Part shown: one piece after another, positions 1-51,879 of the stretch
How the letters are laid out: every line of letters begins with the position of its first letter
How positions within the stretch are numbered: position 1 is the first letter of the stretch
Origin: Clostridioides difficile
GTDB lineage: Bacteria; Bacillota; Clostridia; Peptostreptococcales; Peptostreptococcaceae
Direction: 5' to 3'
Assembly (NCBI RefSeq): GCF_900243075.1
Contig: NZ_OEZH01000040.1
Location: 1 to 51,879 of the forward strand
DNA length: 51,879 nt
Program-made: the position numbers and the translations under genes
Notes under the pieces: model-generated
Seen by the model: the letters and a program-made list of their open reading frames with translations, nothing else
Databases searched by the model: none
What the model was told of the DNA's origin: nothing

Positions 1-140
1 TTTGGTTAGCTTTAGGGGTTTCCAGCAATTCAAGTAGTATTGGATAGGTTCTATCCTATCTCTACATATAGGTTTCCCTATATGCTGACTATTTTAGCCA
101 CTAACTCATGACTAAAGTCACGAGTGTGCGTAGCTATTTT

Positions 141-143
<3 letters not shown>
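1..143 (-). ncRNA. 5' domain of a group I intron, probably an IStron (CdISt1 type), cut by the window edge
   Basis: Read on the minus strand, the glycosidase reading frame stops abruptly after TTGAT (148-144), the pentamer after which C. difficile IStrons are known to insert. The sequence that follows folds like the start of a group I intron. An extended P1 arm pairs 130-136 with 95-101 and 117-124 with 105-112. An internal guide GTCAG (89-85) pairs with exon TTGAT and gives the required U-G pair at the splice site. A GAAA-capped hairpin spans 65-84 and a second hairpin 42-56. The P-element-like core AATTGCTGGAAACCC lies at 30-16. The remaining core and any transposase genes lie outside the window, so calling it an IStron rather than a plain group I intron rests on the target site and the species. 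Confidence 0.85.
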
Positions 144-1400
<1,257 letters not shown>

Positions 1401-1481
1401 TTAAAGTAAAAGGGAGTTCATTTATTAAATTTATCAAATTAATAAACTATAGCCAAACTTCAAGCACTATTTATATTAAAC

Positions 1482-1811
1482 TTACTTCTTATCAATTCTT
1501 GGGTCCATCATCTCAAATATATCTACAAGTTCAGATACTAAAGAGTGAGCAAATAATGCATTTGAATAATGGTCTTCAGAATGTACAACTAAAAAATCAG
1601 TTCCACTGTCTTTACTATTCATAGCATTTGATAGCAATTCTAAATGATGCTTTGATGCCAGTTGTATTTTCTCTGATGCTGAGTTTAAAAGATTTTTCGC
1701 TTTATCGTAGTCACCTTTTTTTACTTCTTTGAGAGACATCATTACATCACTTTTAGCATCTCCTGCTTCTGATATTATGCTAAATACTTTTTCTTCTATT
1801 TCAGGTATCAT
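1482..1811 (-). CDS. PTS lactose/cellobiose-family EIIA component
   Basis: This small cytoplasmic phosphocarrier of 109 residues takes the phosphoryl group from HPr and passes it to the EIIB encoded two genes upstream. It is all-helical as expected. The motif VVHSEDH holds the phospho-accepting His77 and the metal-binding Asp80, equivalent to the HxQDH motif of LacF/ChbA. The length is normal for the family. It starts 23 bases after the EIIC stop, with an AAGGAG-like site, so it is translated from the same operon mRNA. Confidence 0.92.
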   Translation of the reverse strand: MIPEIEEKVFSIISEAGDAKSDVMMSLKEVKKGDYDKAKNLLNSASEKIQLASKHHLELLSNAMNSKDSGTDFLVVHSEDHYSNALFAHSLVSELVDIFEMMDPRIDKK

Positions 1812-1834
1812 ATCCTTCTCCTTCTAATGACTCT

Positions 1835-3124
1835 TTAAAAATCAAAGCTATCATCATTTAATGCTGTAGCTAATTCTGCATTTTTGTTTAATTCTTCTTT
1901 TTCCATTATCTTAAAAAATGGATAATATATCAAGGTCATAAGTATTATACTTGCAAATACTAATACTATTGCCTTCCAGTCTAATGTCATTAAAAATGCT
2001 GCAACCCCTGGAGGTAAAAAGCCTGGTGGTTCTGCAATAGGTAATCCTACTAATCCTACCTTTAATGCCATAAAGTTAAGTGCTCCAACTAATACAGGTC
2101 CAAATACAAATGGTACAAACATATATGGATTCATAACTATTGGTGTTCCAAATATTACTGGCTCATTTATTCCAAATAATGATGGTAAAAGTACAACTTT
2201 TCCCATACTATTTAAACTCTTACACTTACTTCTTGACATAAGGTATACTAGTCCTAAAGTTATTCCTGAACCAGTTACTTGTAGAAAACCATAGTAAAAT
2301 CCTATTGTAAACACATATTTTGGGTCTCCTCCAGCTGCTATTAGTGTTGCATTTTCTGCCATATATGTAGCTGCTATTGGCATCCATATACTTGAAGTTA
2401 TTGCTGCTCCATGAAGCCCAAAGAACCATAATAATTGAGTTATGAAAAGTATTATAGTTACTGCAAAAACATTATCTACACTGCTTATAGCTGGTGCTAA
2501 GAAATTCATTATAATAGCTGGTAATGGTTGACCTAATACATTTTTAGTTATTGCTGCTATTGCTGTAAATAACATTATACATACTATCATTGGCGTTAAA
2601 TTTCTAAAACTCTTATTTACTACACTTGGTACTTCTTTTGGAAATCTAATTACAAGGTTTTTATCATTCATAAACTTAGTAATATCAACTACTAAAAGTG
2701 CTATTAGTATACTTACAAATAAACCTTGAGCATCTAAGTAACTTGTATCTAACGCACCATCTACTACTTGTCCACATACAACAAGTTGTGCTATAACTGC
2801 TGTCATACCTATTTCTACATGATTAAGATTATATTTTTTAGCTAATGCTTGAGCTATAAAAAATGCTGAATATATAGATAATAAACTCATAGTAAATTTG
2901 TTAGGAATAAGTAATGTATCCATATTTTCAGATAAGAATGCTTTTGCACTTCCTTCAGGTATCATATTGTTTAGTGCCATAAATAGCATACTTAAAGAAC
3001 CTACAATTATTATTGGGGTTATACTTATCATACCTTCTTTTATAGCTTGAAGATGCCTTTGTTTTTCAATCTTTTGTGCTATTGGAAGAAGAAACTTTCT
3101 CAAATTATTTTGAAGTGCTTCCAT
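1835..3124 (-). CDS. PTS lactose/cellobiose-family EIIC permease
   Basis: This 429-residue integral membrane sugar channel belongs to the lactose/cellobiose PTS superfamily. About ten hydrophobic segments are visible. The conserved loop around NEPVIFGTPIVMNPYMF is the sugar-binding signature of the family. It lies between the EIIB and EIIA genes, 19 bases after EIIB, with a GGAGGGAATG ribosome site. With the GH4 enzyme downstream, the likely substrate is a disaccharide phosphorylated on import. The C-terminus is charged and cytoplasmic. Confidence 0.93.
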   Translation of the reverse strand: MEALQNNLRKFLLPIAQKIEKQRHLQAIKEGMISITPIIIVGSLSMLFMALNNMIPEGSAKAFLSENMDTLLIPNKFTMSLLSIYSAFFIAQALAKKYNLNHVEIGMTAVIAQLVVCGQVVDGALDTSYLDAQGLFVSILIALLVVDITKFMNDKNLVIRFPKEVPSVVNKSFRNLTPMIVCIMLFTAIAAITKNVLGQPLPAIIMNFLAPAISSVDNVFAVTIILFITQLLWFFGLHGAAITSSIWMPIAATYMAENATLIAAGGDPKYVFTIGFYYGFLQVTGSGITLGLVYLMSRSKCKSLNSMGKVVLLPSLFGINEPVIFGTPIVMNPYMFVPFVFGPVLVGALNFMALKVGLVGLPIAEPPGFLPPGVAAFLMTLDWKAIVLVFASIILMTLIYYPFFKIMEKEELNKNAELATALNDDSFDF

Positions 3125-3143
3125 ATTTATTCATTCCCTCCAA

Positions 3144-3470
3144 TTATCTATTTTTATATAATTCGATTGCCGACTTCATAACAGAAGGAGCATCCATACG
3201 ACCATAATGCTTAGTATCTATTAAACCAACTGCTATTTTATGATTTTTACAAGCTTCAACTACATCATCTTCCTTGAACCTAATTTGTGGTGCTACAAGT
3301 ACCACATCTGTATCACTAGCTTGAATGTATGATTTTAGATTTTCAAATGACGTTGCTTCTATATTTATAGTTTTAGTTTTTAACTTTTCATGCTCACTGC
3401 AAAAACTTTTCATTTTTTCCACAAGTACGCCTGTTGAAGCTCCATTCGCACATACCAATAAAATATTCAT
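3144..3470 (-). CDS. PTS lactose/cellobiose-family EIIB component
   Basis: A 108-residue cytoplasmic EIIB of the cellobiose type. The N-terminal P-loop MNILLVCANGASTG carries the phospho-accepting Cys7. It would be phosphorylated by the EIIA encoded downstream and would donate the phosphate to sugar bound to the EIIC. It is the second gene of the operon, 111 bases after the RarA-like gene; that gap contains AT-rich direct repeats (CTYTAATTCTTATTAAT-like) but no obvious terminator. Confidence 0.92.
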   Translation of the reverse strand: MNILLVCANGASTGVLVEKMKSFCSEHEKLKTKTINIEATSFENLKSYIQASDTDVVLVAPQIRFKEDDVVEACKNHKIAVGLIDTKHYGRMDAPSVMKSAIELYKNR

Positions 3471-3581
3471 AATTTCCCTCCTGCAATATCTAACCTCTTT
3501 TATTTTCTAATTTTTTTGATTAATTTTCACTCTAATTCTTATTAATTTCTACTTTAATTCTTATTAATCTTACTCTAATTC

Positions 3582-4211
3582 TTAGTACTGCCAATGATTA
3601 AATTTGAAAGCTGTATCTATAGCTTCTTCTGGCTTATATTCTTCTAATATTTTTAAGTACCTTTCTTTATAATCATTATCTACTTCTTTCTCTGGTATTA
3701 CTATACTAGCTTCATTTAAGAAATGGAATGAATCTCTTCCCATTTCTAAGCCTCTATATGTATGCTTATCAAGTGCCACGTCCATAATTTCTGGGACTTT
3801 ACCCATTGCAAATCCTTTTATAATTATGTTTTTTAATAAATCACTTGATCTATCTTTTTCACATGCACAAAGATATCTTATTGCATGTATGAAAAATAAA
3901 GGTCTATCTCCATCTGCATATGAATATTCCTTTCTTACTTGATTTAAATTGTTTATGATTATTATAGCTGATGGGTCTCCCATTCCTATATCTTCAACTG
4001 ATATTGTAAGTATTCTTCTCCATAGCTTGTCTTCTAATTCTGGTGATGATATATATAGTTCATAAGCAAATTCACAAGCTTGTTCTACCATATTTCTTCT
4101 TATAGCTTTTTGAAATGATGAGATTATTTCATCTGCACTAAATCCGTTTCTTGTAGTCATTCTTGCCCATGGGTCATTTGCCTTTTTATCTCTTAATATT
4201 TTCTCCTGCAT
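3582..4211 (-). CDS. Orphan RarA/MgsA C-terminal-domain-like protein in a PTS operon
   Basis: This 209-residue protein resembles the part of the RarA/MgsA clamp-loader-like ATPase that lies after the AAA+ core. The stretch ILTISVEDIGMGDPSA matches the (A)SEDIG(L/M)ADP motif, and the later YLCAC and RGLEMGR stretches fit the tetramerisation and C-terminal part. There is no Walker A or B motif, so it cannot be a complete RarA. It is the first gene after the sigma-54 promoter and has a strong AAAAGGAG site. The function is unknown. It may be a regulatory or structural partner of the PTS or its activator, but that is only inference from its position. Confidence 0.7.
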   Translation of the reverse strand: MQEKILRDKKANDPWARMTTRNGFSADEIISSFQKAIRRNMVEQACEFAYELYISSPELEDKLWRRILTISVEDIGMGDPSAIIIINNLNQVRKEYSYADGDRPLFFIHAIRYLCACEKDRSSDLLKNIIIKGFAMGKVPEIMDVALDKHTYRGLEMGRDSFHFLNEASIVIPEKEVDNDYKERYLKILEEYKPEEAIDTAFKFNHWQY

Positions 4212-4270
4212 ATTATTTACTCCTTTTGATTTAAATTTTAATTATTTACACTATTTATTATTAATATAAA

Positions 4271-4285
4271 GCAAGTATTGTGCCA
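4271..4285 (-). promoter_or_regulatory. Sigma-54 (-24/-12) promoter of the PTS operon
   Basis: On the minus strand TGGCAC (4285-4280), a 5-base spacer and TTGC (4274-4271) match the sigma-54 consensus TGGCAC-N5-TTGC exactly. Transcription would begin near 4259, about 50 bases before the first gene of the PTS operon. The neighbouring activator with a GAYTGA sigma-54 contact loop supports it. Confidence 0.9.
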
Positions 4286-4339
4286 GTTTTTTTAGACGCT
4301 TTAAAATGTGGTTATTTCAATCATGTTCATTGCTAATAC

Positions 4340-4395
4340 TTAGATATTTTGTCTAAGTCTATTTATATGTGTCTAATATTAATGTTATTTTAGAC
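4340..4395. promoter_or_regulatory. Probable enhancer (UAS) of the LevR-type activator: repeated TTAGAC boxes
   Basis: Boxes TTAGAT (4340-4345), GTCTAA (4351-4356), GTCTAA (4371-4376) and TTAGAC (4390-4395) form overlapping inverted and direct repeats. They lie about 55-110 bases upstream of the -24/-12 promoter. That is where an enhancer-binding sigma-54 activator normally binds, with DNA looping to the promoter. The assignment is an inference from repeat pattern and position. Confidence 0.6.
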
Positions 4396-4396
4396 T

Positions 4397-4443
4397 AAAA
4401 AAGATTACCAAATAAGTTTTTATACTCATTGGTAATCTTTTTT
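4397..4443 (-). terminator. Terminator overlapping the 3' end of the activator gene
   Basis: A perfect 15-base stem (4397-4411 with 4429-4443) has T/A runs on both sides. The stop codon of the activator gene (4426-4428) lies in the loop, and the last few codons form one arm of the stem. It would separate the activator transcript from the PTS operon. Confidence 0.85.
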
Positions 4444-7062
4444 GATTATTTCTGCATACTCTAATATTAATAGTATTTGATAACACTCTTTTTCATTAAT
4501 TTCTATATTATATTTTTTATCTAATTGGGATACTATATCTTTTATCTTGCTTAAGCTCTTGTGGTAATTAAGTGTTTTTTCTTTATCAAGTTGTTCAATT
4601 TCTCTAGTATTTCCAATCAATCCATCTACCATGAAAGCTAAATGCATCATAAGCCCAATTACTTTATCATATTTTTTTTCTACATTAAATACTAAAAACA
4701 ATTCATCAGACACATATTTTATATCTTTAAATATTCTATTATAATTAGAACTTTTTAAGGATGTCTTTAGACCTTCAACTACATCATCATAACCTATACT
4801 TATCTTTATGATATTTTTTAATTTGTTTATATTTTCATCCTTATCTATATCTTTTTTACTGATATAGTCAATTCCTTTAATATTAACTCTTTGTTTATTG
4901 ATTAATGCTACAATATTGCTGCTTTCTTTTAGTTTCGTAATATTTAAACTTAAATCTTTTTCTGTTTTATATGGTACAGATATAATGTCTATTCCATCTA
5001 AGTACCTATTCATTTTTTCTTCTAGTATTTTTCTTGTTTGATTATCTACACCTTCTGAAACATGCGATGCTATAATAATTGTTTTAGATAGATTTTCTTT
5101 ATTTTGAATTTCACTAGTTCCAAAATAGTACTTTCTCGTATTAACAATAGAGTTGTATACATCATTTAAAGATAGTCCCATATTAGCTTTTTGAACTGCT
5201 TCTAACACAGTTAATGTTGTCACCATAGAAATTACTCTTACACCACACTTCTTTTCTCTTTTTATAATTTCGTCAAAAGAATTTAATGAACCCATATCTG
5301 TAAATAATAGTATATCTTTATTGTCTATATTATTAATCAACTTTTTAAAATCTACAATTATCTCATCATAGCTTTTATCTAACCTCATATCAAAAGAAAT
5401 AGCACTACATTCTCCAATAATATCACCAACTGCTTTAACCATACTACTTGCTGTAGTTTCTCCATGCATAGCAACTATAATATTAATATTATTCACTATT
5501 TTATTTTGTTCATCTTGTTTAGCTTGTACTATAAATAATGTAATATATGCTACAGTTTCTATAGATAAAAATAAATCAAACTCATTTTCAATTATTCCAA
5601 CTATTTTTAATGCTGTTTTAAATTCACTTCTATTATTTCTTCTAATTTGATTTAGGTCTATGTTATTTGTAGAACTACTTTTATCTAATACACTTTTTAT
5701 ATAGATTGCCATTGACTTAAATATTGATTCGCTTATATCTATCTTTTCATCTTCTTTAATAATTTGTCTTATTGCTTCACACATAGTTTTAAACTTAAGA
5801 TTATTAAATAGTGAAGCATCTGCTATATTCATTTCTACAGACTCATTAAGATTAGTATTTACTACATTAATAATATTCATATCATCATAGTTGACAACTT
5901 CTTCTTCTCCTAATGGTGTAAATACAACATATTCTATCCCATGTGTTATGACTTCATCTGCTTTAATAGACTTATCTCTATAGTCATCACTTACTTGATT
6001 TATAGATTTATCAAAGTATTTTTTCTCTATATAAATTGGTTCTTTATTATCTCTTTTATATCTTAAGTATCCATTTGCAACAGCTAATTTTATATCATTT
6101 TGAAGTTGACCTACATTATTTTTACAATCATAAAGTAGTAATGATTTAATTATTTCTCTATGTACTTTTATTGGAATAGAAATACTTTTTGATTCCTCCT
6201 TGAAAAAATTTTTAACTAATTCTATTCTTTCAATCATTGTTCTGTCTCTTAGTGATGGTATTTCTATTTTCATTGGTATTCTTCTATTGAATGTATCTAA
6301 TAGTGTTGATGTGGGATTTTCTGTAGTCGCACATATTATTAATACCTTAGATTCTCTTTCCTTAGTTGCATCTCCTAGTCTTTTAAAGGTTCCCTTATCT
6401 ATAAAAGTAAACAACATTTCTTGACCTTCTGCTGGTAGCCTGTGAATTTCATCTAAAAATAATATCCCTCCATTTGCAATTTCTAAAAGTCCTTTTCTTG
6501 AAGATTCTGCACCTGTATAAGCTCCTTGTTCTACTCCAAAAATATGTCCCATAAGTAATTGTGCATTATTAGCATAATCAGCACAGTTAAATGTTACAAA
6601 AGGAGCTTTGTTTTCTCTAATTCCACTATCTATAGAATAATCGTACATGTACCTAGCAATCATACTTTTTCCTACTCCTGTTTCTCCATAGATAATAGTA
6701 TGAAGTCCATTTGTAGGATAAAGCATTGCAACTTTACATTTTTCTATTATAGGTCTTAAACTGTGTTCTTTACCTATTAATGTTTCAAAACTATCTTTTT
6801 TCATTTTAGTTTCTATTTTTATTTCTTTTTTTGTATCGAGCAACTCCTCTTTATTAATGCTAATATTTGCAGGGATATAATATACAGGTCTTCCCTTTAT
6901 CTTTGTAACCATACCCTCATTGAATAATTGGTTTAAATATGTACTTATATTGTTTCTTGCAATTCCTGTCTTTTCTGATAATTGGTTAGCTGTAATCCCT
7001 TTTTCATTTTTCCTATATGATGATTTTAAAACTTCCATTACTTTATCTTTTTTATATATCAT
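4426..7062 (-). CDS. LevR/ManR-type sigma-54-dependent PTS regulator
   Basis: This 878-residue transcription activator works with sigma-54 RNA polymerase and is controlled by PTS phosphorylation. The order is: N-terminal winged helix-turn-helix (about 1-65); AAA+ domain (about 95-330) with Walker A GETGVGKS, sigma-54 loop GAYTGA and Walker B GGILFLDEIHR; a PRD-type helical region (about 430-540); an EIIA-Man-like domain with IIVAMHGETTASSM whose His is the likely phosphosite; an EIIB-like stretch; and a second PRD near the C-terminus. The length is normal for LevR-like proteins. It lies directly upstream of the operon it should activate and is transcribed in the same direction. The inducing sugar cannot be told from the sequence. 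Confidence 0.92.
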   Translation of the reverse strand: MIYKKDKVMEVLKSSYRKNEKGITANQLSEKTGIARNNISTYLNQLFNEGMVTKIKGRPVYYIPANISINKEELLDTKKEIKIETKMKKDSFETLIGKEHSLRPIIEKCKVAMLYPTNGLHTIIYGETGVGKSMIARYMYDYSIDSGIRENKAPFVTFNCADYANNAQLLMGHIFGVEQGAYTGAESSRKGLLEIANGGILFLDEIHRLPAEGQEMLFTFIDKGTFKRLGDATKERESKVLIICATTENPTSTLLDTFNRRIPMKIEIPSLRDRTMIERIELVKNFFKEESKSISIPIKVHREIIKSLLLYDCKNNVGQLQNDIKLAVANGYLRYKRDNKEPIYIEKKYFDKSINQVSDDYRDKSIKADEVITHGIEYVVFTPLGEEEVVNYDDMNIINVVNTNLNESVEMNIADASLFNNLKFKTMCEAIRQIIKEDEKIDISESIFKSMAIYIKSVLDKSSSTNNIDLNQIRRNNRSEFKTALKIVGIIENEFDLFLSIETVAYITLFIVQAKQDEQNKIVNNINIIVAMHGETTASSMVKAVGDIIGECSAISFDMRLDKSYDEIIVDFKKLINNIDNKDILLFTDMGSLNSFDEIIKREKKCGVRVISMVTTLTVLEAVQKANMGLSLNDVYNSIVNTRKYYFGTSEIQNKENLSKTIIIASHVSEGVDNQTRKILEEKMNRYLDGIDIISVPYKTEKDLSLNITKLKESSNIVALINKQRVNIKGIDYISKKDIDKDENINKLKNIIKISIGYDDVVEGLKTSLKSSNYNRIFKDIKYVSDELFLVFNVEKKYDKVIGLMMHLAFMVDGLIGNTREIEQLDKEKTLNYHKSLSKIKDIVSQLDKKYNIEINEKECYQILLILEYAEIIKKDYQ

Positions 7063-7330
7063 TACAAGCTCCCCTACATTTATAGTATTTTATTAACTAA
7101 AACTTTTATACTCACTTTATTTGTTTTAATAAACTCTTATTCTTTCTTATTTTTTTGATTTCAATTGTAATTTATCCAACATATCTTATTTTACTTATAG
7201 AAGATTCTTTTTAAAAAAATAGATTTATTGTTCATTTTTTATATATTATTATTTTTAAAATTTTATGCTATCTTCTTAACAAGATATTTTTCTTGTTTTT
7301 AATTTTATTATATTTGAAAAATATGAATAA
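7063..7330. other. AT-rich intergenic region upstream of the LevR-type gene
   Basis: There is no credible reading frame here. The stretch is very AT-rich and should hold the promoter of the LevR-type gene, but I could not pick one convincing -35/-10 pair. A GGGGAG ribosome site lies just before the start at 7062. Confidence 0.5.
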
Positions 7331-7380
7331 AAAAACCTATTTTTGGAGAGGTTTTAAAATTTATCCAAAAATAGGGTTTT
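7331..7380 (-). terminator. Rho-independent terminator of the opp operon
   Basis: On the minus strand a long stem (AAAACCCTATTTTTGGA with TCCAAAAATAGGTTTTT, with small imperfections) is followed by a T-run. It lies 41 bases after the oppF stop codon. Confidence 0.88.
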
Positions 7381-7421
7381 AGTTTGTAATTCAAGTAAAT
7401 ACTTATTATAGTGATTTTATA

Positions 7422-8366
7422 CTAAACAACTTTTAAATTTTGTTGATATTTATTTATATCTGATTGAGAAGAGTATACAAAATGCCCATCTGAAACTTCA
7501 ATCCAATCCAATGACTTTTCACTTGAACAATCATATATATTACAATTGTACTCTATTCTATTTCTTGACTTAGCGTATTTAGGGTCAGGAATAGGAATCG
7601 CAGAAAGTAGTGATTTTGTATATGGATGAATAGGATTATTATACAATTCACTTGAATCTGCTAATTCTACCAATTTTCCATTATACATAACTCCTATACG
7701 GTCACTAATATGTCTAACCATAGATAAATCGTGAGCTATAAATAAACAAGTTAAATTTTTTTCTTGTTGCAATTTCTTAAATAAATTTACTATTTGTGCT
7801 TGTATAGATACATCCAAAGAAGCTATAGGTTCATCAGCTATTATAAATTCTGGGTCTACTGAAAGAGCTCGTGCTATGCCGATACGTTGTCTTTGCCCAC
7901 CTGAAAAGTCAGAAGGATACTTATTTGCATAACTTCTATCAAGTCCTACTAGATTTAGCATCTCATATACCTTATTCATTCTCTCTGTTTTGTTTTTACA
8001 GATACCTTGAATTTTTAGTGGCTCTGAAATTATATCTGCAATTGTCATGCGTGGATTTAATGATGAAGTAGAGTCTTGAAAAATAATCTGCATACTTTTA
8101 TTTATATTTCTTTTTATAAATTTATATGTCTTTTTATCTGAGATACAATTTCCTTTGTAGATTACTTCTCCACCAGTAGATTCGTGTAGTCTTATTATAG
8201 TTTTACCAGTTGTAGATTTTCCTGAACCCGACTCTCCTACCAATCCAAATATCTCGCCTTTATATATATCAAAACTTATACCATCAACTGCTTTTACAGT
8301 AGTACTTTTATCCAAATGAAAATATTGTTTTAAGTTTTTTATTTCTAGTATTTTTTCTCTATTCAT
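7422..8366 (-). CDS. oppF: Oligopeptide ABC transporter ATP-binding protein OppF
   Basis: One of the two ATPases that power peptide uptake at the inner face of the membrane. 314 residues. Walker A is GESGSGKST (about 41-49), the signature is FSGGQRQR, Walker B is FIIADEP, and the switch His is in FIAHDLS. The C-terminal oligopeptide-transporter extension begins with HPYTKSLLSAIP. The gene overlaps the end of oppD by 8 bases, so the two are translationally coupled. It is the last gene of the operon. The Opp importer is known to affect sporulation timing in C. difficile by importing peptides. Confidence 0.93.
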   Translation of the reverse strand: MNREKILEIKNLKQYFHLDKSTTVKAVDGISFDIYKGEIFGLVGESGSGKSTTGKTIIRLHESTGGEVIYKGNCISDKKTYKFIKRNINKSMQIIFQDSTSSLNPRMTIADIISEPLKIQGICKNKTERMNKVYEMLNLVGLDRSYANKYPSDFSGGQRQRIGIARALSVDPEFIIADEPIASLDVSIQAQIVNLFKKLQQEKNLTCLFIAHDLSMVRHISDRIGVMYNGKLVELADSSELYNNPIHPYTKSLLSAIPIPDPKYAKSRNRIEYNCNIYDCSSEKSLDWIEVSDGHFVYSSQSDINKYQQNLKVV

Positions 8367-9384
8367 TAGAAATCACCCTTCCACAATTTACTCTAACTGG
8401 TATATCTATTTTAGGTGCATCTGGATGCAATAGCCAAGTTGCTGCACTGTGTGTATCATTAATTTTAAACATCGGTGGCTCTTTTTCATAATCTATTTTA
8501 AGAGCATTTTTATTCCTTATTGCAAAAGCATCTCCTTTTGGAGGGTTTAATAAATTTGGAGGCATTCCAGGTATGTTATATAGATAGTCATCCTGTAAAT
8601 CTAAAGTAGGTAATGAGCCTAATAATCCCCAAGTATATGGATGTCTAGGGTCATAAAATATATCTTCTACTGTTCCTATTTCTATAATCTTTCCTGCATA
8701 CATGACTGCTATTCTATCAGCTATAGTAGCAACTACCCCTAAGTCATGAGTTATAAATATTATTGATAATCCTATCTTATCTTGTAAATCCTTTATTAAA
8801 TCAATTATTTGAGCTTGTATAGTTACATCTAAAGCTGTTGTAGGTTCATCAGCAATCAATATTTCTGGATTACAAGCAAGTGCTATAGCTATTACTATAC
8901 GTTGTCTCATTCCTCCAGAAAAATGATGTGGGAACTGTTTAAATCTTTTTTCAGGATTATCTATTCCAACTAATTCAATAAGTTCTATAGCTTTCTTTTT
9001 AGCTTCACTTTTACTTATATCTTGATGAATCACTATAGCTTCTGCTATTTGCTTTCCTATTGATATAGTTGGATTGAGAGATGTCATAGGGTCTTGAAAT
9101 ATCATTGATATATTCTTTCCTCTTATATCTTCCATCTCTTTTTCAGACTTCTTAACCAAATCATTTGATTTAAGTAAAACCTCCCCATTTTTAATATATC
9201 CATTGTATGGGAGTATTCTCATCAAACTCTTACACAATACAGATTTTCCACAACCAGATTCTCCAACTATAGCCAATGTCTCACCTTTTTTTAGATTAAA
9301 AAATACATTTCTTACAGCCTGTACTTCTCCTTCTTCTACTTTAAAACTTACAGATAGATTATTAACCGCCAATAAATGTTCCAA
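8359..9384 (-). CDS. oppD: Oligopeptide ABC transporter ATP-binding protein OppD
   Basis: The partner ATPase of OppF, 341 residues. Walker A is GESGCGKS, the signature is FSGGMRQR, Walker B is ILIADEP, the switch is FITHDLG, and the C-terminal extension carries HPYTWGLLGSLP. The apparent start is a TTG at 9384 with an AGGGG sequence about 11 bases upstream; no better ATG fits the N-terminal fold. It is separated from oppA by a 74-base gap that holds a stable hairpin. Confidence 0.92.
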   Translation of the reverse strand: MEHLLAVNNLSVSFKVEEGEVQAVRNVFFNLKKGETLAIVGESGCGKSVLCKSLMRILPYNGYIKNGEVLLKSNDLVKKSEKEMEDIRGKNISMIFQDPMTSLNPTISIGKQIAEAIVIHQDISKSEAKKKAIELIELVGIDNPEKRFKQFPHHFSGGMRQRIVIAIALACNPEILIADEPTTALDVTIQAQIIDLIKDLQDKIGLSIIFITHDLGVVATIADRIAVMYAGKIIEIGTVEDIFYDPRHPYTWGLLGSLPTLDLQDDYLYNIPGMPPNLLNPPKGDAFAIRNKNALKIDYEKEPPMFKINDTHSAATWLLHPDAPKIDIPVRVNCGRVISNE

Positions 9385-9411
9385 AAACCATCAACCCCTA
9401 TGCTATTCAAA

Positions 9412-9439
9412 CCTTAGGGACATATTTTTATCCCTAAGG
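9412..9439 (-). terminator. Stable hairpin between oppA and oppD
   Basis: A 9-base perfect stem (CCTTAGGGA with TCCCTAAGG) lies just after the oppA stop codon and has only a weak T-run. It is more likely an mRNA-stabilising or partial terminator structure. This would let the substrate-binding protein be made in excess over the ATPases, as is common in peptide ABC operons. Confidence 0.65.
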
Positions 9440-9458
9440 CTTCTAATTAATTTCAATA

Positions 9459-11027
9459 TTATTCTATTGTCCAGTCAGCTATGTTCCAGAATATACCTAC
9501 ACCATGATGACCTAAAACTGTATCAGGTGTTAATCCTTTGATATTTGGTTTCCCAACATATATTGCATCTATGTAAGCAATAAATGTATAAGGCATATCT
9601 TTAGTCATCTCTACTTGGAATTGTTTATATAACTCTAACTTTTCATCTTTATTTTCTGTTTCTCTTGCTTTTTGAAGTATTTTATCTATAGTAGAATTAG
9701 AGTAAGCACTATAATTTGCACCTTTATCTGTTCCAAACACTTTATATGTATGGTCATCTGGGTCAAATGGACTTCCCCAACCTATTAAATGAGCATCTTG
9801 ATTAGCCCAATCTGTTTCAGTTACAACAACAGCTTTAGCATCAACACCGATTTCTTTTAACTGTTGTGCACATATCTTCGCCATATCAACTCTAACTTGG
9901 TCACTCTCACCTGCTGTTATCTCAAAAGCTAACTTAGTGCCTTCTTTTTCATAGATTCCATCAGAACCTAATTTCCAACCTAACTTTTCAATTTCTTGTT
10001 TAGCTTTTTCTGGATTATATTCAAATTTTTCTATATCAGGATTGTTATATGGTCCCATTTGTAAAGGTGAATATGCTGGTACACCATGTCCTAATAATAC
10101 ACTATCAACTATTGCTTTTCTATCTATTGCATAACTTAAAGCATTTGGTAATCCTTTAGCTTTTTTATCTTTAAAGAATTTAGAATTAAAATTGTATAAT
10201 ATGCCTCTATAATCGGCTGTTTTCATTATATTTACTTTAAAATTCTTTTCATCTTTTTCAAAGTTAGACATATCTTTAGGAGTTACTTGAGCTAAGTCTA
10301 ATTCTCCTGATTTTAATTGCATTGCTTTAGCCTTATCATCTGGAACAATCTTAAAGACTACTTTATCTAAACCTGGTTCTTTTACAAAGTAATCACTATT
10401 TTTAACAAGCGTTATACTTTGACCTTTATCCCATTTTTCAAGTTTAAATGGTCCAGTACCTATTGGTTTTTGATTAAATTCATCAGTAGCTATATCCTTA
10501 CCTTCTAATACATGCTTTGGTAATACTCCTACTGTTAGATAATCAAGCATTGCTGTATTTGGAGCTTTTAAAGTAATTTTTATAGTAGTATCATTAACTA
10601 CATCAATTTTCGTTATATCTTCATAATTTGATGCTATCTCAGAGGCATTGTCTGGATTCATTATAGTTTCTATTGTAAACTTGACATCATTTGCTGTAAA
10701 TTTCTCTCCATCATGCCACTTAACATCATCTCTTAAATTAAAAGTATATGTATTTGTTGCCTCATCAAATTTCCAGTCCTTTGCTAGACAAGGAACTACT
10801 TTATTATTTTCATCATGAGCTGTTAATCCATTAAATATTAGTGAATTTATTTCTCCATGTTCATATAGTGCAGGATTTATACTTGTATAGTCATTACTTC
10901 CATAAACAAGCACCTTACCGTCTTTAGGTGTATCTGCTTTTTTATCTTTGTTTCCTCCACTAGAACAACCTGCCATTAGACTAAGTATCATTACTAAACT
11001 TAAAACTTTTAACTTCTTTAATTTCAT
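9459..11027 (-). CDS. oppA: Oligopeptide-binding lipoprotein OppA
   Basis: Extracellular solute-binding lipoprotein (family 5) that captures peptides and delivers them to OppBC. 522 residues. The N-terminal signal ends in a lipobox LMAGC with Cys21 as the lipidation site, followed by a Ser/Gly/Lys linker. The body has the family 5 features, including the IGTGPFKLEKWDKG stretch near residue 190 and a long C-terminal domain. The start has an AAGGGGGAG ribosome site. It is encoded between the permease genes and the ATPase genes. Confidence 0.93.
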   Translation of the reverse strand: MKLKKLKVLSLVMILSLMAGCSSGGNKDKKADTPKDGKVLVYGSNDYTSINPALYEHGEINSLIFNGLTAHDENNKVVPCLAKDWKFDEATNTYTFNLRDDVKWHDGEKFTANDVKFTIETIMNPDNASEIASNYEDITKIDVVNDTTIKITLKAPNTAMLDYLTVGVLPKHVLEGKDIATDEFNQKPIGTGPFKLEKWDKGQSITLVKNSDYFVKEPGLDKVVFKIVPDDKAKAMQLKSGELDLAQVTPKDMSNFEKDEKNFKVNIMKTADYRGILYNFNSKFFKDKKAKGLPNALSYAIDRKAIVDSVLLGHGVPAYSPLQMGPYNNPDIEKFEYNPEKAKQEIEKLGWKLGSDGIYEKEGTKLAFEITAGESDQVRVDMAKICAQQLKEIGVDAKAVVVTETDWANQDAHLIGWGSPFDPDDHTYKVFGTDKGANYSAYSNSTIDKILQKARETENKDEKLELYKQFQVEMTKDMPYTFIAYIDAIYVGKPNIKGLTPDTVLGHHGVGIFWNIADWTIE

Positions 11028-11139
11028 GATGCTCCCCCTTTTGCTTTTTATAAAATATTTTTCAAAGCTTTGACCCCATTTATTTAAATAGATATTTCAA
11101 ACACCTAAGTATTTGCTTATTTAATGCTTAAATACTGAT

Positions 11140-12051
11140 TTATAAATTACTAGATTTTTTATTGTTATTCTTTCTTATATAATTACCTATATTCGTTATA
11201 CACACCAATGTCGTAACCAAAAATATACCCGGAATCAGTATAATCCACCATCTATTTGAAAGTAATGCTTCCTCTGATAAAGATAACATGCTCCCCCAAG
11301 AAACAATTTCTATTGGCAGACCAATCCCTAAAAAGCTAAGTGTCGATTCAGTACCAATAGCTGCACCTATATTTGTTACAACCATGAACATTATTGATGC
11401 CACAAAATTTGGAAGTAAATGTTGCTTTAATATGTAGAAGAATCCTCCTCCCATACTCCTAGCCGCTAGTATATATTCGCTATTTCTTATTTGTCTAACT
11501 TCTGTTCTTACTATTTTAGATATATTCATCCAACTTGTTATTCCTATTACTATAGACATAGATATTGGATTTGAATTCCCAAGTATAGCCTGTACAAATA
11601 TTATAATCAATATTGAAGGTATACTAAGTATTATTTCTGTGAATCTCATCATTGCATCATCTACAAGTTCAGATGCAAAACCACTTATACTACCATAAAC
11701 TATTCCTATAACAGTTGATATTACAGTGGAAAACAATCCTATAAATAAAGATATTTTTCCTCCATACCATATCATAGAATATATATCTCTACCCATTGAG
11801 TCTGTTCCAAATAAAAAAGTTTTATTTGGAGCTAAATTAGAACTTGTTAAATTCATGTATGTTGGCTCATGTGTCATTATGAAAGATGAAAATACACTCC
11901 CAATAACTATAATTGATAAAATAAAAATTGATATATATGGTAATTCTCTAATTTTTTTAAATAAGGTTTTCTTTGTTTCTATATGTTCATCTTCTGCTAC
12001 TAAAATATAATTATCTCCTACAATTTCAAAATCACTATATTGCGGCTTCAT
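11140..12051 (-). CDS. oppC: Oligopeptide ABC transporter permease OppC
   Basis: Second membrane permease of the Opp importer, 303 residues from the chosen start. It has one N-terminal transmembrane helix followed by the extracytoplasmic NKTFLFGTDSMGRD segment, then about five more helices. The ABC-contact loop EYILAARSMGGG lies in the second half. I chose the ATG at 12051, which follows an AGAGGTGAT ribosome site, rather than the in-frame ATG 18 bases upstream. The gene overlaps the oppB end by 17 bases. Confidence 0.92.
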   Translation of the reverse strand: MKPQYSDFEIVGDNYILVAEDEHIETKKTLFKKIRELPYISIFILSIIVIGSVFSSFIMTHEPTYMNLTSSNLAPNKTFLFGTDSMGRDIYSMIWYGGKISLFIGLFSTVISTVIGIVYGSISGFASELVDDAMMRFTEIILSIPSILIIIFVQAILGNSNPISMSIVIGITSWMNISKIVRTEVRQIRNSEYILAARSMGGGFFYILKQHLLPNFVASIMFMVVTNIGAAIGTESTLSFLGIGLPIEIVSWGSMLSLSEEALLSNRWWIILIPGIFLVTTLVCITNIGNYIRKNNNKKSSNL

Positions 12052-13021
12052 TAGTATCACCTCTATCATATTTCATTCTAGGGTCTATTTTGTTGTTTAT
12101 AATTTGAGCTAACATATTCCCAAATACTACTAAAGCCCCTGTTATTAGACATAAAACTAATAACATATTATAATCATGATACTTTGCACTTTCAAAGCAA
12201 AGAGTTCCTAACCCAGGATAAGAAAAAACTTTTTCAACTACATAAGTTCCTCCCAATATATGAGGTATCGAAATAGCCATTATACTGATATATGATGGCA
12301 TTATATTTCTCAGGCAATGCTTAAAAACAATGGTTCTATTATTCAAACCTTTTGCTTTGCATAAAAGTACATAATCTTCTCTTATTTCCTCTAGCAATTT
12401 ATTTCTTATCATATATGTGTAATACCATAAATGGCTCAATACAAGTACTGTAAGAGGTAAGATTAAATGTGATACCCTACTTAATATACTAGACTCTTCT
12501 CCCATTGAATAAGCACCACTACTTGGAAGTATACTTAAGTTTATACTAAATATAAGTATAAGCACTAAAGCAACCCAAAACGATGGAATACAGTTGGTTA
12601 TTGTACCTAGTTTACATATGATTCTATCAATGAGCTTATCTTCATGTAATGTACAAAATATTCCTAACAATAAAGCTAGTACAAAGGTAAGTATATACCC
12701 TGAGCCTCCTAATATTATAGTATTTATATAGACATCATTTATAACAGAAGTAACATCTTGCTTATATTTGAATGAAATTCCAAATTCTCCTTTTGACGCA
12801 TTTGAAATCCATTTTATATATTGACTGTATATTGGTTCATCCAAACCAAGTTTTTTCATAGCATTTTCTTTTTCTTGAGTACTCATTCTTTCTACTCCAT
12901 CTCCATAGTAAGAAATTAATGGGTCTCCTGGAGCAAGTCTTGCCATGTAAAAAACAACAAAAGATAATAAAAACATTACTAAAATAAACTGCAACAACTT
13001 TTTCAGTATATCTTTTAACAA
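12035..13021 (-). CDS. oppB: Oligopeptide ABC transporter permease OppB
   Basis: First permease of the Opp importer, about 328 residues with six transmembrane helices. Typical features are the N-terminal FYMARLAPGDPL motif, the ABC-contact loop EDYVLLCKAKGL, and a C-terminal KIDPRMKY. The likely start is a TTG near 13021 behind an AAAGGGGG ribosome site. An in-frame ATG at 13060 exists, but it lies inside the leader hairpin and would add a non-conserved tail (MWFFLLQQRG). It is the first gene of the operon, about 120 bases after the promoter. Confidence 0.9.
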   Translation of the reverse strand: MLKDILKKLLQFILVMFLLSFVVFYMARLAPGDPLISYYGDGVERMSTQEKENAMKKLGLDEPIYSQYIKWISNASKGEFGISFKYKQDVTSVINDVYINTIILGGSGYILTFVLALLLGIFCTLHEDKLIDRIICKLGTITNCIPSFWVALVLILIFSINLSILPSSGAYSMGEESSILSRVSHLILPLTVLVLSHLWYYTYMIRNKLLEEIREDYVLLCKAKGLNNRTIVFKHCLRNIMPSYISIMAISIPHILGGTYVVEKVFSYPGLGTLCFESAKYHDYNMLLVLCLITGALVVFGNMLAQIINNKIDPRMKYDRGDTNEAAI

Positions 13022-13046
13022 ACCCCAATTCCCCCTTTGTTGCAAT

Positions 13047-13100
13047 AAAAAAAACCACATAAAAGCAAACGTAAAGTAACGTTAAAACCTTCGTGGTTCT
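13047..13100 (-). terminator. Terminator-like hairpin in the opp leader (candidate attenuator)
   Basis: On the minus strand AACCAC (13098-13093) pairs with GTGGTT (13058-13053), with an inner GAAGG/CTTTT arm. A run of eight T follows at 13054-13047, between the promoter and the oppB start. Inner sequence AACGTTACTTTACGTT can form a competing small hairpin. Confidence 0.5.
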
Positions 13101-13146
13101 ATTATCATTAAACAAAATTAAATTTTTAATATTTATCTATGAGTTA

Positions 13147-13175
13147 ATTTTAGCATCATTTATTCACTGTGTAAA
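13147..13175 (-). promoter_or_regulatory. Promoter of the opp operon
   Basis: On the minus strand TTTACA (13175-13170), a 17-base spacer and TAAAAT (13152-13147) form a good vegetative promoter. It predicts a leader of about 120 nucleotides ahead of oppB. Confidence 0.65.
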
Positions 13176-13285
13176 CAAACTTTTTAAAAATTGTTAAAAT
13201 TTCATCAAATTATTTTATTTATACCTAAAATAAAATTTTTATGTTCTATTCTCTATTATTTACTATGAAATTATTAAATTTTAGG

Positions 13286-13331
13286 TTGACTATATCAGAA
13301 AAGTATATTATATTAGTTTCTATGCAAACTA
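13286..13331 (+). promoter_or_regulatory. hsmRA promoter with candidate HsmR operator
   Basis: TTGACT (13286-13291), a 17-base spacer and TATATT (13309-13314) form a strong vegetative promoter. An inverted repeat, TAGTTT at 13314-13319 and AAACTA at 13326-13331, overlaps the transcription start. This is where a MarR-type autorepressor would bind; heme would relieve the block. The operator is an inference. Confidence 0.65.
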
Positions 13332-13348
13332 TTTAAGAGGTGATTTTA

Positions 13349-13783
13349 TTGAAAACTAATTATGACTGTTTTAGAATAGCTATGCTTTTAAAAGAGCTTT
13401 ATTCTAAAACCATGTACACGGTAGAGGAAAATTTTAAGGAGAATGGATTTACACATCAACAGATTATAGTTATAAAACTGATAGCTCATAATCAAGAACT
13501 TACAATATCACAACTATGTGATGAGATGTCTTTAGCTAAAGGTACGGTTTCAGGGATAATCAGCAGGTTAGAACAGATTGGATATATAGAAAAATTCAAG
13601 AAATCTGATGATAAAAGAAATACATACGTTAAGTTTACAACGACAGGACTTGAATTTGCCACAAATTTTAAAATTAAAATACAAGAAAGCTTTGATGATA
13701 TTTTTAAAAATTGTGATGAAAACGAATTGAGTGACTTAGTAAAAAATCTTAGAAATATATTAGCAAAAATAAAGGAGAGATAA
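13349..13783 (+). CDS. hsmR: MarR-family heme-sensing regulator HsmR
   Basis: A 144-residue MarR-type winged-helix dimer. The DNA-binding part runs LTISQLCDEMSLAKGTVSGIISRLEQIGYIEK, with the wing DDKRNTYVKFT after it. I start it at TTG 13349, which is 6 bases after AAGAGGTG; the upstream in-frame GTG at 13340 is part of the ribosome site itself. The next gene, 2 bases downstream, encodes an HsmA-family membrane protein. The pair matches the described C. difficile hsmRA system, in which HsmR senses heme and controls hsmA. The assignment rests on family and gene pairing. Confidence 0.8.
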   Translation: MKTNYDCFRIAMLLKELYSKTMYTVEENFKENGFTHQQIIVIKLIAHNQELTISQLCDEMSLAKGTVSGIISRLEQIGYIEKFKKSDDKRNTYVKFTTTGLEFATNFKIKIQESFDDIFKNCDENELSDLVKNLRNILAKIKER

Positions 13784-13785
13784 TT

Positions 13786-14184
13786 ATGAATTCTAAATTA
13801 ATACTTGCAATAGTATTTATAACATCAGCTTTAATTTTTTATACTATAGGTGTATTTGGAGAAAGAAAGGCTAAAATTTTAAAAAAGAAACACGTAATCA
13901 TATTTTGGCTTGGTTTGATATTTGATACTTTAGGAACATTTACAATGAGTAACATAGCTAACAGCCACACTTTTGAGGTAAAATCAGCTTTATCACAAAA
14001 CCTTCACAGCATTACAGGTCTTCTTGCAATTGTGCTTATGCTTTTTCATGCAAGTTGGGCTACTTTTGTCTTATACAAAGATGATGAAGAGAAGAAAAAA
14101 TTCTTCCATAAGTTTAGTATAGTTGTGTGGACTATATGGTTAATTCCATACTTTATAGGTATGTTTATTGGTATGGCTGGATAA
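13786..14184 (+). CDS. hsmA: HsmA-family membrane protein (heme-binding, oxidative stress)
   Basis: A 132-residue protein with four transmembrane segments (about 5-24, 38-57, 72-97 and 108-130). The third helix contains LMLFHASWATF, whose His is a plausible heme ligand. It starts 2 bases after hsmR, with a GGAGAGATAATT ribosome site inside the end of hsmR, so translation is coupled. In C. difficile, HsmA has been reported to bind host heme in the membrane and use it for protection against oxidants. The length is typical of the family. Confidence 0.8.
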   Translation: MNSKLILAIVFITSALIFYTIGVFGERKAKILKKKHVIIFWLGLIFDTLGTFTMSNIANSHTFEVKSALSQNLHSITGLLAIVLMLFHASWATFVLYKDDEEKKKFFHKFSIVVWTIWLIPYFIGMFIGMAG

Positions 14185-14204
14185 CAAAAGCTAGATAACA
14201 AAAT

Positions 14205-14277
14205 AAAAAGTGTGTAAGAATACTGCAATTAAATTTATATAAAACAAATTTATCTACAGCTTTCTTTCACACTTTTT
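14205..14277. terminator. Bidirectional terminator between hsmA and the nifU-like gene
   Basis: AAAAAGTGTGTAAGAA (14205-14220) pairs with TTCTTTCACACTTTTT (14262-14277), with one mismatch and a large loop. It lies between convergent genes and has A/T runs for both directions. Confidence 0.75.
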
Positions 14278-14324
14278 CATATCTATCTATAACATTTCAG
14301 CATATATTTAGTGCACTACCACCA

Positions 14325-14549
14325 TTAAACACCTAATACTTGAGTTACTCCTGGAACTTCACTCACCAAAACATTTTCAATAATAGCTTTGATTGTCATA
14401 GTCGCTCCTGGACACCCACTACATGCACCTTGTAGTCTAACTAAAACTACACCATTTTCATTTACATCTATAAGCTCTACATCTCCACCATCTCTTTGTA
14501 ATACTGGTTTTATCTTTTCTTCAAGCACTTTTTCAACTTTTTCTCTCAT
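14325..14549 (-). CDS. NifU C-terminal-domain Fe-S scaffold/carrier protein
   Basis: A 74-residue protein that consists only of the NifU C-terminal domain. The CSGC motif (Cys43 and Cys46) binds a labile [4Fe-4S] cluster for transfer to target proteins. QRDGGDVELIDV and ACSGCPGATMTIK are the family signatures. I start it at the ATG at 14549, behind a GGGGGG ribosome site. An in-frame ATG at 14612 would overlap the preceding gene and add a tail unlike the family. It follows the amidohydrolase gene by 34 bases and may be cotranscribed. Confidence 0.9.
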   Translation of the reverse strand: MREKVEKVLEEKIKPVLQRDGGDVELIDVNENGVVLVRLQGACSGCPGATMTIKAIIENVLVSEVPGVTQVLGV

Positions 14550-14583
14550 AGCTATTCCCCCCAGAAATATTTTATTACCAAGA

Positions 14584-15951
14584 TTATACCAATGGTTTAA
14601 ATTTTTGTCCATCTAATGATTTTTCAAATTCGATTTTTGCTTTATCAATAATTTCAGTATTCATAAGTACATCATAAGCACTACAAGCCAGTACTTTAGC
14701 TGAATTTATCATAGCAGAAAATCCTATACTTGAACCTGCTGATGAACATGACTGCCATGTATGACTTGCAATCCCAACAGGCCATGCTGCCATTGCAAAT
14801 TGAGCTACTGGTATAACATAACTTACATCTCCAACATCAGTAGAACCAGCTAGTCCTTTATCTTTGTCTCCATCAACTATCCCCTGGTGTATATAGCTTT
14901 CTACAATAGATTTATCATTTTGGAATGATGTTGCTACACCCAATCTTTCTTCTCTAGTAAGAGTATCACATAATTTTTTCGCAAATTCTTCTTCTTCAGG
15001 AGTTGTTTTAGGACAACCAACAAAAATCATATTACTGTAAACTAAATCAGTCAAACATTGATTTGGTATATAATCATATATTCCATCTGTAACCTTATAC
15101 TCCATTTCAGTCTCTGTCATCATTGCTGCTCCATGAGCTACTTTTATTAATCTATCAAGAACGTGTTCTGCATCCTTTGCTTTTTTACCTCTAATAAAAT
15201 ACCAGCTTTCAGCAAAACCAGGAACTACATTAGGTCTTCCCCCACCATTAGTTATAACATAGTGCATTCTTATAGAGTCAATCACATGTTCTCTTAAGTA
15301 ATTAGCTCCAACATTCATAATTTCAACAGCATCAAGTGCACTTCTACCATTATGAGGAGCTTGAGCTGCATGAGCTGTTATCCCTTTAAATTTAAATTTG
15401 ACAGATAAGTTTGCTAGACTTCCACCTCTCCAAGGTGCATTTATATCAAAAGGATGCCATGTAAATGCACAATCCACATCATCAAAACAGCCACTTACAC
15501 ACATAACTGTCTTTCCTCCACCTTCTTCTTCAGCAGGACAACCAAAATATTTTATTGTTCCATTAAATTTATTTTCTTCTATTAATTTTTTTATGGAAAC
15601 AACTGCTCCTACACCCGCTACGCCCAATAGGTTATGTCCACATCCATGTCCAGCTTCCCCTTCTACCAGTGGCTCTCTTTCTGCACTCACACATTGTGAT
15701 AGCTCTGGTAAAGCATCATATTCTCCAAGTATTCCAATCACAGGCTTACCTTCTCCAAAACTTGCTATAAATCCAGTAGGTAAATTTTCTACTTCTTCAA
15801 TTCTAAATCCTTTTGATTTTAGGTATTCTTTTTGGATGCTACTTGCATACTTTTCTTCAAAAGCTAATTCTGGATTTTCCCATATTTTCTTAGACAAATC
15901 TATTAGTTCTTCCCTTATTTCTTCAATGTTATTTATAATATACTCTTTCAT
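14584..15951 (-). CDS. M20-family amidohydrolase, AbgB-like (aminobenzoyl-glutamate hydrolase type)
   Basis: A 455-residue zinc-dependent peptidase/deacylase of the M20D type. Metal-site and active-site stretches are GHGCGHNLLG (about 107-116), CPAEEEGGGKTVM (catalytic and metal Glu) and FTWHPFD; the C-terminal domain has GSTDVGDVSYV. The dimerisation domain lies between. It is closest by eye to AbgB/aminobenzoyl-glutamate utilisation proteins, which cleave p-aminobenzoyl-glutamate or related N-acyl amino acids. The start at 15951 has a GGAGGG site. No AbgA or AbgT gene is adjacent, so the substrate is uncertain. Confidence 0.85.
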   Translation of the reverse strand: MKEYIINNIEEIREELIDLSKKIWENPELAFEEKYASSIQKEYLKSKGFRIEEVENLPTGFIASFGEGKPVIGILGEYDALPELSQCVSAEREPLVEGEAGHGCGHNLLGVAGVGAVVSIKKLIEENKFNGTIKYFGCPAEEEGGGKTVMCVSGCFDDVDCAFTWHPFDINAPWRGGSLANLSVKFKFKGITAHAAQAPHNGRSALDAVEIMNVGANYLREHVIDSIRMHYVITNGGGRPNVVPGFAESWYFIRGKKAKDAEHVLDRLIKVAHGAAMMTETEMEYKVTDGIYDYIPNQCLTDLVYSNMIFVGCPKTTPEEEEFAKKLCDTLTREERLGVATSFQNDKSIVESYIHQGIVDGDKDKGLAGSTDVGDVSYVIPVAQFAMAAWPVGIASHTWQSCSSAGSSIGFSAMINSAKVLACSAYDVLMNTEIIDKAKIEFEKSLDGQKFKPLV

Positions 15952-16034
15952 AATCGCCCTCCATATATATGTATTTTTGATATGCTTTATAGATTATATT
16001 ATATACTAACATTCTATTTATTCACAATTTTTTG

Positions 16035-17570
16035 TTAATTAATTTTATTCATATGTTCTTCTATGGAGTATATCTTATCTTCACTTTGCCTCTTCATAAA
16101 TTCAATATATTCCATCTTCCATAAAGTAGTTTCAGTTTTCTTAGTTAATAAAAGTTCTAATAAATTAATTTCTTTCATTCTAATATCCTCATAAAATACT
16201 ACACTCCCTAAAATTGCCAATTCCAATTCGCTTAATGATGCAAACAACATTAAATACTCTTTTCCAAATAAACATTCAGATTCTAGAATATCGATAAAGT
16301 CTTTTTTAGCATTGATATTTTCCTTTATTATTCTTATTTTTTCAATTATAGATGTACTATCTAATATTTCATTGAATATCTCTCTAAACGACTCATCATC
16401 CAATTTACTTTCATCATCAATAATATAATCTTCTAAATATTCATTTTTGTTTTTACTCACAGTTACCATGCTTTTAAGAGTGTTACTTTTTATTGAGCTT
16501 AGTACAGATTCAATAAATACCTTTTCATATTTTTTAATATATCTTATTACCACTTCATCTTCTATGCTTAATCTTTTTATCAATACTTCAATTACTTCCA
16601 TAAGTAGTAAGGTTATTTTTTCATTTATTCTAATTTCTCTATTAATTTCTTCAAAATCATTATAATCCAAGTTACTATCTGCTTCAGTGTCCAAGTTATC
16701 ATCTACTTCAATCAATTCAATCATATTACGTTCTTCATAACCCCTAACTTCATCTTCAGCAATATTATTGTATATATTTTTAAATTGTTTTTCTAAAAAC
16801 TCATACTCATATTCTGAAATTTCTAGATTAGTCACTTCATTTCCTAAAATGGTAGAAAAAATACAATTGTTTATAATAAGTTCAAATAAATTTACAAGTA
16901 TAACATCACAATCTATTTTATAAGTCATCCCATAATCATAAAATAATTTTTCTCTATCCTTCTTCTTAAATAAATTACAAAATCTATTTTCTATATCTAT
17001 ACTCTCAATATAATTTTTTACATAATAAATTCCTTGAACATCCATATCATCTAATGCCAATGGATAATCTATACTTACTGGAATATCCTGAGCTTCAAAT
17101 TTCATACTATAATTTTTAAAGAAACTTGATAACTCTATCAAAGTATCATTATATGCTATTGAATTAGTATCTAATTTTCTACTCATCATTAGTTCATAAA
17201 ATTTTTCTAACTTAATTAAATCATTCTCTAATATTTGTATACCTTTCAAGTACACATTTTTGACGTTTTTAGCAGTCAGTTCTATAACTCTCTTTTCTAT
17301 GCTTTCTAACTTATTTATGTATGCATCAATAGCATACCATATTGAAATCAACAACTTTTCAGCAATTTCTGTCTTTACTGATGTGCTTTGACCATTTGTA
17401 TATTTTTTAATAAAATCTACAAGTAGTAAAGATATTTCTTGTTGTATGCTATATACTTCTCTTTCATCTACCACTTTACAATCTAGACATTCCTTAAGTA
17501 AAGATATGGAATATTGTTTCTTTATTAAATTATTTTCATTTATATTAATATTACTTAGACTATTTAACAT
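16035..17570 (-). CDS. Uncharacterised protein, possibly DUF6179 family
   Basis: A 511-residue, highly charged, mostly helical protein rich in Ile, Glu, Asn and Lys. It has no signal peptide and no clear transmembrane segment. I do not recognise a catalytic motif. It starts 22 bases after the 144-residue gene upstream, with a TAGGAGAG ribosome site, so the two form a two-gene operon. A pairing of a roughly 500-residue DUF6179 protein with a small DUF6323 protein is known in Firmicutes and may be what this is, from memory only. An acidic segment lies around residues 275-305. Confidence 0.6.
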   Translation of the reverse strand: MLNSLSNININENNLIKKQYSISLLKECLDCKVVDEREVYSIQQEISLLLVDFIKKYTNGQSTSVKTEIAEKLLISIWYAIDAYINKLESIEKRVIELTAKNVKNVYLKGIQILENDLIKLEKFYELMMSRKLDTNSIAYNDTLIELSSFFKNYSMKFEAQDIPVSIDYPLALDDMDVQGIYYVKNYIESIDIENRFCNLFKKKDREKLFYDYGMTYKIDCDVILVNLFELIINNCIFSTILGNEVTNLEISEYEYEFLEKQFKNIYNNIAEDEVRGYEERNMIELIEVDDNLDTEADSNLDYNDFEEINREIRINEKITLLLMEVIEVLIKRLSIEDEVVIRYIKKYEKVFIESVLSSIKSNTLKSMVTVSKNKNEYLEDYIIDDESKLDDESFREIFNEILDSTSIIEKIRIIKENINAKKDFIDILESECLFGKEYLMLFASLSELELAILGSVVFYEDIRMKEINLLELLLTKKTETTLWKMEYIEFMKRQSEDKIYSIEEHMNKIN

Positions 17571-17592
17571 ATCAAATCTCTCCTATCATATA

Positions 17593-18027
17593 TTAAACTT
17601 CTCCAAATTTAAATTTCTTTGCAAATTCATCTGCTTCTCCTCTTACATTGTCTATATTGCCTGCAAACTTTTCATAAAGTTCATCCAGTATTTCTATAAT
17701 CTCATCATCACATATATTATCATCAGTTTCATTTTTTAAATAATAAAAAATTTCTTGCATATCATTAATAGTCTCTAAATAATTGTCCACATTTGTGTAC
17801 TGTGATGTATATATATTTTCTATCAATTGTTTTGTAACTTTTATATCCAATTCTATTCTTCCATATCCCTTTAAAGTATCGTTTCTTGAAGTTATTATAT
17901 CTTTTACATCAGATTCAGAAAGAGCTAGACCATAAGCTCTAGATTCTATATTAGTCTCAAGTAATTCATTTCTTTCTATTTCCTTTAAATTCCGATTTAT
18001 AGAACTCAAAATAATAGGTGATATCAT
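17593..18027 (-). CDS. Small uncharacterised protein, possibly DUF6323 family
   Basis: A 144-residue, acidic, helical soluble protein. ESRAYGLALSESDVKDIITSR is the most structured-looking region and resembles the conserved part of small proteins encoded with DUF6179. There is a good AAAAGGAG site 7-8 bases before the ATG at 18027. It is the first gene of the pair with the 511-residue gene. No function can be read from the sequence. Confidence 0.6.
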   Translation of the reverse strand: MISPIILSSINRNLKEIERNELLETNIESRAYGLALSESDVKDIITSRNDTLKGYGRIELDIKVTKQLIENIYTSQYTNVDNYLETINDMQEIFYYLKNETDDNICDDEIIEILDELYEKFAGNIDNVRGEADEFAKKFKFGEV

Positions 18028-18105
18028 TTTTAAATTCTCCTTTTTTGTTTTTTCTATTGACTTTTTTTATTTTTATGCTATACTTAAATTAATATAATTT
18101 ATTTT

Positions 18106-18139
18106 AGCGACTACTTATAATAGTATTAGTAGTAGTCGT
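18106..18139. repeat. Inverted repeat upstream of the two-gene unknown operon
   Basis: CGACTACT (18108-18115) and AGTAGTCG (18131-18138) form an 8-base inverted repeat with a 15-base loop, followed by TTTTT on the plus strand. It lies between the 303-residue gene (ending at 18298) and the start at 18027. It could be an operator or a weak terminator. Confidence 0.4.
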
Positions 18140-18297
18140 TTTTGTCAACTCAAAATTACTGCTTCAATTAAACTTTTCAATTTTCTCAATAATTTTCTCA
18201 ATAAAAAAATACCATCATTTAGATATATAATTTTCTATAACAACTTTTCATTCAGTAGTTATTTATTAAAATCTAAACAATGATATATTTATTAATC

Positions 18298-19209
18298 TTA
18301 TTTATCCTTTTTAGCTCTACTTCTACTTTTCTTTACATTTGAACAATTTCTACAAGAAGGTGAACAGTATTGAGATTTAGAATTTGTAGGAATATAAATT
18401 TTACCACAGTACTTGCATTTATTTAAAGAAGAAGGTTCACTTGTAATTGCAAAGGCATAAATAGTCTCAATAGCTGTTTTCAAAGAATCAAACTCCCATG
18501 CAATAATTGGTTTATCCAGTTGACTTATAGAAAATCCTATCTTTTGGGGATTAAACCCTCCAGACATAATAGTAACACTTTCAGTTAATAGATTAGATGT
18601 ATTTTTATATACACAAATTTGATTAAAATGTTTACACATATCCTTAGCAAAGCTTACAATCCAGTCCAGTTGTTCAGTGTAGAACTTTGAAAATACTAAA
18701 TCTAAAATTAATGGTCTCTTTCCAAAAAACTTAGGAGATTCCTCTCTCTTTGATACATCTATACCTCTTCTATACTTTTTAAAATACACATCTTCATCAC
18801 TTGCAAATGGTATAAACATGTTTACATATTCATCAGTACTCAATATATTTTCTTTTGTAATATAATTCTTTTCAATCATCAGTACTCTTTCTTCTCCAAC
18901 TATATCTCTATTATATACACTTGAATATATTAAACCCAATAATCCATATTTTTTTACAAATTCAAGTACTTCTTTTTTTAATCTCATCTCTTTCGTCTCT
19001 TTTGGCATATCTTGTAGTGCCTCTTGTCCTATACGAATTATATCTACTATTATATCATCTGCTACATCAAACGGGTTGTACATGGTAAACACAGCATCTT
19101 CAGTTGGAACTATATATAATTCATTTTCTTCAGTAATTTTATATTCATAATCACTATACCTAATCCAATCACTTGCAAAATTCCCTATTAATTCTATTCT
19201 TTTATTCAT
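18298..19209 (-). CDS. Uncharacterised protein with C-terminal zinc ribbon
   Basis: A 303-residue soluble protein. The first 255 residues show no family I can name. The C-terminus (about 262-303) has CKYCGKIYIPTNSKSQYC followed by SPSC, giving a CxxC...CxxxC zinc-ribbon or treble-clef motif, and then a basic Lys/Arg tail. This layout recalls CGNR-type proteins and suggests nucleic acid binding. There is an AAAGGGGTG ribosome site before the ATG at 19209. It is probably transcribed alone, with about 270 bases to the next gene. Confidence 0.6.
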   Translation of the reverse strand: MNKRIELIGNFASDWIRYSDYEYKITEENELYIVPTEDAVFTMYNPFDVADDIIVDIIRIGQEALQDMPKETKEMRLKKEVLEFVKKYGLLGLIYSSVYNRDIVGEERVLMIEKNYITKENILSTDEYVNMFIPFASDEDVYFKKYRRGIDVSKREESPKFFGKRPLILDLVFSKFYTEQLDWIVSFAKDMCKHFNQICVYKNTSNLLTESVTIMSGGFNPQKIGFSISQLDKPIIAWEFDSLKTAIETIYAFAITSEPSSLNKCKYCGKIYIPTNSKSQYCSPSCRNCSNVKKSRSRAKKDK

Positions 19210-19507
19210 ATTGGTTATTCACCCCTTTCAATGTAATATATAATTTATATTTACTATTACATTTTTAGTTTATTCTATATTTTATATCCTGTCAACTATT
19301 CTTTTTATATTTCTATCATATCAAAATTTATAATTACCTTTATAACGGACTTATCAAGCTAAGTACCTTGTTTATTAATAACTAATTTATAATTAAATTT
19401 ATAAAAACTATTTACATATGAAATTAATCTCTTTATAATTTAATACGTAATATATTTTTATATTTACATATTACATATTAAAATTATAAAGAAAGGTATA
19501 TAAAATT

Positions 19508-19861
19508 ATGGATAGAAAACGTGAATTAAAACAATTATACAAAGAAATGAAATTTGACACAGGTGTATTTATAATAAAAAGTGATATTACTAAAAAGATT
19601 TACCTTGGAAAGAGTAATGACATAAAAAGCAAATTTAACTCCCTCAAATTCCAACTTGGTGCTGGTTCATGTATGATAAAAGAGTTAAATAATGATTGGA
19701 AAAAATACGGTGAAAAAGCATTTACGTTCGAAGTTTTAGAACTTATAAAGCATGATGACAACAAAACTGAGAAAGACTACTTAGAAGAGTTAGATATTTT
19801 AGAGATGGTTTGGTTAGAAAAGTTAAAAGAAGATAATACTTATGAAATTTATTCAATATAA
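19508..19861 (+). CDS. Degenerate GIY-YIG nuclease-fold protein
   Basis: A 117-residue protein. TGVFIIKS and KKIYLGKSND stand where a GIY-YIG domain has its GIY and YIG motifs, and LNNDWKKYGEKAFTFEVLEL matches the downstream conserved region. The usual catalytic Tyr of GIY is Phe and the Arg position appears to be Lys, so nuclease activity is doubtful. It resembles the small stand-alone GIY-YIG proteins of Firmicutes. It is alone on the plus strand, with an AAAGAAAGG site, and is followed by a MITE-like repeat that may act as its terminator. Confidence 0.65.
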   Translation: MDRKRELKQLYKEMKFDTGVFIIKSDITKKIYLGKSNDIKSKFNSLKFQLGAGSCMIKELNNDWKKYGEKAFTFEVLELIKHDDNKTEKDYLEELDILEMVWLEKLKEDNTYEIYSI

Positions 19862-19889
19862 AAAACCATGTAGTATAAGAAAAGAAGAT

Positions 19890-20002
19890 GGTGTCTCAAA
19901 ATGAACTTTTTAGTTCATGAGGAACTCTTTTTTGTATGAAATCAAATATATTTTCATAATTTCAACAATGAAAAAGAGGCTTATCTATATTTTTAGACAG
20001 CC
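19890..20002 (+). repeat. MITE-like repeat, copy A
   Basis: About 113 bases with terminal inverted repeats (GTGTCTCAAAAT and ATTTTTAGACAGC). It has two internal hairpins: ATGAAC/GTTCAT near the left end and AAGAGGCT/AGCCTCTT near the right. The same element occurs at 39422-39532 and, inverted, at 48387-48505. No coding capacity. Confidence 0.8.
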
Positions 20003-20071
20003 TCTTCTCATACATTTTATACCATGATAAAATGAATAATCTACTAATCTTCAATGTATATATTCACTTTA

Positions 20072-21025
20072 CTAATGACACTCTATTACGTTTACAGCAT
20101 CCAAACACTGCTCTATAATATTCTTATCACTTATACCTATTGCTGTTACTTTACTAGCTCCATTTAATATACTCTTATCACTTTTATTTGAAACTAAAGC
20201 TACAGGAACATTTTTTGCAAGTGGTGATGCAACTAAAGCATAAACTAAATCATCTCCACTTGTTACATAGAACTCTTTTGCTCCATTATAGAACTTTTCA
20301 ATAACATTTTTATTAGTTTGATATCTATCAGCACCACCAATTCTAGTTGCTCTATATCTACTCACTATGTAATTACTTAATGTAGACTCTCCTCCAATAG
20401 CATATACTGGAACAGGAGAAACTCCAAACCATGGGTCTAAATCCGTATCTTCTTCTGCTGAGGCTATGTCTTTTGTCAATATAATAGGAGCTCCATCTCT
20501 ATACGCAACAGATGCAACACTTACTGCATCAGCTTCATCTTTAAATCCATTTACTAAAAACATTTTATCATTGCTTTTAATTTTTTCTATTTCAGCTGCA
20601 ATTTTATAACTTGTATCTACTCTATCTACTCCATCAATTCTTATAACTTGCATTCTTCTCATAAGCAACATTTTTTCTACGTCTTTACTTATAGAATTTT
20701 CTCCGCCTATTACATATATCTTAGTAACCCTATTAAGTCTTTGAAGTGTTGCTTCTGGTATATCATCCTTATTAGTTAATAAAATAGCTGCGTTGTTTAC
20801 TCCTGCAAGACCACTAGCAGCAATACCATCTACCATTGTAGAATCAGAGTTGATAAGAACTGCTGTTGTAAAATCTTGCTTGTCTGAAATAAGCCCAGCT
20901 GTCTCATATTTATCTACCCCTTGAATATTTTCAATCTTGTCTAGTGCATTTATTGATGTTGGAAAACTAATACTTAACAATAGTGCTGAAATACCTAATG
21001 CTAATATCTTTTTACTAAGCCTCAT
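20072..21025 (-). CDS. cwp25: Cell wall protein Cwp25-like (three CWB2 repeats)
   Basis: A 317-residue secreted protein. A signal peptide (about 1-27) is followed directly by three cell-wall-binding type 2 repeats, starting near IQGVDKYETAGLI, IRIDGVDRVDTSYKIA and IGGADRYQTNKNV. These repeats bind the anionic polymer of the C. difficile wall. There is no extra functional domain, which fits Cwp25, one of the smallest members of the Cwp family. The gene lies outside the slpA cluster. The name is based on length, domain content and neighbours. Confidence 0.82.
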   Translation of the reverse strand: MRLSKKILALGISALLLSISFPTSINALDKIENIQGVDKYETAGLISDKQDFTTAVLINSDSTMVDGIAASGLAGVNNAAILLTNKDDIPEATLQRLNRVTKIYVIGGENSISKDVEKMLLMRRMQVIRIDGVDRVDTSYKIAAEIEKIKSNDKMFLVNGFKDEADAVSVASVAYRDGAPIILTKDIASAEEDTDLDPWFGVSPVPVYAIGGESTLSNYIVSRYRATRIGGADRYQTNKNVIEKFYNGAKEFYVTSGDDLVYALVASPLAKNVPVALVSNKSDKSILNGASKVTAIGISDKNIIEQCLDAVNVIECH

Positions 21026-21124
21026 GATTACCTCCCTAAAAACAAATATATTTATTACCAGTATAATATAAAATCACTTAAAAATAGTATAAAAATAGTT
21101 ACACTTTTTATATTTTAAATAATT

Positions 21125-22360
21125 CTAAATTAAGCATAATTCATCGATTAAAATAACTTCATTCATTCTATATGCTAGCCCATCCCACGTTTTTTTTGAC
21201 ATATTTATAGACGTCTTCTTATTTGATTTATTCAGTAAAGATTGTATTTTAGAATCTATTGAATTATACAAATTGTTTTCAAAAACATATAACTCTTCAT
21301 CTTTTGGAATACCTTCTTTCTCCATAAAAGGTAGAGGAACATACTCTATCTTTCCAGAATCATTAATCTCACTACCAATCCATTCTTTGACACCAAGAAT
21401 ATCAGTAGTAATTACATCTGTACCACAAGATAAAGCTTCTAAAACCACAACTGGTAATCCCTCATAAAATGATGGTAACACAAATATTTGTGACCTGTTG
21501 AATAATTCAGCTAATTCTCTCTGTTCTAATTTACCTAGAAAATTAATCTTAAATGGAGACTTACTTGCTAGTTTGACTATCTCATTATATGATTCAATAT
21601 CACTTCCAGTACCTGCAAAATTGACTTCTATTGAATCTTTACTATATTTTAATTTAGAAATAGCTTTTATAAATGGAATCAGTCCCTTTGATTTACATAT
21701 CTTACCTGCAAATACTATTTTTATTTTATCATCCTTTATTTTATAGTTTTTATTATAAAATATATCATCATTATAACCACTACCAATTACAACTACTTTA
21801 TTTTCACTGACTCCAAAAGTCTTTATAATATCATATTTTTGATTTTCATGAAGGGCAAATATTAAATCCAACTTTCTTATATTTGATATTATGTACTCTT
21901 TCTCTAAATCAATAGTATTTAATTGTCTTAAACAAGTTCCATGGCATATAGACATGACCTTTATATCTTTTACAATCTCTCTAACAAATGCAGTTAAAAG
22001 ATACAAATGATGACATATTATAAGTTCTGGCTTAAAATCATTCATAGCCTTATCTATATTTACTTTAAATTGATATTTTAGTCTATTTATCATGTCTATA
22101 TTTAAATCTTTATATCTTGTACTTTCATATGGCATAGAATCACTCATGCCTACAACAGGAAAATTTAACTCTCCACAATTATACTTTACTGGATAAAAAC
22201 TTACATCACTTGGAAAACAATTTACATCATCATTTACATCTATTCCTGCAATTACAGCTTGCTTATGACCTATCTTTTCAAACCCTTTTATCATACCAGA
22301 CAAATATATACCACTACCTGTACTATTTGGTTTTTGTGTTATTATATGAAGAATTTTCAC
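21125..22360 (-). CDS. Family 4 glycosyltransferase (GT-B)
   Basis: A 411-residue cytoplasmic GT-B glycosyltransferase. The N-terminal domain holds a glycine-rich loop (NSTGSGIYLSGM). The C-terminal domain has the nucleotide-sugar site, with AGKICKSKGLIPFIKAI and the family motif SFYEGLPVVVLEALSCG, whose two Glu residues are the EX7E pair. The acceptor and donor cannot be predicted. It starts 43 bases after the PP2C-like gene and is probably cotranscribed with it. There is no polysaccharide cluster nearby, which is unusual for this family. Confidence 0.88.
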   Translation of the reverse strand: MKILHIITQKPNSTGSGIYLSGMIKGFEKIGHKQAVIAGIDVNDDVNCFPSDVSFYPVKYNCGELNFPVVGMSDSMPYESTRYKDLNIDMINRLKYQFKVNIDKAMNDFKPELIICHHLYLLTAFVREIVKDIKVMSICHGTCLRQLNTIDLEKEYIISNIRKLDLIFALHENQKYDIIKTFGVSENKVVVIGSGYNDDIFYNKNYKIKDDKIKIVFAGKICKSKGLIPFIKAISKLKYSKDSIEVNFAGTGSDIESYNEIVKLASKSPFKINFLGKLEQRELAELFNRSQIFVLPSFYEGLPVVVLEALSCGTDVITTDILGVKEWIGSEINDSGKIEYVPLPFMEKEGIPKDEELYVFENNLYNSIDSKIQSLLNKSNKKTSINMSKKTWDGLAYRMNEVILIDELCLI

Positions 22361-22403
22361 TTTTCACTTACCTCCCTTCTAAAATTAAATAGTTTTACAC
22401 AGT

Positions 22404-23258
22404 CTAATCATTATATATATCTAAATACAAGCAAGATAAATCATCTTTTACTTTAAATCTTGGCACTTTAACCGCTTTATAGTCATTATCTTCAAAATCT
22501 CTTACTTTATTGTGTATATATCCTATACCAAATTTTTCCGCTATACATATCAATTCTTCTTCTTTTATTAGATTATATCTATCACATGCACTTGTAAAAC
22601 CATCGCTCGTTAGCATCAATTGAAAATCTTTTTTTATTTCAATGTATCCATATATAGAATTTTCCACAGCTTCCTCATCAAAATCCAATATCCAATATCC
22701 ATCTTTCGCATTTTTCTTCAACCTATTGCTTACTATTGTATCCATAACACTAGCTCTAATCTCATCAAATGTCATTTCTTCCAAGTTAGAAAGTTTGCTC
22801 ATTTCATCAAATACAATATCATCAAATTTACAAATACTTCTATCTTTTATAACTTTAGAATCTCCATTTTTAATAAACAAAGCACAATCTCCTAATAAAA
22901 AATACTCTACTTTATTTTCATGAAATTTTACAACAGCTATAGAACTCGATGGTAAATCTAACTTTTTAACCTTAATCCCATTTAATCTTAGTTCATACTC
23001 TTTTTTTACTTCTATTATTCCAGTATTAATAATACTCTTTAATGATTCTTCTTTATTTATATTTTTATATAGATACCTATTCCACCACTGAACATACCAC
23101 CTTGCATCACTTTCATTTGATACTAAATTTTTTCCATTAAGTCCTGTAGCACCATCTAAAACCCATGCGCCAAATGGACTTATACCGACTACATCTTCAT
23201 TGAATTTAGCTGTCCCTTGATTACATAATAGGCTATAGTTTCTTATATTTAAAGCCAT
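22404..23258 (-). CDS. PP2C-family protein phosphatase-like protein
   Basis: A 284-residue protein with the PP2C metal-site pattern: NED at 20-22, LDGATG with Asp35, GDCALFI, LTSDGFTSAC, and KDDLS near the end. PP2C enzymes dephosphorylate Ser/Thr in proteins using two metal ions. I start at the ATG at 23258, five bases after GGAGG; the upstream TTG at 23270 overlaps that site. No partner kinase is visible in the window. Coupling with the glycosyltransferase gene suggests a role in envelope or glycan control, which is inference. Confidence 0.82.
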   Translation of the reverse strand: MALNIRNYSLLCNQGTAKFNEDVVGISPFGAWVLDGATGLNGKNLVSNESDARWYVQWWNRYLYKNINKEESLKSIINTGIIEVKKEYELRLNGIKVKKLDLPSSSIAVVKFHENKVEYFLLGDCALFIKNGDSKVIKDRSICKFDDIVFDEMSKLSNLEEMTFDEIRASVMDTIVSNRLKKNAKDGYWILDFDEEAVENSIYGYIEIKKDFQLMLTSDGFTSACDRYNLIKEEELICIAEKFGIGYIHNKVRDFEDNDYKAVKVPRFKVKDDLSCLYLDIYND

Positions 23259-23316
23259 ATCAACCTCCAAATTGAATATCTAAAAATAAAGTTCTATTTA
23301 AAATTATACAGCAAAT

Positions 23317-23351
23317 AAAAAAATCTACAACAAAACTTGTTGTAGATTTTT
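23317..23351. terminator. Terminator downstream of the AICAR formyltransferase gene
   Basis: AAAAATCTACAACA pairs with TGTTGTAGATTTTT around a 5-base loop, with A and T runs on both sides. It lies between the AICAR formyltransferase stop (23386) and the PP2C gene. Confidence 0.88.
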
Positions 23352-23385
23352 ATTTAATCTATAATGTCTTTATATTTTCCGTATT

Positions 23386-24561
23386 TTAATGATGGAATAA
23401 TCTATTTTTAGTAAACGCCATAACTATATTGTACTTATTACAAGTTAATATAACATTGTCATCACGAATAGAACCACCTGGTTGTGCTATAAAGCTTACT
23501 CCACTTCTTTTTGCACGTTCTATATTATCTCCAAATGGGAAAAATGCATCTGAACCAAGTGCTACTCCTGTTAAAGTTTTAAGCCATTCCCTTTTTCCTT
23601 CTCCAGTTAAAGGCTCTGGTTTTTCTTCAAATAAGTTTTGCCATATACCATCAGCAAGTACATCCATATAATCATCAGAAAGGTATACATCAATAGTATT
23701 ATCTCTATCTGGACGACCTATGTCTTTTTTAAATTTTAGGTTTAATACTTTAGGATGTTGACGAAGATACCAAATATCAGCTTTATTACCTGCAAGTCTA
23801 GTACAATGAATACGTGATTGTTGACCTGCACCTACTCCTATTACTTGTCCATCTTTAGCATAACAAACTGAATTTGATTGTGTGTATTTTAATGTAATAA
23901 GGGCTATAATTAAATCACGCTTTGCATTATCTGTAAAAATTTTATTATCAGTTGGAATGTCTTTTAATATGTCTTCATTTATTAATATTTCATTTCTACC
24001 TTGTTCAAAAGTAATTCCATAAACATCCTTTGTTTCAATAGATTCAGGAGTATAATTTTCATCTATTTTTACAATATTATAGTTCCCTTTACGCTTTCCT
24101 TTTAATATTTCAAGAGCTTCATCTGTATATCCTGGAGCTATTATACCATCAGAAACTTCTCTTGCTATAATAGTTGCAGTCTCTTTGTCACATACATCTG
24201 AAAGTGCTATAAAGTCACCATAAGAAGACATTCTATCTGCTCCTCTTGCCATTGCATAAGCACAAGCTAATGGAGAAAGCTCTAAATCATCAACAAAATA
24301 TATTTGCTTTAAAGTATCTGATAAAGGTACTCCTACTGCTGCTCCTGCTGGACTTACATGTTTAAATGAAGTTGCTGCTGGAAGACCTGTAGCTTCTTTT
24401 AATTCTTTTACAAGTTGCCAACTATTAAATGCGTCTAAAAAATTTATATATCCAGGTTTCCCATTTAATACTTCTATAGGAAGTTCTCCATTTTTCATAT
24501 AAATCTTTGATGGTTTTTGGTTTGGATTACAGCCATACTTTAATTCTAGTTCTTTTGCCAT
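23386..24561 (-). CDS. Stand-alone AICAR formyltransferase (PurH C-terminal type)
   Basis: A 391-residue enzyme of purine synthesis. It transfers a formyl group from 10-formyl-tetrahydrofolate to AICAR. The active-site Lys-His is in SFKHVSPAG (Lys67, His68). Further AICARFT stretches are RGADRMSSYGDFIALSD, VGAGQQSRIHCTRLAG and GSDAFFPFGDNIERA. The IMP cyclohydrolase domain that normally forms the N-terminal 200 residues of PurH is absent, so this protein cannot close the ring. Such stand-alone forms are known in several clostridia. It is not near any pur gene here. It follows the fumarylacetoacetase-like gene by about 98 bases. Confidence 0.9.
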   Translation of the reverse strand: MAKELELKYGCNPNQKPSKIYMKNGELPIEVLNGKPGYINFLDAFNSWQLVKELKEATGLPAATSFKHVSPAGAAVGVPLSDTLKQIYFVDDLELSPLACAYAMARGADRMSSYGDFIALSDVCDKETATIIAREVSDGIIAPGYTDEALEILKGKRKGNYNIVKIDENYTPESIETKDVYGITFEQGRNEILINEDILKDIPTDNKIFTDNAKRDLIIALITLKYTQSNSVCYAKDGQVIGVGAGQQSRIHCTRLAGNKADIWYLRQHPKVLNLKFKKDIGRPDRDNTIDVYLSDDYMDVLADGIWQNLFEEKPEPLTGEGKREWLKTLTGVALGSDAFFPFGDNIERAKRSGVSFIAQPGGSIRDDNVILTCNKYNIVMAFTKNRLFHH

Positions 24562-24584
24562 ATACTCATCCCTCTCTATAATAA

Positions 24585-24606
24585 ATTAATCATAAGTTTG
24601 ATTAAT
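24585..24606. repeat. Inverted repeat upstream of the AICAR formyltransferase gene
   Basis: ATTAATCA (24585-24592) and TGATTAAT (24599-24606) form an 8-base inverted repeat 24 bases before the start codon. It could be an operator or a leader hairpin. Confidence 0.4.
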
Positions 24607-24659
24607 CCTATATTAATTAAATTATTCGTACTAATAAAATTATATGGCATATTTATCCA

Positions 24660-25544
24660 TTAATCAACTATATTTTTTAAAACTCCTATTCCTTCGACTT
24701 TACATTCAACTATATCGCCATGTTTTAAATATACTTGAGGATTCATTCCCATAGCAACACCTGCTGGAGTTCCAGTTGAAATTATATCTCCTGGCTTTAG
24801 AGTCATCCCTCTTGATAAATCACTTATTACAGTAGGTATATCAAATATAAAGTATTCTGTATTAGAATTCTGTCTTACTTCTCCATTTACTACACTACTT
24901 ATATCTAATTTTAAAGGATGTTCAAATTCGTCTTTATGTACTATACAAGGTCCCATAGATGTATGTGTGTCTAAGCTTTTTCCTCTAAACCATTGAACAT
25001 GTTTATCTTGAAGTGCTCTTTCACTTATATCATTCACTATTGTATATCCAAATATATATTCATTAGCATCCTCTTTTGATATGTTTATACCTTCCTTACC
25101 TATAATTACTGCAAGTTCTGATTCATAATCCAACTTCTCTACCAAATCTCCATGTAAACTTATCTTATCATCTACTCCGATTATTTTGTCTGCTCTCTTA
25201 GAAAAATAAATTGGATAATCTGGCATAACTACATTTTTTATAACTCCATCTGGGATTTCATTGACATGGTCTTTATAGTTTAGACCTAAACATATAATAT
25301 CTTTTTTAGGTCTTACAATTGGGGAACATAATTTAACTTCTTCTAACTTATAACACTTTGCATTTTCAAATGAATTGTTTTTTATTTTTTCTAAATCTCC
25401 TGTAGATACATTTTCAATAAAATCATTCATATCTGTATATAATTTACTTAATCCCAAACTATTAATTTCATATATACTATTTGTTTCTGAGTTAAATACA
25501 CCTATATTTTCTTCATTGCCAGTACAGAAAGTTACAAATTTCAT
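24660..25544 (-). CDS. Fumarylacetoacetate-hydrolase-family protein
   Basis: A 294-residue enzyme of the FAH superfamily, which includes acylpyruvases and 2-keto-4-pentenoate hydratases. The metal site lies in KLDYESELAVIIGKEG, with YTIVNDISER and GDIISTGTPAGV as further signatures. An N-terminal lobe of about 75 residues precedes the core. I start at the ATG at 25544 behind GGAGG; the ATG 18 bases upstream overlaps that site. The natural substrate cannot be assigned. It may share a transcript with the AICAR formyltransferase gene downstream. Confidence 0.85.
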   Translation of the reverse strand: MKFVTFCTGNEENIGVFNSETNSIYEINSLGLSKLYTDMNDFIENVSTGDLEKIKNNSFENAKCYKLEEVKLCSPIVRPKKDIICLGLNYKDHVNEIPDGVIKNVVMPDYPIYFSKRADKIIGVDDKISLHGDLVEKLDYESELAVIIGKEGINISKEDANEYIFGYTIVNDISERALQDKHVQWFRGKSLDTHTSMGPCIVHKDEFEHPLKLDISSVVNGEVRQNSNTEYFIFDIPTVISDLSRGMTLKPGDIISTGTPAGVAMGMNPQVYLKHGDIVECKVEGIGVLKNIVD

Positions 25545-25773
25545 TTTTATTCCTCCATTCAATAAGTTGATTAATAATATTTTATTTTTATTAGTTTATA
25601 TAAATTGTAATAGATAATATTTATATGTCAATATATATTTGCAAATAGAGTTCTAAAAAGTGCAATAATTCATAAATATTAGAATTTATAAAAGATAGTC
25701 TACTTAATTGTGAATAGTTCTAATAAACTTTATTTATACAGATATACTCTTATAAAAGAAGATATAAAATTAC

Positions 25774-26286
25774 TTACATATAAACTTTCATTACATCTTC
25801 ACCAGCACGAATATTCCCTATTTTTAAAGTTTCAATTCTATCTATATCATAAGAATTTGTTATAACTACAGGAGTTATAATAGATTTAGCATTCTCTTTA
25901 ATTTTTTTCAAATCAAAATTTATAAGTTTTTGCCCACAAACAACTTTGTCTCCTTTATTTACTAATACTTCAAATCCCTCTCCATTCATATTTATAGTAT
26001 CTATTCCTATATGTATTAATATTTCCAATCCATATTCATCCTTTAAACATATAGCATGTTTAGATGGTAAAAATATTTGAATTATCTCTCCATCAACAGG
26101 GGAATAAACAACTCCTTCTTGTGGTTCTATAGCAATCCCATCACCTAATACTTTTTCAGCAAAAGCATCATCGGGAACATCGGCTATACTTAACACTTTT
26201 CCTGAAATTGGTGATTGTAATATTCCTTTTATATAATTATTTTTCACTTCTTCTTTTTTGTTTTTTGAGAATAATTTTTTTAACAT
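25774..26286 (-). CDS. PTS glucose-type EIIA (Crr-like), stand-alone
   Basis: A 170-residue cytoplasmic phosphocarrier of the EIIA-Glc family. LPSKHAICL holds His77 and ILIHIGIDT holds the phospho-accepting His92; SPVDGEI precedes them. It is the last gene of the sulfatase operon. The EIIBC permease of this locus (31673-33112) lacks its own EIIA domain, so this protein most likely supplies it. It follows the TSUP permease gene by 53 bases with an AAGGAG site. Confidence 0.92.
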   Translation of the reverse strand: MLKKLFSKNKKEEVKNNYIKGILQSPISGKVLSIADVPDDAFAEKVLGDGIAIEPQEGVVYSPVDGEIIQIFLPSKHAICLKDEYGLEILIHIGIDTINMNGEGFEVLVNKGDKVVCGQKLINFDLKKIKENAKSIITPVVITNSYDIDRIETLKIGNIRAGEDVMKVYM

Positions 26287-26339
26287 CTTAAATCTCCTTA
26301 TATTAATAATTTAAAATAAACATCCAATATCTATATGCT

Positions 26340-27122
26340 TTAGTTGATAAAGTACAGCACCTGAAATATGCTGTATATATTTATTCCAGTAATAACTATA
26401 GTCATATATGAAAACATATACTTAACTTTCCTATCATCCACCATTTTGCTGATAAAAGAACCCATAAATCCTCCCAAAACTGCTCCTATTATCATAAAAG
26501 GTAATCCAGATAAATCATATGCCCCAAATCCAGTATTTATCAAAACTGTCATTAACTTTGAAATATTAGAAAATAAAATAGTTATAATAGAATTAAAAGC
26601 AGCTTCTTTAGCTGATAATCCAAATAACAATGTGAACACAACCACATTTATAGGTCCTCCTCCTATTCCCAAAAATGAAGATATAACCCCTAAAAAAATA
26701 CCAATACTAAAATAAGTAATATTAGTATTGAATTTTATATTTAAACTTTTATCTCTATATAAATAAACCATTATTAACAAAATAGTCATTATAACATTTT
26801 GAATTACTTTTATTATAGATGGGCTATTTACATATGAAATTGATAAATCTAATAAACTTTGACCTATAATACCACCTAATATCGAAGCTCCACCAATTAA
26901 AATAAGTCTCAAACTTATTTTAAAAATTTTTAACTTAATTTGTTTATATGTAGAAACAACAGCCATTGATAATACAGTAAATGATGACAATATACTGATT
27001 GTAGCCACATCAAATACTCCAATCAAGTCTAATATTGGTTTTATTATTACACCTCCACCAATACCTGTTATTGCTCCTATAGTTGTTGCAAATATAGATA
27101 TTGCAAATAAAATTATATTCAT
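26340..27122 (-). CDS. TSUP-family (TauE/SafE) anion permease
   Basis: A 260-residue membrane protein with about eight hydrophobic segments and the internal duplication typical of TSUP proteins. GAITGIGGGVIIKP near the N-terminus and SFLGIGGGPINVV in the second half are the repeated family motif. Members move sulfite, sulfate or organosulfonates, often as exporters. Placed next to a sulfatase and its maturase, it probably removes sulfate or sulfite released in the cell. The direction of transport is an inference. Confidence 0.88.
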   Translation of the reverse strand: MNIILFAISIFATTIGAITGIGGGVIIKPILDLIGVFDVATISILSSFTVLSMAVVSTYKQIKLKIFKISLRLILIGGASILGGIIGQSLLDLSISYVNSPSIIKVIQNVIMTILLIMVYLYRDKSLNIKFNTNITYFSIGIFLGVISSFLGIGGGPINVVVFTLLFGLSAKEAAFNSIITILFSNISKLMTVLINTGFGAYDLSGLPFMIIGAVLGGFMGSFISKMVDDRKVKYMFSYMTIVITGINIYSIFQVLYFIN

Positions 27123-27213
27123 TAAAAATCATCCTAACTAAATTTATTATATTTTAAATCCTTTAATCGTACATAATTTTCAATAACTTAAGCTAGAATT
27201 CTCAACACTAAAA

Positions 27214-28335
27214 TTATTTAGGTATTTGATTTTTATATACTAACTCTGCTATTCTTTTTAAATCATTAAAGTTACACATTAGAAAATCTTTATATCCACA
27301 ATAATTACTATTAGAATCAATATACATAAAATTTTTCATTCTTTTACACCCACCACCGCATATTCTATAGAAATTACAATTTATACAAATACTTTCTTTT
27401 TGTATATTTTCATGTAAAAATTTATACACTGTAGACTTTCTCAAAATATTCAATAGAGTATTATCCTTTATATTACCTAAATTATAGTTATCTAGAACAT
27501 AAAAATCACATGGATATACACTTCCATCAGCCTCTATTACAAACTGTGGTTGACATTTTCCAATTATTCCACAGATACTTGGTATTCCTGTAATTAAGAG
27601 AGATATAATATTATCAAACAAATTAATACTTATGTAATTTCCATTATCCAGTTCATTTTTCCAAAGTTTAAATACTATTTTATAAAAATTTGCAAAATAT
27701 TTAGGTTCCAAAGAGTACTCTGATTTATCCTCACAATATAAATCATCTAAACAAGGAATAAACTGAATATATTTTATATCAATTTCTTTTATAACATTAA
27801 AAACTTTATTTGGATTACATGCAATCTGATTTGTCAAAACACATAATATGTTAAATTCTATTTTATGTTTTTCTAATAGTTTTTTTGTATTTATTACATC
27901 TTCATAGCTTCCCTTATTACTTAAATATACACGATTTTTGTCATGTATGTCTTTTAGCAAATCTAATGATAATCCTACTAAAAAATTGTTTTTCTTTAGA
28001 AATTCACACCATTCTTTATCTATAAGTGTTCCATTAGTTTGAATAGAGTAATTTACTATTATATTTTTTTTAGTTTTATTAACATATTTAATAAAATACT
28101 GATAAAATTTTACACCTGCCAAAGTAGGTTCTCCACCTTGAAAAGCAAACACAACTCTATCTCCACTATCCAAAACTTCAAATGTATTATCTATTATGTT
28201 TTTTATGGTATCTTCTTGCATAATACCATATGACTTAATTGCTCTTAAATTACTTATATTAGCATAAAAGCAATACCTACATCTTAAATTACATAATGAT
28301 GATACAGGTTTAATTAAAACTGATATACTTCTCAT
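27214..28335 (-). CDS. Anaerobic sulfatase-maturating enzyme (radical SAM, anSME)
   Basis: A 373-residue radical SAM enzyme that converts the active-site Cys of a sulfatase to formylglycine without oxygen. The N-terminal cluster motif has Cys15, Cys19 and Cys22 (CNLRCRYC). FQGGEPTLAG is the SAM-binding GGE motif and SIQTNGTL follows. The C-terminal SPASM region carries many Cys residues (CGIIGKCQ, YPCDF, CINCNFYRICGGGC, YCGYKDF) for two more clusters. The length matches known anSMEs. The target is almost certainly the Cys-type sulfatase encoded 27 bases upstream. Confidence 0.93.
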   Translation of the reverse strand: MRSISVLIKPVSSLCNLRCRYCFYANISNLRAIKSYGIMQEDTIKNIIDNTFEVLDSGDRVVFAFQGGEPTLAGVKFYQYFIKYVNKTKKNIIVNYSIQTNGTLIDKEWCEFLKKNNFLVGLSLDLLKDIHDKNRVYLSNKGSYEDVINTKKLLEKHKIEFNILCVLTNQIACNPNKVFNVIKEIDIKYIQFIPCLDDLYCEDKSEYSLEPKYFANFYKIVFKLWKNELDNGNYISINLFDNIISLLITGIPSICGIIGKCQPQFVIEADGSVYPCDFYVLDNYNLGNIKDNTLLNILRKSTVYKFLHENIQKESICINCNFYRICGGGCKRMKNFMYIDSNSNYCGYKDFLMCNFNDLKRIAELVYKNQIPK

Positions 28336-28362
28336 TATAAAAACCTTCTTTTTTAATATTTT

Positions 28363-29733
28363 TTACTTATCAGATAAAAGTCTATAATACTCATCTCTTC
28401 CTGGATAAGCTCTACCTTCTTCTATTTCTGTTTTCCATCTACTTGAACCTACTCCTTTTATAGGACCTTTTAAAAGGGGGTCTTTTGTTTCTAACATCCA
28501 ATTATCAACTTCCTTTCTCAATTCATTTGCTATATCTTGATAGTTTGAATCATTTATCACGTTATTTTCTTCTAATGGGTCTTTTATTAAATCATAAAGT
28601 TCTTCTTTTTCGTTAGGAACATAGAATTTATCTCTTACAGCTTTGCCAGATAAACTTAAATGTGAATCTACTGTAATGTATATTTTAGGTCCATCTTCAA
28701 AATTTCTAACATAACTATATTTATTAGTTCTTATACCTCTCATTGGTCTATACTGGTCATGCCATGTCATTTCTGTAAAGAATGAATCTCTTCCTATATC
28801 TTCATTTGTCTTTAATAATTTAACAAAACTTTCTCCATCTATATTCTTAGGGATTTCAGCTTCAATTAAGTCTAGTATGGTTGGAAGCAAATCAATATTA
28901 CATAATAACGCTTCTTTTTTTACGTTTTTCTGAGAAGAGTCAGGTAATACAATTATAAGTGCAGTCTCTAGTCCAGCTTCTTTTAACATGCCTTTAGCTC
29001 CTGGAAAAGCAACGCCATGGTCTGTTGTGAAGATAACAATTGTATTTTTGTCTAGTCCTGTTTCTTCTAATTTACTATATATTTTTCCTATTGCATCATC
29101 TAATACTTTTGCTGAACCATTGTATAAAGCTATATCTCTCCTTACATCTTCTGTATCGGGTAAATACTTGAATACCTCTACCTCATCTAATCTATCTGCA
29201 TATGGTTCATATTCATCAAAATCTCTATGAGTTTCAAAAAATCCTACATTTAGATAAAATGGTTTTTCTTGATTTTCCTTATACTCTTCCAAAAATTTAA
29301 TGACTTCTTTAGCAACTTTTGGAGCCCTATCTCCTGGTACAGATATGAAATTATCGTATCCTAAGTCATAAGTTGAAGAAAATACTCTATCTTCTATTGG
29401 TGGAGCTTCATTTATAGTTTCATGACTTAATCCTATTAATGTTGTCTCATATCCATTTTTTTGTAACTCCATAGGTAGTGTTGTATGTTTAGCATCTATA
29501 CAAAAACCTAGATGTGCAAGTCCAATTAATCCGTTATTATGAGGGTACAATCCAGTCAAAATACTTCCTCTACTAGGACTACACTGTGGAGCAGCACAAA
29601 AATAATTTTCAAATTGAATTCCTTTTTCAGCCAATTTGTTTATATAAGGAGTTTCTACATTATATCCATAACTATTGAATTTTCTTCCGCTATCATGAGA
29701 AATCATGAGTAAAATATTTGGTTTCATTAGCAT
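28363..29733 (-). CDS. Formylglycine-dependent sulfatase, N-sulfoglucosamine-sulfohydrolase-like
   Basis: A 456-residue type I sulfatase. The active-site signature is CSPSRGSILTG with Cys51 as the residue matured to formylglycine. The metal ligands are suggested by SHDSGRKF near the N-terminus and IVIFTTDHG. The region around the signature and the following YPHNNGLIGL resembles the sulfamidase (SGSH) branch of family S1. No signal peptide is present, so it acts in the cytoplasm on an imported substrate. The ATG at 29733 overlaps the stop of the upstream GH13 gene; a second ATG at 29727 has better ribosome-site spacing and may be the true start. Confidence 0.92.
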   Translation of the reverse strand: MLMKPNILLMISHDSGRKFNSYGYNVETPYINKLAEKGIQFENYFCAAPQCSPSRGSILTGLYPHNNGLIGLAHLGFCIDAKHTTLPMELQKNGYETTLIGLSHETINEAPPIEDRVFSSTYDLGYDNFISVPGDRAPKVAKEVIKFLEEYKENQEKPFYLNVGFFETHRDFDEYEPYADRLDEVEVFKYLPDTEDVRRDIALYNGSAKVLDDAIGKIYSKLEETGLDKNTIVIFTTDHGVAFPGAKGMLKEAGLETALIIVLPDSSQKNVKKEALLCNIDLLPTILDLIEAEIPKNIDGESFVKLLKTNEDIGRDSFFTEMTWHDQYRPMRGIRTNKYSYVRNFEDGPKIYITVDSHLSLSGKAVRDKFYVPNEKEELYDLIKDPLEENNVINDSNYQDIANELRKEVDNWMLETKDPLLKGPIKGVGSSRWKTEIEEGRAYPGRDEYYRLLSDK

Positions 29734-31403
29734 TACCTCTTTCTATTATTGTCTATTTCTTTACTATAAAATGATACTGTTTCGTAAGGCTTTAATCTTA
29801 GCTTAGGTTCTAAAGCTCTCTTTGTATAATTTCCTATTAAGTATTTAAATGGTTTTTCTAAAAATTCCTCGCTAATGTCTACTTCAACTTCATAATCATA
29901 GAAATTATTAAATACTATTAACTGTTCATTCTCTAAGCTTCTTACATAAGCATAAACCTTATCATTATCTAACAAAATCCCTTTATAACTACCATCAGAT
30001 ATAATATCCAACTCTTTTCTTAAAGATATTAAACTTTGATAGAAGTTAAAAATTGACCCTTCTTTAAGTTCTTTTTCAACATTTATTTCTTTATAATTTT
30101 CAGCTATTTTAATCCATGGTATACCATTTGTAAATCCAGAATTTAATTTACTTGACCATTGCATAGGAGTACGACTATTATCTCTAGACTTGGATTTTAC
30201 GATATTCATTATTTCTTCTTTTTCAACTTTATTTCTTAACAACTCATTGTATGCGTTATGAGTTTCAACGTCCAAATAGTCATTAATTTCTTCAAAACTT
30301 GGATTTATCATACCTATTTCTTCACCTTGATATATATATGGGGTTCCTCTTAGTAAGTGTATTGTAGCAGCCAACATTTTTGATGCTTCTATCCTATATT
30401 CTTCCTTACAAAATCTACTAACAGCTCTTGGTTGGTCATGATTATTCCAAAATAATGCATTCCATCCACCGCCTTTTTCTATTTCTTCTTGCCATTCATT
30501 TAAAATTTTTTTTAACATTATAAAATCGAAGGATTTATTACTCCATTTTTCTCCATCTTCATAGTCTACTTTTAAATGGTGAAAATTAAACGTCATCGAA
30601 AGCTCTTTTTCTTTCGGATTGGAATATAATATACAATTTTCAATAGTTGTTGAAGACATTTCTCCAACAGTTGTTATATCTTCAAACCTTCCAAAAGTTT
30701 CTTTGTTCATTTCTTTAATAAACTCATGAACTATAGGCTTGTCTGTATACATTTCTTTGCCTATATTATTTGTAGAGTCCTTCAGGTCTTTGTCTTTACC
30801 AATCACGTTTATTACATCAAATCTAAAGCCTTTGACCCCTTTCTCCAACCAAAAATTTATAACTTTATATAGTTCTTCTCTGACTTTAGGATTACGCCAA
30901 TTTAGGTCAGCTTGTGTAATATCATATAAGTGTAAGTAATATTTATCTGTATTTCCAAACTTATCCCAAGCACTTCCTCCAAACTTAGATTTCCAATTTG
31001 TTGGAGGTTGATTATCTTCTTTTCCGTTTCTGATAAAATAGAAATCTTGATATTTTTTATCTCCAGCTAAAGCTTTTTTAAACCATTTATGTTCTGTTGA
31101 TGTGTGATTTAAGACCATATCTAGCATTAATTCTATATTGTATCTTTTAGCCTCAATCACTAATAGCTCAAAGTCTTCCATTGTCCCAAACATAGGGTCT
31201 ATTGATGTATAATCAGCAATATCGTATCCATTATCCTTTTGCGGTGACAAAAAAAATGGGTTAATCCAAATTATATCCACCCCTAATTTATATAAATAAG
31301 GTAACTTTTCTATAATTCCTTTTAAATCTCCTATTCCATCATTATTAGAATCATTAAATGACTTTGGATATATCTGATAAATAACTTTTTTCTTTAAATC
31401 CAT
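29733..31403 (-). CDS. GH13 alpha-glucosidase, phosphotrehalase-like (TreA-type)
   Basis: A 556-residue cytoplasmic GH13 enzyme of the TreA/oligo-1,6-glucosidase branch. The nucleophile is Asp196 in GFRFDVINV, the acid/base is Glu248 in TVGEMSS, and the third acid is Asp323 in WNNHDQPR; QADLNWRNP and MVLNHTS are further signatures. Next to a TreB-like PTS and a TreR-like repressor it probably hydrolyses trehalose-6-phosphate or a related phosphorylated disaccharide. I start at the ATG at 31403 behind GGAGG; the ATG at 31430 lies in the operator. It is the first gene of a five-gene operon with the sulfatase genes. Confidence 0.9.
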   Translation of the reverse strand: MDLKKKVIYQIYPKSFNDSNNDGIGDLKGIIEKLPYLYKLGVDIIWINPFFLSPQKDNGYDIADYTSIDPMFGTMEDFELLVIEAKRYNIELMLDMVLNHTSTEHKWFKKALAGDKKYQDFYFIRNGKEDNQPPTNWKSKFGGSAWDKFGNTDKYYLHLYDITQADLNWRNPKVREELYKVINFWLEKGVKGFRFDVINVIGKDKDLKDSTNNIGKEMYTDKPIVHEFIKEMNKETFGRFEDITTVGEMSSTTIENCILYSNPKEKELSMTFNFHHLKVDYEDGEKWSNKSFDFIMLKKILNEWQEEIEKGGGWNALFWNNHDQPRAVSRFCKEEYRIEASKMLAATIHLLRGTPYIYQGEEIGMINPSFEEINDYLDVETHNAYNELLRNKVEKEEIMNIVKSKSRDNSRTPMQWSSKLNSGFTNGIPWIKIAENYKEINVEKELKEGSIFNFYQSLISLRKELDIISDGSYKGILLDNDKVYAYVRSLENEQLIVFNNFYDYEVEVDISEEFLEKPFKYLIGNYTKRALEPKLRLKPYETVSFYSKEIDNNRKR

Positions 31404-31418
31404 GTTTAAACCTCCAAA

Positions 31419-31430
31419 TTGTCTAGACAA
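31419..31430. promoter_or_regulatory. TreR-like operator in the treA-like promoter region
   Basis: The perfect 12-base palindrome TTGTCTAGACAA lies just before the ribosome site of the GH13 gene. It fits the TTGTATATACAA-type operator of TreR regulators. A related copy sits ahead of the divergent PTS gene. Confidence 0.75.
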
Positions 31431-31593
31431 ATTTTATATATTTATGATAAACCTTTTTGTTATCAAAATCAATATTTAGTCCAAATAAAAAATATAATTT
31501 CCATACTTTTTTCTTAATTCTATGCTATATCTAATCTCTAAAATCCAGCTAATTTATTTTTTGAAACTAATATTAAAAAAATTTAGGATAACG

Positions 31594-31645
31594 TTGACAT
31601 AGAAATTTGTCTGTGGTATATTAATTTCAAGATTTGTCTATACAA
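31594..31645 (+). promoter_or_regulatory. Promoter and TreR-like operator of the trehalose-type PTS gene
   Basis: TTGACA (31594-31599), a 17-base spacer and TATATT (31617-31622) form a near-consensus promoter. The palindrome-like TTGTCTATACAA at 31634-31645 lies just after the expected transcription start. A half-site TTGTCTG lies in the spacer. A repressor bound here would block transcription directly. Confidence 0.8.
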
Positions 31646-31672
31646 CATTATATTTTAGGAGGAGGTAATTTT

Positions 31673-33112
31673 ATGAGTACGCAAAAAGATAATACACACC
31701 ATAAAGAGCAGGTTGAACAAATTCTTGAAGCAATTGGTGGAATAGACAATATAATATCTGCAACACACTGTATTACTAGATTAAGATTTGCTCTACATTC
31801 AGAAAGTAAAGTTAATATAAAACAGTTGGAGCAAATAGACATAGTAAAGGGCAGTTTTACTTCAAATGGCCAATTTCAAGTTATTATAGGTCCAGGGCTT
31901 GTAAATAAAATTTATTCTATATTGTTAGAAATTACTGGACTTAAAGAAGCAACAAAGGCCGAGGTTAAAGAGATTTCTTCTAAAAAATTAAATCCTCTTC
32001 AAAAAGCTATAAAGGTATTAGCAGATATATTCATTCCTATACTACCAGCTATCGTTGCCTCTGGTTTATTAATGGGTATAAACAATCTACTTGCAAATCC
32101 AGGAATTTTCTATGAACAACCTTTTTTAGAGGTTCATAGCAACTGGGCTGGTATATCTAATATGATTAATCTTATTGCAAATACTTCATTTGCATTCTTA
32201 CCAGCACTAATAGGTTGGTCGGCTGTCAAGAAGTTTGGAGGAAATCCTGTACTTGGTATTGTATTAGGTCTTATTTTAATTAATCCAGATTTAATGCCTG
32301 GTGCACAGTACTCTAAAACTCCTGAAGCTGTTACTTACTGGAACATATTAGGCTTTAATATTGCTAAAATAGGTTATCAAGGACAAGTAATCCCTGTTCT
32401 ATGCTCTTCTTATCTTTTAGCAACAATCGAAAAGTTTCTTACTAAAAAAATTCCTGAGATGATTCAACTTATTTTTGTTGCTCCTCTTACATTATTGATA
32501 ACAGGTTTTCTAACTTTTTCTGTTATAGGACCTATAACAATGTCATTTGCTAACTTAATCACAAATGGAATCCTTGGATTATTTGAAATTAATGCAATAC
32601 TTGCAGGTGCATTGTTTGGATTTATATTATCTCCATTAGTTATAACAGGAATGCATCACTTATTCTTAGGTATAAACTTACAAATGATAGGTACTTTAGG
32701 ATTTGCAACATTATGGCCAATACAAGTTATGGCTAGTCTTGGGCAAGGTGCAGCAGCTTTAACTATGTTTTTCATATTAAAAAACAAGAAAATCAAAGGA
32801 GTTGCATTAACAGCTGCAATTTCAGCTTGGCTAGGTATTACTGAACCAGCAATATTTGGTATAAACTTACGTTATCGTTTTCCTTTTATGGCCTCTATGA
32901 TAGGTGCAGGTATCGCTGGAGGAGTTGTATCTTACTTTAATGTTAAAGCGGGTTCTATAGGAATATCCGGTATTCCAGCATTCTTATCTATATTTACAGA
33001 ACAATGGGGTGTTTATTTCTTGGCAATGGGTCTTTCTATAACGATTACTTGTATACTTACATACCTATTCTCAAAGAGTAAATATTTTAATAAAGAATTT
33101 ATAGAAAATTAA
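31673..33112 (+). CDS. PTS EIIBC, trehalose/sucrose type (TreB-like)
   Basis: A 479-residue sugar permease. The N-terminal EIIB domain (about 10-90) has the phosphorylated Cys33 in ATHCITRLRF. The EIIC domain follows (about 105-475) with about ten membrane segments, including MHHLFLGINLQMIG and GITEPAIFGINLRYRFP. There is no EIIA domain, so it needs the free EIIA at 25774-26286 or another one. I start at the ATG at 31673 behind GGAGGAGG; the in-frame TTG at 31634 is part of the operator. It is divergent from the sulfatase operon and convergent with the regulator. Confidence 0.92.
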   Translation: MSTQKDNTHHKEQVEQILEAIGGIDNIISATHCITRLRFALHSESKVNIKQLEQIDIVKGSFTSNGQFQVIIGPGLVNKIYSILLEITGLKEATKAEVKEISSKKLNPLQKAIKVLADIFIPILPAIVASGLLMGINNLLANPGIFYEQPFLEVHSNWAGISNMINLIANTSFAFLPALIGWSAVKKFGGNPVLGIVLGLILINPDLMPGAQYSKTPEAVTYWNILGFNIAKIGYQGQVIPVLCSSYLLATIEKFLTKKIPEMIQLIFVAPLTLLITGFLTFSVIGPITMSFANLITNGILGLFEINAILAGALFGFILSPLVITGMHHLFLGINLQMIGTLGFATLWPIQVMASLGQGAAALTMFFILKNKKIKGVALTAAISAWLGITEPAIFGINLRYRFPFMASMIGAGIAGGVVSYFNVKAGSIGISGIPAFLSIFTEQWGVYFLAMGLSITITCILTYLFSKSKYFNKEFIEN

Positions 33113-33130
33113 AGAAACACATAAATCAAC

Positions 33131-33183
33131 TGTACTGCACTCCAATTTTTGAACCAAAAATCTAACGATTGGAATGCAGTACA
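33131..33183. terminator. Long hairpin between the convergent PTS and regulator genes
   Basis: TGTACTGCACTCCAAT (33131-33146) pairs with ATTGGAATGCAGTACA (33168-33183), with one mismatch. It lies between two convergent genes and most likely stops transcription from both sides. A T-run follows on the plus strand at about 33194-33200. Confidence 0.75.
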
Positions 33184-33203
33184 TTAGACGCTCTTTTTTA
33201 GTA

Positions 33204-33917
33204 CTAAAGATTTCTTCGTCTTGCAAAATCCACAAATCTAAATGTGTCAACTCTATGTCTGGATTCATGATACTGAAATAACCTTGTATCTTCTAAATAT
33301 ACTTCACTTCTTATCACTACAACATGTGTATCTGTTCTAATATCTAGCAACAGCTTATCCTCTTCTGTAACAGGATTTACTGTTACCTCTCTATTTGCAT
33401 AACCTATTTTTAATTCTAGATTTTTCTCTATATAATTAAATATTGAACTTTGAACTGCCCTTAATGGTATTTCTGGTATTATTTCAAATATAAAATAATC
33501 TTTATCTAAAATAACAGCTTCTCCATTAATTTTTCTAAGTCTTTCAACTGATATGACCTTAGTTTTTGTATCTATATCTAACTTCTTACAAATTTCTAAA
33601 GGCATAATCTCTTTTTTATTTTTGAGTACATTTATTTCCGTATCTAAGTTTTTATTTCTTTGTAACTCGTCGAAACTAATTAGCCCTGCTCCTTCTATCT
33701 CAAACTTATTTATATCTAAAACAATAGCACCTTTACCCTGTTTTTTTTGTATAAAGCCCTTCTCTAATAAAAGAGCCTGTGCTTTTCTAATAGTTTCTCT
33801 TGATACTTGATATTTTTGAGCAAGTTTTACTTCCGTTGGCAGAAGTTCTCCTATTTCATACACATTATTTCTTATGTCTTTTTCTAAATCTAAATATATT
33901 TCATAAAATTTTTTCAA
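33204..33917 (-). CDS. GntR-family (HutC/TreR-type) repressor
   Basis: A 238-residue repressor with an N-terminal winged helix-turn-helix (LLPTEVKLAQKYQVSRETIR, followed by GFIQKKQGKGAIV) and a C-terminal UTRA ligand domain. The C-terminal ESRHRVDTFRFVDFARR closely follows Bacillus TreR. It should bind the TTGTCT(A/T)(G/A)ACAA-type sites near both divergent promoters and be released by a phosphorylated sugar, trehalose-6-phosphate in TreR. I start at TTG 33917, five bases after GAGAGTGA. It would be a second TreR beside the one expected at the core tre locus. Confidence 0.88.
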   Translation of the reverse strand: MKKFYEIYLDLEKDIRNNVYEIGELLPTEVKLAQKYQVSRETIRKAQALLLEKGFIQKKQGKGAIVLDINKFEIEGAGLISFDELQRNKNLDTEINVLKNKKEIMPLEICKKLDIDTKTKVISVERLRKINGEAVILDKDYFIFEIIPEIPLRAVQSSIFNYIEKNLELKIGYANREVTVNPVTEEDKLLLDIRTDTHVVVIRSEVYLEDTRLFQYHESRHRVDTFRFVDFARRRNL

Positions 33918-34132
33918 GTAAATCACTCTCATTCATAATTAATATTCATACTTATCCCATTTTATATAAATATCATATTATAGACTAAACTGTCAAATAT
34001 TATTAAATTTAAAAAAATCAATTCAACAATATAATTAATTATTTACTATGCAATACCTCCAAACAGCTAACAATTATTGTTGGTCTCCATACAACAAATG
34101 AAGAAGAGTACCTAACAGAGATTTAGATACCT

Positions 34133-35323
34133 CTATTGAATATTCTTAAATGATTTTGCTTTTTTGAATGTCCATATTCCCAGTAATAACAAAGCAATAC
34201 TAGGTAATATAAATGGGAAATCCAAGTTAATACTACTTAATGGTGCGAATATCATCATCCCTAATGGCGTTGCTAATGTGCTAAATAAATCAACATAAGA
34301 AAACATTCTCCCTATATAAGTAGGGTCACTATATTCTTGTACCATGGTAATAATTGGTGTGTAATACAATGGACTTCCAATCCCCATAATGAGCATAAAT
34401 AATGCGAATAACCAAATTGAGTTTGCATAAATTAGTAACCCCATTGATAACCCAAAAATACAAATGGAATAGCCCACGAGTTTCATATGTGAAATGGTTA
34501 TTTTTTTATACCCTAAATAAAGACTTCCTAGCAAGGCTCCAATTGAAAATGCCATTTCGACACACGTCAAAATCCAGACATTATCATCCAAGCGAGTAGA
34601 AGCTAATAATGGTGTTAATTGTGACGCTGGAACAACAAGGATATTGAATAGTGTATAAAGGCTTATGATAGTTCTAAGTTTAGTTGATTTTGTTAAGTAT
34701 TGAACCCCTTGTTTAAGCTCTAACCATCCATTTTCAGAAGAGTGTCTTTCTTTGTTTTTGATTGGGATAATTAGTAGCAGTAAAATACCAATAACAGCAG
34801 TGATAACATCTATCATTAAAACAACGCTAAGAGAGAAAAAACTCAATGCAATACCAGCAAGTGCAGGTGAAATAAGTTGAATAATACTCCAAGTGGTTGT
34901 TGAGTAACTATTTGCCCTCATTAATTCTTCTTGTGGAATAAATGAGGGCAAGATGCTTTTTGTTGCTGGCATTTGGATACCACTTCCAATAGAACGCAGA
35001 CTATTAAAAACATATATCCATAGAATAGAGTTGTTTCCACTTGCATAAATAACAGCTAAACACAATGTAGAAAGAGCAATGAAGCTATCAGAAAGCATAA
35101 TAATCTTCTTCAAAGGGAAGCGGTCAGCAATTACTCCACCCACAAGCATAATAAGTGCCTGTGGTAGAAAAGTCGTAATTGTAATACCCGTAATTGCTAT
35201 ACCTGAATTTGTTTGTAGAGTTACATACCAGATTAGCGATAAAGAGACAATAGAAGACCCTAGCATGGAAACAGTTTGACTAGTCATAAAAATAAGTAAC
35301 TTTCTTTGCCAACTTAATTTCAT
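34133..35323 (-). CDS. MFS efflux transporter (MefA/macrolide-efflux-like)
   Basis: A 396-residue major facilitator protein with about 12 membrane segments. ADRFPLKKIIMLSD is the loop 2-3 motif of the family and IGSGIQMPATKSILP fits the MefA-like drug-efflux branch. Base composition by eye is somewhat more GC-rich (about 33-37% in sampled lines) than the neighbours (about 28%), which hints at transfer. The ribosome site is GGGAGG. It stands alone and is followed by mobile-element debris upstream. The drug specificity cannot be assigned. Confidence 0.85.
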   Translation of the reverse strand: MKLSWQRKLLIFMTSQTVSMLGSSIVSLSLIWYVTLQTNSGIAITGITITTFLPQALIMLVGGVIADRFPLKKIIMLSDSFIALSTLCLAVIYASGNNSILWIYVFNSLRSIGSGIQMPATKSILPSFIPQEELMRANSYSTTTWSIIQLISPALAGIALSFFSLSVVLMIDVITAVIGILLLLIIPIKNKERHSSENGWLELKQGVQYLTKSTKLRTIISLYTLFNILVVPASQLTPLLASTRLDDNVWILTCVEMAFSIGALLGSLYLGYKKITISHMKLVGYSICIFGLSMGLLIYANSIWLFALFMLIMGIGSPLYYTPIITMVQEYSDPTYIGRMFSYVDLFSTLATPLGMMIFAPLSSINLDFPFILPSIALLLLGIWTFKKAKSFKNIQ

Positions 35324-35371
35324 AAATACCTCCCAGTAATTCTTTTTAAATTTTCTTTTATTTGTATTTCA

Positions 35372-35613
35372 TCAAAAATATTTGTATAAGTAGCTATGGA
35401 AGATTGTATAGATTTCTCGACAGATAATTATTCCACTATTTATTCCAGCCCCAAGTCCAACATCAATAATTTAATCTGCTGAAAGCCATGAATTACTAAA
35501 ATTTGAACACATGAAACAAGCTTTGGAATACCAATTGGTAAACTCGCATAATCCATAAAAAATTCTTTTGGCTCAGTAATAACACTCTGTTTCAAAAAAT
35601 TAATTTCTTGCAT
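35372..35613 (-). pseudogene. Broken small reading frame upstream of the MFS gene
   Basis: A well-placed ATG at 35613 follows a GGAGATG site and opens a frame beginning MQEINFLKQSVITEPKEFF. After about 43 codons the likely continuation (NSWLSAD, a stop, then IIDVGLGAGINSGI and EIYTIFHSYLYKYF) lies in another frame. So at least one frameshift and one in-frame stop have accumulated. I do not recognise the family. The remnant belongs with the other decayed material in this region. Confidence 0.55.
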
Positions 35614-35704
35614 ATAAATCATCTCCTGTCATAATCATGTTAGGTCATGACACAGTGTTAGGTGCAAGATGAAATTTTAAAATAAAATACATATAATAAA
35701 AGAA

Positions 35705-35736
35705 CCAATAACAAAGTCTTTATTCCTTGTTATTGG
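35705..35736. terminator. Hairpin between two pseudogenes
   Basis: CCAATAACAA (35705-35714) pairs with TTGTTATTGG (35727-35736). On the minus strand it is followed by TTCTTTTATT. It may be the old terminator of the adhesin-like remnant. Confidence 0.6.
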
Positions 35737-35739
35737 CTG

Positions 35740-36327
35740 CTACTTTTTTAAAGAGGTACATAGTCGATGAATTATTCTATAATCTTCCAAATTGTCTTGT
35801 TTTTCCAAGAGCAATTCATATTGTGAAATTTGTGTTGTTTTTATTTGCTGTTATAAATATTCCACACCAACAATTGCCGTAGTTTGATTATATTCTTGCA
35901 GATAGATTGGCTTCACTAGCTTTACAATCTGATGTCCTATACTGAATGTAATCGTTGATGTATCGTTTAGAAGCTTGTAAGAATTAATATTCTGTTGACT
36001 CAAAGCCCTGACTTTGTTTCCATAATATTCAAAGCGTAGTTTGACATTTGATAATGGTTTATCAGTATCTTCATTAATCTTCTGGACTTTCACATTTCCT
36101 AATTTGATGATGTTGACTTTAAAGCTCGTTTGTTTAGAGCTTTCTAAGTGAAATTCCAACATAGCTTGCTCATTTAATTTTTTATAAGCAATCTAAGCAC
36201 CTACTTCATTTTATGGAACTTTATGATAAGTAACATTTCCATTATTGGAGTTAGCACTTGGTGTAATCGTAATAATGTTACCCTCTTGTTTTAAATTGGC
36301 GTTTGTTAAGTTGGATTTTAACATCAT
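35740..36327 (-). pseudogene. Decayed surface-protein fragment with a SpaA/Cna-B-like domain
   Basis: One reading frame runs from an ATG at about 36327 to a stop at 35740 but is broken by three in-frame stops: a TAA and a TAG at about 36210-36190 and a TAA at 35851. The open middle part (35851-36162) contains GNVKVQKINEDTDKPLSNVK, the start of a prealbumin-like (SpaA/Cna-B) isopeptide repeat found in adhesins of Tn916/Tn1549-like elements. All three stops could come from CAA or CAG by one C-to-T change. There is no signal peptide and no sorting signal, so this is a remnant. Confidence 0.65.
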
Positions 36328-36337
36328 ATTGATTAAT

Positions 36338-36370
36338 CAAAAAAAGACGCTCATTTTTTATGAACGCCTT
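36338..36370 (-). terminator. Terminator of the CPBP protease gene
   Basis: On the minus strand GGCGTTCAT pairs with ATGAGCGTC (two wobble pairs) and is followed by a run of seven T. It lies about 40 bases after the CPBP stop codon and marks the right border of the accessory region. Confidence 0.8.
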
Positions 36371-36410
36371 CCTGTAAATTATCAGCTATATATACAAATA
36401 TTTTTATTAT

Positions 36411-37097
36411 CTACCTAATAAATATAGCAAATAAGCTCCTCAATAGTATACAAAGCCCTACATCTCTAAACCTTGATTTAACTAATCCAAGCACAATACC
36501 AAAAACAGTACCTATCATAACTTTTGAAATAATAACTTCAAAGGTGTAGCTTGAATTGTTATACAATATTATGTAATTTCTTATAACATCTATATATCCT
36601 ATATTATAAATTCCAGATAATATAGATGTTATACAGATAATTTTACTCTTTGACTTTATAAAATTACTTAGATAGTTCCATATATATTCTCTAAAAAATA
36701 ACTCTTCAAATATTGGAACTATCAATACAGACAAAGTCATCATAGTTACATTAAAAAATATATATCCCTTAGTGCAATAAGTTGCAATTATTGCTAAAGA
36801 TAAGACCACTATAAAAAGTATCAGCTTACACTTTTCAATAAGTATATTGTTTTTATTTTCTTCAAAAGCCTCTGTGATTTTTCTATTTCTCACCTTGTTA
36901 TACAAAGAATTATCTTTTAAAAATAAAATTAATGATAAACCAACTAATGTAAAAGAAATTAAGTTTATAATATTAAAATTTTCAAGAGTAAATTCAAATT
37001 GACTTAGAAGTACATAATTCAAAATCATCCTTAATATTTGAACTATAAACATCAATAAAATAGAATCTATTATACATTTTTTATAACTATACTTCAT
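36411..37097 (-). CDS. CPBP-family intramembrane metalloprotease
   Basis: A 228-residue membrane protein with about seven hydrophobic segments. FEELFFREYIWNYL gives the EExxxR motif of CPBP (Abi/Rce1-like) glutamic proteases. Later segments include ISGIYNIGYID, in the place of the second motif, though a clear conserved His there is not obvious. Such proteins process prenylated or bacteriocin-like substrates or act in immunity. The start at 37097 has no strong ribosome site. It follows the small helix-turn-helix gene by 27 bases and may be cotranscribed. Confidence 0.75.
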   Translation of the reverse strand: MKYSYKKCIIDSILLMFIVQILRMILNYVLLSQFEFTLENFNIINLISFTLVGLSLILFLKDNSLYNKVRNRKITEAFEENKNNILIEKCKLILFIVVLSLAIIATYCTKGYIFFNVTMMTLSVLIVPIFEELFFREYIWNYLSNFIKSKSKIICITSILSGIYNIGYIDVIRNYIILYNNSSYTFEVIISKVMIGTVFGIVLGLVKSRFRDVGLCILLRSLFAIFIR

Positions 37098-37124
37098 CCC
37101 AATTTAAATCACCCCATGTATATA

Positions 37125-37436
37125 CTAATCGTAAAGACCATTTAATACTCTACTTACAGTTGCTTTGCTCCAATTTGTTTGATTTGAAATTTCTTTATAA
37201 CTTAAGCCATCTCTTCTTAAACTCTTTATATTATTTATATCATCATCAGTAATTTGTTTTTCTTTTGGCTTAAGACTATTTTTATAGCTTCTTAGTCTAT
37301 CCAATTCTGATTTCAAACTATCTACTTCAAACTGTTTTTTTTGAAGTTTACTCTCATAAGAATCTCTCATTTCATTAAACTCTTTAATGTAGTTTACTTT
37401 CCAGTCCTCATCCATTTTTGTTTTAAATATACCCAT
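37125..37436 (-). CDS. Small helix-turn-helix protein with N-terminal coiled coil
   Basis: A 103-residue protein. Residues about 15-55 form a heptad-like charged coil (YESKLQKKQFEVDSLKSELD). The C-terminal ITDDDINNIKSLRRDGLSYK and ISNQTNWSKATVSRVLNGL form a resolvase/Hin-type helix-turn-helix. It is probably a dimeric DNA-binding regulator. There is an AAGGAGG site before the ATG. The CPBP protease gene directly downstream may be its partner or target. Confidence 0.75.
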   Translation of the reverse strand: MGIFKTKMDEDWKVNYIKEFNEMRDSYESKLQKKQFEVDSLKSELDRLRSYKNSLKPKEKQITDDDINNIKSLRRDGLSYKEISNQTNWSKATVSRVLNGLYD

Positions 37437-37624
37437 ATTTTAACCTCCTTAAATTTTGTTACTCAAGTTATGTATCGATTATAAACATTAATTTCTATAT
37501 TTATCTTTAAAATCCTTGTACATAACCCCTAGATAAGTTAGTAAAATTCAGATATATTTTTACAATTTTAAGTATATATTAACAATATCAAAAAATATAA
37601 TGTCTTAATACAACATATTATATA

Positions 37625-38146
37625 TTAAAAGCTATTAAAGTGAACCTTTTCATAGTCCAAATCAGAGTCACAGTATGCTCTCTTCTCTTCATCAGGATAT
37701 CCTATAGAAATTATACACTCCACACTGTACTTATCAGGTATTTTTAATTCATCTCTAACATATTTATCAGCTTCTATATTATCATCATGTATCCTATTTC
37801 TTACTTGTATCCAACAAGAACCTAATCCTAGTTCATGAGCTTGAAGTTGTATATATGAAGCAGCTATACTTGTATCCTCTACCCAAACATCATTTTTTTC
37901 CTTATCTGCAATAATTACAATAGCTAAAGGTGCATTTTTTAAGAAAAATCCACCACCTTTAGTTCTACATTGAGATAAATTAATTAACTTTTCTTTGTCA
38001 TCTACCACTATAAATTCCCATGTTCTAAGCCCCTTTGATGATGGAGCTAAAAGAGCAGATTTTAATATTTTATCTAATTTTTCTTTTTCTACTTCAATAT
38101 CCTTGTATTTTCTAATACTTCTTCTTTTCTTTAGAAATTCAATCAT
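37625..38146 (-). CDS. Nitroreductase-family flavoprotein
   Basis: A 173-residue FMN-dependent oxidoreductase. The N-terminal RRSIRKYKD and LAPSSKGLRTWEFIVV are the FMN-binding signatures; AHELGLGSCWIQVR and ISIGYPDEEK are further family landmarks. It is the short, ferredoxin-free form common in clostridia. Nitro compounds, quinones or flavins are possible substrates. It is the last gene of a probable MarR-GNAT-nitroreductase operon, 96 bases after the acetyltransferase gene. Confidence 0.88.
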   Translation of the reverse strand: MIEFLKKRRSIRKYKDIEVEKEKLDKILKSALLAPSSKGLRTWEFIVVDDKEKLINLSQCRTKGGGFFLKNAPLAIVIIADKEKNDVWVEDTSIAASYIQLQAHELGLGSCWIQVRNRIHDDNIEADKYVRDELKIPDKYSVECIISIGYPDEEKRAYCDSDLDYEKVHFNSF

Positions 38147-38242
38147 TTAAATCATCCCTTTCATAATAGCATACACTAGGTTATATTATGCCCTTACTAA
38201 TACTGAAAATCTATTATTTACCCCTTGTATTATAAATGCTTT

Positions 38243-38737
38243 TTATAATATTTTATCATAACAGTAGAAAGATTTCTCCTTTCCTAAAAAACTCATTTCT
38301 CCGATTTTGATAAAACCACACTTTGTAAGTAGTGAATTCATTTTTGAATTTATTGAATATGTATCACTCTTTAAGTAGTATACACTGTTTTCTCCAGCTA
38401 ATTTTTCAGCAAAATCAACTAATTTAGATGCTATTCCTTTCTTTCTAAAATTTGGATTTACAGCCATTCTATGTATTACTATTGCTTTTTTATTAGATGA
38501 CCAGTTTAAGCCTACATATTCCTCTGGTTCTTCATAATTAAGACATATAAATCCCGCAACTTCTCCATCCACTTCTTCCACATATAAATCTTGTTTCTTA
38601 ATATCTGAAACAAAGTCTTTTTCTAATGGGTAATTTTCATCCCATTGTGTATTATTATAAGTCTTCATTTCTTCCACTGTAGATTTTATAATTTTCATAA
38701 TACTTTCTAAATCATTCATATTAGCTTTTCTAATCAT
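38243..38737 (-). CDS. GNAT-family N-acetyltransferase
   Basis: A 164-residue acetyltransferase. IRKANMNDLESIMKII opens the fold and VHRMAVNPNFRKKGIASKLVDFAEKLA contains the acetyl-CoA pyrophosphate-binding loop (RKKGIA). CGFIKIGEMSF closes it. The acceptor is unknown. It lies 33 bases after the MarR gene, with an AAGGAGATA ribosome site, so the two are cotranscribed. Confidence 0.88.
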   Translation of the reverse strand: MIRKANMNDLESIMKIIKSTVEEMKTYNNTQWDENYPLEKDFVSDIKKQDLYVEEVDGEVAGFICLNYEEPEEYVGLNWSSNKKAIVIHRMAVNPNFRKKGIASKLVDFAEKLAGENSVYYLKSDTYSINSKMNSLLTKCGFIKIGEMSFLGKEKSFYCYDKIL

Positions 38738-38770
38738 AAAAATATCTCCTTAAGTTAATATATATATTTA

Positions 38771-39220
38771 CTATCTCTTTACTTTAAACCATTCGTTTTC
38801 TACATTTTTACTCATTTTTTCTAATAATTTAGTTGCCACTTGTTTTTCTTCATCTGTAAAGTTCTCAAAACATATCTCTATACTTCTATTCTCTTCTTCA
38901 ATTATCAGCTCATAAACTTCTAAAGATTTATCAGTTGGAGTTAAATTATATCCCCTTTTATCAAACTCATCCTGCTTTTTATCTACATATCCCGCTTTTA
39001 TTAACTTTTGTATAGCCTTGGTGGTTGTAGCCTTGTCTACCTTTAACATATTTGATAATTCCACAAGATTTATACCAGGGTTTTCACAGATTCTTGTCAA
39101 AAATGTAAATTGTCCTTTTTGTAACTTTAATTCCTTGTACTTAATATCATTTATTGAATTTACTGCTCTAGATAAAGTACCTACTTCTCTTAATATATTA
39201 CTATATAAAGTCTTAATCAA
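38771..39220 (-). CDS. MarR-family transcriptional regulator
   Basis: A 149-residue winged-helix regulator. The DNA-binding part runs NLVELSNMLKVDKATTTKAI and LIKAGYVDKKQDEFDKRGY with flanking dimerisation helices. I start at TTG 39220, preceded by GGAGGTG; an upstream GTG/ATG-type extension would carry the ribosome site inside the gene. It heads an operon with an acetyltransferase and a nitroreductase and probably represses itself at the two operators upstream. The ligand is unknown; the neighbours suggest toxic aromatic or nitro compounds. Confidence 0.87.
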   Translation of the reverse strand: MIKTLYSNILREVGTLSRAVNSINDIKYKELKLQKGQFTFLTRICENPGINLVELSNMLKVDKATTTKAIQKLIKAGYVDKKQDEFDKRGYNLTPTDKSLEVYELIIEEENRSIEICFENFTDEEKQVATKLLEKMSKNVENEWFKVKR

Positions 39221-39288
39221 ACACACCTCCACTGAACCTCCCACAACTAAAGTCACAGGTTTTCTGCTTCATAGAATTTCGCATAATC

Positions 39289-39358
39289 AATATATTCATT
39301 TTTAGTTGAAAGTTCAACTTTATTTGAATTTTACCATATATTAGTTGAAAGTTCAATT
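39289..39358 (-). promoter_or_regulatory. Tandem promoters with embedded MarR operators
   Basis: Two inverted repeats of the form AGTTGAA-AG-TTCAACT lie at 39304-39319 (perfect) and 39343-39358 (one mismatch), 39 bases apart. On the minus strand each contains a -35 box TTGAAC followed by a 17-base spacer and a -10: TATATT at 39294-39289 and TAAAAT at 39333-39328. A repressor at each operator would cover the -35 box. Confidence 0.75.
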
Positions 39359-39421
39359 AAAAACAATAAATTTATTTAATCTTTCTTTGTCTATTAATCA
39401 ATTAATTTTAAAATTAAAATG

Positions 39422-39532
39422 GGTATCCCAAAATGAACTTTTTCGTTTATGAGGAACTCTCTTTTGTATAAAATAAATACATTTTTATCATTTCAACAAT
39501 GAAAAAAGGCTTATCTCTATTTTGAGACAGCC
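39422..39532 (+). repeat. MITE-like repeat, copy B
   Basis: Same element as 19890-20002, with a degraded left end (GGTATCCCAAAAT) and an intact right end (ATTTTGAGACAG). It lies between the icd stop and the MarR operators, so its right-hand hairpin may help end icd transcription. Confidence 0.8.
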
Positions 39533-39574
39533 TCTTTCTTTTAATCTATATTCTACTTTTTCCATAAATAAAAT

Positions 39575-40570
39575 CTATACAATGTATTTACACACTTCAT
39601 CCGCAAACTCTGTAGTTGAAGCTGAACCACCTAAATCTACAGTCAATTTACTTCCTTCAAGAAACACTTTTTCTAAAGCGGTTTCTATTTTTTGTGCATT
39701 TTCATATTCACCTAAGTATCTAAGCATCATTACTGATGATTGAATAAGTGCTGTTGGGTTAGCTTTATTTTGACCAGCTATTTGTGGAGCACTTCCATGG
39801 ACAGCTTCAAATATCGCACAGTCTTTACCAATATTTGCACTTGGAATTATACCTAGACCTCCAACAAGCCCAGCACCTAAATCAGATAGTATATCTCCAT
39901 AAAGATTTGGCATTACCATTACATCGTAATTTTCTGGATTTAAAACTAAGTTCATAGCTGCTGCATCCACAATCAAATCATCATACTCTACACCATGTTT
40001 TGATGCTACTTCTCTAAATACATCTAAAAACAATCCATCAGACATTTTCATTATATTTGCCTTATGTATAGCTGTAACTTTTTTTCTCTTATTGTCTTTA
40101 ACATAGTTACATGCAAAATCGACAATTCTCTCACTTGCACCTCTTGTTATTATCTTTATACTTTCAGCTGCATAATCACCTATTTTATGCTCTATTCCAG
40201 CATATAAATCTTCTGTATTTTCTCTTACTACTACTAAATCAACATCTTCATATCTTGATTTTATACCTTTAAAACTTTTAATAGGTCTCAAATTAACATA
40301 TAAATCTAATGCCTGTCTTAGAGTTACATTTACACTTCTAAATCCTTTACCTACAGGAGTAGTAATTGGACCTTTTATAGCTATTTTATTCTTCTTTATA
40401 CTATCTATAATATATTCAGGAAGTGGAGTTCCATATTCTTCAATAACTGCCTCTCCTGCATTAACTTCTTCCCATTCTATTTTTACCCCCGTAGCTTCTA
40501 CTACCTTTTTCATAGCTTTCGCAACTTCTGGTCCTATTCCATCGCCTGGTATAAGTGTCACTTTATACAT
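39575..40570 (-). CDS. icd: Isocitrate dehydrogenase (NAD-type, IDH/IMDH family)
   Basis: A 331-residue beta-decarboxylating dehydrogenase that makes 2-oxoglutarate from isocitrate. IPGDGIGPEV opens the fold, FRSVNVTLRQALDLYVNLRP holds the substrate loop with the Ser-x-Asn typical of isocitrate enzymes, and YGDILSDLGAGLVGGLGIIPSANIG holds metal ligands. EAVHGSAPQIAGQNKANP is near the nucleotide site. The cluster with citrate synthase and aconitase supports isocitrate over isopropylmalate. It starts 21 bases after the aconitase gene. Confidence 0.92.
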   Translation of the reverse strand: MYKVTLIPGDGIGPEVAKAMKKVVEATGVKIEWEEVNAGEAVIEEYGTPLPEYIIDSIKKNKIAIKGPITTPVGKGFRSVNVTLRQALDLYVNLRPIKSFKGIKSRYEDVDLVVVRENTEDLYAGIEHKIGDYAAESIKIITRGASERIVDFACNYVKDNKRKKVTAIHKANIMKMSDGLFLDVFREVASKHGVEYDDLIVDAAAMNLVLNPENYDVMVMPNLYGDILSDLGAGLVGGLGIIPSANIGKDCAIFEAVHGSAPQIAGQNKANPTALIQSSVMMLRYLGEYENAQKIETALEKVFLEGSKLTVDLGGSASTTEFADEVCKYIV

Positions 40571-40591
40571 TCAATATTCCCTCTTTTCATA

Positions 40592-42517
40592 TTAATTAGC
40601 TTGATTTTTAGTGTAATTTAATTTTCCACCAGCTTTTAATACATCTACTTCTTTTTCTGATAATTCTACTTTAACCTTAAAAGAAGTTCCTTTAGTTGTG
40701 TTCTTAACTTCCAAAATTCCATTATCTAAATTATCTAAAATATTTGGTATCTCCAGACTATCTAAAAGAGATAGGTTTTCATAATCTTTCTCATCACAAA
40801 ACTCCATTGGAATTATACCACTATTTATCAAGTTAGCCTTGTGGATTCTTGCAAAGCTCTTTACTATTACCCCTTTAACACCTAAGTATAATGGTGCTAA
40901 AGCTGCATGCTCTCTACTTGAACCTTGACCATAATTATCTCCACCAACTATAAATCCTCCACCATTGTCTTTTGCTCTTTTAGGAAACGCTGTATCTACA
41001 GTGTTAAAACAATAGTTTGCAAGATATGGTATATTACTTCTAAAAGGAAGTAACTTAGCATTTGATGGCATTATATGGTCAGTAGTTATATTATCTTCTG
41101 TCTTTAGTATAATTTTTCCATCTATAGACTGACTTAGCTCTGTATTAAGAGGGAAAGGTTTTATATTAGGTCCTCTAACTACTTCTACATCACTTCCTAC
41201 ATCAGCAGGTTTTATTATCATGCTATCATCTATCAAAAATTCATTTACATCTAAGTTTGTAAATTTAATATCAAATTCTCTTGGGTCTGTAAGCACTCCC
41301 TTGATTGCACTTACTGCTGCTACTTCTGGGCTTACTAAGTATACTTGTGCTGATAAAGTTCCACTTCTTCCATAGAAATTTCTATTGAAAGTTCTTAAAG
41401 ACACAGAGTCAGTACCTGGAGATTGACCCATACCTATACATGGACCACAAGAATTTTCTAGTATTCTAGCTCCAGCACTTATTATATCTGCTAAAACTCC
41501 ATTTCTAGCAATCATCTCCATAACTTGTCTTGAGCCTGGTGCTATTACTAAACTCACATCCTTATGTACCTTATTTCCTTTTAGGATTTGAGCTACTTTC
41601 ATTAAGTCTTCATAAGAAGAATTTGTACAACTTCCTATTGCAACTTGGTCTATTTTAATTTTTCCTATATTTTCAACTTCATCTACATTGTCTGGACTGT
41701 GAGGTTTTGCAGCTAATGGTTTTAATTCATCCAAGTTTATAGTAATTTCTTCATCATAAACCGCATCTGCATCTGGTTTTAACTCTATCCATGTATCTTC
41801 TCTTCCTTGACTCTTAAAGAATTCTAATGTTTTTTCATCACTTGGGAAGATTGAAGTAGTTGCTCCAAGTTCAGCTCCCATGTTTGTTATTGTAGCTCTT
41901 TGTGGAACAGATAAACTTTTAACACCTTCTCCACCATATTCGTAAACTTTTCCTACTCCACCTTTTACAGTTTGTTTTCTTAACACTTCTAATATTATAT
42001 CTTTTGATGATACCATATTATTTAACTTTCCAACTAGATTCACCTTACAGACTTTTGGTGCTTTTATATAGTACGCTCCTCCTGCCATAGCTAGAGCAAC
42101 ATCTAATCCACCAGCTCCAATAGCCATCATACCCACACCTCCAGCAGTAGGTGTGTGGCTATCAGAACCTAAAAGTGTATCTCCTGGTGTTGAAAATCTT
42201 TCTAAAAATACTTGATGGCAAATACCGTTGCCTGGCTTAGAGAAATAAACTCCATATTTATCAGCCACTGTTTGTATATACTTATGGTCATCTGCATTTT
42301 CAAATCCTTGTTGTAACATATTATGGTCTACAAATGCCACACTTCTTTTAGTCTTTACTTTATCTATTCCCATAGCTTCTAGTTGAAGATATGTCATTGT
42401 TCCAGTAGAATCTTGTGTTAAAGTCTGGTCTATTTTTATACCAATTGAGTTACCAGCAATAGCTTCTCCATCTACTATATGTTTTTTAATTATTTTATAA
42501 ACTATATTATCTCCCAT
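40592..42517 (-). CDS. acnB: Aconitate hydratase
   Basis: A 641-residue [4Fe-4S] enzyme that turns citrate into isocitrate. Cluster Cys residues are in IGSCTNSSYEDL and ENSCGPCIGMG; DSHTPTAGGVGMMAIGAGG and GSSREHAALAPLYLG are the substrate-binding stretches, the last being the swivel domain. It is the single-chain form with the LeuC-like and LeuD-like parts joined. The product is the substrate of the next gene's enzyme. It starts 24 bases after the synthase gene. The gene symbol follows common C. difficile annotation. Confidence 0.93.
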   Translation of the reverse strand: MGDNIVYKIIKKHIVDGEAIAGNSIGIKIDQTLTQDSTGTMTYLQLEAMGIDKVKTKRSVAFVDHNMLQQGFENADDHKYIQTVADKYGVYFSKPGNGICHQVFLERFSTPGDTLLGSDSHTPTAGGVGMMAIGAGGLDVALAMAGGAYYIKAPKVCKVNLVGKLNNMVSSKDIILEVLRKQTVKGGVGKVYEYGGEGVKSLSVPQRATITNMGAELGATTSIFPSDEKTLEFFKSQGREDTWIELKPDADAVYDEEITINLDELKPLAAKPHSPDNVDEVENIGKIKIDQVAIGSCTNSSYEDLMKVAQILKGNKVHKDVSLVIAPGSRQVMEMIARNGVLADIISAGARILENSCGPCIGMGQSPGTDSVSLRTFNRNFYGRSGTLSAQVYLVSPEVAAVSAIKGVLTDPREFDIKFTNLDVNEFLIDDSMIIKPADVGSDVEVVRGPNIKPFPLNTELSQSIDGKIILKTEDNITTDHIMPSNAKLLPFRSNIPYLANYCFNTVDTAFPKRAKDNGGGFIVGGDNYGQGSSREHAALAPLYLGVKGVIVKSFARIHKANLINSGIIPMEFCDEKDYENLSLLDSLEIPNILDNLDNGILEVKNTTKGTSFKVKVELSEKEVDVLKAGGKLNYTKNQAN

Positions 42518-42541
42518 TTTTTCCTCCTAAACAATTATGCC

Positions 42542-43735
42542 TTAAATATATGAACCTCTAACTGCTTCTTCTTCTGTTGTACCTTTCTCATGTGCTAGTA
42601 TATCACAATATAATTGAAGAATTTCTTTATCCATTAAACTTCTTTTTAATCTTATAGATGTAGCTCTTATAGCATTTAATAGTTTGGTAGCGTTTTCTGG
42701 AGAAATATACATTTCATATTCACTCAATTTGTTTATAACTGCAGCTCTTCCTGAATGTTTACCGATTACTATTTTTCTTTCAAGATTTACTTCACTTGGG
42801 TCAAATGGTTCATAGTTATGTGGGTCTTTTAAAGCTCCATCTGCATGTATACCAGACTCATGTATAAACATATTATCTCCAACTACTGGTTTCCATGTAG
42901 GAAGAATTCTTCCTGATGCCTGTGCTACATACTCACATATTCCTCTAAATTTTCTAGTATCTATATTATTTAAATCACATTTATAGACGCACTTAAGTGC
43001 CATTAAAACCTCTTCTAATGCTGCATTTCCTGCTCTTTCCCCTAATCCATTTACTGTAACACCAACATAATTTGCTCCTGCTGCTATTCCTGCAAGTGCA
43101 TTTGCAGTTGCCATCCCAAAGTCATTATGTGTATGCATTTCTATATCAAAATTAGTTCTTTCATAAAGAGTTTCTATTGCATTCTTTATAGAAAAAGGAT
43201 TCATAACTCCTACTGTATCACAGTATCTAAATCTATCTGCCCCTGCTTGTTTTCCAACATTTATAAATTCAGTTAAGAAGTCTATATCTGCTCTTGAAGC
43301 ATCTTCTCCATTTACTGAAACATATAGTCCATTTTTCTTTGCAAATTCAACTGTTTTGGCCATGTTTTCTAAAACCCAACCTCTAGAAGTTCTCAATTTA
43401 TTTTCTATATGAATGTCAGATACTGATATTGATATAGCTACTGCATCAACACCACAAGAAATAGATTCTTCAACATCTTTTATTACTGCTCTATTCCAAG
43501 CCATTATATCTGATTTTAAATTTCTACTACATATGTGCTTTATTACATTTTTTTCATCTCCACCCATAGTAGGTATACCAACTTCAATTTGGTCAACACC
43601 TAGGTCACTTAACATTTCAGCAATCATTATTTTTTCTCTATTTGCAAATACAACCCCAGCTGTTTGCTCTCCATCTCTTAAAGTAGTATCTACTATTTTT
43701 ATTTCCTTTGCTCTATCTTTTGATATAATGCACAT
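42542..43735 (-). CDS. Re-citrate synthase (homocitrate/isopropylmalate synthase family)
   Basis: A 397-residue HMG-CoA-lyase-like (DRE-TIM) enzyme. The metal and acyl-CoA site motifs are DTTLRDGEQTAGV, EMHTHNDFGMATANALAG and VNGLGERAGNA; FIHESGIHADG lies in the C-terminal part. By family alone it could be a homocitrate synthase (AksA/NifV). Placed in one operon with aconitase and isocitrate dehydrogenase it is most likely the Re-face citrate synthase known from Clostridium kluyveri, which lacks the usual GltA. The operon would make 2-oxoglutarate and so glutamate. There is an AAGGGGGG ribosome site. Confidence 0.85.
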   Translation of the reverse strand: MCIISKDRAKEIKIVDTTLRDGEQTAGVVFANREKIMIAEMLSDLGVDQIEVGIPTMGGDEKNVIKHICSRNLKSDIMAWNRAVIKDVEESISCGVDAVAISISVSDIHIENKLRTSRGWVLENMAKTVEFAKKNGLYVSVNGEDASRADIDFLTEFINVGKQAGADRFRYCDTVGVMNPFSIKNAIETLYERTNFDIEMHTHNDFGMATANALAGIAAGANYVGVTVNGLGERAGNAALEEVLMALKCVYKCDLNNIDTRKFRGICEYVAQASGRILPTWKPVVGDNMFIHESGIHADGALKDPHNYEPFDPSEVNLERKIVIGKHSGRAAVINKLSEYEMYISPENATKLLNAIRATSIRLKRSLMDKEILQLYCDILAHEKGTTEEEAVRGSYI

Positions 43736-44197
43736 ATTAATGCCCCCCTTAGTATACTTTTAATTTTAAAAACATTAGGTCTTATTTTTCATTGACATCT
43801 CTAACTTATGATTATTTTTTTATTTTTTATTCATTTTAATTTCATTTGCAATTTATTTTTTTGACTTTTCATATCTTGTAATCTATTATATTACTTTGCA
43901 TCATTTATTGCACTATATTTTTTCTTTTTTGTGAAAACTTCTTAAAAATGAAAGTTATTATGTTTTTCTTGCATTTTAATTTAATTTTTAAATAGATTTA
44001 TTTTCAAAAAACCTTTAAAAATAAACCTCTAAAATTCCTACTAAAATTTAATTTAAGCTACATTCCATTTTAAAGTATCTGCATATATTTCTAAACAATA
44101 TAAATAATAATCAAAAAAATTACTAAAAATACTTACAAATATGATATTATTAATTGATTAATAAAAAAGAAAATTTTTCATGAAAGGTAAGATAATA
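43736..44197. other. AT-rich divergent promoter region
   Basis: No gene is visible between the citrate operon and the divergent helicase gene. The stretch is extremely AT-rich. It must contain promoters for both sides. I see no T-box, riboswitch or clear operator. Confidence 0.5.
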
Positions 44198-45307
44198 ATG
44201 GATTTTAAGAGCTTAGGGATTAGTGAAAATACAATAAATATTCTAAGAAAATCAGGAATAACAACACCTACACCTATACAAAAAGAAAGTATTCAATTGA
44301 TAAAAGAAGGAAAAGATGTCATAGCAGAAGCTCAAACTGGAACAGGAAAAACACTTGCTTTTTTACTTCCGATATTTGAAAATATATCATTAGATATAAA
44401 TGATATACAAGTACTTATACTTTCTCCTACAAGAGAGCTAGCTATACAAATAACAGAAGAAGCTATGAAACTTAAAGAATATAAAGATGTAAGTATTCTA
44501 GCAGCCTATGGAGGAAAGGATATTGGTTCTCAAATAAATAAGCTAAAAGGAAATATTCATATGATTATAGCTACACCAGGTAGACTTTTAGACCATCTAA
44601 ATAGAAAAACTATTGACCTTAGTAAGTTAAAAACTTTTGTTTTAGATGAAGCGGACCAAATGTTACTTATGGGATTCAAAAATGAAGTTGAGGCTATTTT
44701 AAAAGAAACTTCAAATAAAAAGCAAACACTATGTTTTTCTGCAACTATGAATTCTCAAGTAAAAAAATTGGCTTATAGATATACAAAAAATCCTGTTGTA
44801 GTTTCTATCCAAAAAGAAGAAATTACTCTTAACAATATAAAACAAGAAGTAGTGGAAACTACAGATAGAAAAAAATTGGATGCCTTATGTAAGGTTCTAG
44901 ATGAAGATAATCCTTTTATGGCAATAATATTTTGTAGGACTAAAAGAAGAGTTGATAATCTCGAAGAAGCTCTTGCTATAAGAGGATACAATTGTCAAAA
45001 ACTTCATAGTGATATTGCTCAATCAAAACGAGAAAGAATAATGAAATCATTTAGAAATTTAGATATACAATACTTAATAGCTACAGATGTAGCTTCTCGT
45101 GGTCTTGATATATCTGGAGTAAGTCATATATATAATTACGATTTGCCAGAAACACCAGAAGACTATATCCATCGTATTGGTAGAACTGGTAGGGCTGGTG
45201 AAGAAGGCTATACATGTGCTTTTATTGACCCTAAAAATGAACGAATGTTGAGTGAAATAGAGACATCTATAGAATCTAAAATTACTAGAAGAATTATAGA
45301 ATTGTAA
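44198..45307 (+). CDS. DEAD-box ATP-dependent RNA helicase (short CshA-like form)
   Basis: A 369-residue RNA helicase core. Motifs in order are: Q motif (GITTPTPIQKESI), Walker A AQTGTGKT, PTRELA, TPGRLLDH, DEAD in VLDEADQM, SAT in CFSATM, IIFCRTKRR, ATDVASRGLD and HRIGRTGRAG. There is almost no C-terminal tail, unlike CshA or DeaD, so it lacks an extra RNA-binding domain. I start at the ATG at 44198, eight bases after AAAGGT, rather than the ATG at 44180. It is probably involved in ribosome assembly or RNA decay, perhaps in cold. Confidence 0.92.
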   Translation: MDFKSLGISENTINILRKSGITTPTPIQKESIQLIKEGKDVIAEAQTGTGKTLAFLLPIFENISLDINDIQVLILSPTRELAIQITEEAMKLKEYKDVSILAAYGGKDIGSQINKLKGNIHMIIATPGRLLDHLNRKTIDLSKLKTFVLDEADQMLLMGFKNEVEAILKETSNKKQTLCFSATMNSQVKKLAYRYTKNPVVVSIQKEEITLNNIKQEVVETTDRKKLDALCKVLDEDNPFMAIIFCRTKRRVDNLEEALAIRGYNCQKLHSDIAQSKRERIMKSFRNLDIQYLIATDVASRGLDISGVSHIYNYDLPETPEDYIHRIGRTGRAGEEGYTCAFIDPKNERMLSEIETSIESKITRRIIEL

Positions 45308-45406
45308 TCTATAAACTAATTAAAATGCCAATAGTATATAAACACTATAATATACAGAAAGCAGGTATCAACTTTTTCTTTATTATAATACTATTTTATA
45401 TTGCAT

Positions 45407-45442
45407 AAAAAAGCTGTAACCTTTATGATTACAGCTTTTTCT
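45407..45442. terminator. Terminator of the DEAD-box helicase gene
   Basis: AAAAAGCTGTAA (45408-45419) pairs perfectly with TTACAGCTTTTT (45429-45440) around a 9-base loop. It is symmetrical, with T-runs in both directions, and lies 100 bases after the helicase stop. Confidence 0.9.
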
Positions 45443-45668
45443 ATCTATTATTAGTTTTATATTACCTGTTTCCAAGTTGTTTAATATTAAATTTTGCAAA
45501 TAATCTCAATAAATATATTATGTTCATTATATCTTCCAAATTTTAATTTATCAATTTATTTTTCAACCCTATTTTATCATATCTAAATAGTAATATACTC
45601 TATTTTTATTTGACTATATTTTCGACTTATTAATTAAATTATCTCTTTTATTTAAAGTACTACTCACT
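45443..45668. other. AT-rich spacer between convergent genes
   Basis: No gene, repeat or strong hairpin is visible between the helicase terminator and the end of the YkvI-like gene. Confidence 0.5.
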
Positions 45669-46859
45669 TTATAAATTTTCAATATTTTCGTTTAATTCGG
45701 CTGGCCATTTAACTTCTGGATGTTCCTTTGCAAATTTCTTATTCTTATAATGACCTAATGTAAGGAAAGGAATTACTATAGTGAATAGACCCAAATAACC
45801 ACAATATCCATATCCGTATTTAACTATATTACTTAATCCTGTAAGAGATATAAGCATTGATACTACCATTATTGCACAAGCTGTAAATACCCTTCTTTTC
45901 ATTCTTGAAGAAAGGAAAGAAAGTGCTTTATGGTCTTCAAATCTATTTACAAGACCAAATATAGTAGTTACTCCTGTAGACATTAAGCAAAGGAATAATG
46001 CAACATTATAAATTATGTATATAGTATGATTTCCAGATTGACCTGCAACATACAGAGTAGGAAGTGTTGTTTGCCCAGCAGCAATAATTTCTCTATACCA
46101 TCCCATTAACATAGTTACAGCAAGCCCTAGTGCAATTGCATTCATAACAAATGAAAGTACCATTGCCTTAGTAGCTTCTTTTGAATTCTTAAGAAGTGGT
46201 CTTGAACATCCTGCAAGTGTAGGTATAACAACCGATTGAAAACCTGCATAAATGAAGGTATTAAGTATTGGCTTGATATAGCCAGGTGTGAAACTCGTTC
46301 TATTTGATAATATTTTAGTTATTTCTGGTACTTTGGCTTTTATACCAACTATAAAAATAGTAAGAGTACATACTAGAATAGCTATTGTCATTGCTGTAGC
46401 TGCTTTAGATACAAGCATAGCTCCAAATATAGTAAAGACAAGAAGTACAATTCCAATAATAAATACAGCTACAAAATAATTTACCCCTATACTTTGAAAC
46501 ACTGCTGCTGCACCTGCTATAACAGCACTTACAGCTATTAAAACCATCAGATAATAATATATTTCCCATATTATTTCAAGTTTTGGATATGGACTCCAAA
46601 GCTCACAAAATAAATCCTTATAATTCCTACAATCATTATTATTATACATTATGATAACTTCTCTCATGGTAGCAGTAAGTATAATCATTGCTAAAATTGC
46701 CATAAGTGGTGCTGTCCATCCATACTGCACATAGTACTGAGTTTCTTGATTCCCTGTAGCAAACCCTCCTCCTGCATGTGAACTAAAAAGAACGCTTGCA
46801 ACTCCAAAAATAGCTAAAATAGAGCCTGTTACTTTTGCTTTCTTTACATTTTTTTGCAT
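45669..46859 (-). CDS. YkvI-family membrane transporter (APC-like)
   Basis: A 396-residue membrane protein with about ten to eleven hydrophobic segments. The N-terminal SSHAGGGFATGNQE is the conserved YkvI motif; glycine-rich broken helices of this kind bind substrate in amino-acid/sodium transporters. It is annotated as an uncharacterised membrane protein in many clostridia. The substrate is unknown. It is transcribed alone, with a GGGAGG site before the ATG. Confidence 0.85.
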   Translation of the reverse strand: MQKNVKKAKVTGSILAIFGVASVLFSSHAGGGFATGNQETQYYVQYGWTAPLMAILAMIILTATMREVIIMYNNNDCRNYKDLFCELWSPYPKLEIIWEIYYYLMVLIAVSAVIAGAAAVFQSIGVNYFVAVFIIGIVLLVFTIFGAMLVSKAATAMTIAILVCTLTIFIVGIKAKVPEITKILSNRTSFTPGYIKPILNTFIYAGFQSVVIPTLAGCSRPLLKNSKEATKAMVLSFVMNAIALGLAVTMLMGWYREIIAAGQTTLPTLYVAGQSGNHTIYIIYNVALFLCLMSTGVTTIFGLVNRFEDHKALSFLSSRMKRRVFTACAIMVVSMLISLTGLSNIVKYGYGYCGYLGLFTIVIPFLTLGHYKNKKFAKEHPEVKWPAELNENIENL

Positions 46860-47391
46860 GAAATCATCCTCCCTAGAAATGATATTAAAAGTTTATATTT
46901 TAACACTTTATTGATAAAACAATAACATTTTTGTTCATTAAATTCAACCACATTTTTCCAATAAATTTACATTTATAGCTGATTTTTACCTATATATTAA
47001 ATATTTTTTACATATTCATTTTATTTTAAGCTTATTTTCAAATCTTTTTCGTTTTTTAATTTCATGAAATTTCTTTTTTAGTGTTAAATTTTACACAAAA
47101 CATCCTTTATTATATTATAATTTTTACTTAATAATAATATAATAATAATTACATTACATAAAATCTCCTCTATTATCATATTCATTGGAATTATTGAGTC
47201 TGAAAAAAATAATCAATGTAATTTTAAAAAAGGATAGATGAATATAAATAATTTTAATTTATTTACATTTATTCTATCATTATTAATACATGATAAAATT
47301 ATTTATTAATGAAAATATATTCTTATTAAAAATAAATTTTTCACAATATTTCATATAAAAATACATAGCTTTATTTTAAAATAAATATAAT
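46860..47391. other. Long AT-rich intergenic region
   Basis: About 530 bases without a credible gene, extremely AT-rich. A 23-codon plus-strand frame starts at about 47238 after an AAAAGGATAG sequence, but it has no features that support it. The promoter of the YkvI-like gene should lie at the left end. Confidence 0.45.
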
Positions 47392-47425
47392 AAAAAAGAT
47401 ACTTTCTATAGAAAATATCTTTTTT
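47392..47425. terminator. Terminator of the metallo-beta-lactamase-fold gene
   Basis: AAAAAAGATA (47392-47401) pairs with TATCTTTTTT (47416-47425). It lies about 35 bases after the stop codon at 47459 and works in either direction. Confidence 0.8.
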
Positions 47426-47458
47426 ACCTTCAACTCAAACCTTATATGCTTTCAAACC

Positions 47459-48274
47459 TTATATGCTTATAGTCAACCCTACTCCAACTTCATTTATATT
47501 TAATGTTTCATTCATCTTAGCTTTTACTTTAAAAGAAACACAATGACAAGGATACAACATTCTTATTTCTTCTTTATCTAAATACTGTATTGTACTATCT
47601 AGTCTATTATCCAATTCAAAAAGATGAAAACCTCCCAATATACCGATAACTCTATCATCTCCACATACCTTTTTAGCATACTCTACTATATTACAAATTC
47701 CGCTATGAGAACATCCTGTAACAATAAAAAGACCTTTATCAGATTTACAAACTACAGCAGAATCATCTAAAACATAATCGTCTTCCCACAAATCTCCTAT
47801 TTTACATTTACCAATTTTAGCTCTTTTTTCAAAATCATTTATAGAAGGTATTTCACCTAAAAACACACAATTCTTGCTTAGATTAAATGGCTTATCTTTA
47901 GGATTATACATAAAAATTTCTTTAACTTTATCAATAGAAAATGGAGCACCTATACTTTCCCCTCCATATTTTTTAGGTATAAAGCAATTAGGATGTGCAA
48001 TAAGTTCGACTGTAGACAAATCATATTTATTCTCTAAAAACTGAATACCTCTTGTATGGTCATTATGCCCATGAGAAAAAACAACATGCGTTAAACTTCC
48101 TAAATCTATATTCAATTTTTCAGCATTTGATATGAATACATCAGAATATCCCGAATCAAACAAAATTCTATTTCCATCAATCTCAATATAATAACTTACT
48201 GCTGGCTCTCCAACAAAGTACTTATCAATATATGTATTATTGTCAACTAGAACTTGAATCTGCAATTTTTCCAT
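47459..48274 (-). CDS. Metallo-beta-lactamase-fold hydrolase (COG1237-like)
   Basis: A 271-residue metallo-hydrolase. VVFSHGHNDHTRG is the HxHxDH metal motif; VTGCSHSGICNIVEYAKK and LYPCHCVSFKVKAKM provide later metal ligands. The arrangement is that of the COG1237 group, which includes proteins annotated as dihydropterin or RFA-P-type synthases. The physiological substrate is unknown. I start at the ATG at 48274 behind AAGGAGTG; the upstream GTG is part of that site. It is transcribed alone. Confidence 0.88.
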   Translation of the reverse strand: MEKLQIQVLVDNNTYIDKYFVGEPAVSYYIEIDGNRILFDSGYSDVFISNAEKLNIDLGSLTHVVFSHGHNDHTRGIQFLENKYDLSTVELIAHPNCFIPKKYGGESIGAPFSIDKVKEIFMYNPKDKPFNLSKNCVFLGEIPSINDFEKRAKIGKCKIGDLWEDDYVLDDSAVVCKSDKGLFIVTGCSHSGICNIVEYAKKVCGDDRVIGILGGFHLFELDNRLDSTIQYLDKEEIRMLYPCHCVSFKVKAKMNETLNINEVGVGLTISI

Positions 48275-48307
48275 AATAATCACTCCTTAAATTTTTATTT
48301 AGTTTAA

Positions 48308-48340
48308 AGTACGACATCTTTAATTTAATAGTACGACATC
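48308..48340. promoter_or_regulatory. Direct repeats upstream of the metallo-hydrolase gene
   Basis: AGTACGACATC occurs at 48308-48318 and again at 48330-48340, 22 bases apart, or about two helical turns. They lie 35-65 bases before the start codon, as expected for a regulator that binds side by side. Confidence 0.5.
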
Positions 48341-48386
48341 ACAGAATATTTTACAATTTAATATCTTTAATTTTCATAATAAAAGT

Positions 48387-48505
48387 GGTCTGTCTCAAAA
48401 TAGAGAGATAAGCCTCTTTTTCATTGTAGAAATGATGAAAATATACTTGACTTCATACAAAAGAGAGTGCCTCATGAACTAAAAAGTTCATTTTGAGACA
48501 CTCCC
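48387..48505 (-). repeat. MITE-like repeat, copy C (inverted)
   Basis: Best-preserved copy of the element seen at 19890 and 39422, here in the opposite direction. Ends are GTCTGTCTCAAAAT and ATTTTGAGACACTC, so the core GTCTCAAAAT is a perfect terminal inverted repeat. It lies just after the glutamate-synthase-like gene. Confidence 0.82.
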
Positions 48506-48571
48506 TTTTATGAAATATATTTCTTATTTACTTTTATAACTATCTACAAGCTAATAGTTCCAAACTTCAAC

Positions 48572-50014
48572 CTATACATGTTGTATATTTGTATAATTTG
48601 ATATTTCAGAATTAACTGTATATAAATCATCAACACTTAAATCATGTACATCTTTATGACCAGATATTCTAGCAAAAGTCTTAAGCTCTTCTAAACTTAC
48701 ATTTAAGAAGTTTGCCACTCTATCAGCACTATTTTCTATATGTAATCTTTTTCTCAATTCCTCATCTTGAGTAGCTACTCCTACAGGGCACTTACCAGAA
48801 CCACATATACGATATTGTTGACACGCTGCTGCCATAAGAGCAGAACTTGCAATGGCAACTGCATCAGCTCCCATAGCTATTGCTTTAGCAAAATCAGTAG
48901 ATATACGAAGTCCACCTGTTATAACTAAATCTATATCTAATTCATGTGTATCTATATATTTTCTAGCACGGTAAAGAGCAAATATTGTTGGGATTGAAGT
49001 TGCATCTTTAAGCAATTTTGGACTTGCTCCAGTAGCTCCACCACGACCATCAATAGTCACAAAATCAGGTTTAGCATAAGCTATAAATTCCATATCTTTT
49101 TCAATATGACCTGCTGAAATTTTAACACCTATTGGACGCCCTTCTGAAATATCTCTAAGTTCATCTACAAGTTTCTTTAAATCTTCTTTGGATTGTATTT
49201 CTTCAAAACAAGATGGGCTTATTACATCTTGACCTACAGGCTTATTTCTTATCTTTGCTATTTCTTCAGTCACTTTTTCACCAGGAAGATGACCTCCCAT
49301 ACCAGGTTTTGTACCTTGACCAATTTTTATCTCTATAGCATCAGAATTTTTAAGATTTTCTTCAGTGACACTGTACTTATTTGGCACGTATTCAAAAATA
49401 TACTTGTATGAAGCTTCCTTCTCTTCTGGTAATATACCACCTTCACCACTACACATAGCTGTCTTATTTTTAGCTGCACCCTTTGCTAAAGCTATCTTTA
49501 ATTCTTTAGATAAAGCTCCAAATGACATGTGAGAAATATAAACTGGATTTTCTATAATCATAGGTTTTTTTGCTTTTTTACCTATTATTGTTGTTGTATT
49601 TACTTCATCATGTTCATTTAGAGGTAGTGGATTTAATTGAGCACCCATAAGCAAAATATCATCCCAAGAAATTACTGGTAGTTTAGTTCTCATAGGTTCT
49701 ATTATAGATTTTCCCGTAACAGCCATTTCATGAATTATATCCATATGTTTTTCAACTTCATCATCTCTTCTTAAATATGTACTTAAGTAATTTAAATCTC
49801 CCGCTTTTTCACTATTTAATTTAGATTCATCTTCAACTATATCTTCTATTTCCTTTTCATCTTCTTCATAGTAAACAGTACTTATCTTTCCAAAATAACT
49901 ACGACCTTTTGTACATACAGGACACTCCCAGTCTTCACTTAATTCGTCCCATGTTTTATCATTCTTAGATTCATCATAAATATATCCACAAACACTACAT
50001 TTATAAATTGACAT
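48572..50014 (-). CDS. Rubredoxin-glutamate synthase (FMN domain) fusion
   Basis: A 480-residue protein. Residues 1-45 form a rubredoxin-like domain with CSVCGYIYDE and WECPVCTKG (four Cys for one Fe). A short acidic linker follows, then the FMN-binding central domain of glutamate synthase (about 95-470), with GHLPGEKVTEEIAK, VTIDGRGGATGASP, GGLRISTDFAKA and the Cys motif CRICGSGKCPVG. There is no glutaminase domain. It lies in the peroxide-stress operon, so it may pass electrons to rubrerythrin or superoxide reductase rather than make glutamate; that is inference. It starts 127 bases after the superoxide reductase stop. Confidence 0.88.
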   Translation of the reverse strand: MSIYKCSVCGYIYDESKNDKTWDELSEDWECPVCTKGRSYFGKISTVYYEEDEKEIEDIVEDESKLNSEKAGDLNYLSTYLRRDDEVEKHMDIIHEMAVTGKSIIEPMRTKLPVISWDDILLMGAQLNPLPLNEHDEVNTTTIIGKKAKKPMIIENPVYISHMSFGALSKELKIALAKGAAKNKTAMCSGEGGILPEEKEASYKYIFEYVPNKYSVTEENLKNSDAIEIKIGQGTKPGMGGHLPGEKVTEEIAKIRNKPVGQDVISPSCFEEIQSKEDLKKLVDELRDISEGRPIGVKISAGHIEKDMEFIAYAKPDFVTIDGRGGATGASPKLLKDATSIPTIFALYRARKYIDTHELDIDLVITGGLRISTDFAKAIAMGADAVAIASSALMAAACQQYRICGSGKCPVGVATQDEELRKRLHIENSADRVANFLNVSLEELKTFARISGHKDVHDLSVDDLYTVNSEISNYTNIQHV

Positions 50015-50079
50015 ATTATTTTCTCCTTATGTTATATTGACATTAAATAAAATTAAAACTTGAATTTATATAAATTTAT

Positions 50080-50117
50080 AGGAGGCTATTTGTATGAAAA
50101 TACGTTTATAGCCTCCT
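50080..50117. terminator. Strong hairpin between the superoxide reductase and glutamate-synthase-like genes
   Basis: AGGAGGCTAT (50080-50089) pairs perfectly with ATAGCCTCCT (50108-50117). The T-run is on the plus-strand side; on the minus strand the following ATAAATTTATA is weak. It probably acts as a partial terminator or processing site within the operon. Confidence 0.65.
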
Positions 50118-50140
50118 TTTTGACTCAATTTATTTAAATA

Positions 50141-50527
50141 TTACAGTTCAGCCTTCCATAATCCATGTAAATTACAGTAAGCATATGCAGAAATCACTTT
50201 ATCATCATCATTCAAAGCAAATTTAACTACAGGTTCTCCATCTACTGCTAGACATTTACGTTGACCACCTTGCTCAGTCATAAGATACACCCATGCTATG
50301 TGATGTTCTTTAGCCATTGGATGAGCAACACTACTTATTTTAACAGTAACATTATTTCCCTCTACTTCAATTACAGGTACATGCTTTTCAACTGCTGCAT
50401 CTGTTGTATTAGGAACAAGTTCCTTCATAGGTTTTCCACAACAGAAAATAGGTACACCGCCATTTTGTATCATTCCTACAAGGTTTCCACAAGTCTCACA
50501 TATAAAAAATTTTTGTTCACTACACAT
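50141..50527 (-). CDS. rbo: Desulfoferrodoxin (superoxide reductase, 2Fe type)
   Basis: A 128-residue enzyme that reduces superoxide to hydrogen peroxide without making oxygen. The N-terminal desulforedoxin domain has Cys10, Cys13, Cys29 and Cys30. The catalytic iron centre uses His49, His69, His75, Cys118 and His121, and the conserved Glu47-Lys48 pair that guides superoxide is present (VEKHVP). The length is normal. It lies between perR and the rubredoxin-fused gene; peroxide it makes would be removed by rubrerythrin from the same operon. Confidence 0.94.
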   Translation of the reverse strand: MCSEQKFFICETCGNLVGMIQNGGVPIFCCGKPMKELVPNTTDAAVEKHVPVIEVEGNNVTVKISSVAHPMAKEHHIAWVYLMTEQGGQRKCLAVDGEPVVKFALNDDDKVISAYAYCNLHGLWKAEL

Positions 50528-50563
50528 AAACTCACCTCATTAATTATTTTTAGAATTTGAAAA

Positions 50564-50953
50564 CTAACCTACTTGATTACACTTTCTACAATTATTACAA
50601 ATCCCTTTAAAACTTATGTTATAAGAGGTTATTTTTATGTCTGTTTCCTCTGCTATTGACTCTTTTAAATTATTCAGAACTTCAGATTCTAAATCGTACA
50701 CCTCTCCACATACTTCACATATGATATGATAGTGATTATCCATTCTACCATCAAATCTATCTGGATTTCCTGGAATACTAACCTTCCTTATAAAGCCATG
50801 TTCCGTTAGCTGAGCTAAATTTCTATACACAGTTCCTAAGCTTAAATTTGGATTATCTTTTTTTAAGTTTTCATATAGGTAATCCGCAGTAGGATGAACC
50901 GGATTATTTAATATTTCATTTAAAATCAGTTCTCTTTGTTTAGAAAATTTCAT
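50564..50953 (-). CDS. perR: Fur-family peroxide regulator PerR
   Basis: A 129-residue metal-dependent repressor. The winged helix is HPTADYLYENLKKDNPNLSL and GTVYRNLAQLTEHGFIRK. The regulatory metal site uses the FDGRMDNHYHIIC region. Two CxxC pairs (CEVC and CNNC, followed by KC) form the structural zinc site. Oxidation of the regulatory site by peroxide would release DNA. I start at the ATG at 50953; the ATG at 50962 is too close to the AAAAGGA site. It lies in the rubrerythrin operon, which has a PerR box. Confidence 0.9.
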   Translation of the reverse strand: MKFSKQRELILNEILNNPVHPTADYLYENLKKDNPNLSLGTVYRNLAQLTEHGFIRKVSIPGNPDRFDGRMDNHYHIICEVCGEVYDLESEVLNNLKESIAEETDIKITSYNISFKGICNNCRKCNQVG

Positions 50954-50983
50954 AGTTAACATTCCTTTTAATTATAATAATTT

Positions 50984-51520
50984 TTAATAGTTTTCAGCTT
51001 TTATATTAAAGTATGCTTTTGGATGGTCACATACTGGGCATTTTTCTGGTGCTTCAGTACCTACATACACATGACCACAGTTTTGGCATTGCCAAACAAC
51101 TTCTTCATCTCTTTTAAATATTTTTCCTTCATTTAAGTTTTCTAAAAGTTTTAAGTATCTTTCTTCATGTTCTTTCTCTATTTTTCCAACAGCTTCAAAT
51201 AAATAAGCTATTTTGTCAAATCCTTCTTCTCTAGCTTCTTTAGCAAATTTTGCATACATGTCAGTCCATTCATAGTTTTCACCTGCTGCTGCATCTTTTA
51301 AATTTTCCTCTGTTGAAGGCATACCATCATGTAAAAGTTTAAACCATAATTTAGCATGTTCCTTTTCATTGTTAGCAGTTTCTTCAAATATAGCAGCTAT
51401 TTGATTATAACCTTCTTTTTTAGCTTTTGAAGCATAGTATGTATATTTATTTCTTGCTTCTGACTCTCCTGCAAATCCTGCCATTAAATTCTTTTCTGTT
51501 TTAGTTCCTTTTAAGTTCAT
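50984..51520 (-). CDS. rbr: Rubrerythrin
   Basis: A 178-residue NADH-dependent peroxidase of anaerobes, working in the cytoplasm with a rubredoxin-type electron donor. The ferritin-like diiron domain (about 1-140) has the Glu ligands in [26 protein letters not shown] and [12 protein letters not shown]. The C-terminal rubredoxin domain has [10 protein letters not shown] and EKCPVCDHP. It is the first gene of the operon, 31 bases ahead of perR, with a GGGAGG site. It would be expressed when peroxide inactivates PerR. Confidence 0.94.
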
Positions 51521-51544
51521 AATTAATTCCTCCCTTTTCTAATA

Positions 51545-51602
51545 ATAGTAATGATTACTATTTCTATATTTATATAATATATTAATTTCCACTTTTTGTC
51601 AA
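51545..51602 (-). promoter_or_regulatory. rbr operon promoter and PerR box
   Basis: On the minus strand TTGACA (51602-51597), a 17-base spacer and TATTAT (51579-51574) form a near-consensus promoter. The 17-base palindrome ATAGTAATGATTACTAT at 51545-51561 lies just after the transcription start. It matches the PerR box type TTATAATNATTATAA in its 7-1-7 symmetry. Confidence 0.85.
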
Positions 51603-51789
51603 CTATATATAATATTATTTTTTTCATTTAAATATTCTTATTTTCAAATGTATTATTTAAAAGCTGTATTTGACTACAAAATATTTTTAAATCTCAATAC
51701 TTAATCATCTTCTCATACAAATTATTTCAGAAATTTTGTTAGATATATTTTATAAACTATTTATTTTATATATTTTTATATAAAAATTA

Positions 51790-51843
51790 AGGGGCTGTCG
51801 CATTAGCAAATTAAATTTGTTCTGTGAGAGCTCTTTTTTACTT
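51790..51843. repeat. Possible dispersed repeat starting GGGGCTGTCGCA
   Basis: The stretch begins GGGGCTGTCGCATTAGC and has a hairpin-like AGCAAATTAAATTTGTT segment and a T-run. It resembles in layout, but not in sequence, the MITE-like family seen elsewhere in the window. The window ends too soon to define it. Confidence 0.3.
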
Positions 51844-51879
51844 ACCTTAATAGGTATATTTTTAATTATTTTATATAAA

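What the first reader, a model, noticed from the sequence alone, without database searches (positions are those of the whole stretch)
25774..33917. Candidate pathway for a sulfated alpha-glucoside (sulfo-trehalose-like sugar)
A TreR-like repressor, TreB-like EIIBC without EIIA, phosphotrehalase-like GH13, cytoplasmic formylglycine sulfatase, its anaerobic maturase, a TSUP anion permease and a free EIIA sit in one locus under shared operators. Every step of using a sulfated disaccharide is present: PTS import and phosphorylation, desulfation, hydrolysis, and sulfate/sulfite export. Sulfated trehaloses exist in mycobacterial sulfolipid and in haloalkaliphilic archaea. The C. difficile trehalose island described from ribotype 078 (treA2, ptsT, treX, treR2) resembles part of this locus, but here a sulfatase module is fused to it and no TreX is visible. 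I do not know of a described sulfo-trehalose pathway.
Basis: inference. Interest (0 to 1): 0.85.

Follow-up and report, generated by a model that had tools for sequence, protein, structure and literature searches.

The report
Likely sulfated-trehalose use gene cassette
A set of neighbouring genes in a Clostridioides bacterium looks built to take up a sulfate-tagged form of the sugar trehalose, cut the sulfate off inside the cell and eat the sugar, a food route for which our searches found no published description.

Summary
In detail: the seven genes lie where stated, as a probable operon treA-sulfatase-anSME-TSUP-EIIA, divergent treB, and treR. Two conserved TreR-like operators flank the treA-treB promoter region. 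The cassette is an island absent from congener G004.

The interpretation gains independent support. The sulfatase sits in a supported clade of 20 Bacillota proteins. All 20 lie beside a sugar-uptake module: 7 a TreB-type trehalose PTS, 2 a glucose-type PTS, 11 an ABC importer with GH65 phosphorylase; a maturase gene lies near 19 of 20. More distant relatives (37-43%) lie within 11 kb of a TreT homologue in four haloarchaeal plasmids and, in Tsukamurella, 4.5 kb from Stf0, the trehalose-2-sulfotransferase.

Best reading: uptake, desulfation and cleavage of trehalose 2-sulfate. Against: ordinary tre cassettes lack the sulfatase (TreB in 155 of 398 Bacilli genomes, sulfatase in 6, none shared); the pocket lacks the usual GKxH lysine; no biochemistry exists. 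That the substrate is a sulfated glucose or glucoside is better supported than trehalose 2-sulfate itself.

The parts
25774..26286 (-). free glucose-family EIIA, last gene of the probable operon
   Evidence: PF00358 170.5 bits, TIGR00830 over cut-off; truncated in CD160
26340..27122 (-). TSUP/TauE-SafE anion permease, proposed sulfate (or sulfite) exporter
   Evidence: PF01925 103.3 bits; TSUP also near the sulfatase in G355, G1333 and G971
27214..28335 (-). anaerobic sulfatase-maturating-like radical SAM/SPASM enzyme
   Evidence: best models NF010321 and TIGR03942, both under cut-off
28363..29733 (-). cytoplasmic formylglycine sulfatase, C51-S-P-S-R; proposed trehalose-2-sulfate (6-phosphate) sulfatase
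   Evidence: PF00884 and SGSH_C; motif alignment; tree
29733..31403 (-). treA, GH13 phosphotrehalase (ORF opens at TTG 31430; likely start ATG 31403)
   Evidence: TIGR02403 847.6 bits over cut-off 799.05; start and overlap
31419..31430 (.). TreR-like operator TTGTCTAGACAA in the leader of treA
   Evidence: present in 5 of 5 loci compared, with one base changed in G010
31594..31622 (+). promoter-like site of treB, TTGACA-17-TATATT with TG
   Evidence: 11 of 12 matches, one of two best in the scan; the scan as a whole finds no more sites than shuffles; the region is largely conserved in 5 loci
31634..31645 (.). TreR-like operator TTGTCTATACAA just downstream of the treB promoter-like site
   Evidence: invariant in 5 of 5 loci compared
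31673..33112 (+). treB, EIIBC of trehalose type without EIIA
   Evidence: NF008236 over cut-off; likely start ATG 31673
33204..33932 (-). treR, GntR/UTRA repressor
   Evidence: TIGR02404 281.9 bits over cut-off
25641..36401 (.). island: stretch absent from congener G004, approximate borders; includes a 2.3-kb part (34044-36402) found only in the window
   Evidence: G004 aligns to window 25356-25640 and 36402-37291 with 126 unaligned bases between

Best explanation
The cassette is a TreR-controlled route for a sulfated trehalose, most likely trehalose 2-sulfate. TreB with the free EIIA (or another EIIA) imports and 6-phosphorylates it. The formylglycine sulfatase, activated by its own anaerobic maturase, removes the sulfate in the cytoplasm. 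TreA splits the resulting trehalose 6-phosphate into glucose and glucose 6-phosphate. The TSUP permease exports the released sulfate. TreR releases the two operators when a phosphorylated trehalose accumulates. Shown by sequence: gene identities, operon-like layout, operators, island nature, and linkage of the sulfatase clade to sugar and alpha-glucoside uptake. Inferred: substrate, position of the sulfate, order of steps, export, regulation.
For: Gene identities. Clade of 20 Bacillota sulfatases, support 100/100: 7 beside TreB, 2 beside glucose-type PTS IICB with EIIA, 11 beside sugar ABC plus GH65; maturase gene near 19 of 20, missing only in G1199. Five sulfatases with a C-x-P-S/A-R motif from three of the same Bacilli genomes but outside the clade: 0 of 5 near TreB, TreA or GH65. 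The TreB of E. ureasiticus beside the sulfatase is 69% identical to the window's, whereas the best of the TreBs from 155 other Bacilli genomes is 57%. G1199 has an over-cut-off trehalose IIBC (619.8 vs 591.95) directly before the sulfatase. The GH65-ABC-bPGM set resembles the published trehalose/kojibiose phosphorylase region of Thermoanaerobacter kivui (PMC9834392, passages). TreT homologue (Natrialba copy: PDB 2x6q, E 2.9e-95) within 2.3-10.4 kb of the sulfatase in 4 haloarchaeal plasmids; N. magadii is reported to contain 2-sulfotrehalose (PMC3403918 passages; solute described in PMC1224877 passages). Tsukamurella: FGE, cysN/C, cysD and Stf0 (PDB 1tex, E 9.5e-94) beside the sulfatase. It is the only Stf0 relative in 72,556 plasmid records at E 1e-30; Stf0 makes trehalose-2-sulfate (PMC10638397, passages).
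Against: No biochemistry. TreB relatives are common without the sulfatase (155 vs 6 of 398 Bacilli genomes, none shared; only the best 3-4 candidates per genome were scored there). Two of 20 clade members use a glucose-type PTS without TreA or GH65 nearby (one has a GH94-type gene some 6 kb away), so a sulfated glucose is possible. GH65 in the halophiles is closest to maltose and kojibiose phosphorylases of known structure, so specificity for trehalose is not shown. Controls are few (5), and 3 of 5 also have a sugar ABC permease match (one weak) and 2 of 5 an FGE, so sugar import beside a sulfatase is not special in itself. The sulfatase lacks the usual GKxH lysine and has HD for DD. Only 4 of 15 haloarchaeal plasmid records with the sulfatase have TreT close by, all Natrialbaceae, so probably one event; a fifth record (Halomontanus) holds both genes far apart. 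The TreT homologue is under the curated cut-off of the Thermococcales TreT model (374 vs 775 bits). The Tsukamurella case is one record at 37% identity. The eight MAG relatives examined (Zipacnadia, Armatimonadetes, Lentisphaerae, WS1) show none of the markers in the stretches held. TreB is split in G009 and EIIA truncated in CD160, so the pathway may be decaying in some lineages.
Confidence: 0.6

Rival explanations
1. The cassette serves a different sulfated alpha-glucoside or a sulfated glucose (for example sulfated kojibiose, isomaltose-type sugars or glucose 2- or 6-sulfate); TreB and TreA have shifted specificity.
For: Glucose-type IICB (TIGR02002 601.6 vs 591.8 bits) beside the sulfatase in G355 and the same layout in G1333; kojibiose-phosphorylase-like GH65 in the halophile loci; the cassette TreA is only 49-56% identical to the other phosphotrehalases of the genus.
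Against: TreR, TreA and TreB score as trehalose proteins; a TreB-type PTS is the partner in three lineages; Stf0 and TreT are neighbours of distant relatives.
Confidence: 0.22
2. It is a sulfamidase-like enzyme for N- or O-sulfated glucosamine disaccharides from host glycosaminoglycans that happens to use a TreB-type importer.
For: Foldseek best match is human sulfamidase 4miv (E 9.4e-28, TM 0.68); SGSH_C domain.
Against: About 24% identity only; relatives live in Bacilli and haloarchaea from saline habitats as well; the best sequence match in the PDB is an S1_8A sulfatase described as lambda-carrageenan specific, so fold kinship does not fix the substrate; neighbours are alpha-glucoside genes.
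Confidence: 0.08
3. An ordinary trehalose operon into which an unrelated sulfatase module (for sulfur scavenging) was inserted; the two parts share only a promoter.
For: TreA and sulfatase modules are separable: G010 lacks treA exactly between operator and sulfatase; ordinary tre cassettes have no sulfatase.
Against: The sulfatase, not treA, is the constant partner of this TreB; sugar uptake genes accompany 20 of 20 clade members with different importers.
Confidence: 0.1

Closest known systems
tre operon of Bacillus subtilis type (treP/treB, treA, treR; general knowledge)
   Same: TreR, operator similar to TTGTATATACAA (consensus recalled), IIBC, phosphotrehalase by NCBIfam models
   Different: treB divergent, treR convergent with treB, and a sulfatase, maturase, TSUP and free EIIA behind treA
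C. difficile treA2-ptsT-treX-treR2 cluster (PMC10569727, passages)
   Same: TreA 56% and TreB 60% identical to a cluster of that gene content in congener G010, locus L082; I assigned L082 by gene content, no M120 sequence was compared
   Different: no treX-like gene, a different repressor, plus the sulfatase module; G010 carries both clusters at different places
Choline-O-sulfate use by choline sulfatase in a bet operon (only a reference title seen; rest recalled)
   Same: a sulfated small solute is taken up and desulfated in the cytoplasm
   Different: substrate a sulfated sugar; PTS or ABC import with GH13 or GH65 cleavage
Trehalose/kojibiose phosphorylase region of Thermoanaerobacter kivui (PMC9834392, passages)
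   Same: GH65, sugar ABC importer and beta-phosphoglucomutase as in the halophile-type relatives
   Different: no sulfatase or formylglycine-generating enzyme is mentioned in the passages seen
S1_8 sulfatases and human sulfamidase (PDB 9bb9, 4mhx)
   Same: fold and closest solved relatives
   Different: about 24% identity; HD instead of DD, no GKxH lysine; no export signal seen

Membership tests
S1 formylglycine sulfatases | sulfatase fold (PF00884) with C-x-P/A-S-R formylglycine motif | tested here: met
   PF00884 150.1 bits, C51SPSR
S1 formylglycine sulfatases | maturing enzyme available | tested here: met
   anSME-like gene 27 bases downstream, under model cut-offs; maturase gene near 19 of 20 clade members
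S1 formylglycine sulfatases | full classical pocket: two acidic metal ligands at the DD motif and lysine of GKxH (recalled as common, not as the defining mark) | tested here: not met
   H13-D14 and G101-L-S-H104; 0 of 43 family rows have the lysine. Hence activity is not taken as proven
S1_8 / sulfamidase subfamily | close sequence relation to characterised S1_8 or SGSH | tested here: inconclusive
   nearest solved structures, but about 24% identity; SulfAtlas models were not available
trehalose PTS utilisation cassette | phosphotrehalase, trehalose IIBC and TreR by curated models | tested here: met
   TreB is over one of two trehalose models
trehalose PTS utilisation cassette | uses trehalose or a derivative | not testable with these tools
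   needs growth or enzyme assays
C. difficile tre2 cluster (treA2-ptsT-treX-treR2) | treX present with the other three genes | tested here: not met
   no treX-like gene among the cassette ORFs; a TreX-like gene is in L082 of G010
trehalose-2-sulfate catabolic pathway (proposed) | sulfatase acts on trehalose 2-sulfate | not testable with these tools
   genomic linkage only

The most novel reading that the evidence does not exclude
A dedicated family of intracellular trehalose-2-sulfate sulfatases, marked by H at the first metal position, CxP[SA]R and [WFY]H..Y.P.R..RT, exists in Bacillota, haloarchaea and actinobacteria. It links producers of sulfated trehalose (haloarchaeal osmolyte, Stf0-bearing actinobacteria) with consumers that take it up by PTS or ABC importers and cleave it by GH13 or GH65: a catabolic route for sulfotrehalose not described in the papers searched.
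Probability: 0.5. Interest if true: 0.85.

Novelty: new variant of a known kind. Interest (0 to 1): 0.75.

Why it matters
Sulfated trehalose is a major solute of some haloalkaliphilic archaea (PMC1224877, passages) and the core of mycobacterial sulfolipids (PMC13141999, passages), yet my searches (open-licence papers only) turned up no description of how it is broken down. If the reading is right, a sulfatase family with a recognisable signature becomes a marker for use and recycling of sulfated trehalose in salt lakes, soil and the gut, and Clostridioides trehalose biology gains a branch present in only part of the genus (5 of 8 genomes).

Tried and rejected
PDB sequence and fold searches gave only distant kin of the sulfatase. 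The AlphaFold model (mean pLDDT 70.4, active-site loops under 50) is too weak for reading substrate contacts, so no pocket argument is made. Independent recruitment of TreB in G1199 looked likely on the TreB tree; one clade of all sulfatase-linked TreBs is only weakly rejected (p-AU 0.03), and with the tre2 TreB inside it is not rejected (0.38), so it is left open. That E. ureasiticus holds a housekeeping phosphotrehalase could not be shown: of five GH13 matches two were tested and stay under the TIGR02403 cut-off (659 and 666 vs 799 bits, queries cut at their ends). Rfam gave no match at gathering threshold in the window. Of 16 control stretches fetched 11 were dropped because no C-x-P/A-S/A-R sulfatase was found at the site, leaving 5 controls from three genomes (G355, G1053, G1333). 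The sulfatase tree holds 13 of the 18 plasmid records (five were not fetched); L015, L017_b, L055_c and L055_e were dropped, and L019, L078 and L115 not entered (fragment, or the same genome as another row). L080 was left out of the TreB tree because its TreB is broken. CD160 is counted once (L007; L078 is the same genome).
Full report
WHAT IS THERE. The window lies in a genome of 4.22 Mb in 187 contigs. I take it for a Clostridioides because a near-identical locus is in the record of C. difficile CD160. The cassette runs treR(-), treB(+), then divergently treA, sulfatase, anSME, TSUP and EIIA, all on the minus strand. TreR and TreA exceed their trehalose equivalog cut-offs. TreB exceeds one trehalose IIBC model and falls short of another. 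The maturase is closest to anaerobic sulfatase maturases but under both cut-offs. The treA stop codon and the sulfatase start overlap by one base, and the following gaps are 27, 91 and 53 bases. Two palindromes, TTGTCTAGACAA in the treA leader and TTGTCTATACAA after the treB promoter-like site, are the only matches of TTGT[AC]TA[TG]ACAA in 52 kb. Each of four related loci also has exactly two, at the corresponding places. E. ureasiticus has TTGTATATACAA before treB. A strong promoter-like site, TTGACA-17-TATATT, lies before treB, although the scan as a whole finds no more sites than shuffles do.

AN ISLAND. Of 8 Clostridioides genomes searched, 5 hold the sulfatase; of the other 63 genomes of the family none does at E 1e-30 (5 of 71 in all). 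In congener G004 the flanking genes sit next to each other: window positions 25640 and 36402 are 126 unaligned bases apart there; G005 and G008, which also lack the sulfatase, were not examined. G010 has the cassette without treA, missing exactly between the operator and the sulfatase. In CD160 the EIIA is truncated, and in G009 treB is split by a frameshift. The window genome and G010 also hold a second phosphotrehalase-like GH13 of canonical type elsewhere (49-50% identity); G006, G007 and G009 show only the cassette one at E 1e-60. So the cassette treA may also serve plain trehalose.

THE SULFATASE CLADE. Whole-genome searches with the sulfatase: family 5 of 71, Enterococcaceae 1 of 105, Bacilli sample 6 of 398, class sample around the window 3 of 391, family of G503 8 of 261, family of G355 5 of 159. 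Thresholds were 1e-30, 1e-80 or 1e-90 as printed there, and the samples overlap. A maximum-likelihood tree of 48 sulfatases places 20 Bacillota proteins in one clade (support 100/100). I counted the neighbours of each in the 17-20 kb held around it: TreB in 7 (5 Clostridioides, E. ureasiticus, G1199); glucose-type IICB with EIIA, FGE and TSUP in 2 (G355, G1333); sugar ABC importer with GH65 in 11, of which 10 also show beta-phosphoglucomutase (the L105 stretch ends early). A maturase (anSME, FGE, or both in E. ureasiticus) lies near 19 of 20, TSUP near 8 of 20, TreA near 4 of 20. Five sulfatases from three of the same Bacilli genomes but outside the clade have none of TreB, TreA or GH65 nearby; 3 of these 5 have a sugar ABC permease match (one weak) and 2 an FGE, so sugar uptake beside a sulfatase is not in itself special, while alpha-glucoside genes are. 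The E. ureasiticus TreB is 69% identical to the window's; the best TreB in 155 other Bacilli genomes is 57%.

LINKS TO TREHALOSE OUTSIDE BACILLOTA. A protein search of 72,556 plasmid records gave 18 records at E 1e-60: 15 haloarchaeal, one each of Streptomyces, Tsukamurella and Deinococcus. In Natrialba magadii, Halopiger xanaduensis, Natronosalvus rutilus and Natronococcus sp. AD-5 a TreT homologue lies 7.4, 2.3, 5.1 and 10.4 kb from the sulfatase; in Halomontanus rarus both are on one replicon but far apart. The Natrialba homologue matches solved TreT structures at E 2.9e-95 but is under the curated cut-off of the Thermococcales TreT model. N. magadii is reported to contain 2-sulfotrehalose (PMC3403918, passages), a major solute of several Natronococcus and Natronobacterium species (PMC1224877, passages). 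In Tsukamurella tyrosinosolvens the neighbours are an FGE, cysN/C, cysD and Stf0; the last is a close relative of 1tex. Stf0 makes trehalose-2-sulfate (PMC10638397, passages). That Stf0 is the only one found in the collection at E 1e-30; a rough estimate that it would fall by chance within 5 kb of one of 19 sulfatase places is 3e-5 (uniform placement assumed). All 43 family rows of the tree set have H at the first metal position and [WFY]H..Y.P.R..RT near the C-terminus and none has the GKxH lysine; the 5 other sulfatases in the set have neither of the first two, and 3 of these 5 have the lysine.

HOW IT PROBABLY WORKS. Trehalose 2-sulfate enters through TreB and becomes a 6-phosphate; the sulfatase, matured by anSME under anoxia, frees sulfate; TreA splits trehalose 6-phosphate; TSUP exports sulfate; TreR senses the phosphorylated sugar. 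The halophile version replaces PTS and GH13 by ABC import, GH65 phosphorolysis and beta-phosphoglucomutase, a set published for trehalose and kojibiose in Thermoanaerobacter kivui (PMC9834392, passages). Where treA is missing (G010, E. ureasiticus, G1199) another enzyme must cleave the sugar; G010 has two other phosphotrehalase-like genes, for the other two this was not settled. Substrate, order and export are inference.

AGAINST. TreB relatives occur in 155 of 398 Bacilli genomes at E 1e-120 and the sulfatase in 6 of 398 at E 1e-80, with no genome in both lists (apparently the same sample, judging by the handles). So this is not a general feature of tre operons. The glucose-type PTS in two loci and the kojibiose-like GH65 leave room for other sulfated glucosides. 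The eight MAG relatives examined (L010-L014, L016-L018) show none of the markers used. G641 has an anSME and a mannose-class PTS beside a sulfatase at 39% identity (PTS class read from the sequence, not from a model). The structure model is weak.

PRIOR WORK. C. difficile trehalose papers (22 papers hold the terms, 20 listed; of these only PMC10569727 opened, passages) describe treA, treR, treA2, ptsT, treX and treR2; the word sulfatase does not occur in PMC10569727. Searches for sulfotrehalose (58 papers, 30 listed), for sulfated trehalose with sulfatase (none), for three of six related terms (7 papers) and for sulfatase-maturating with phosphotransferase system and trehalose (1 paper, not opened) brought up no degradation pathway in the titles and abstract starts listed. 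In the passages seen of PMC3403918, PMC12555021, PMC12029414, PMC2412884 and PMC13141999 sulfatase and sulfotrehalose are not tied together. Two relevant works were seen only as reference titles: Mougous 2002 on mycobacterial sulfotransferases and sulfatases and Youssef 2014 on 2-sulfotrehalose biosynthesis. Subscription journals are mostly not held, so an existing description cannot be excluded.

Noticed in passing
window 34044-36402: About 2.3 kb with an MFS exporter-like gene (34133-35323) and a small ORF of no Pfam family (35851-36162); absent from all four related Clostridioides loci compared, which have about 200 bases there.
   Followed up: partly
window 39401-39560, 19890-20006, 48382-48510: A dispersed repeat of about 80-160 bases, 3 copies in the window and more in the 400 kb of congener G004 searched; in CD160 one copy lies between treB and treR. 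No Rfam match at gathering threshold.
   Followed up: partly
L114 (G641) 331-6336: A distant relative of the sulfatase with its own anSME, GntR regulator and what reads as a mannose-class PTS: possibly a sister pathway for another sulfated sugar.
   Followed up: no
L073 (G355) 13022-19735: Second sulfatase-like gene, beta-glucoside-type PTS IIABC and a SOGP/GH94-type phosphorylase next to the main cassette.
   Followed up: no
L008 10386-12443: E. ureasiticus carries both an anaerobic-type maturase and an FGE-like one beside one sulfatase, as a facultative anaerobe might need.
   Followed up: partly
L082 (G010) 5389-11283: A cluster with the gene content of the published tre2 island (treA2, ptsT, treX-like MGH1/trehalase-fold gene, treR2) in a genome that also has the sulfatase cassette.
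   Followed up: partly
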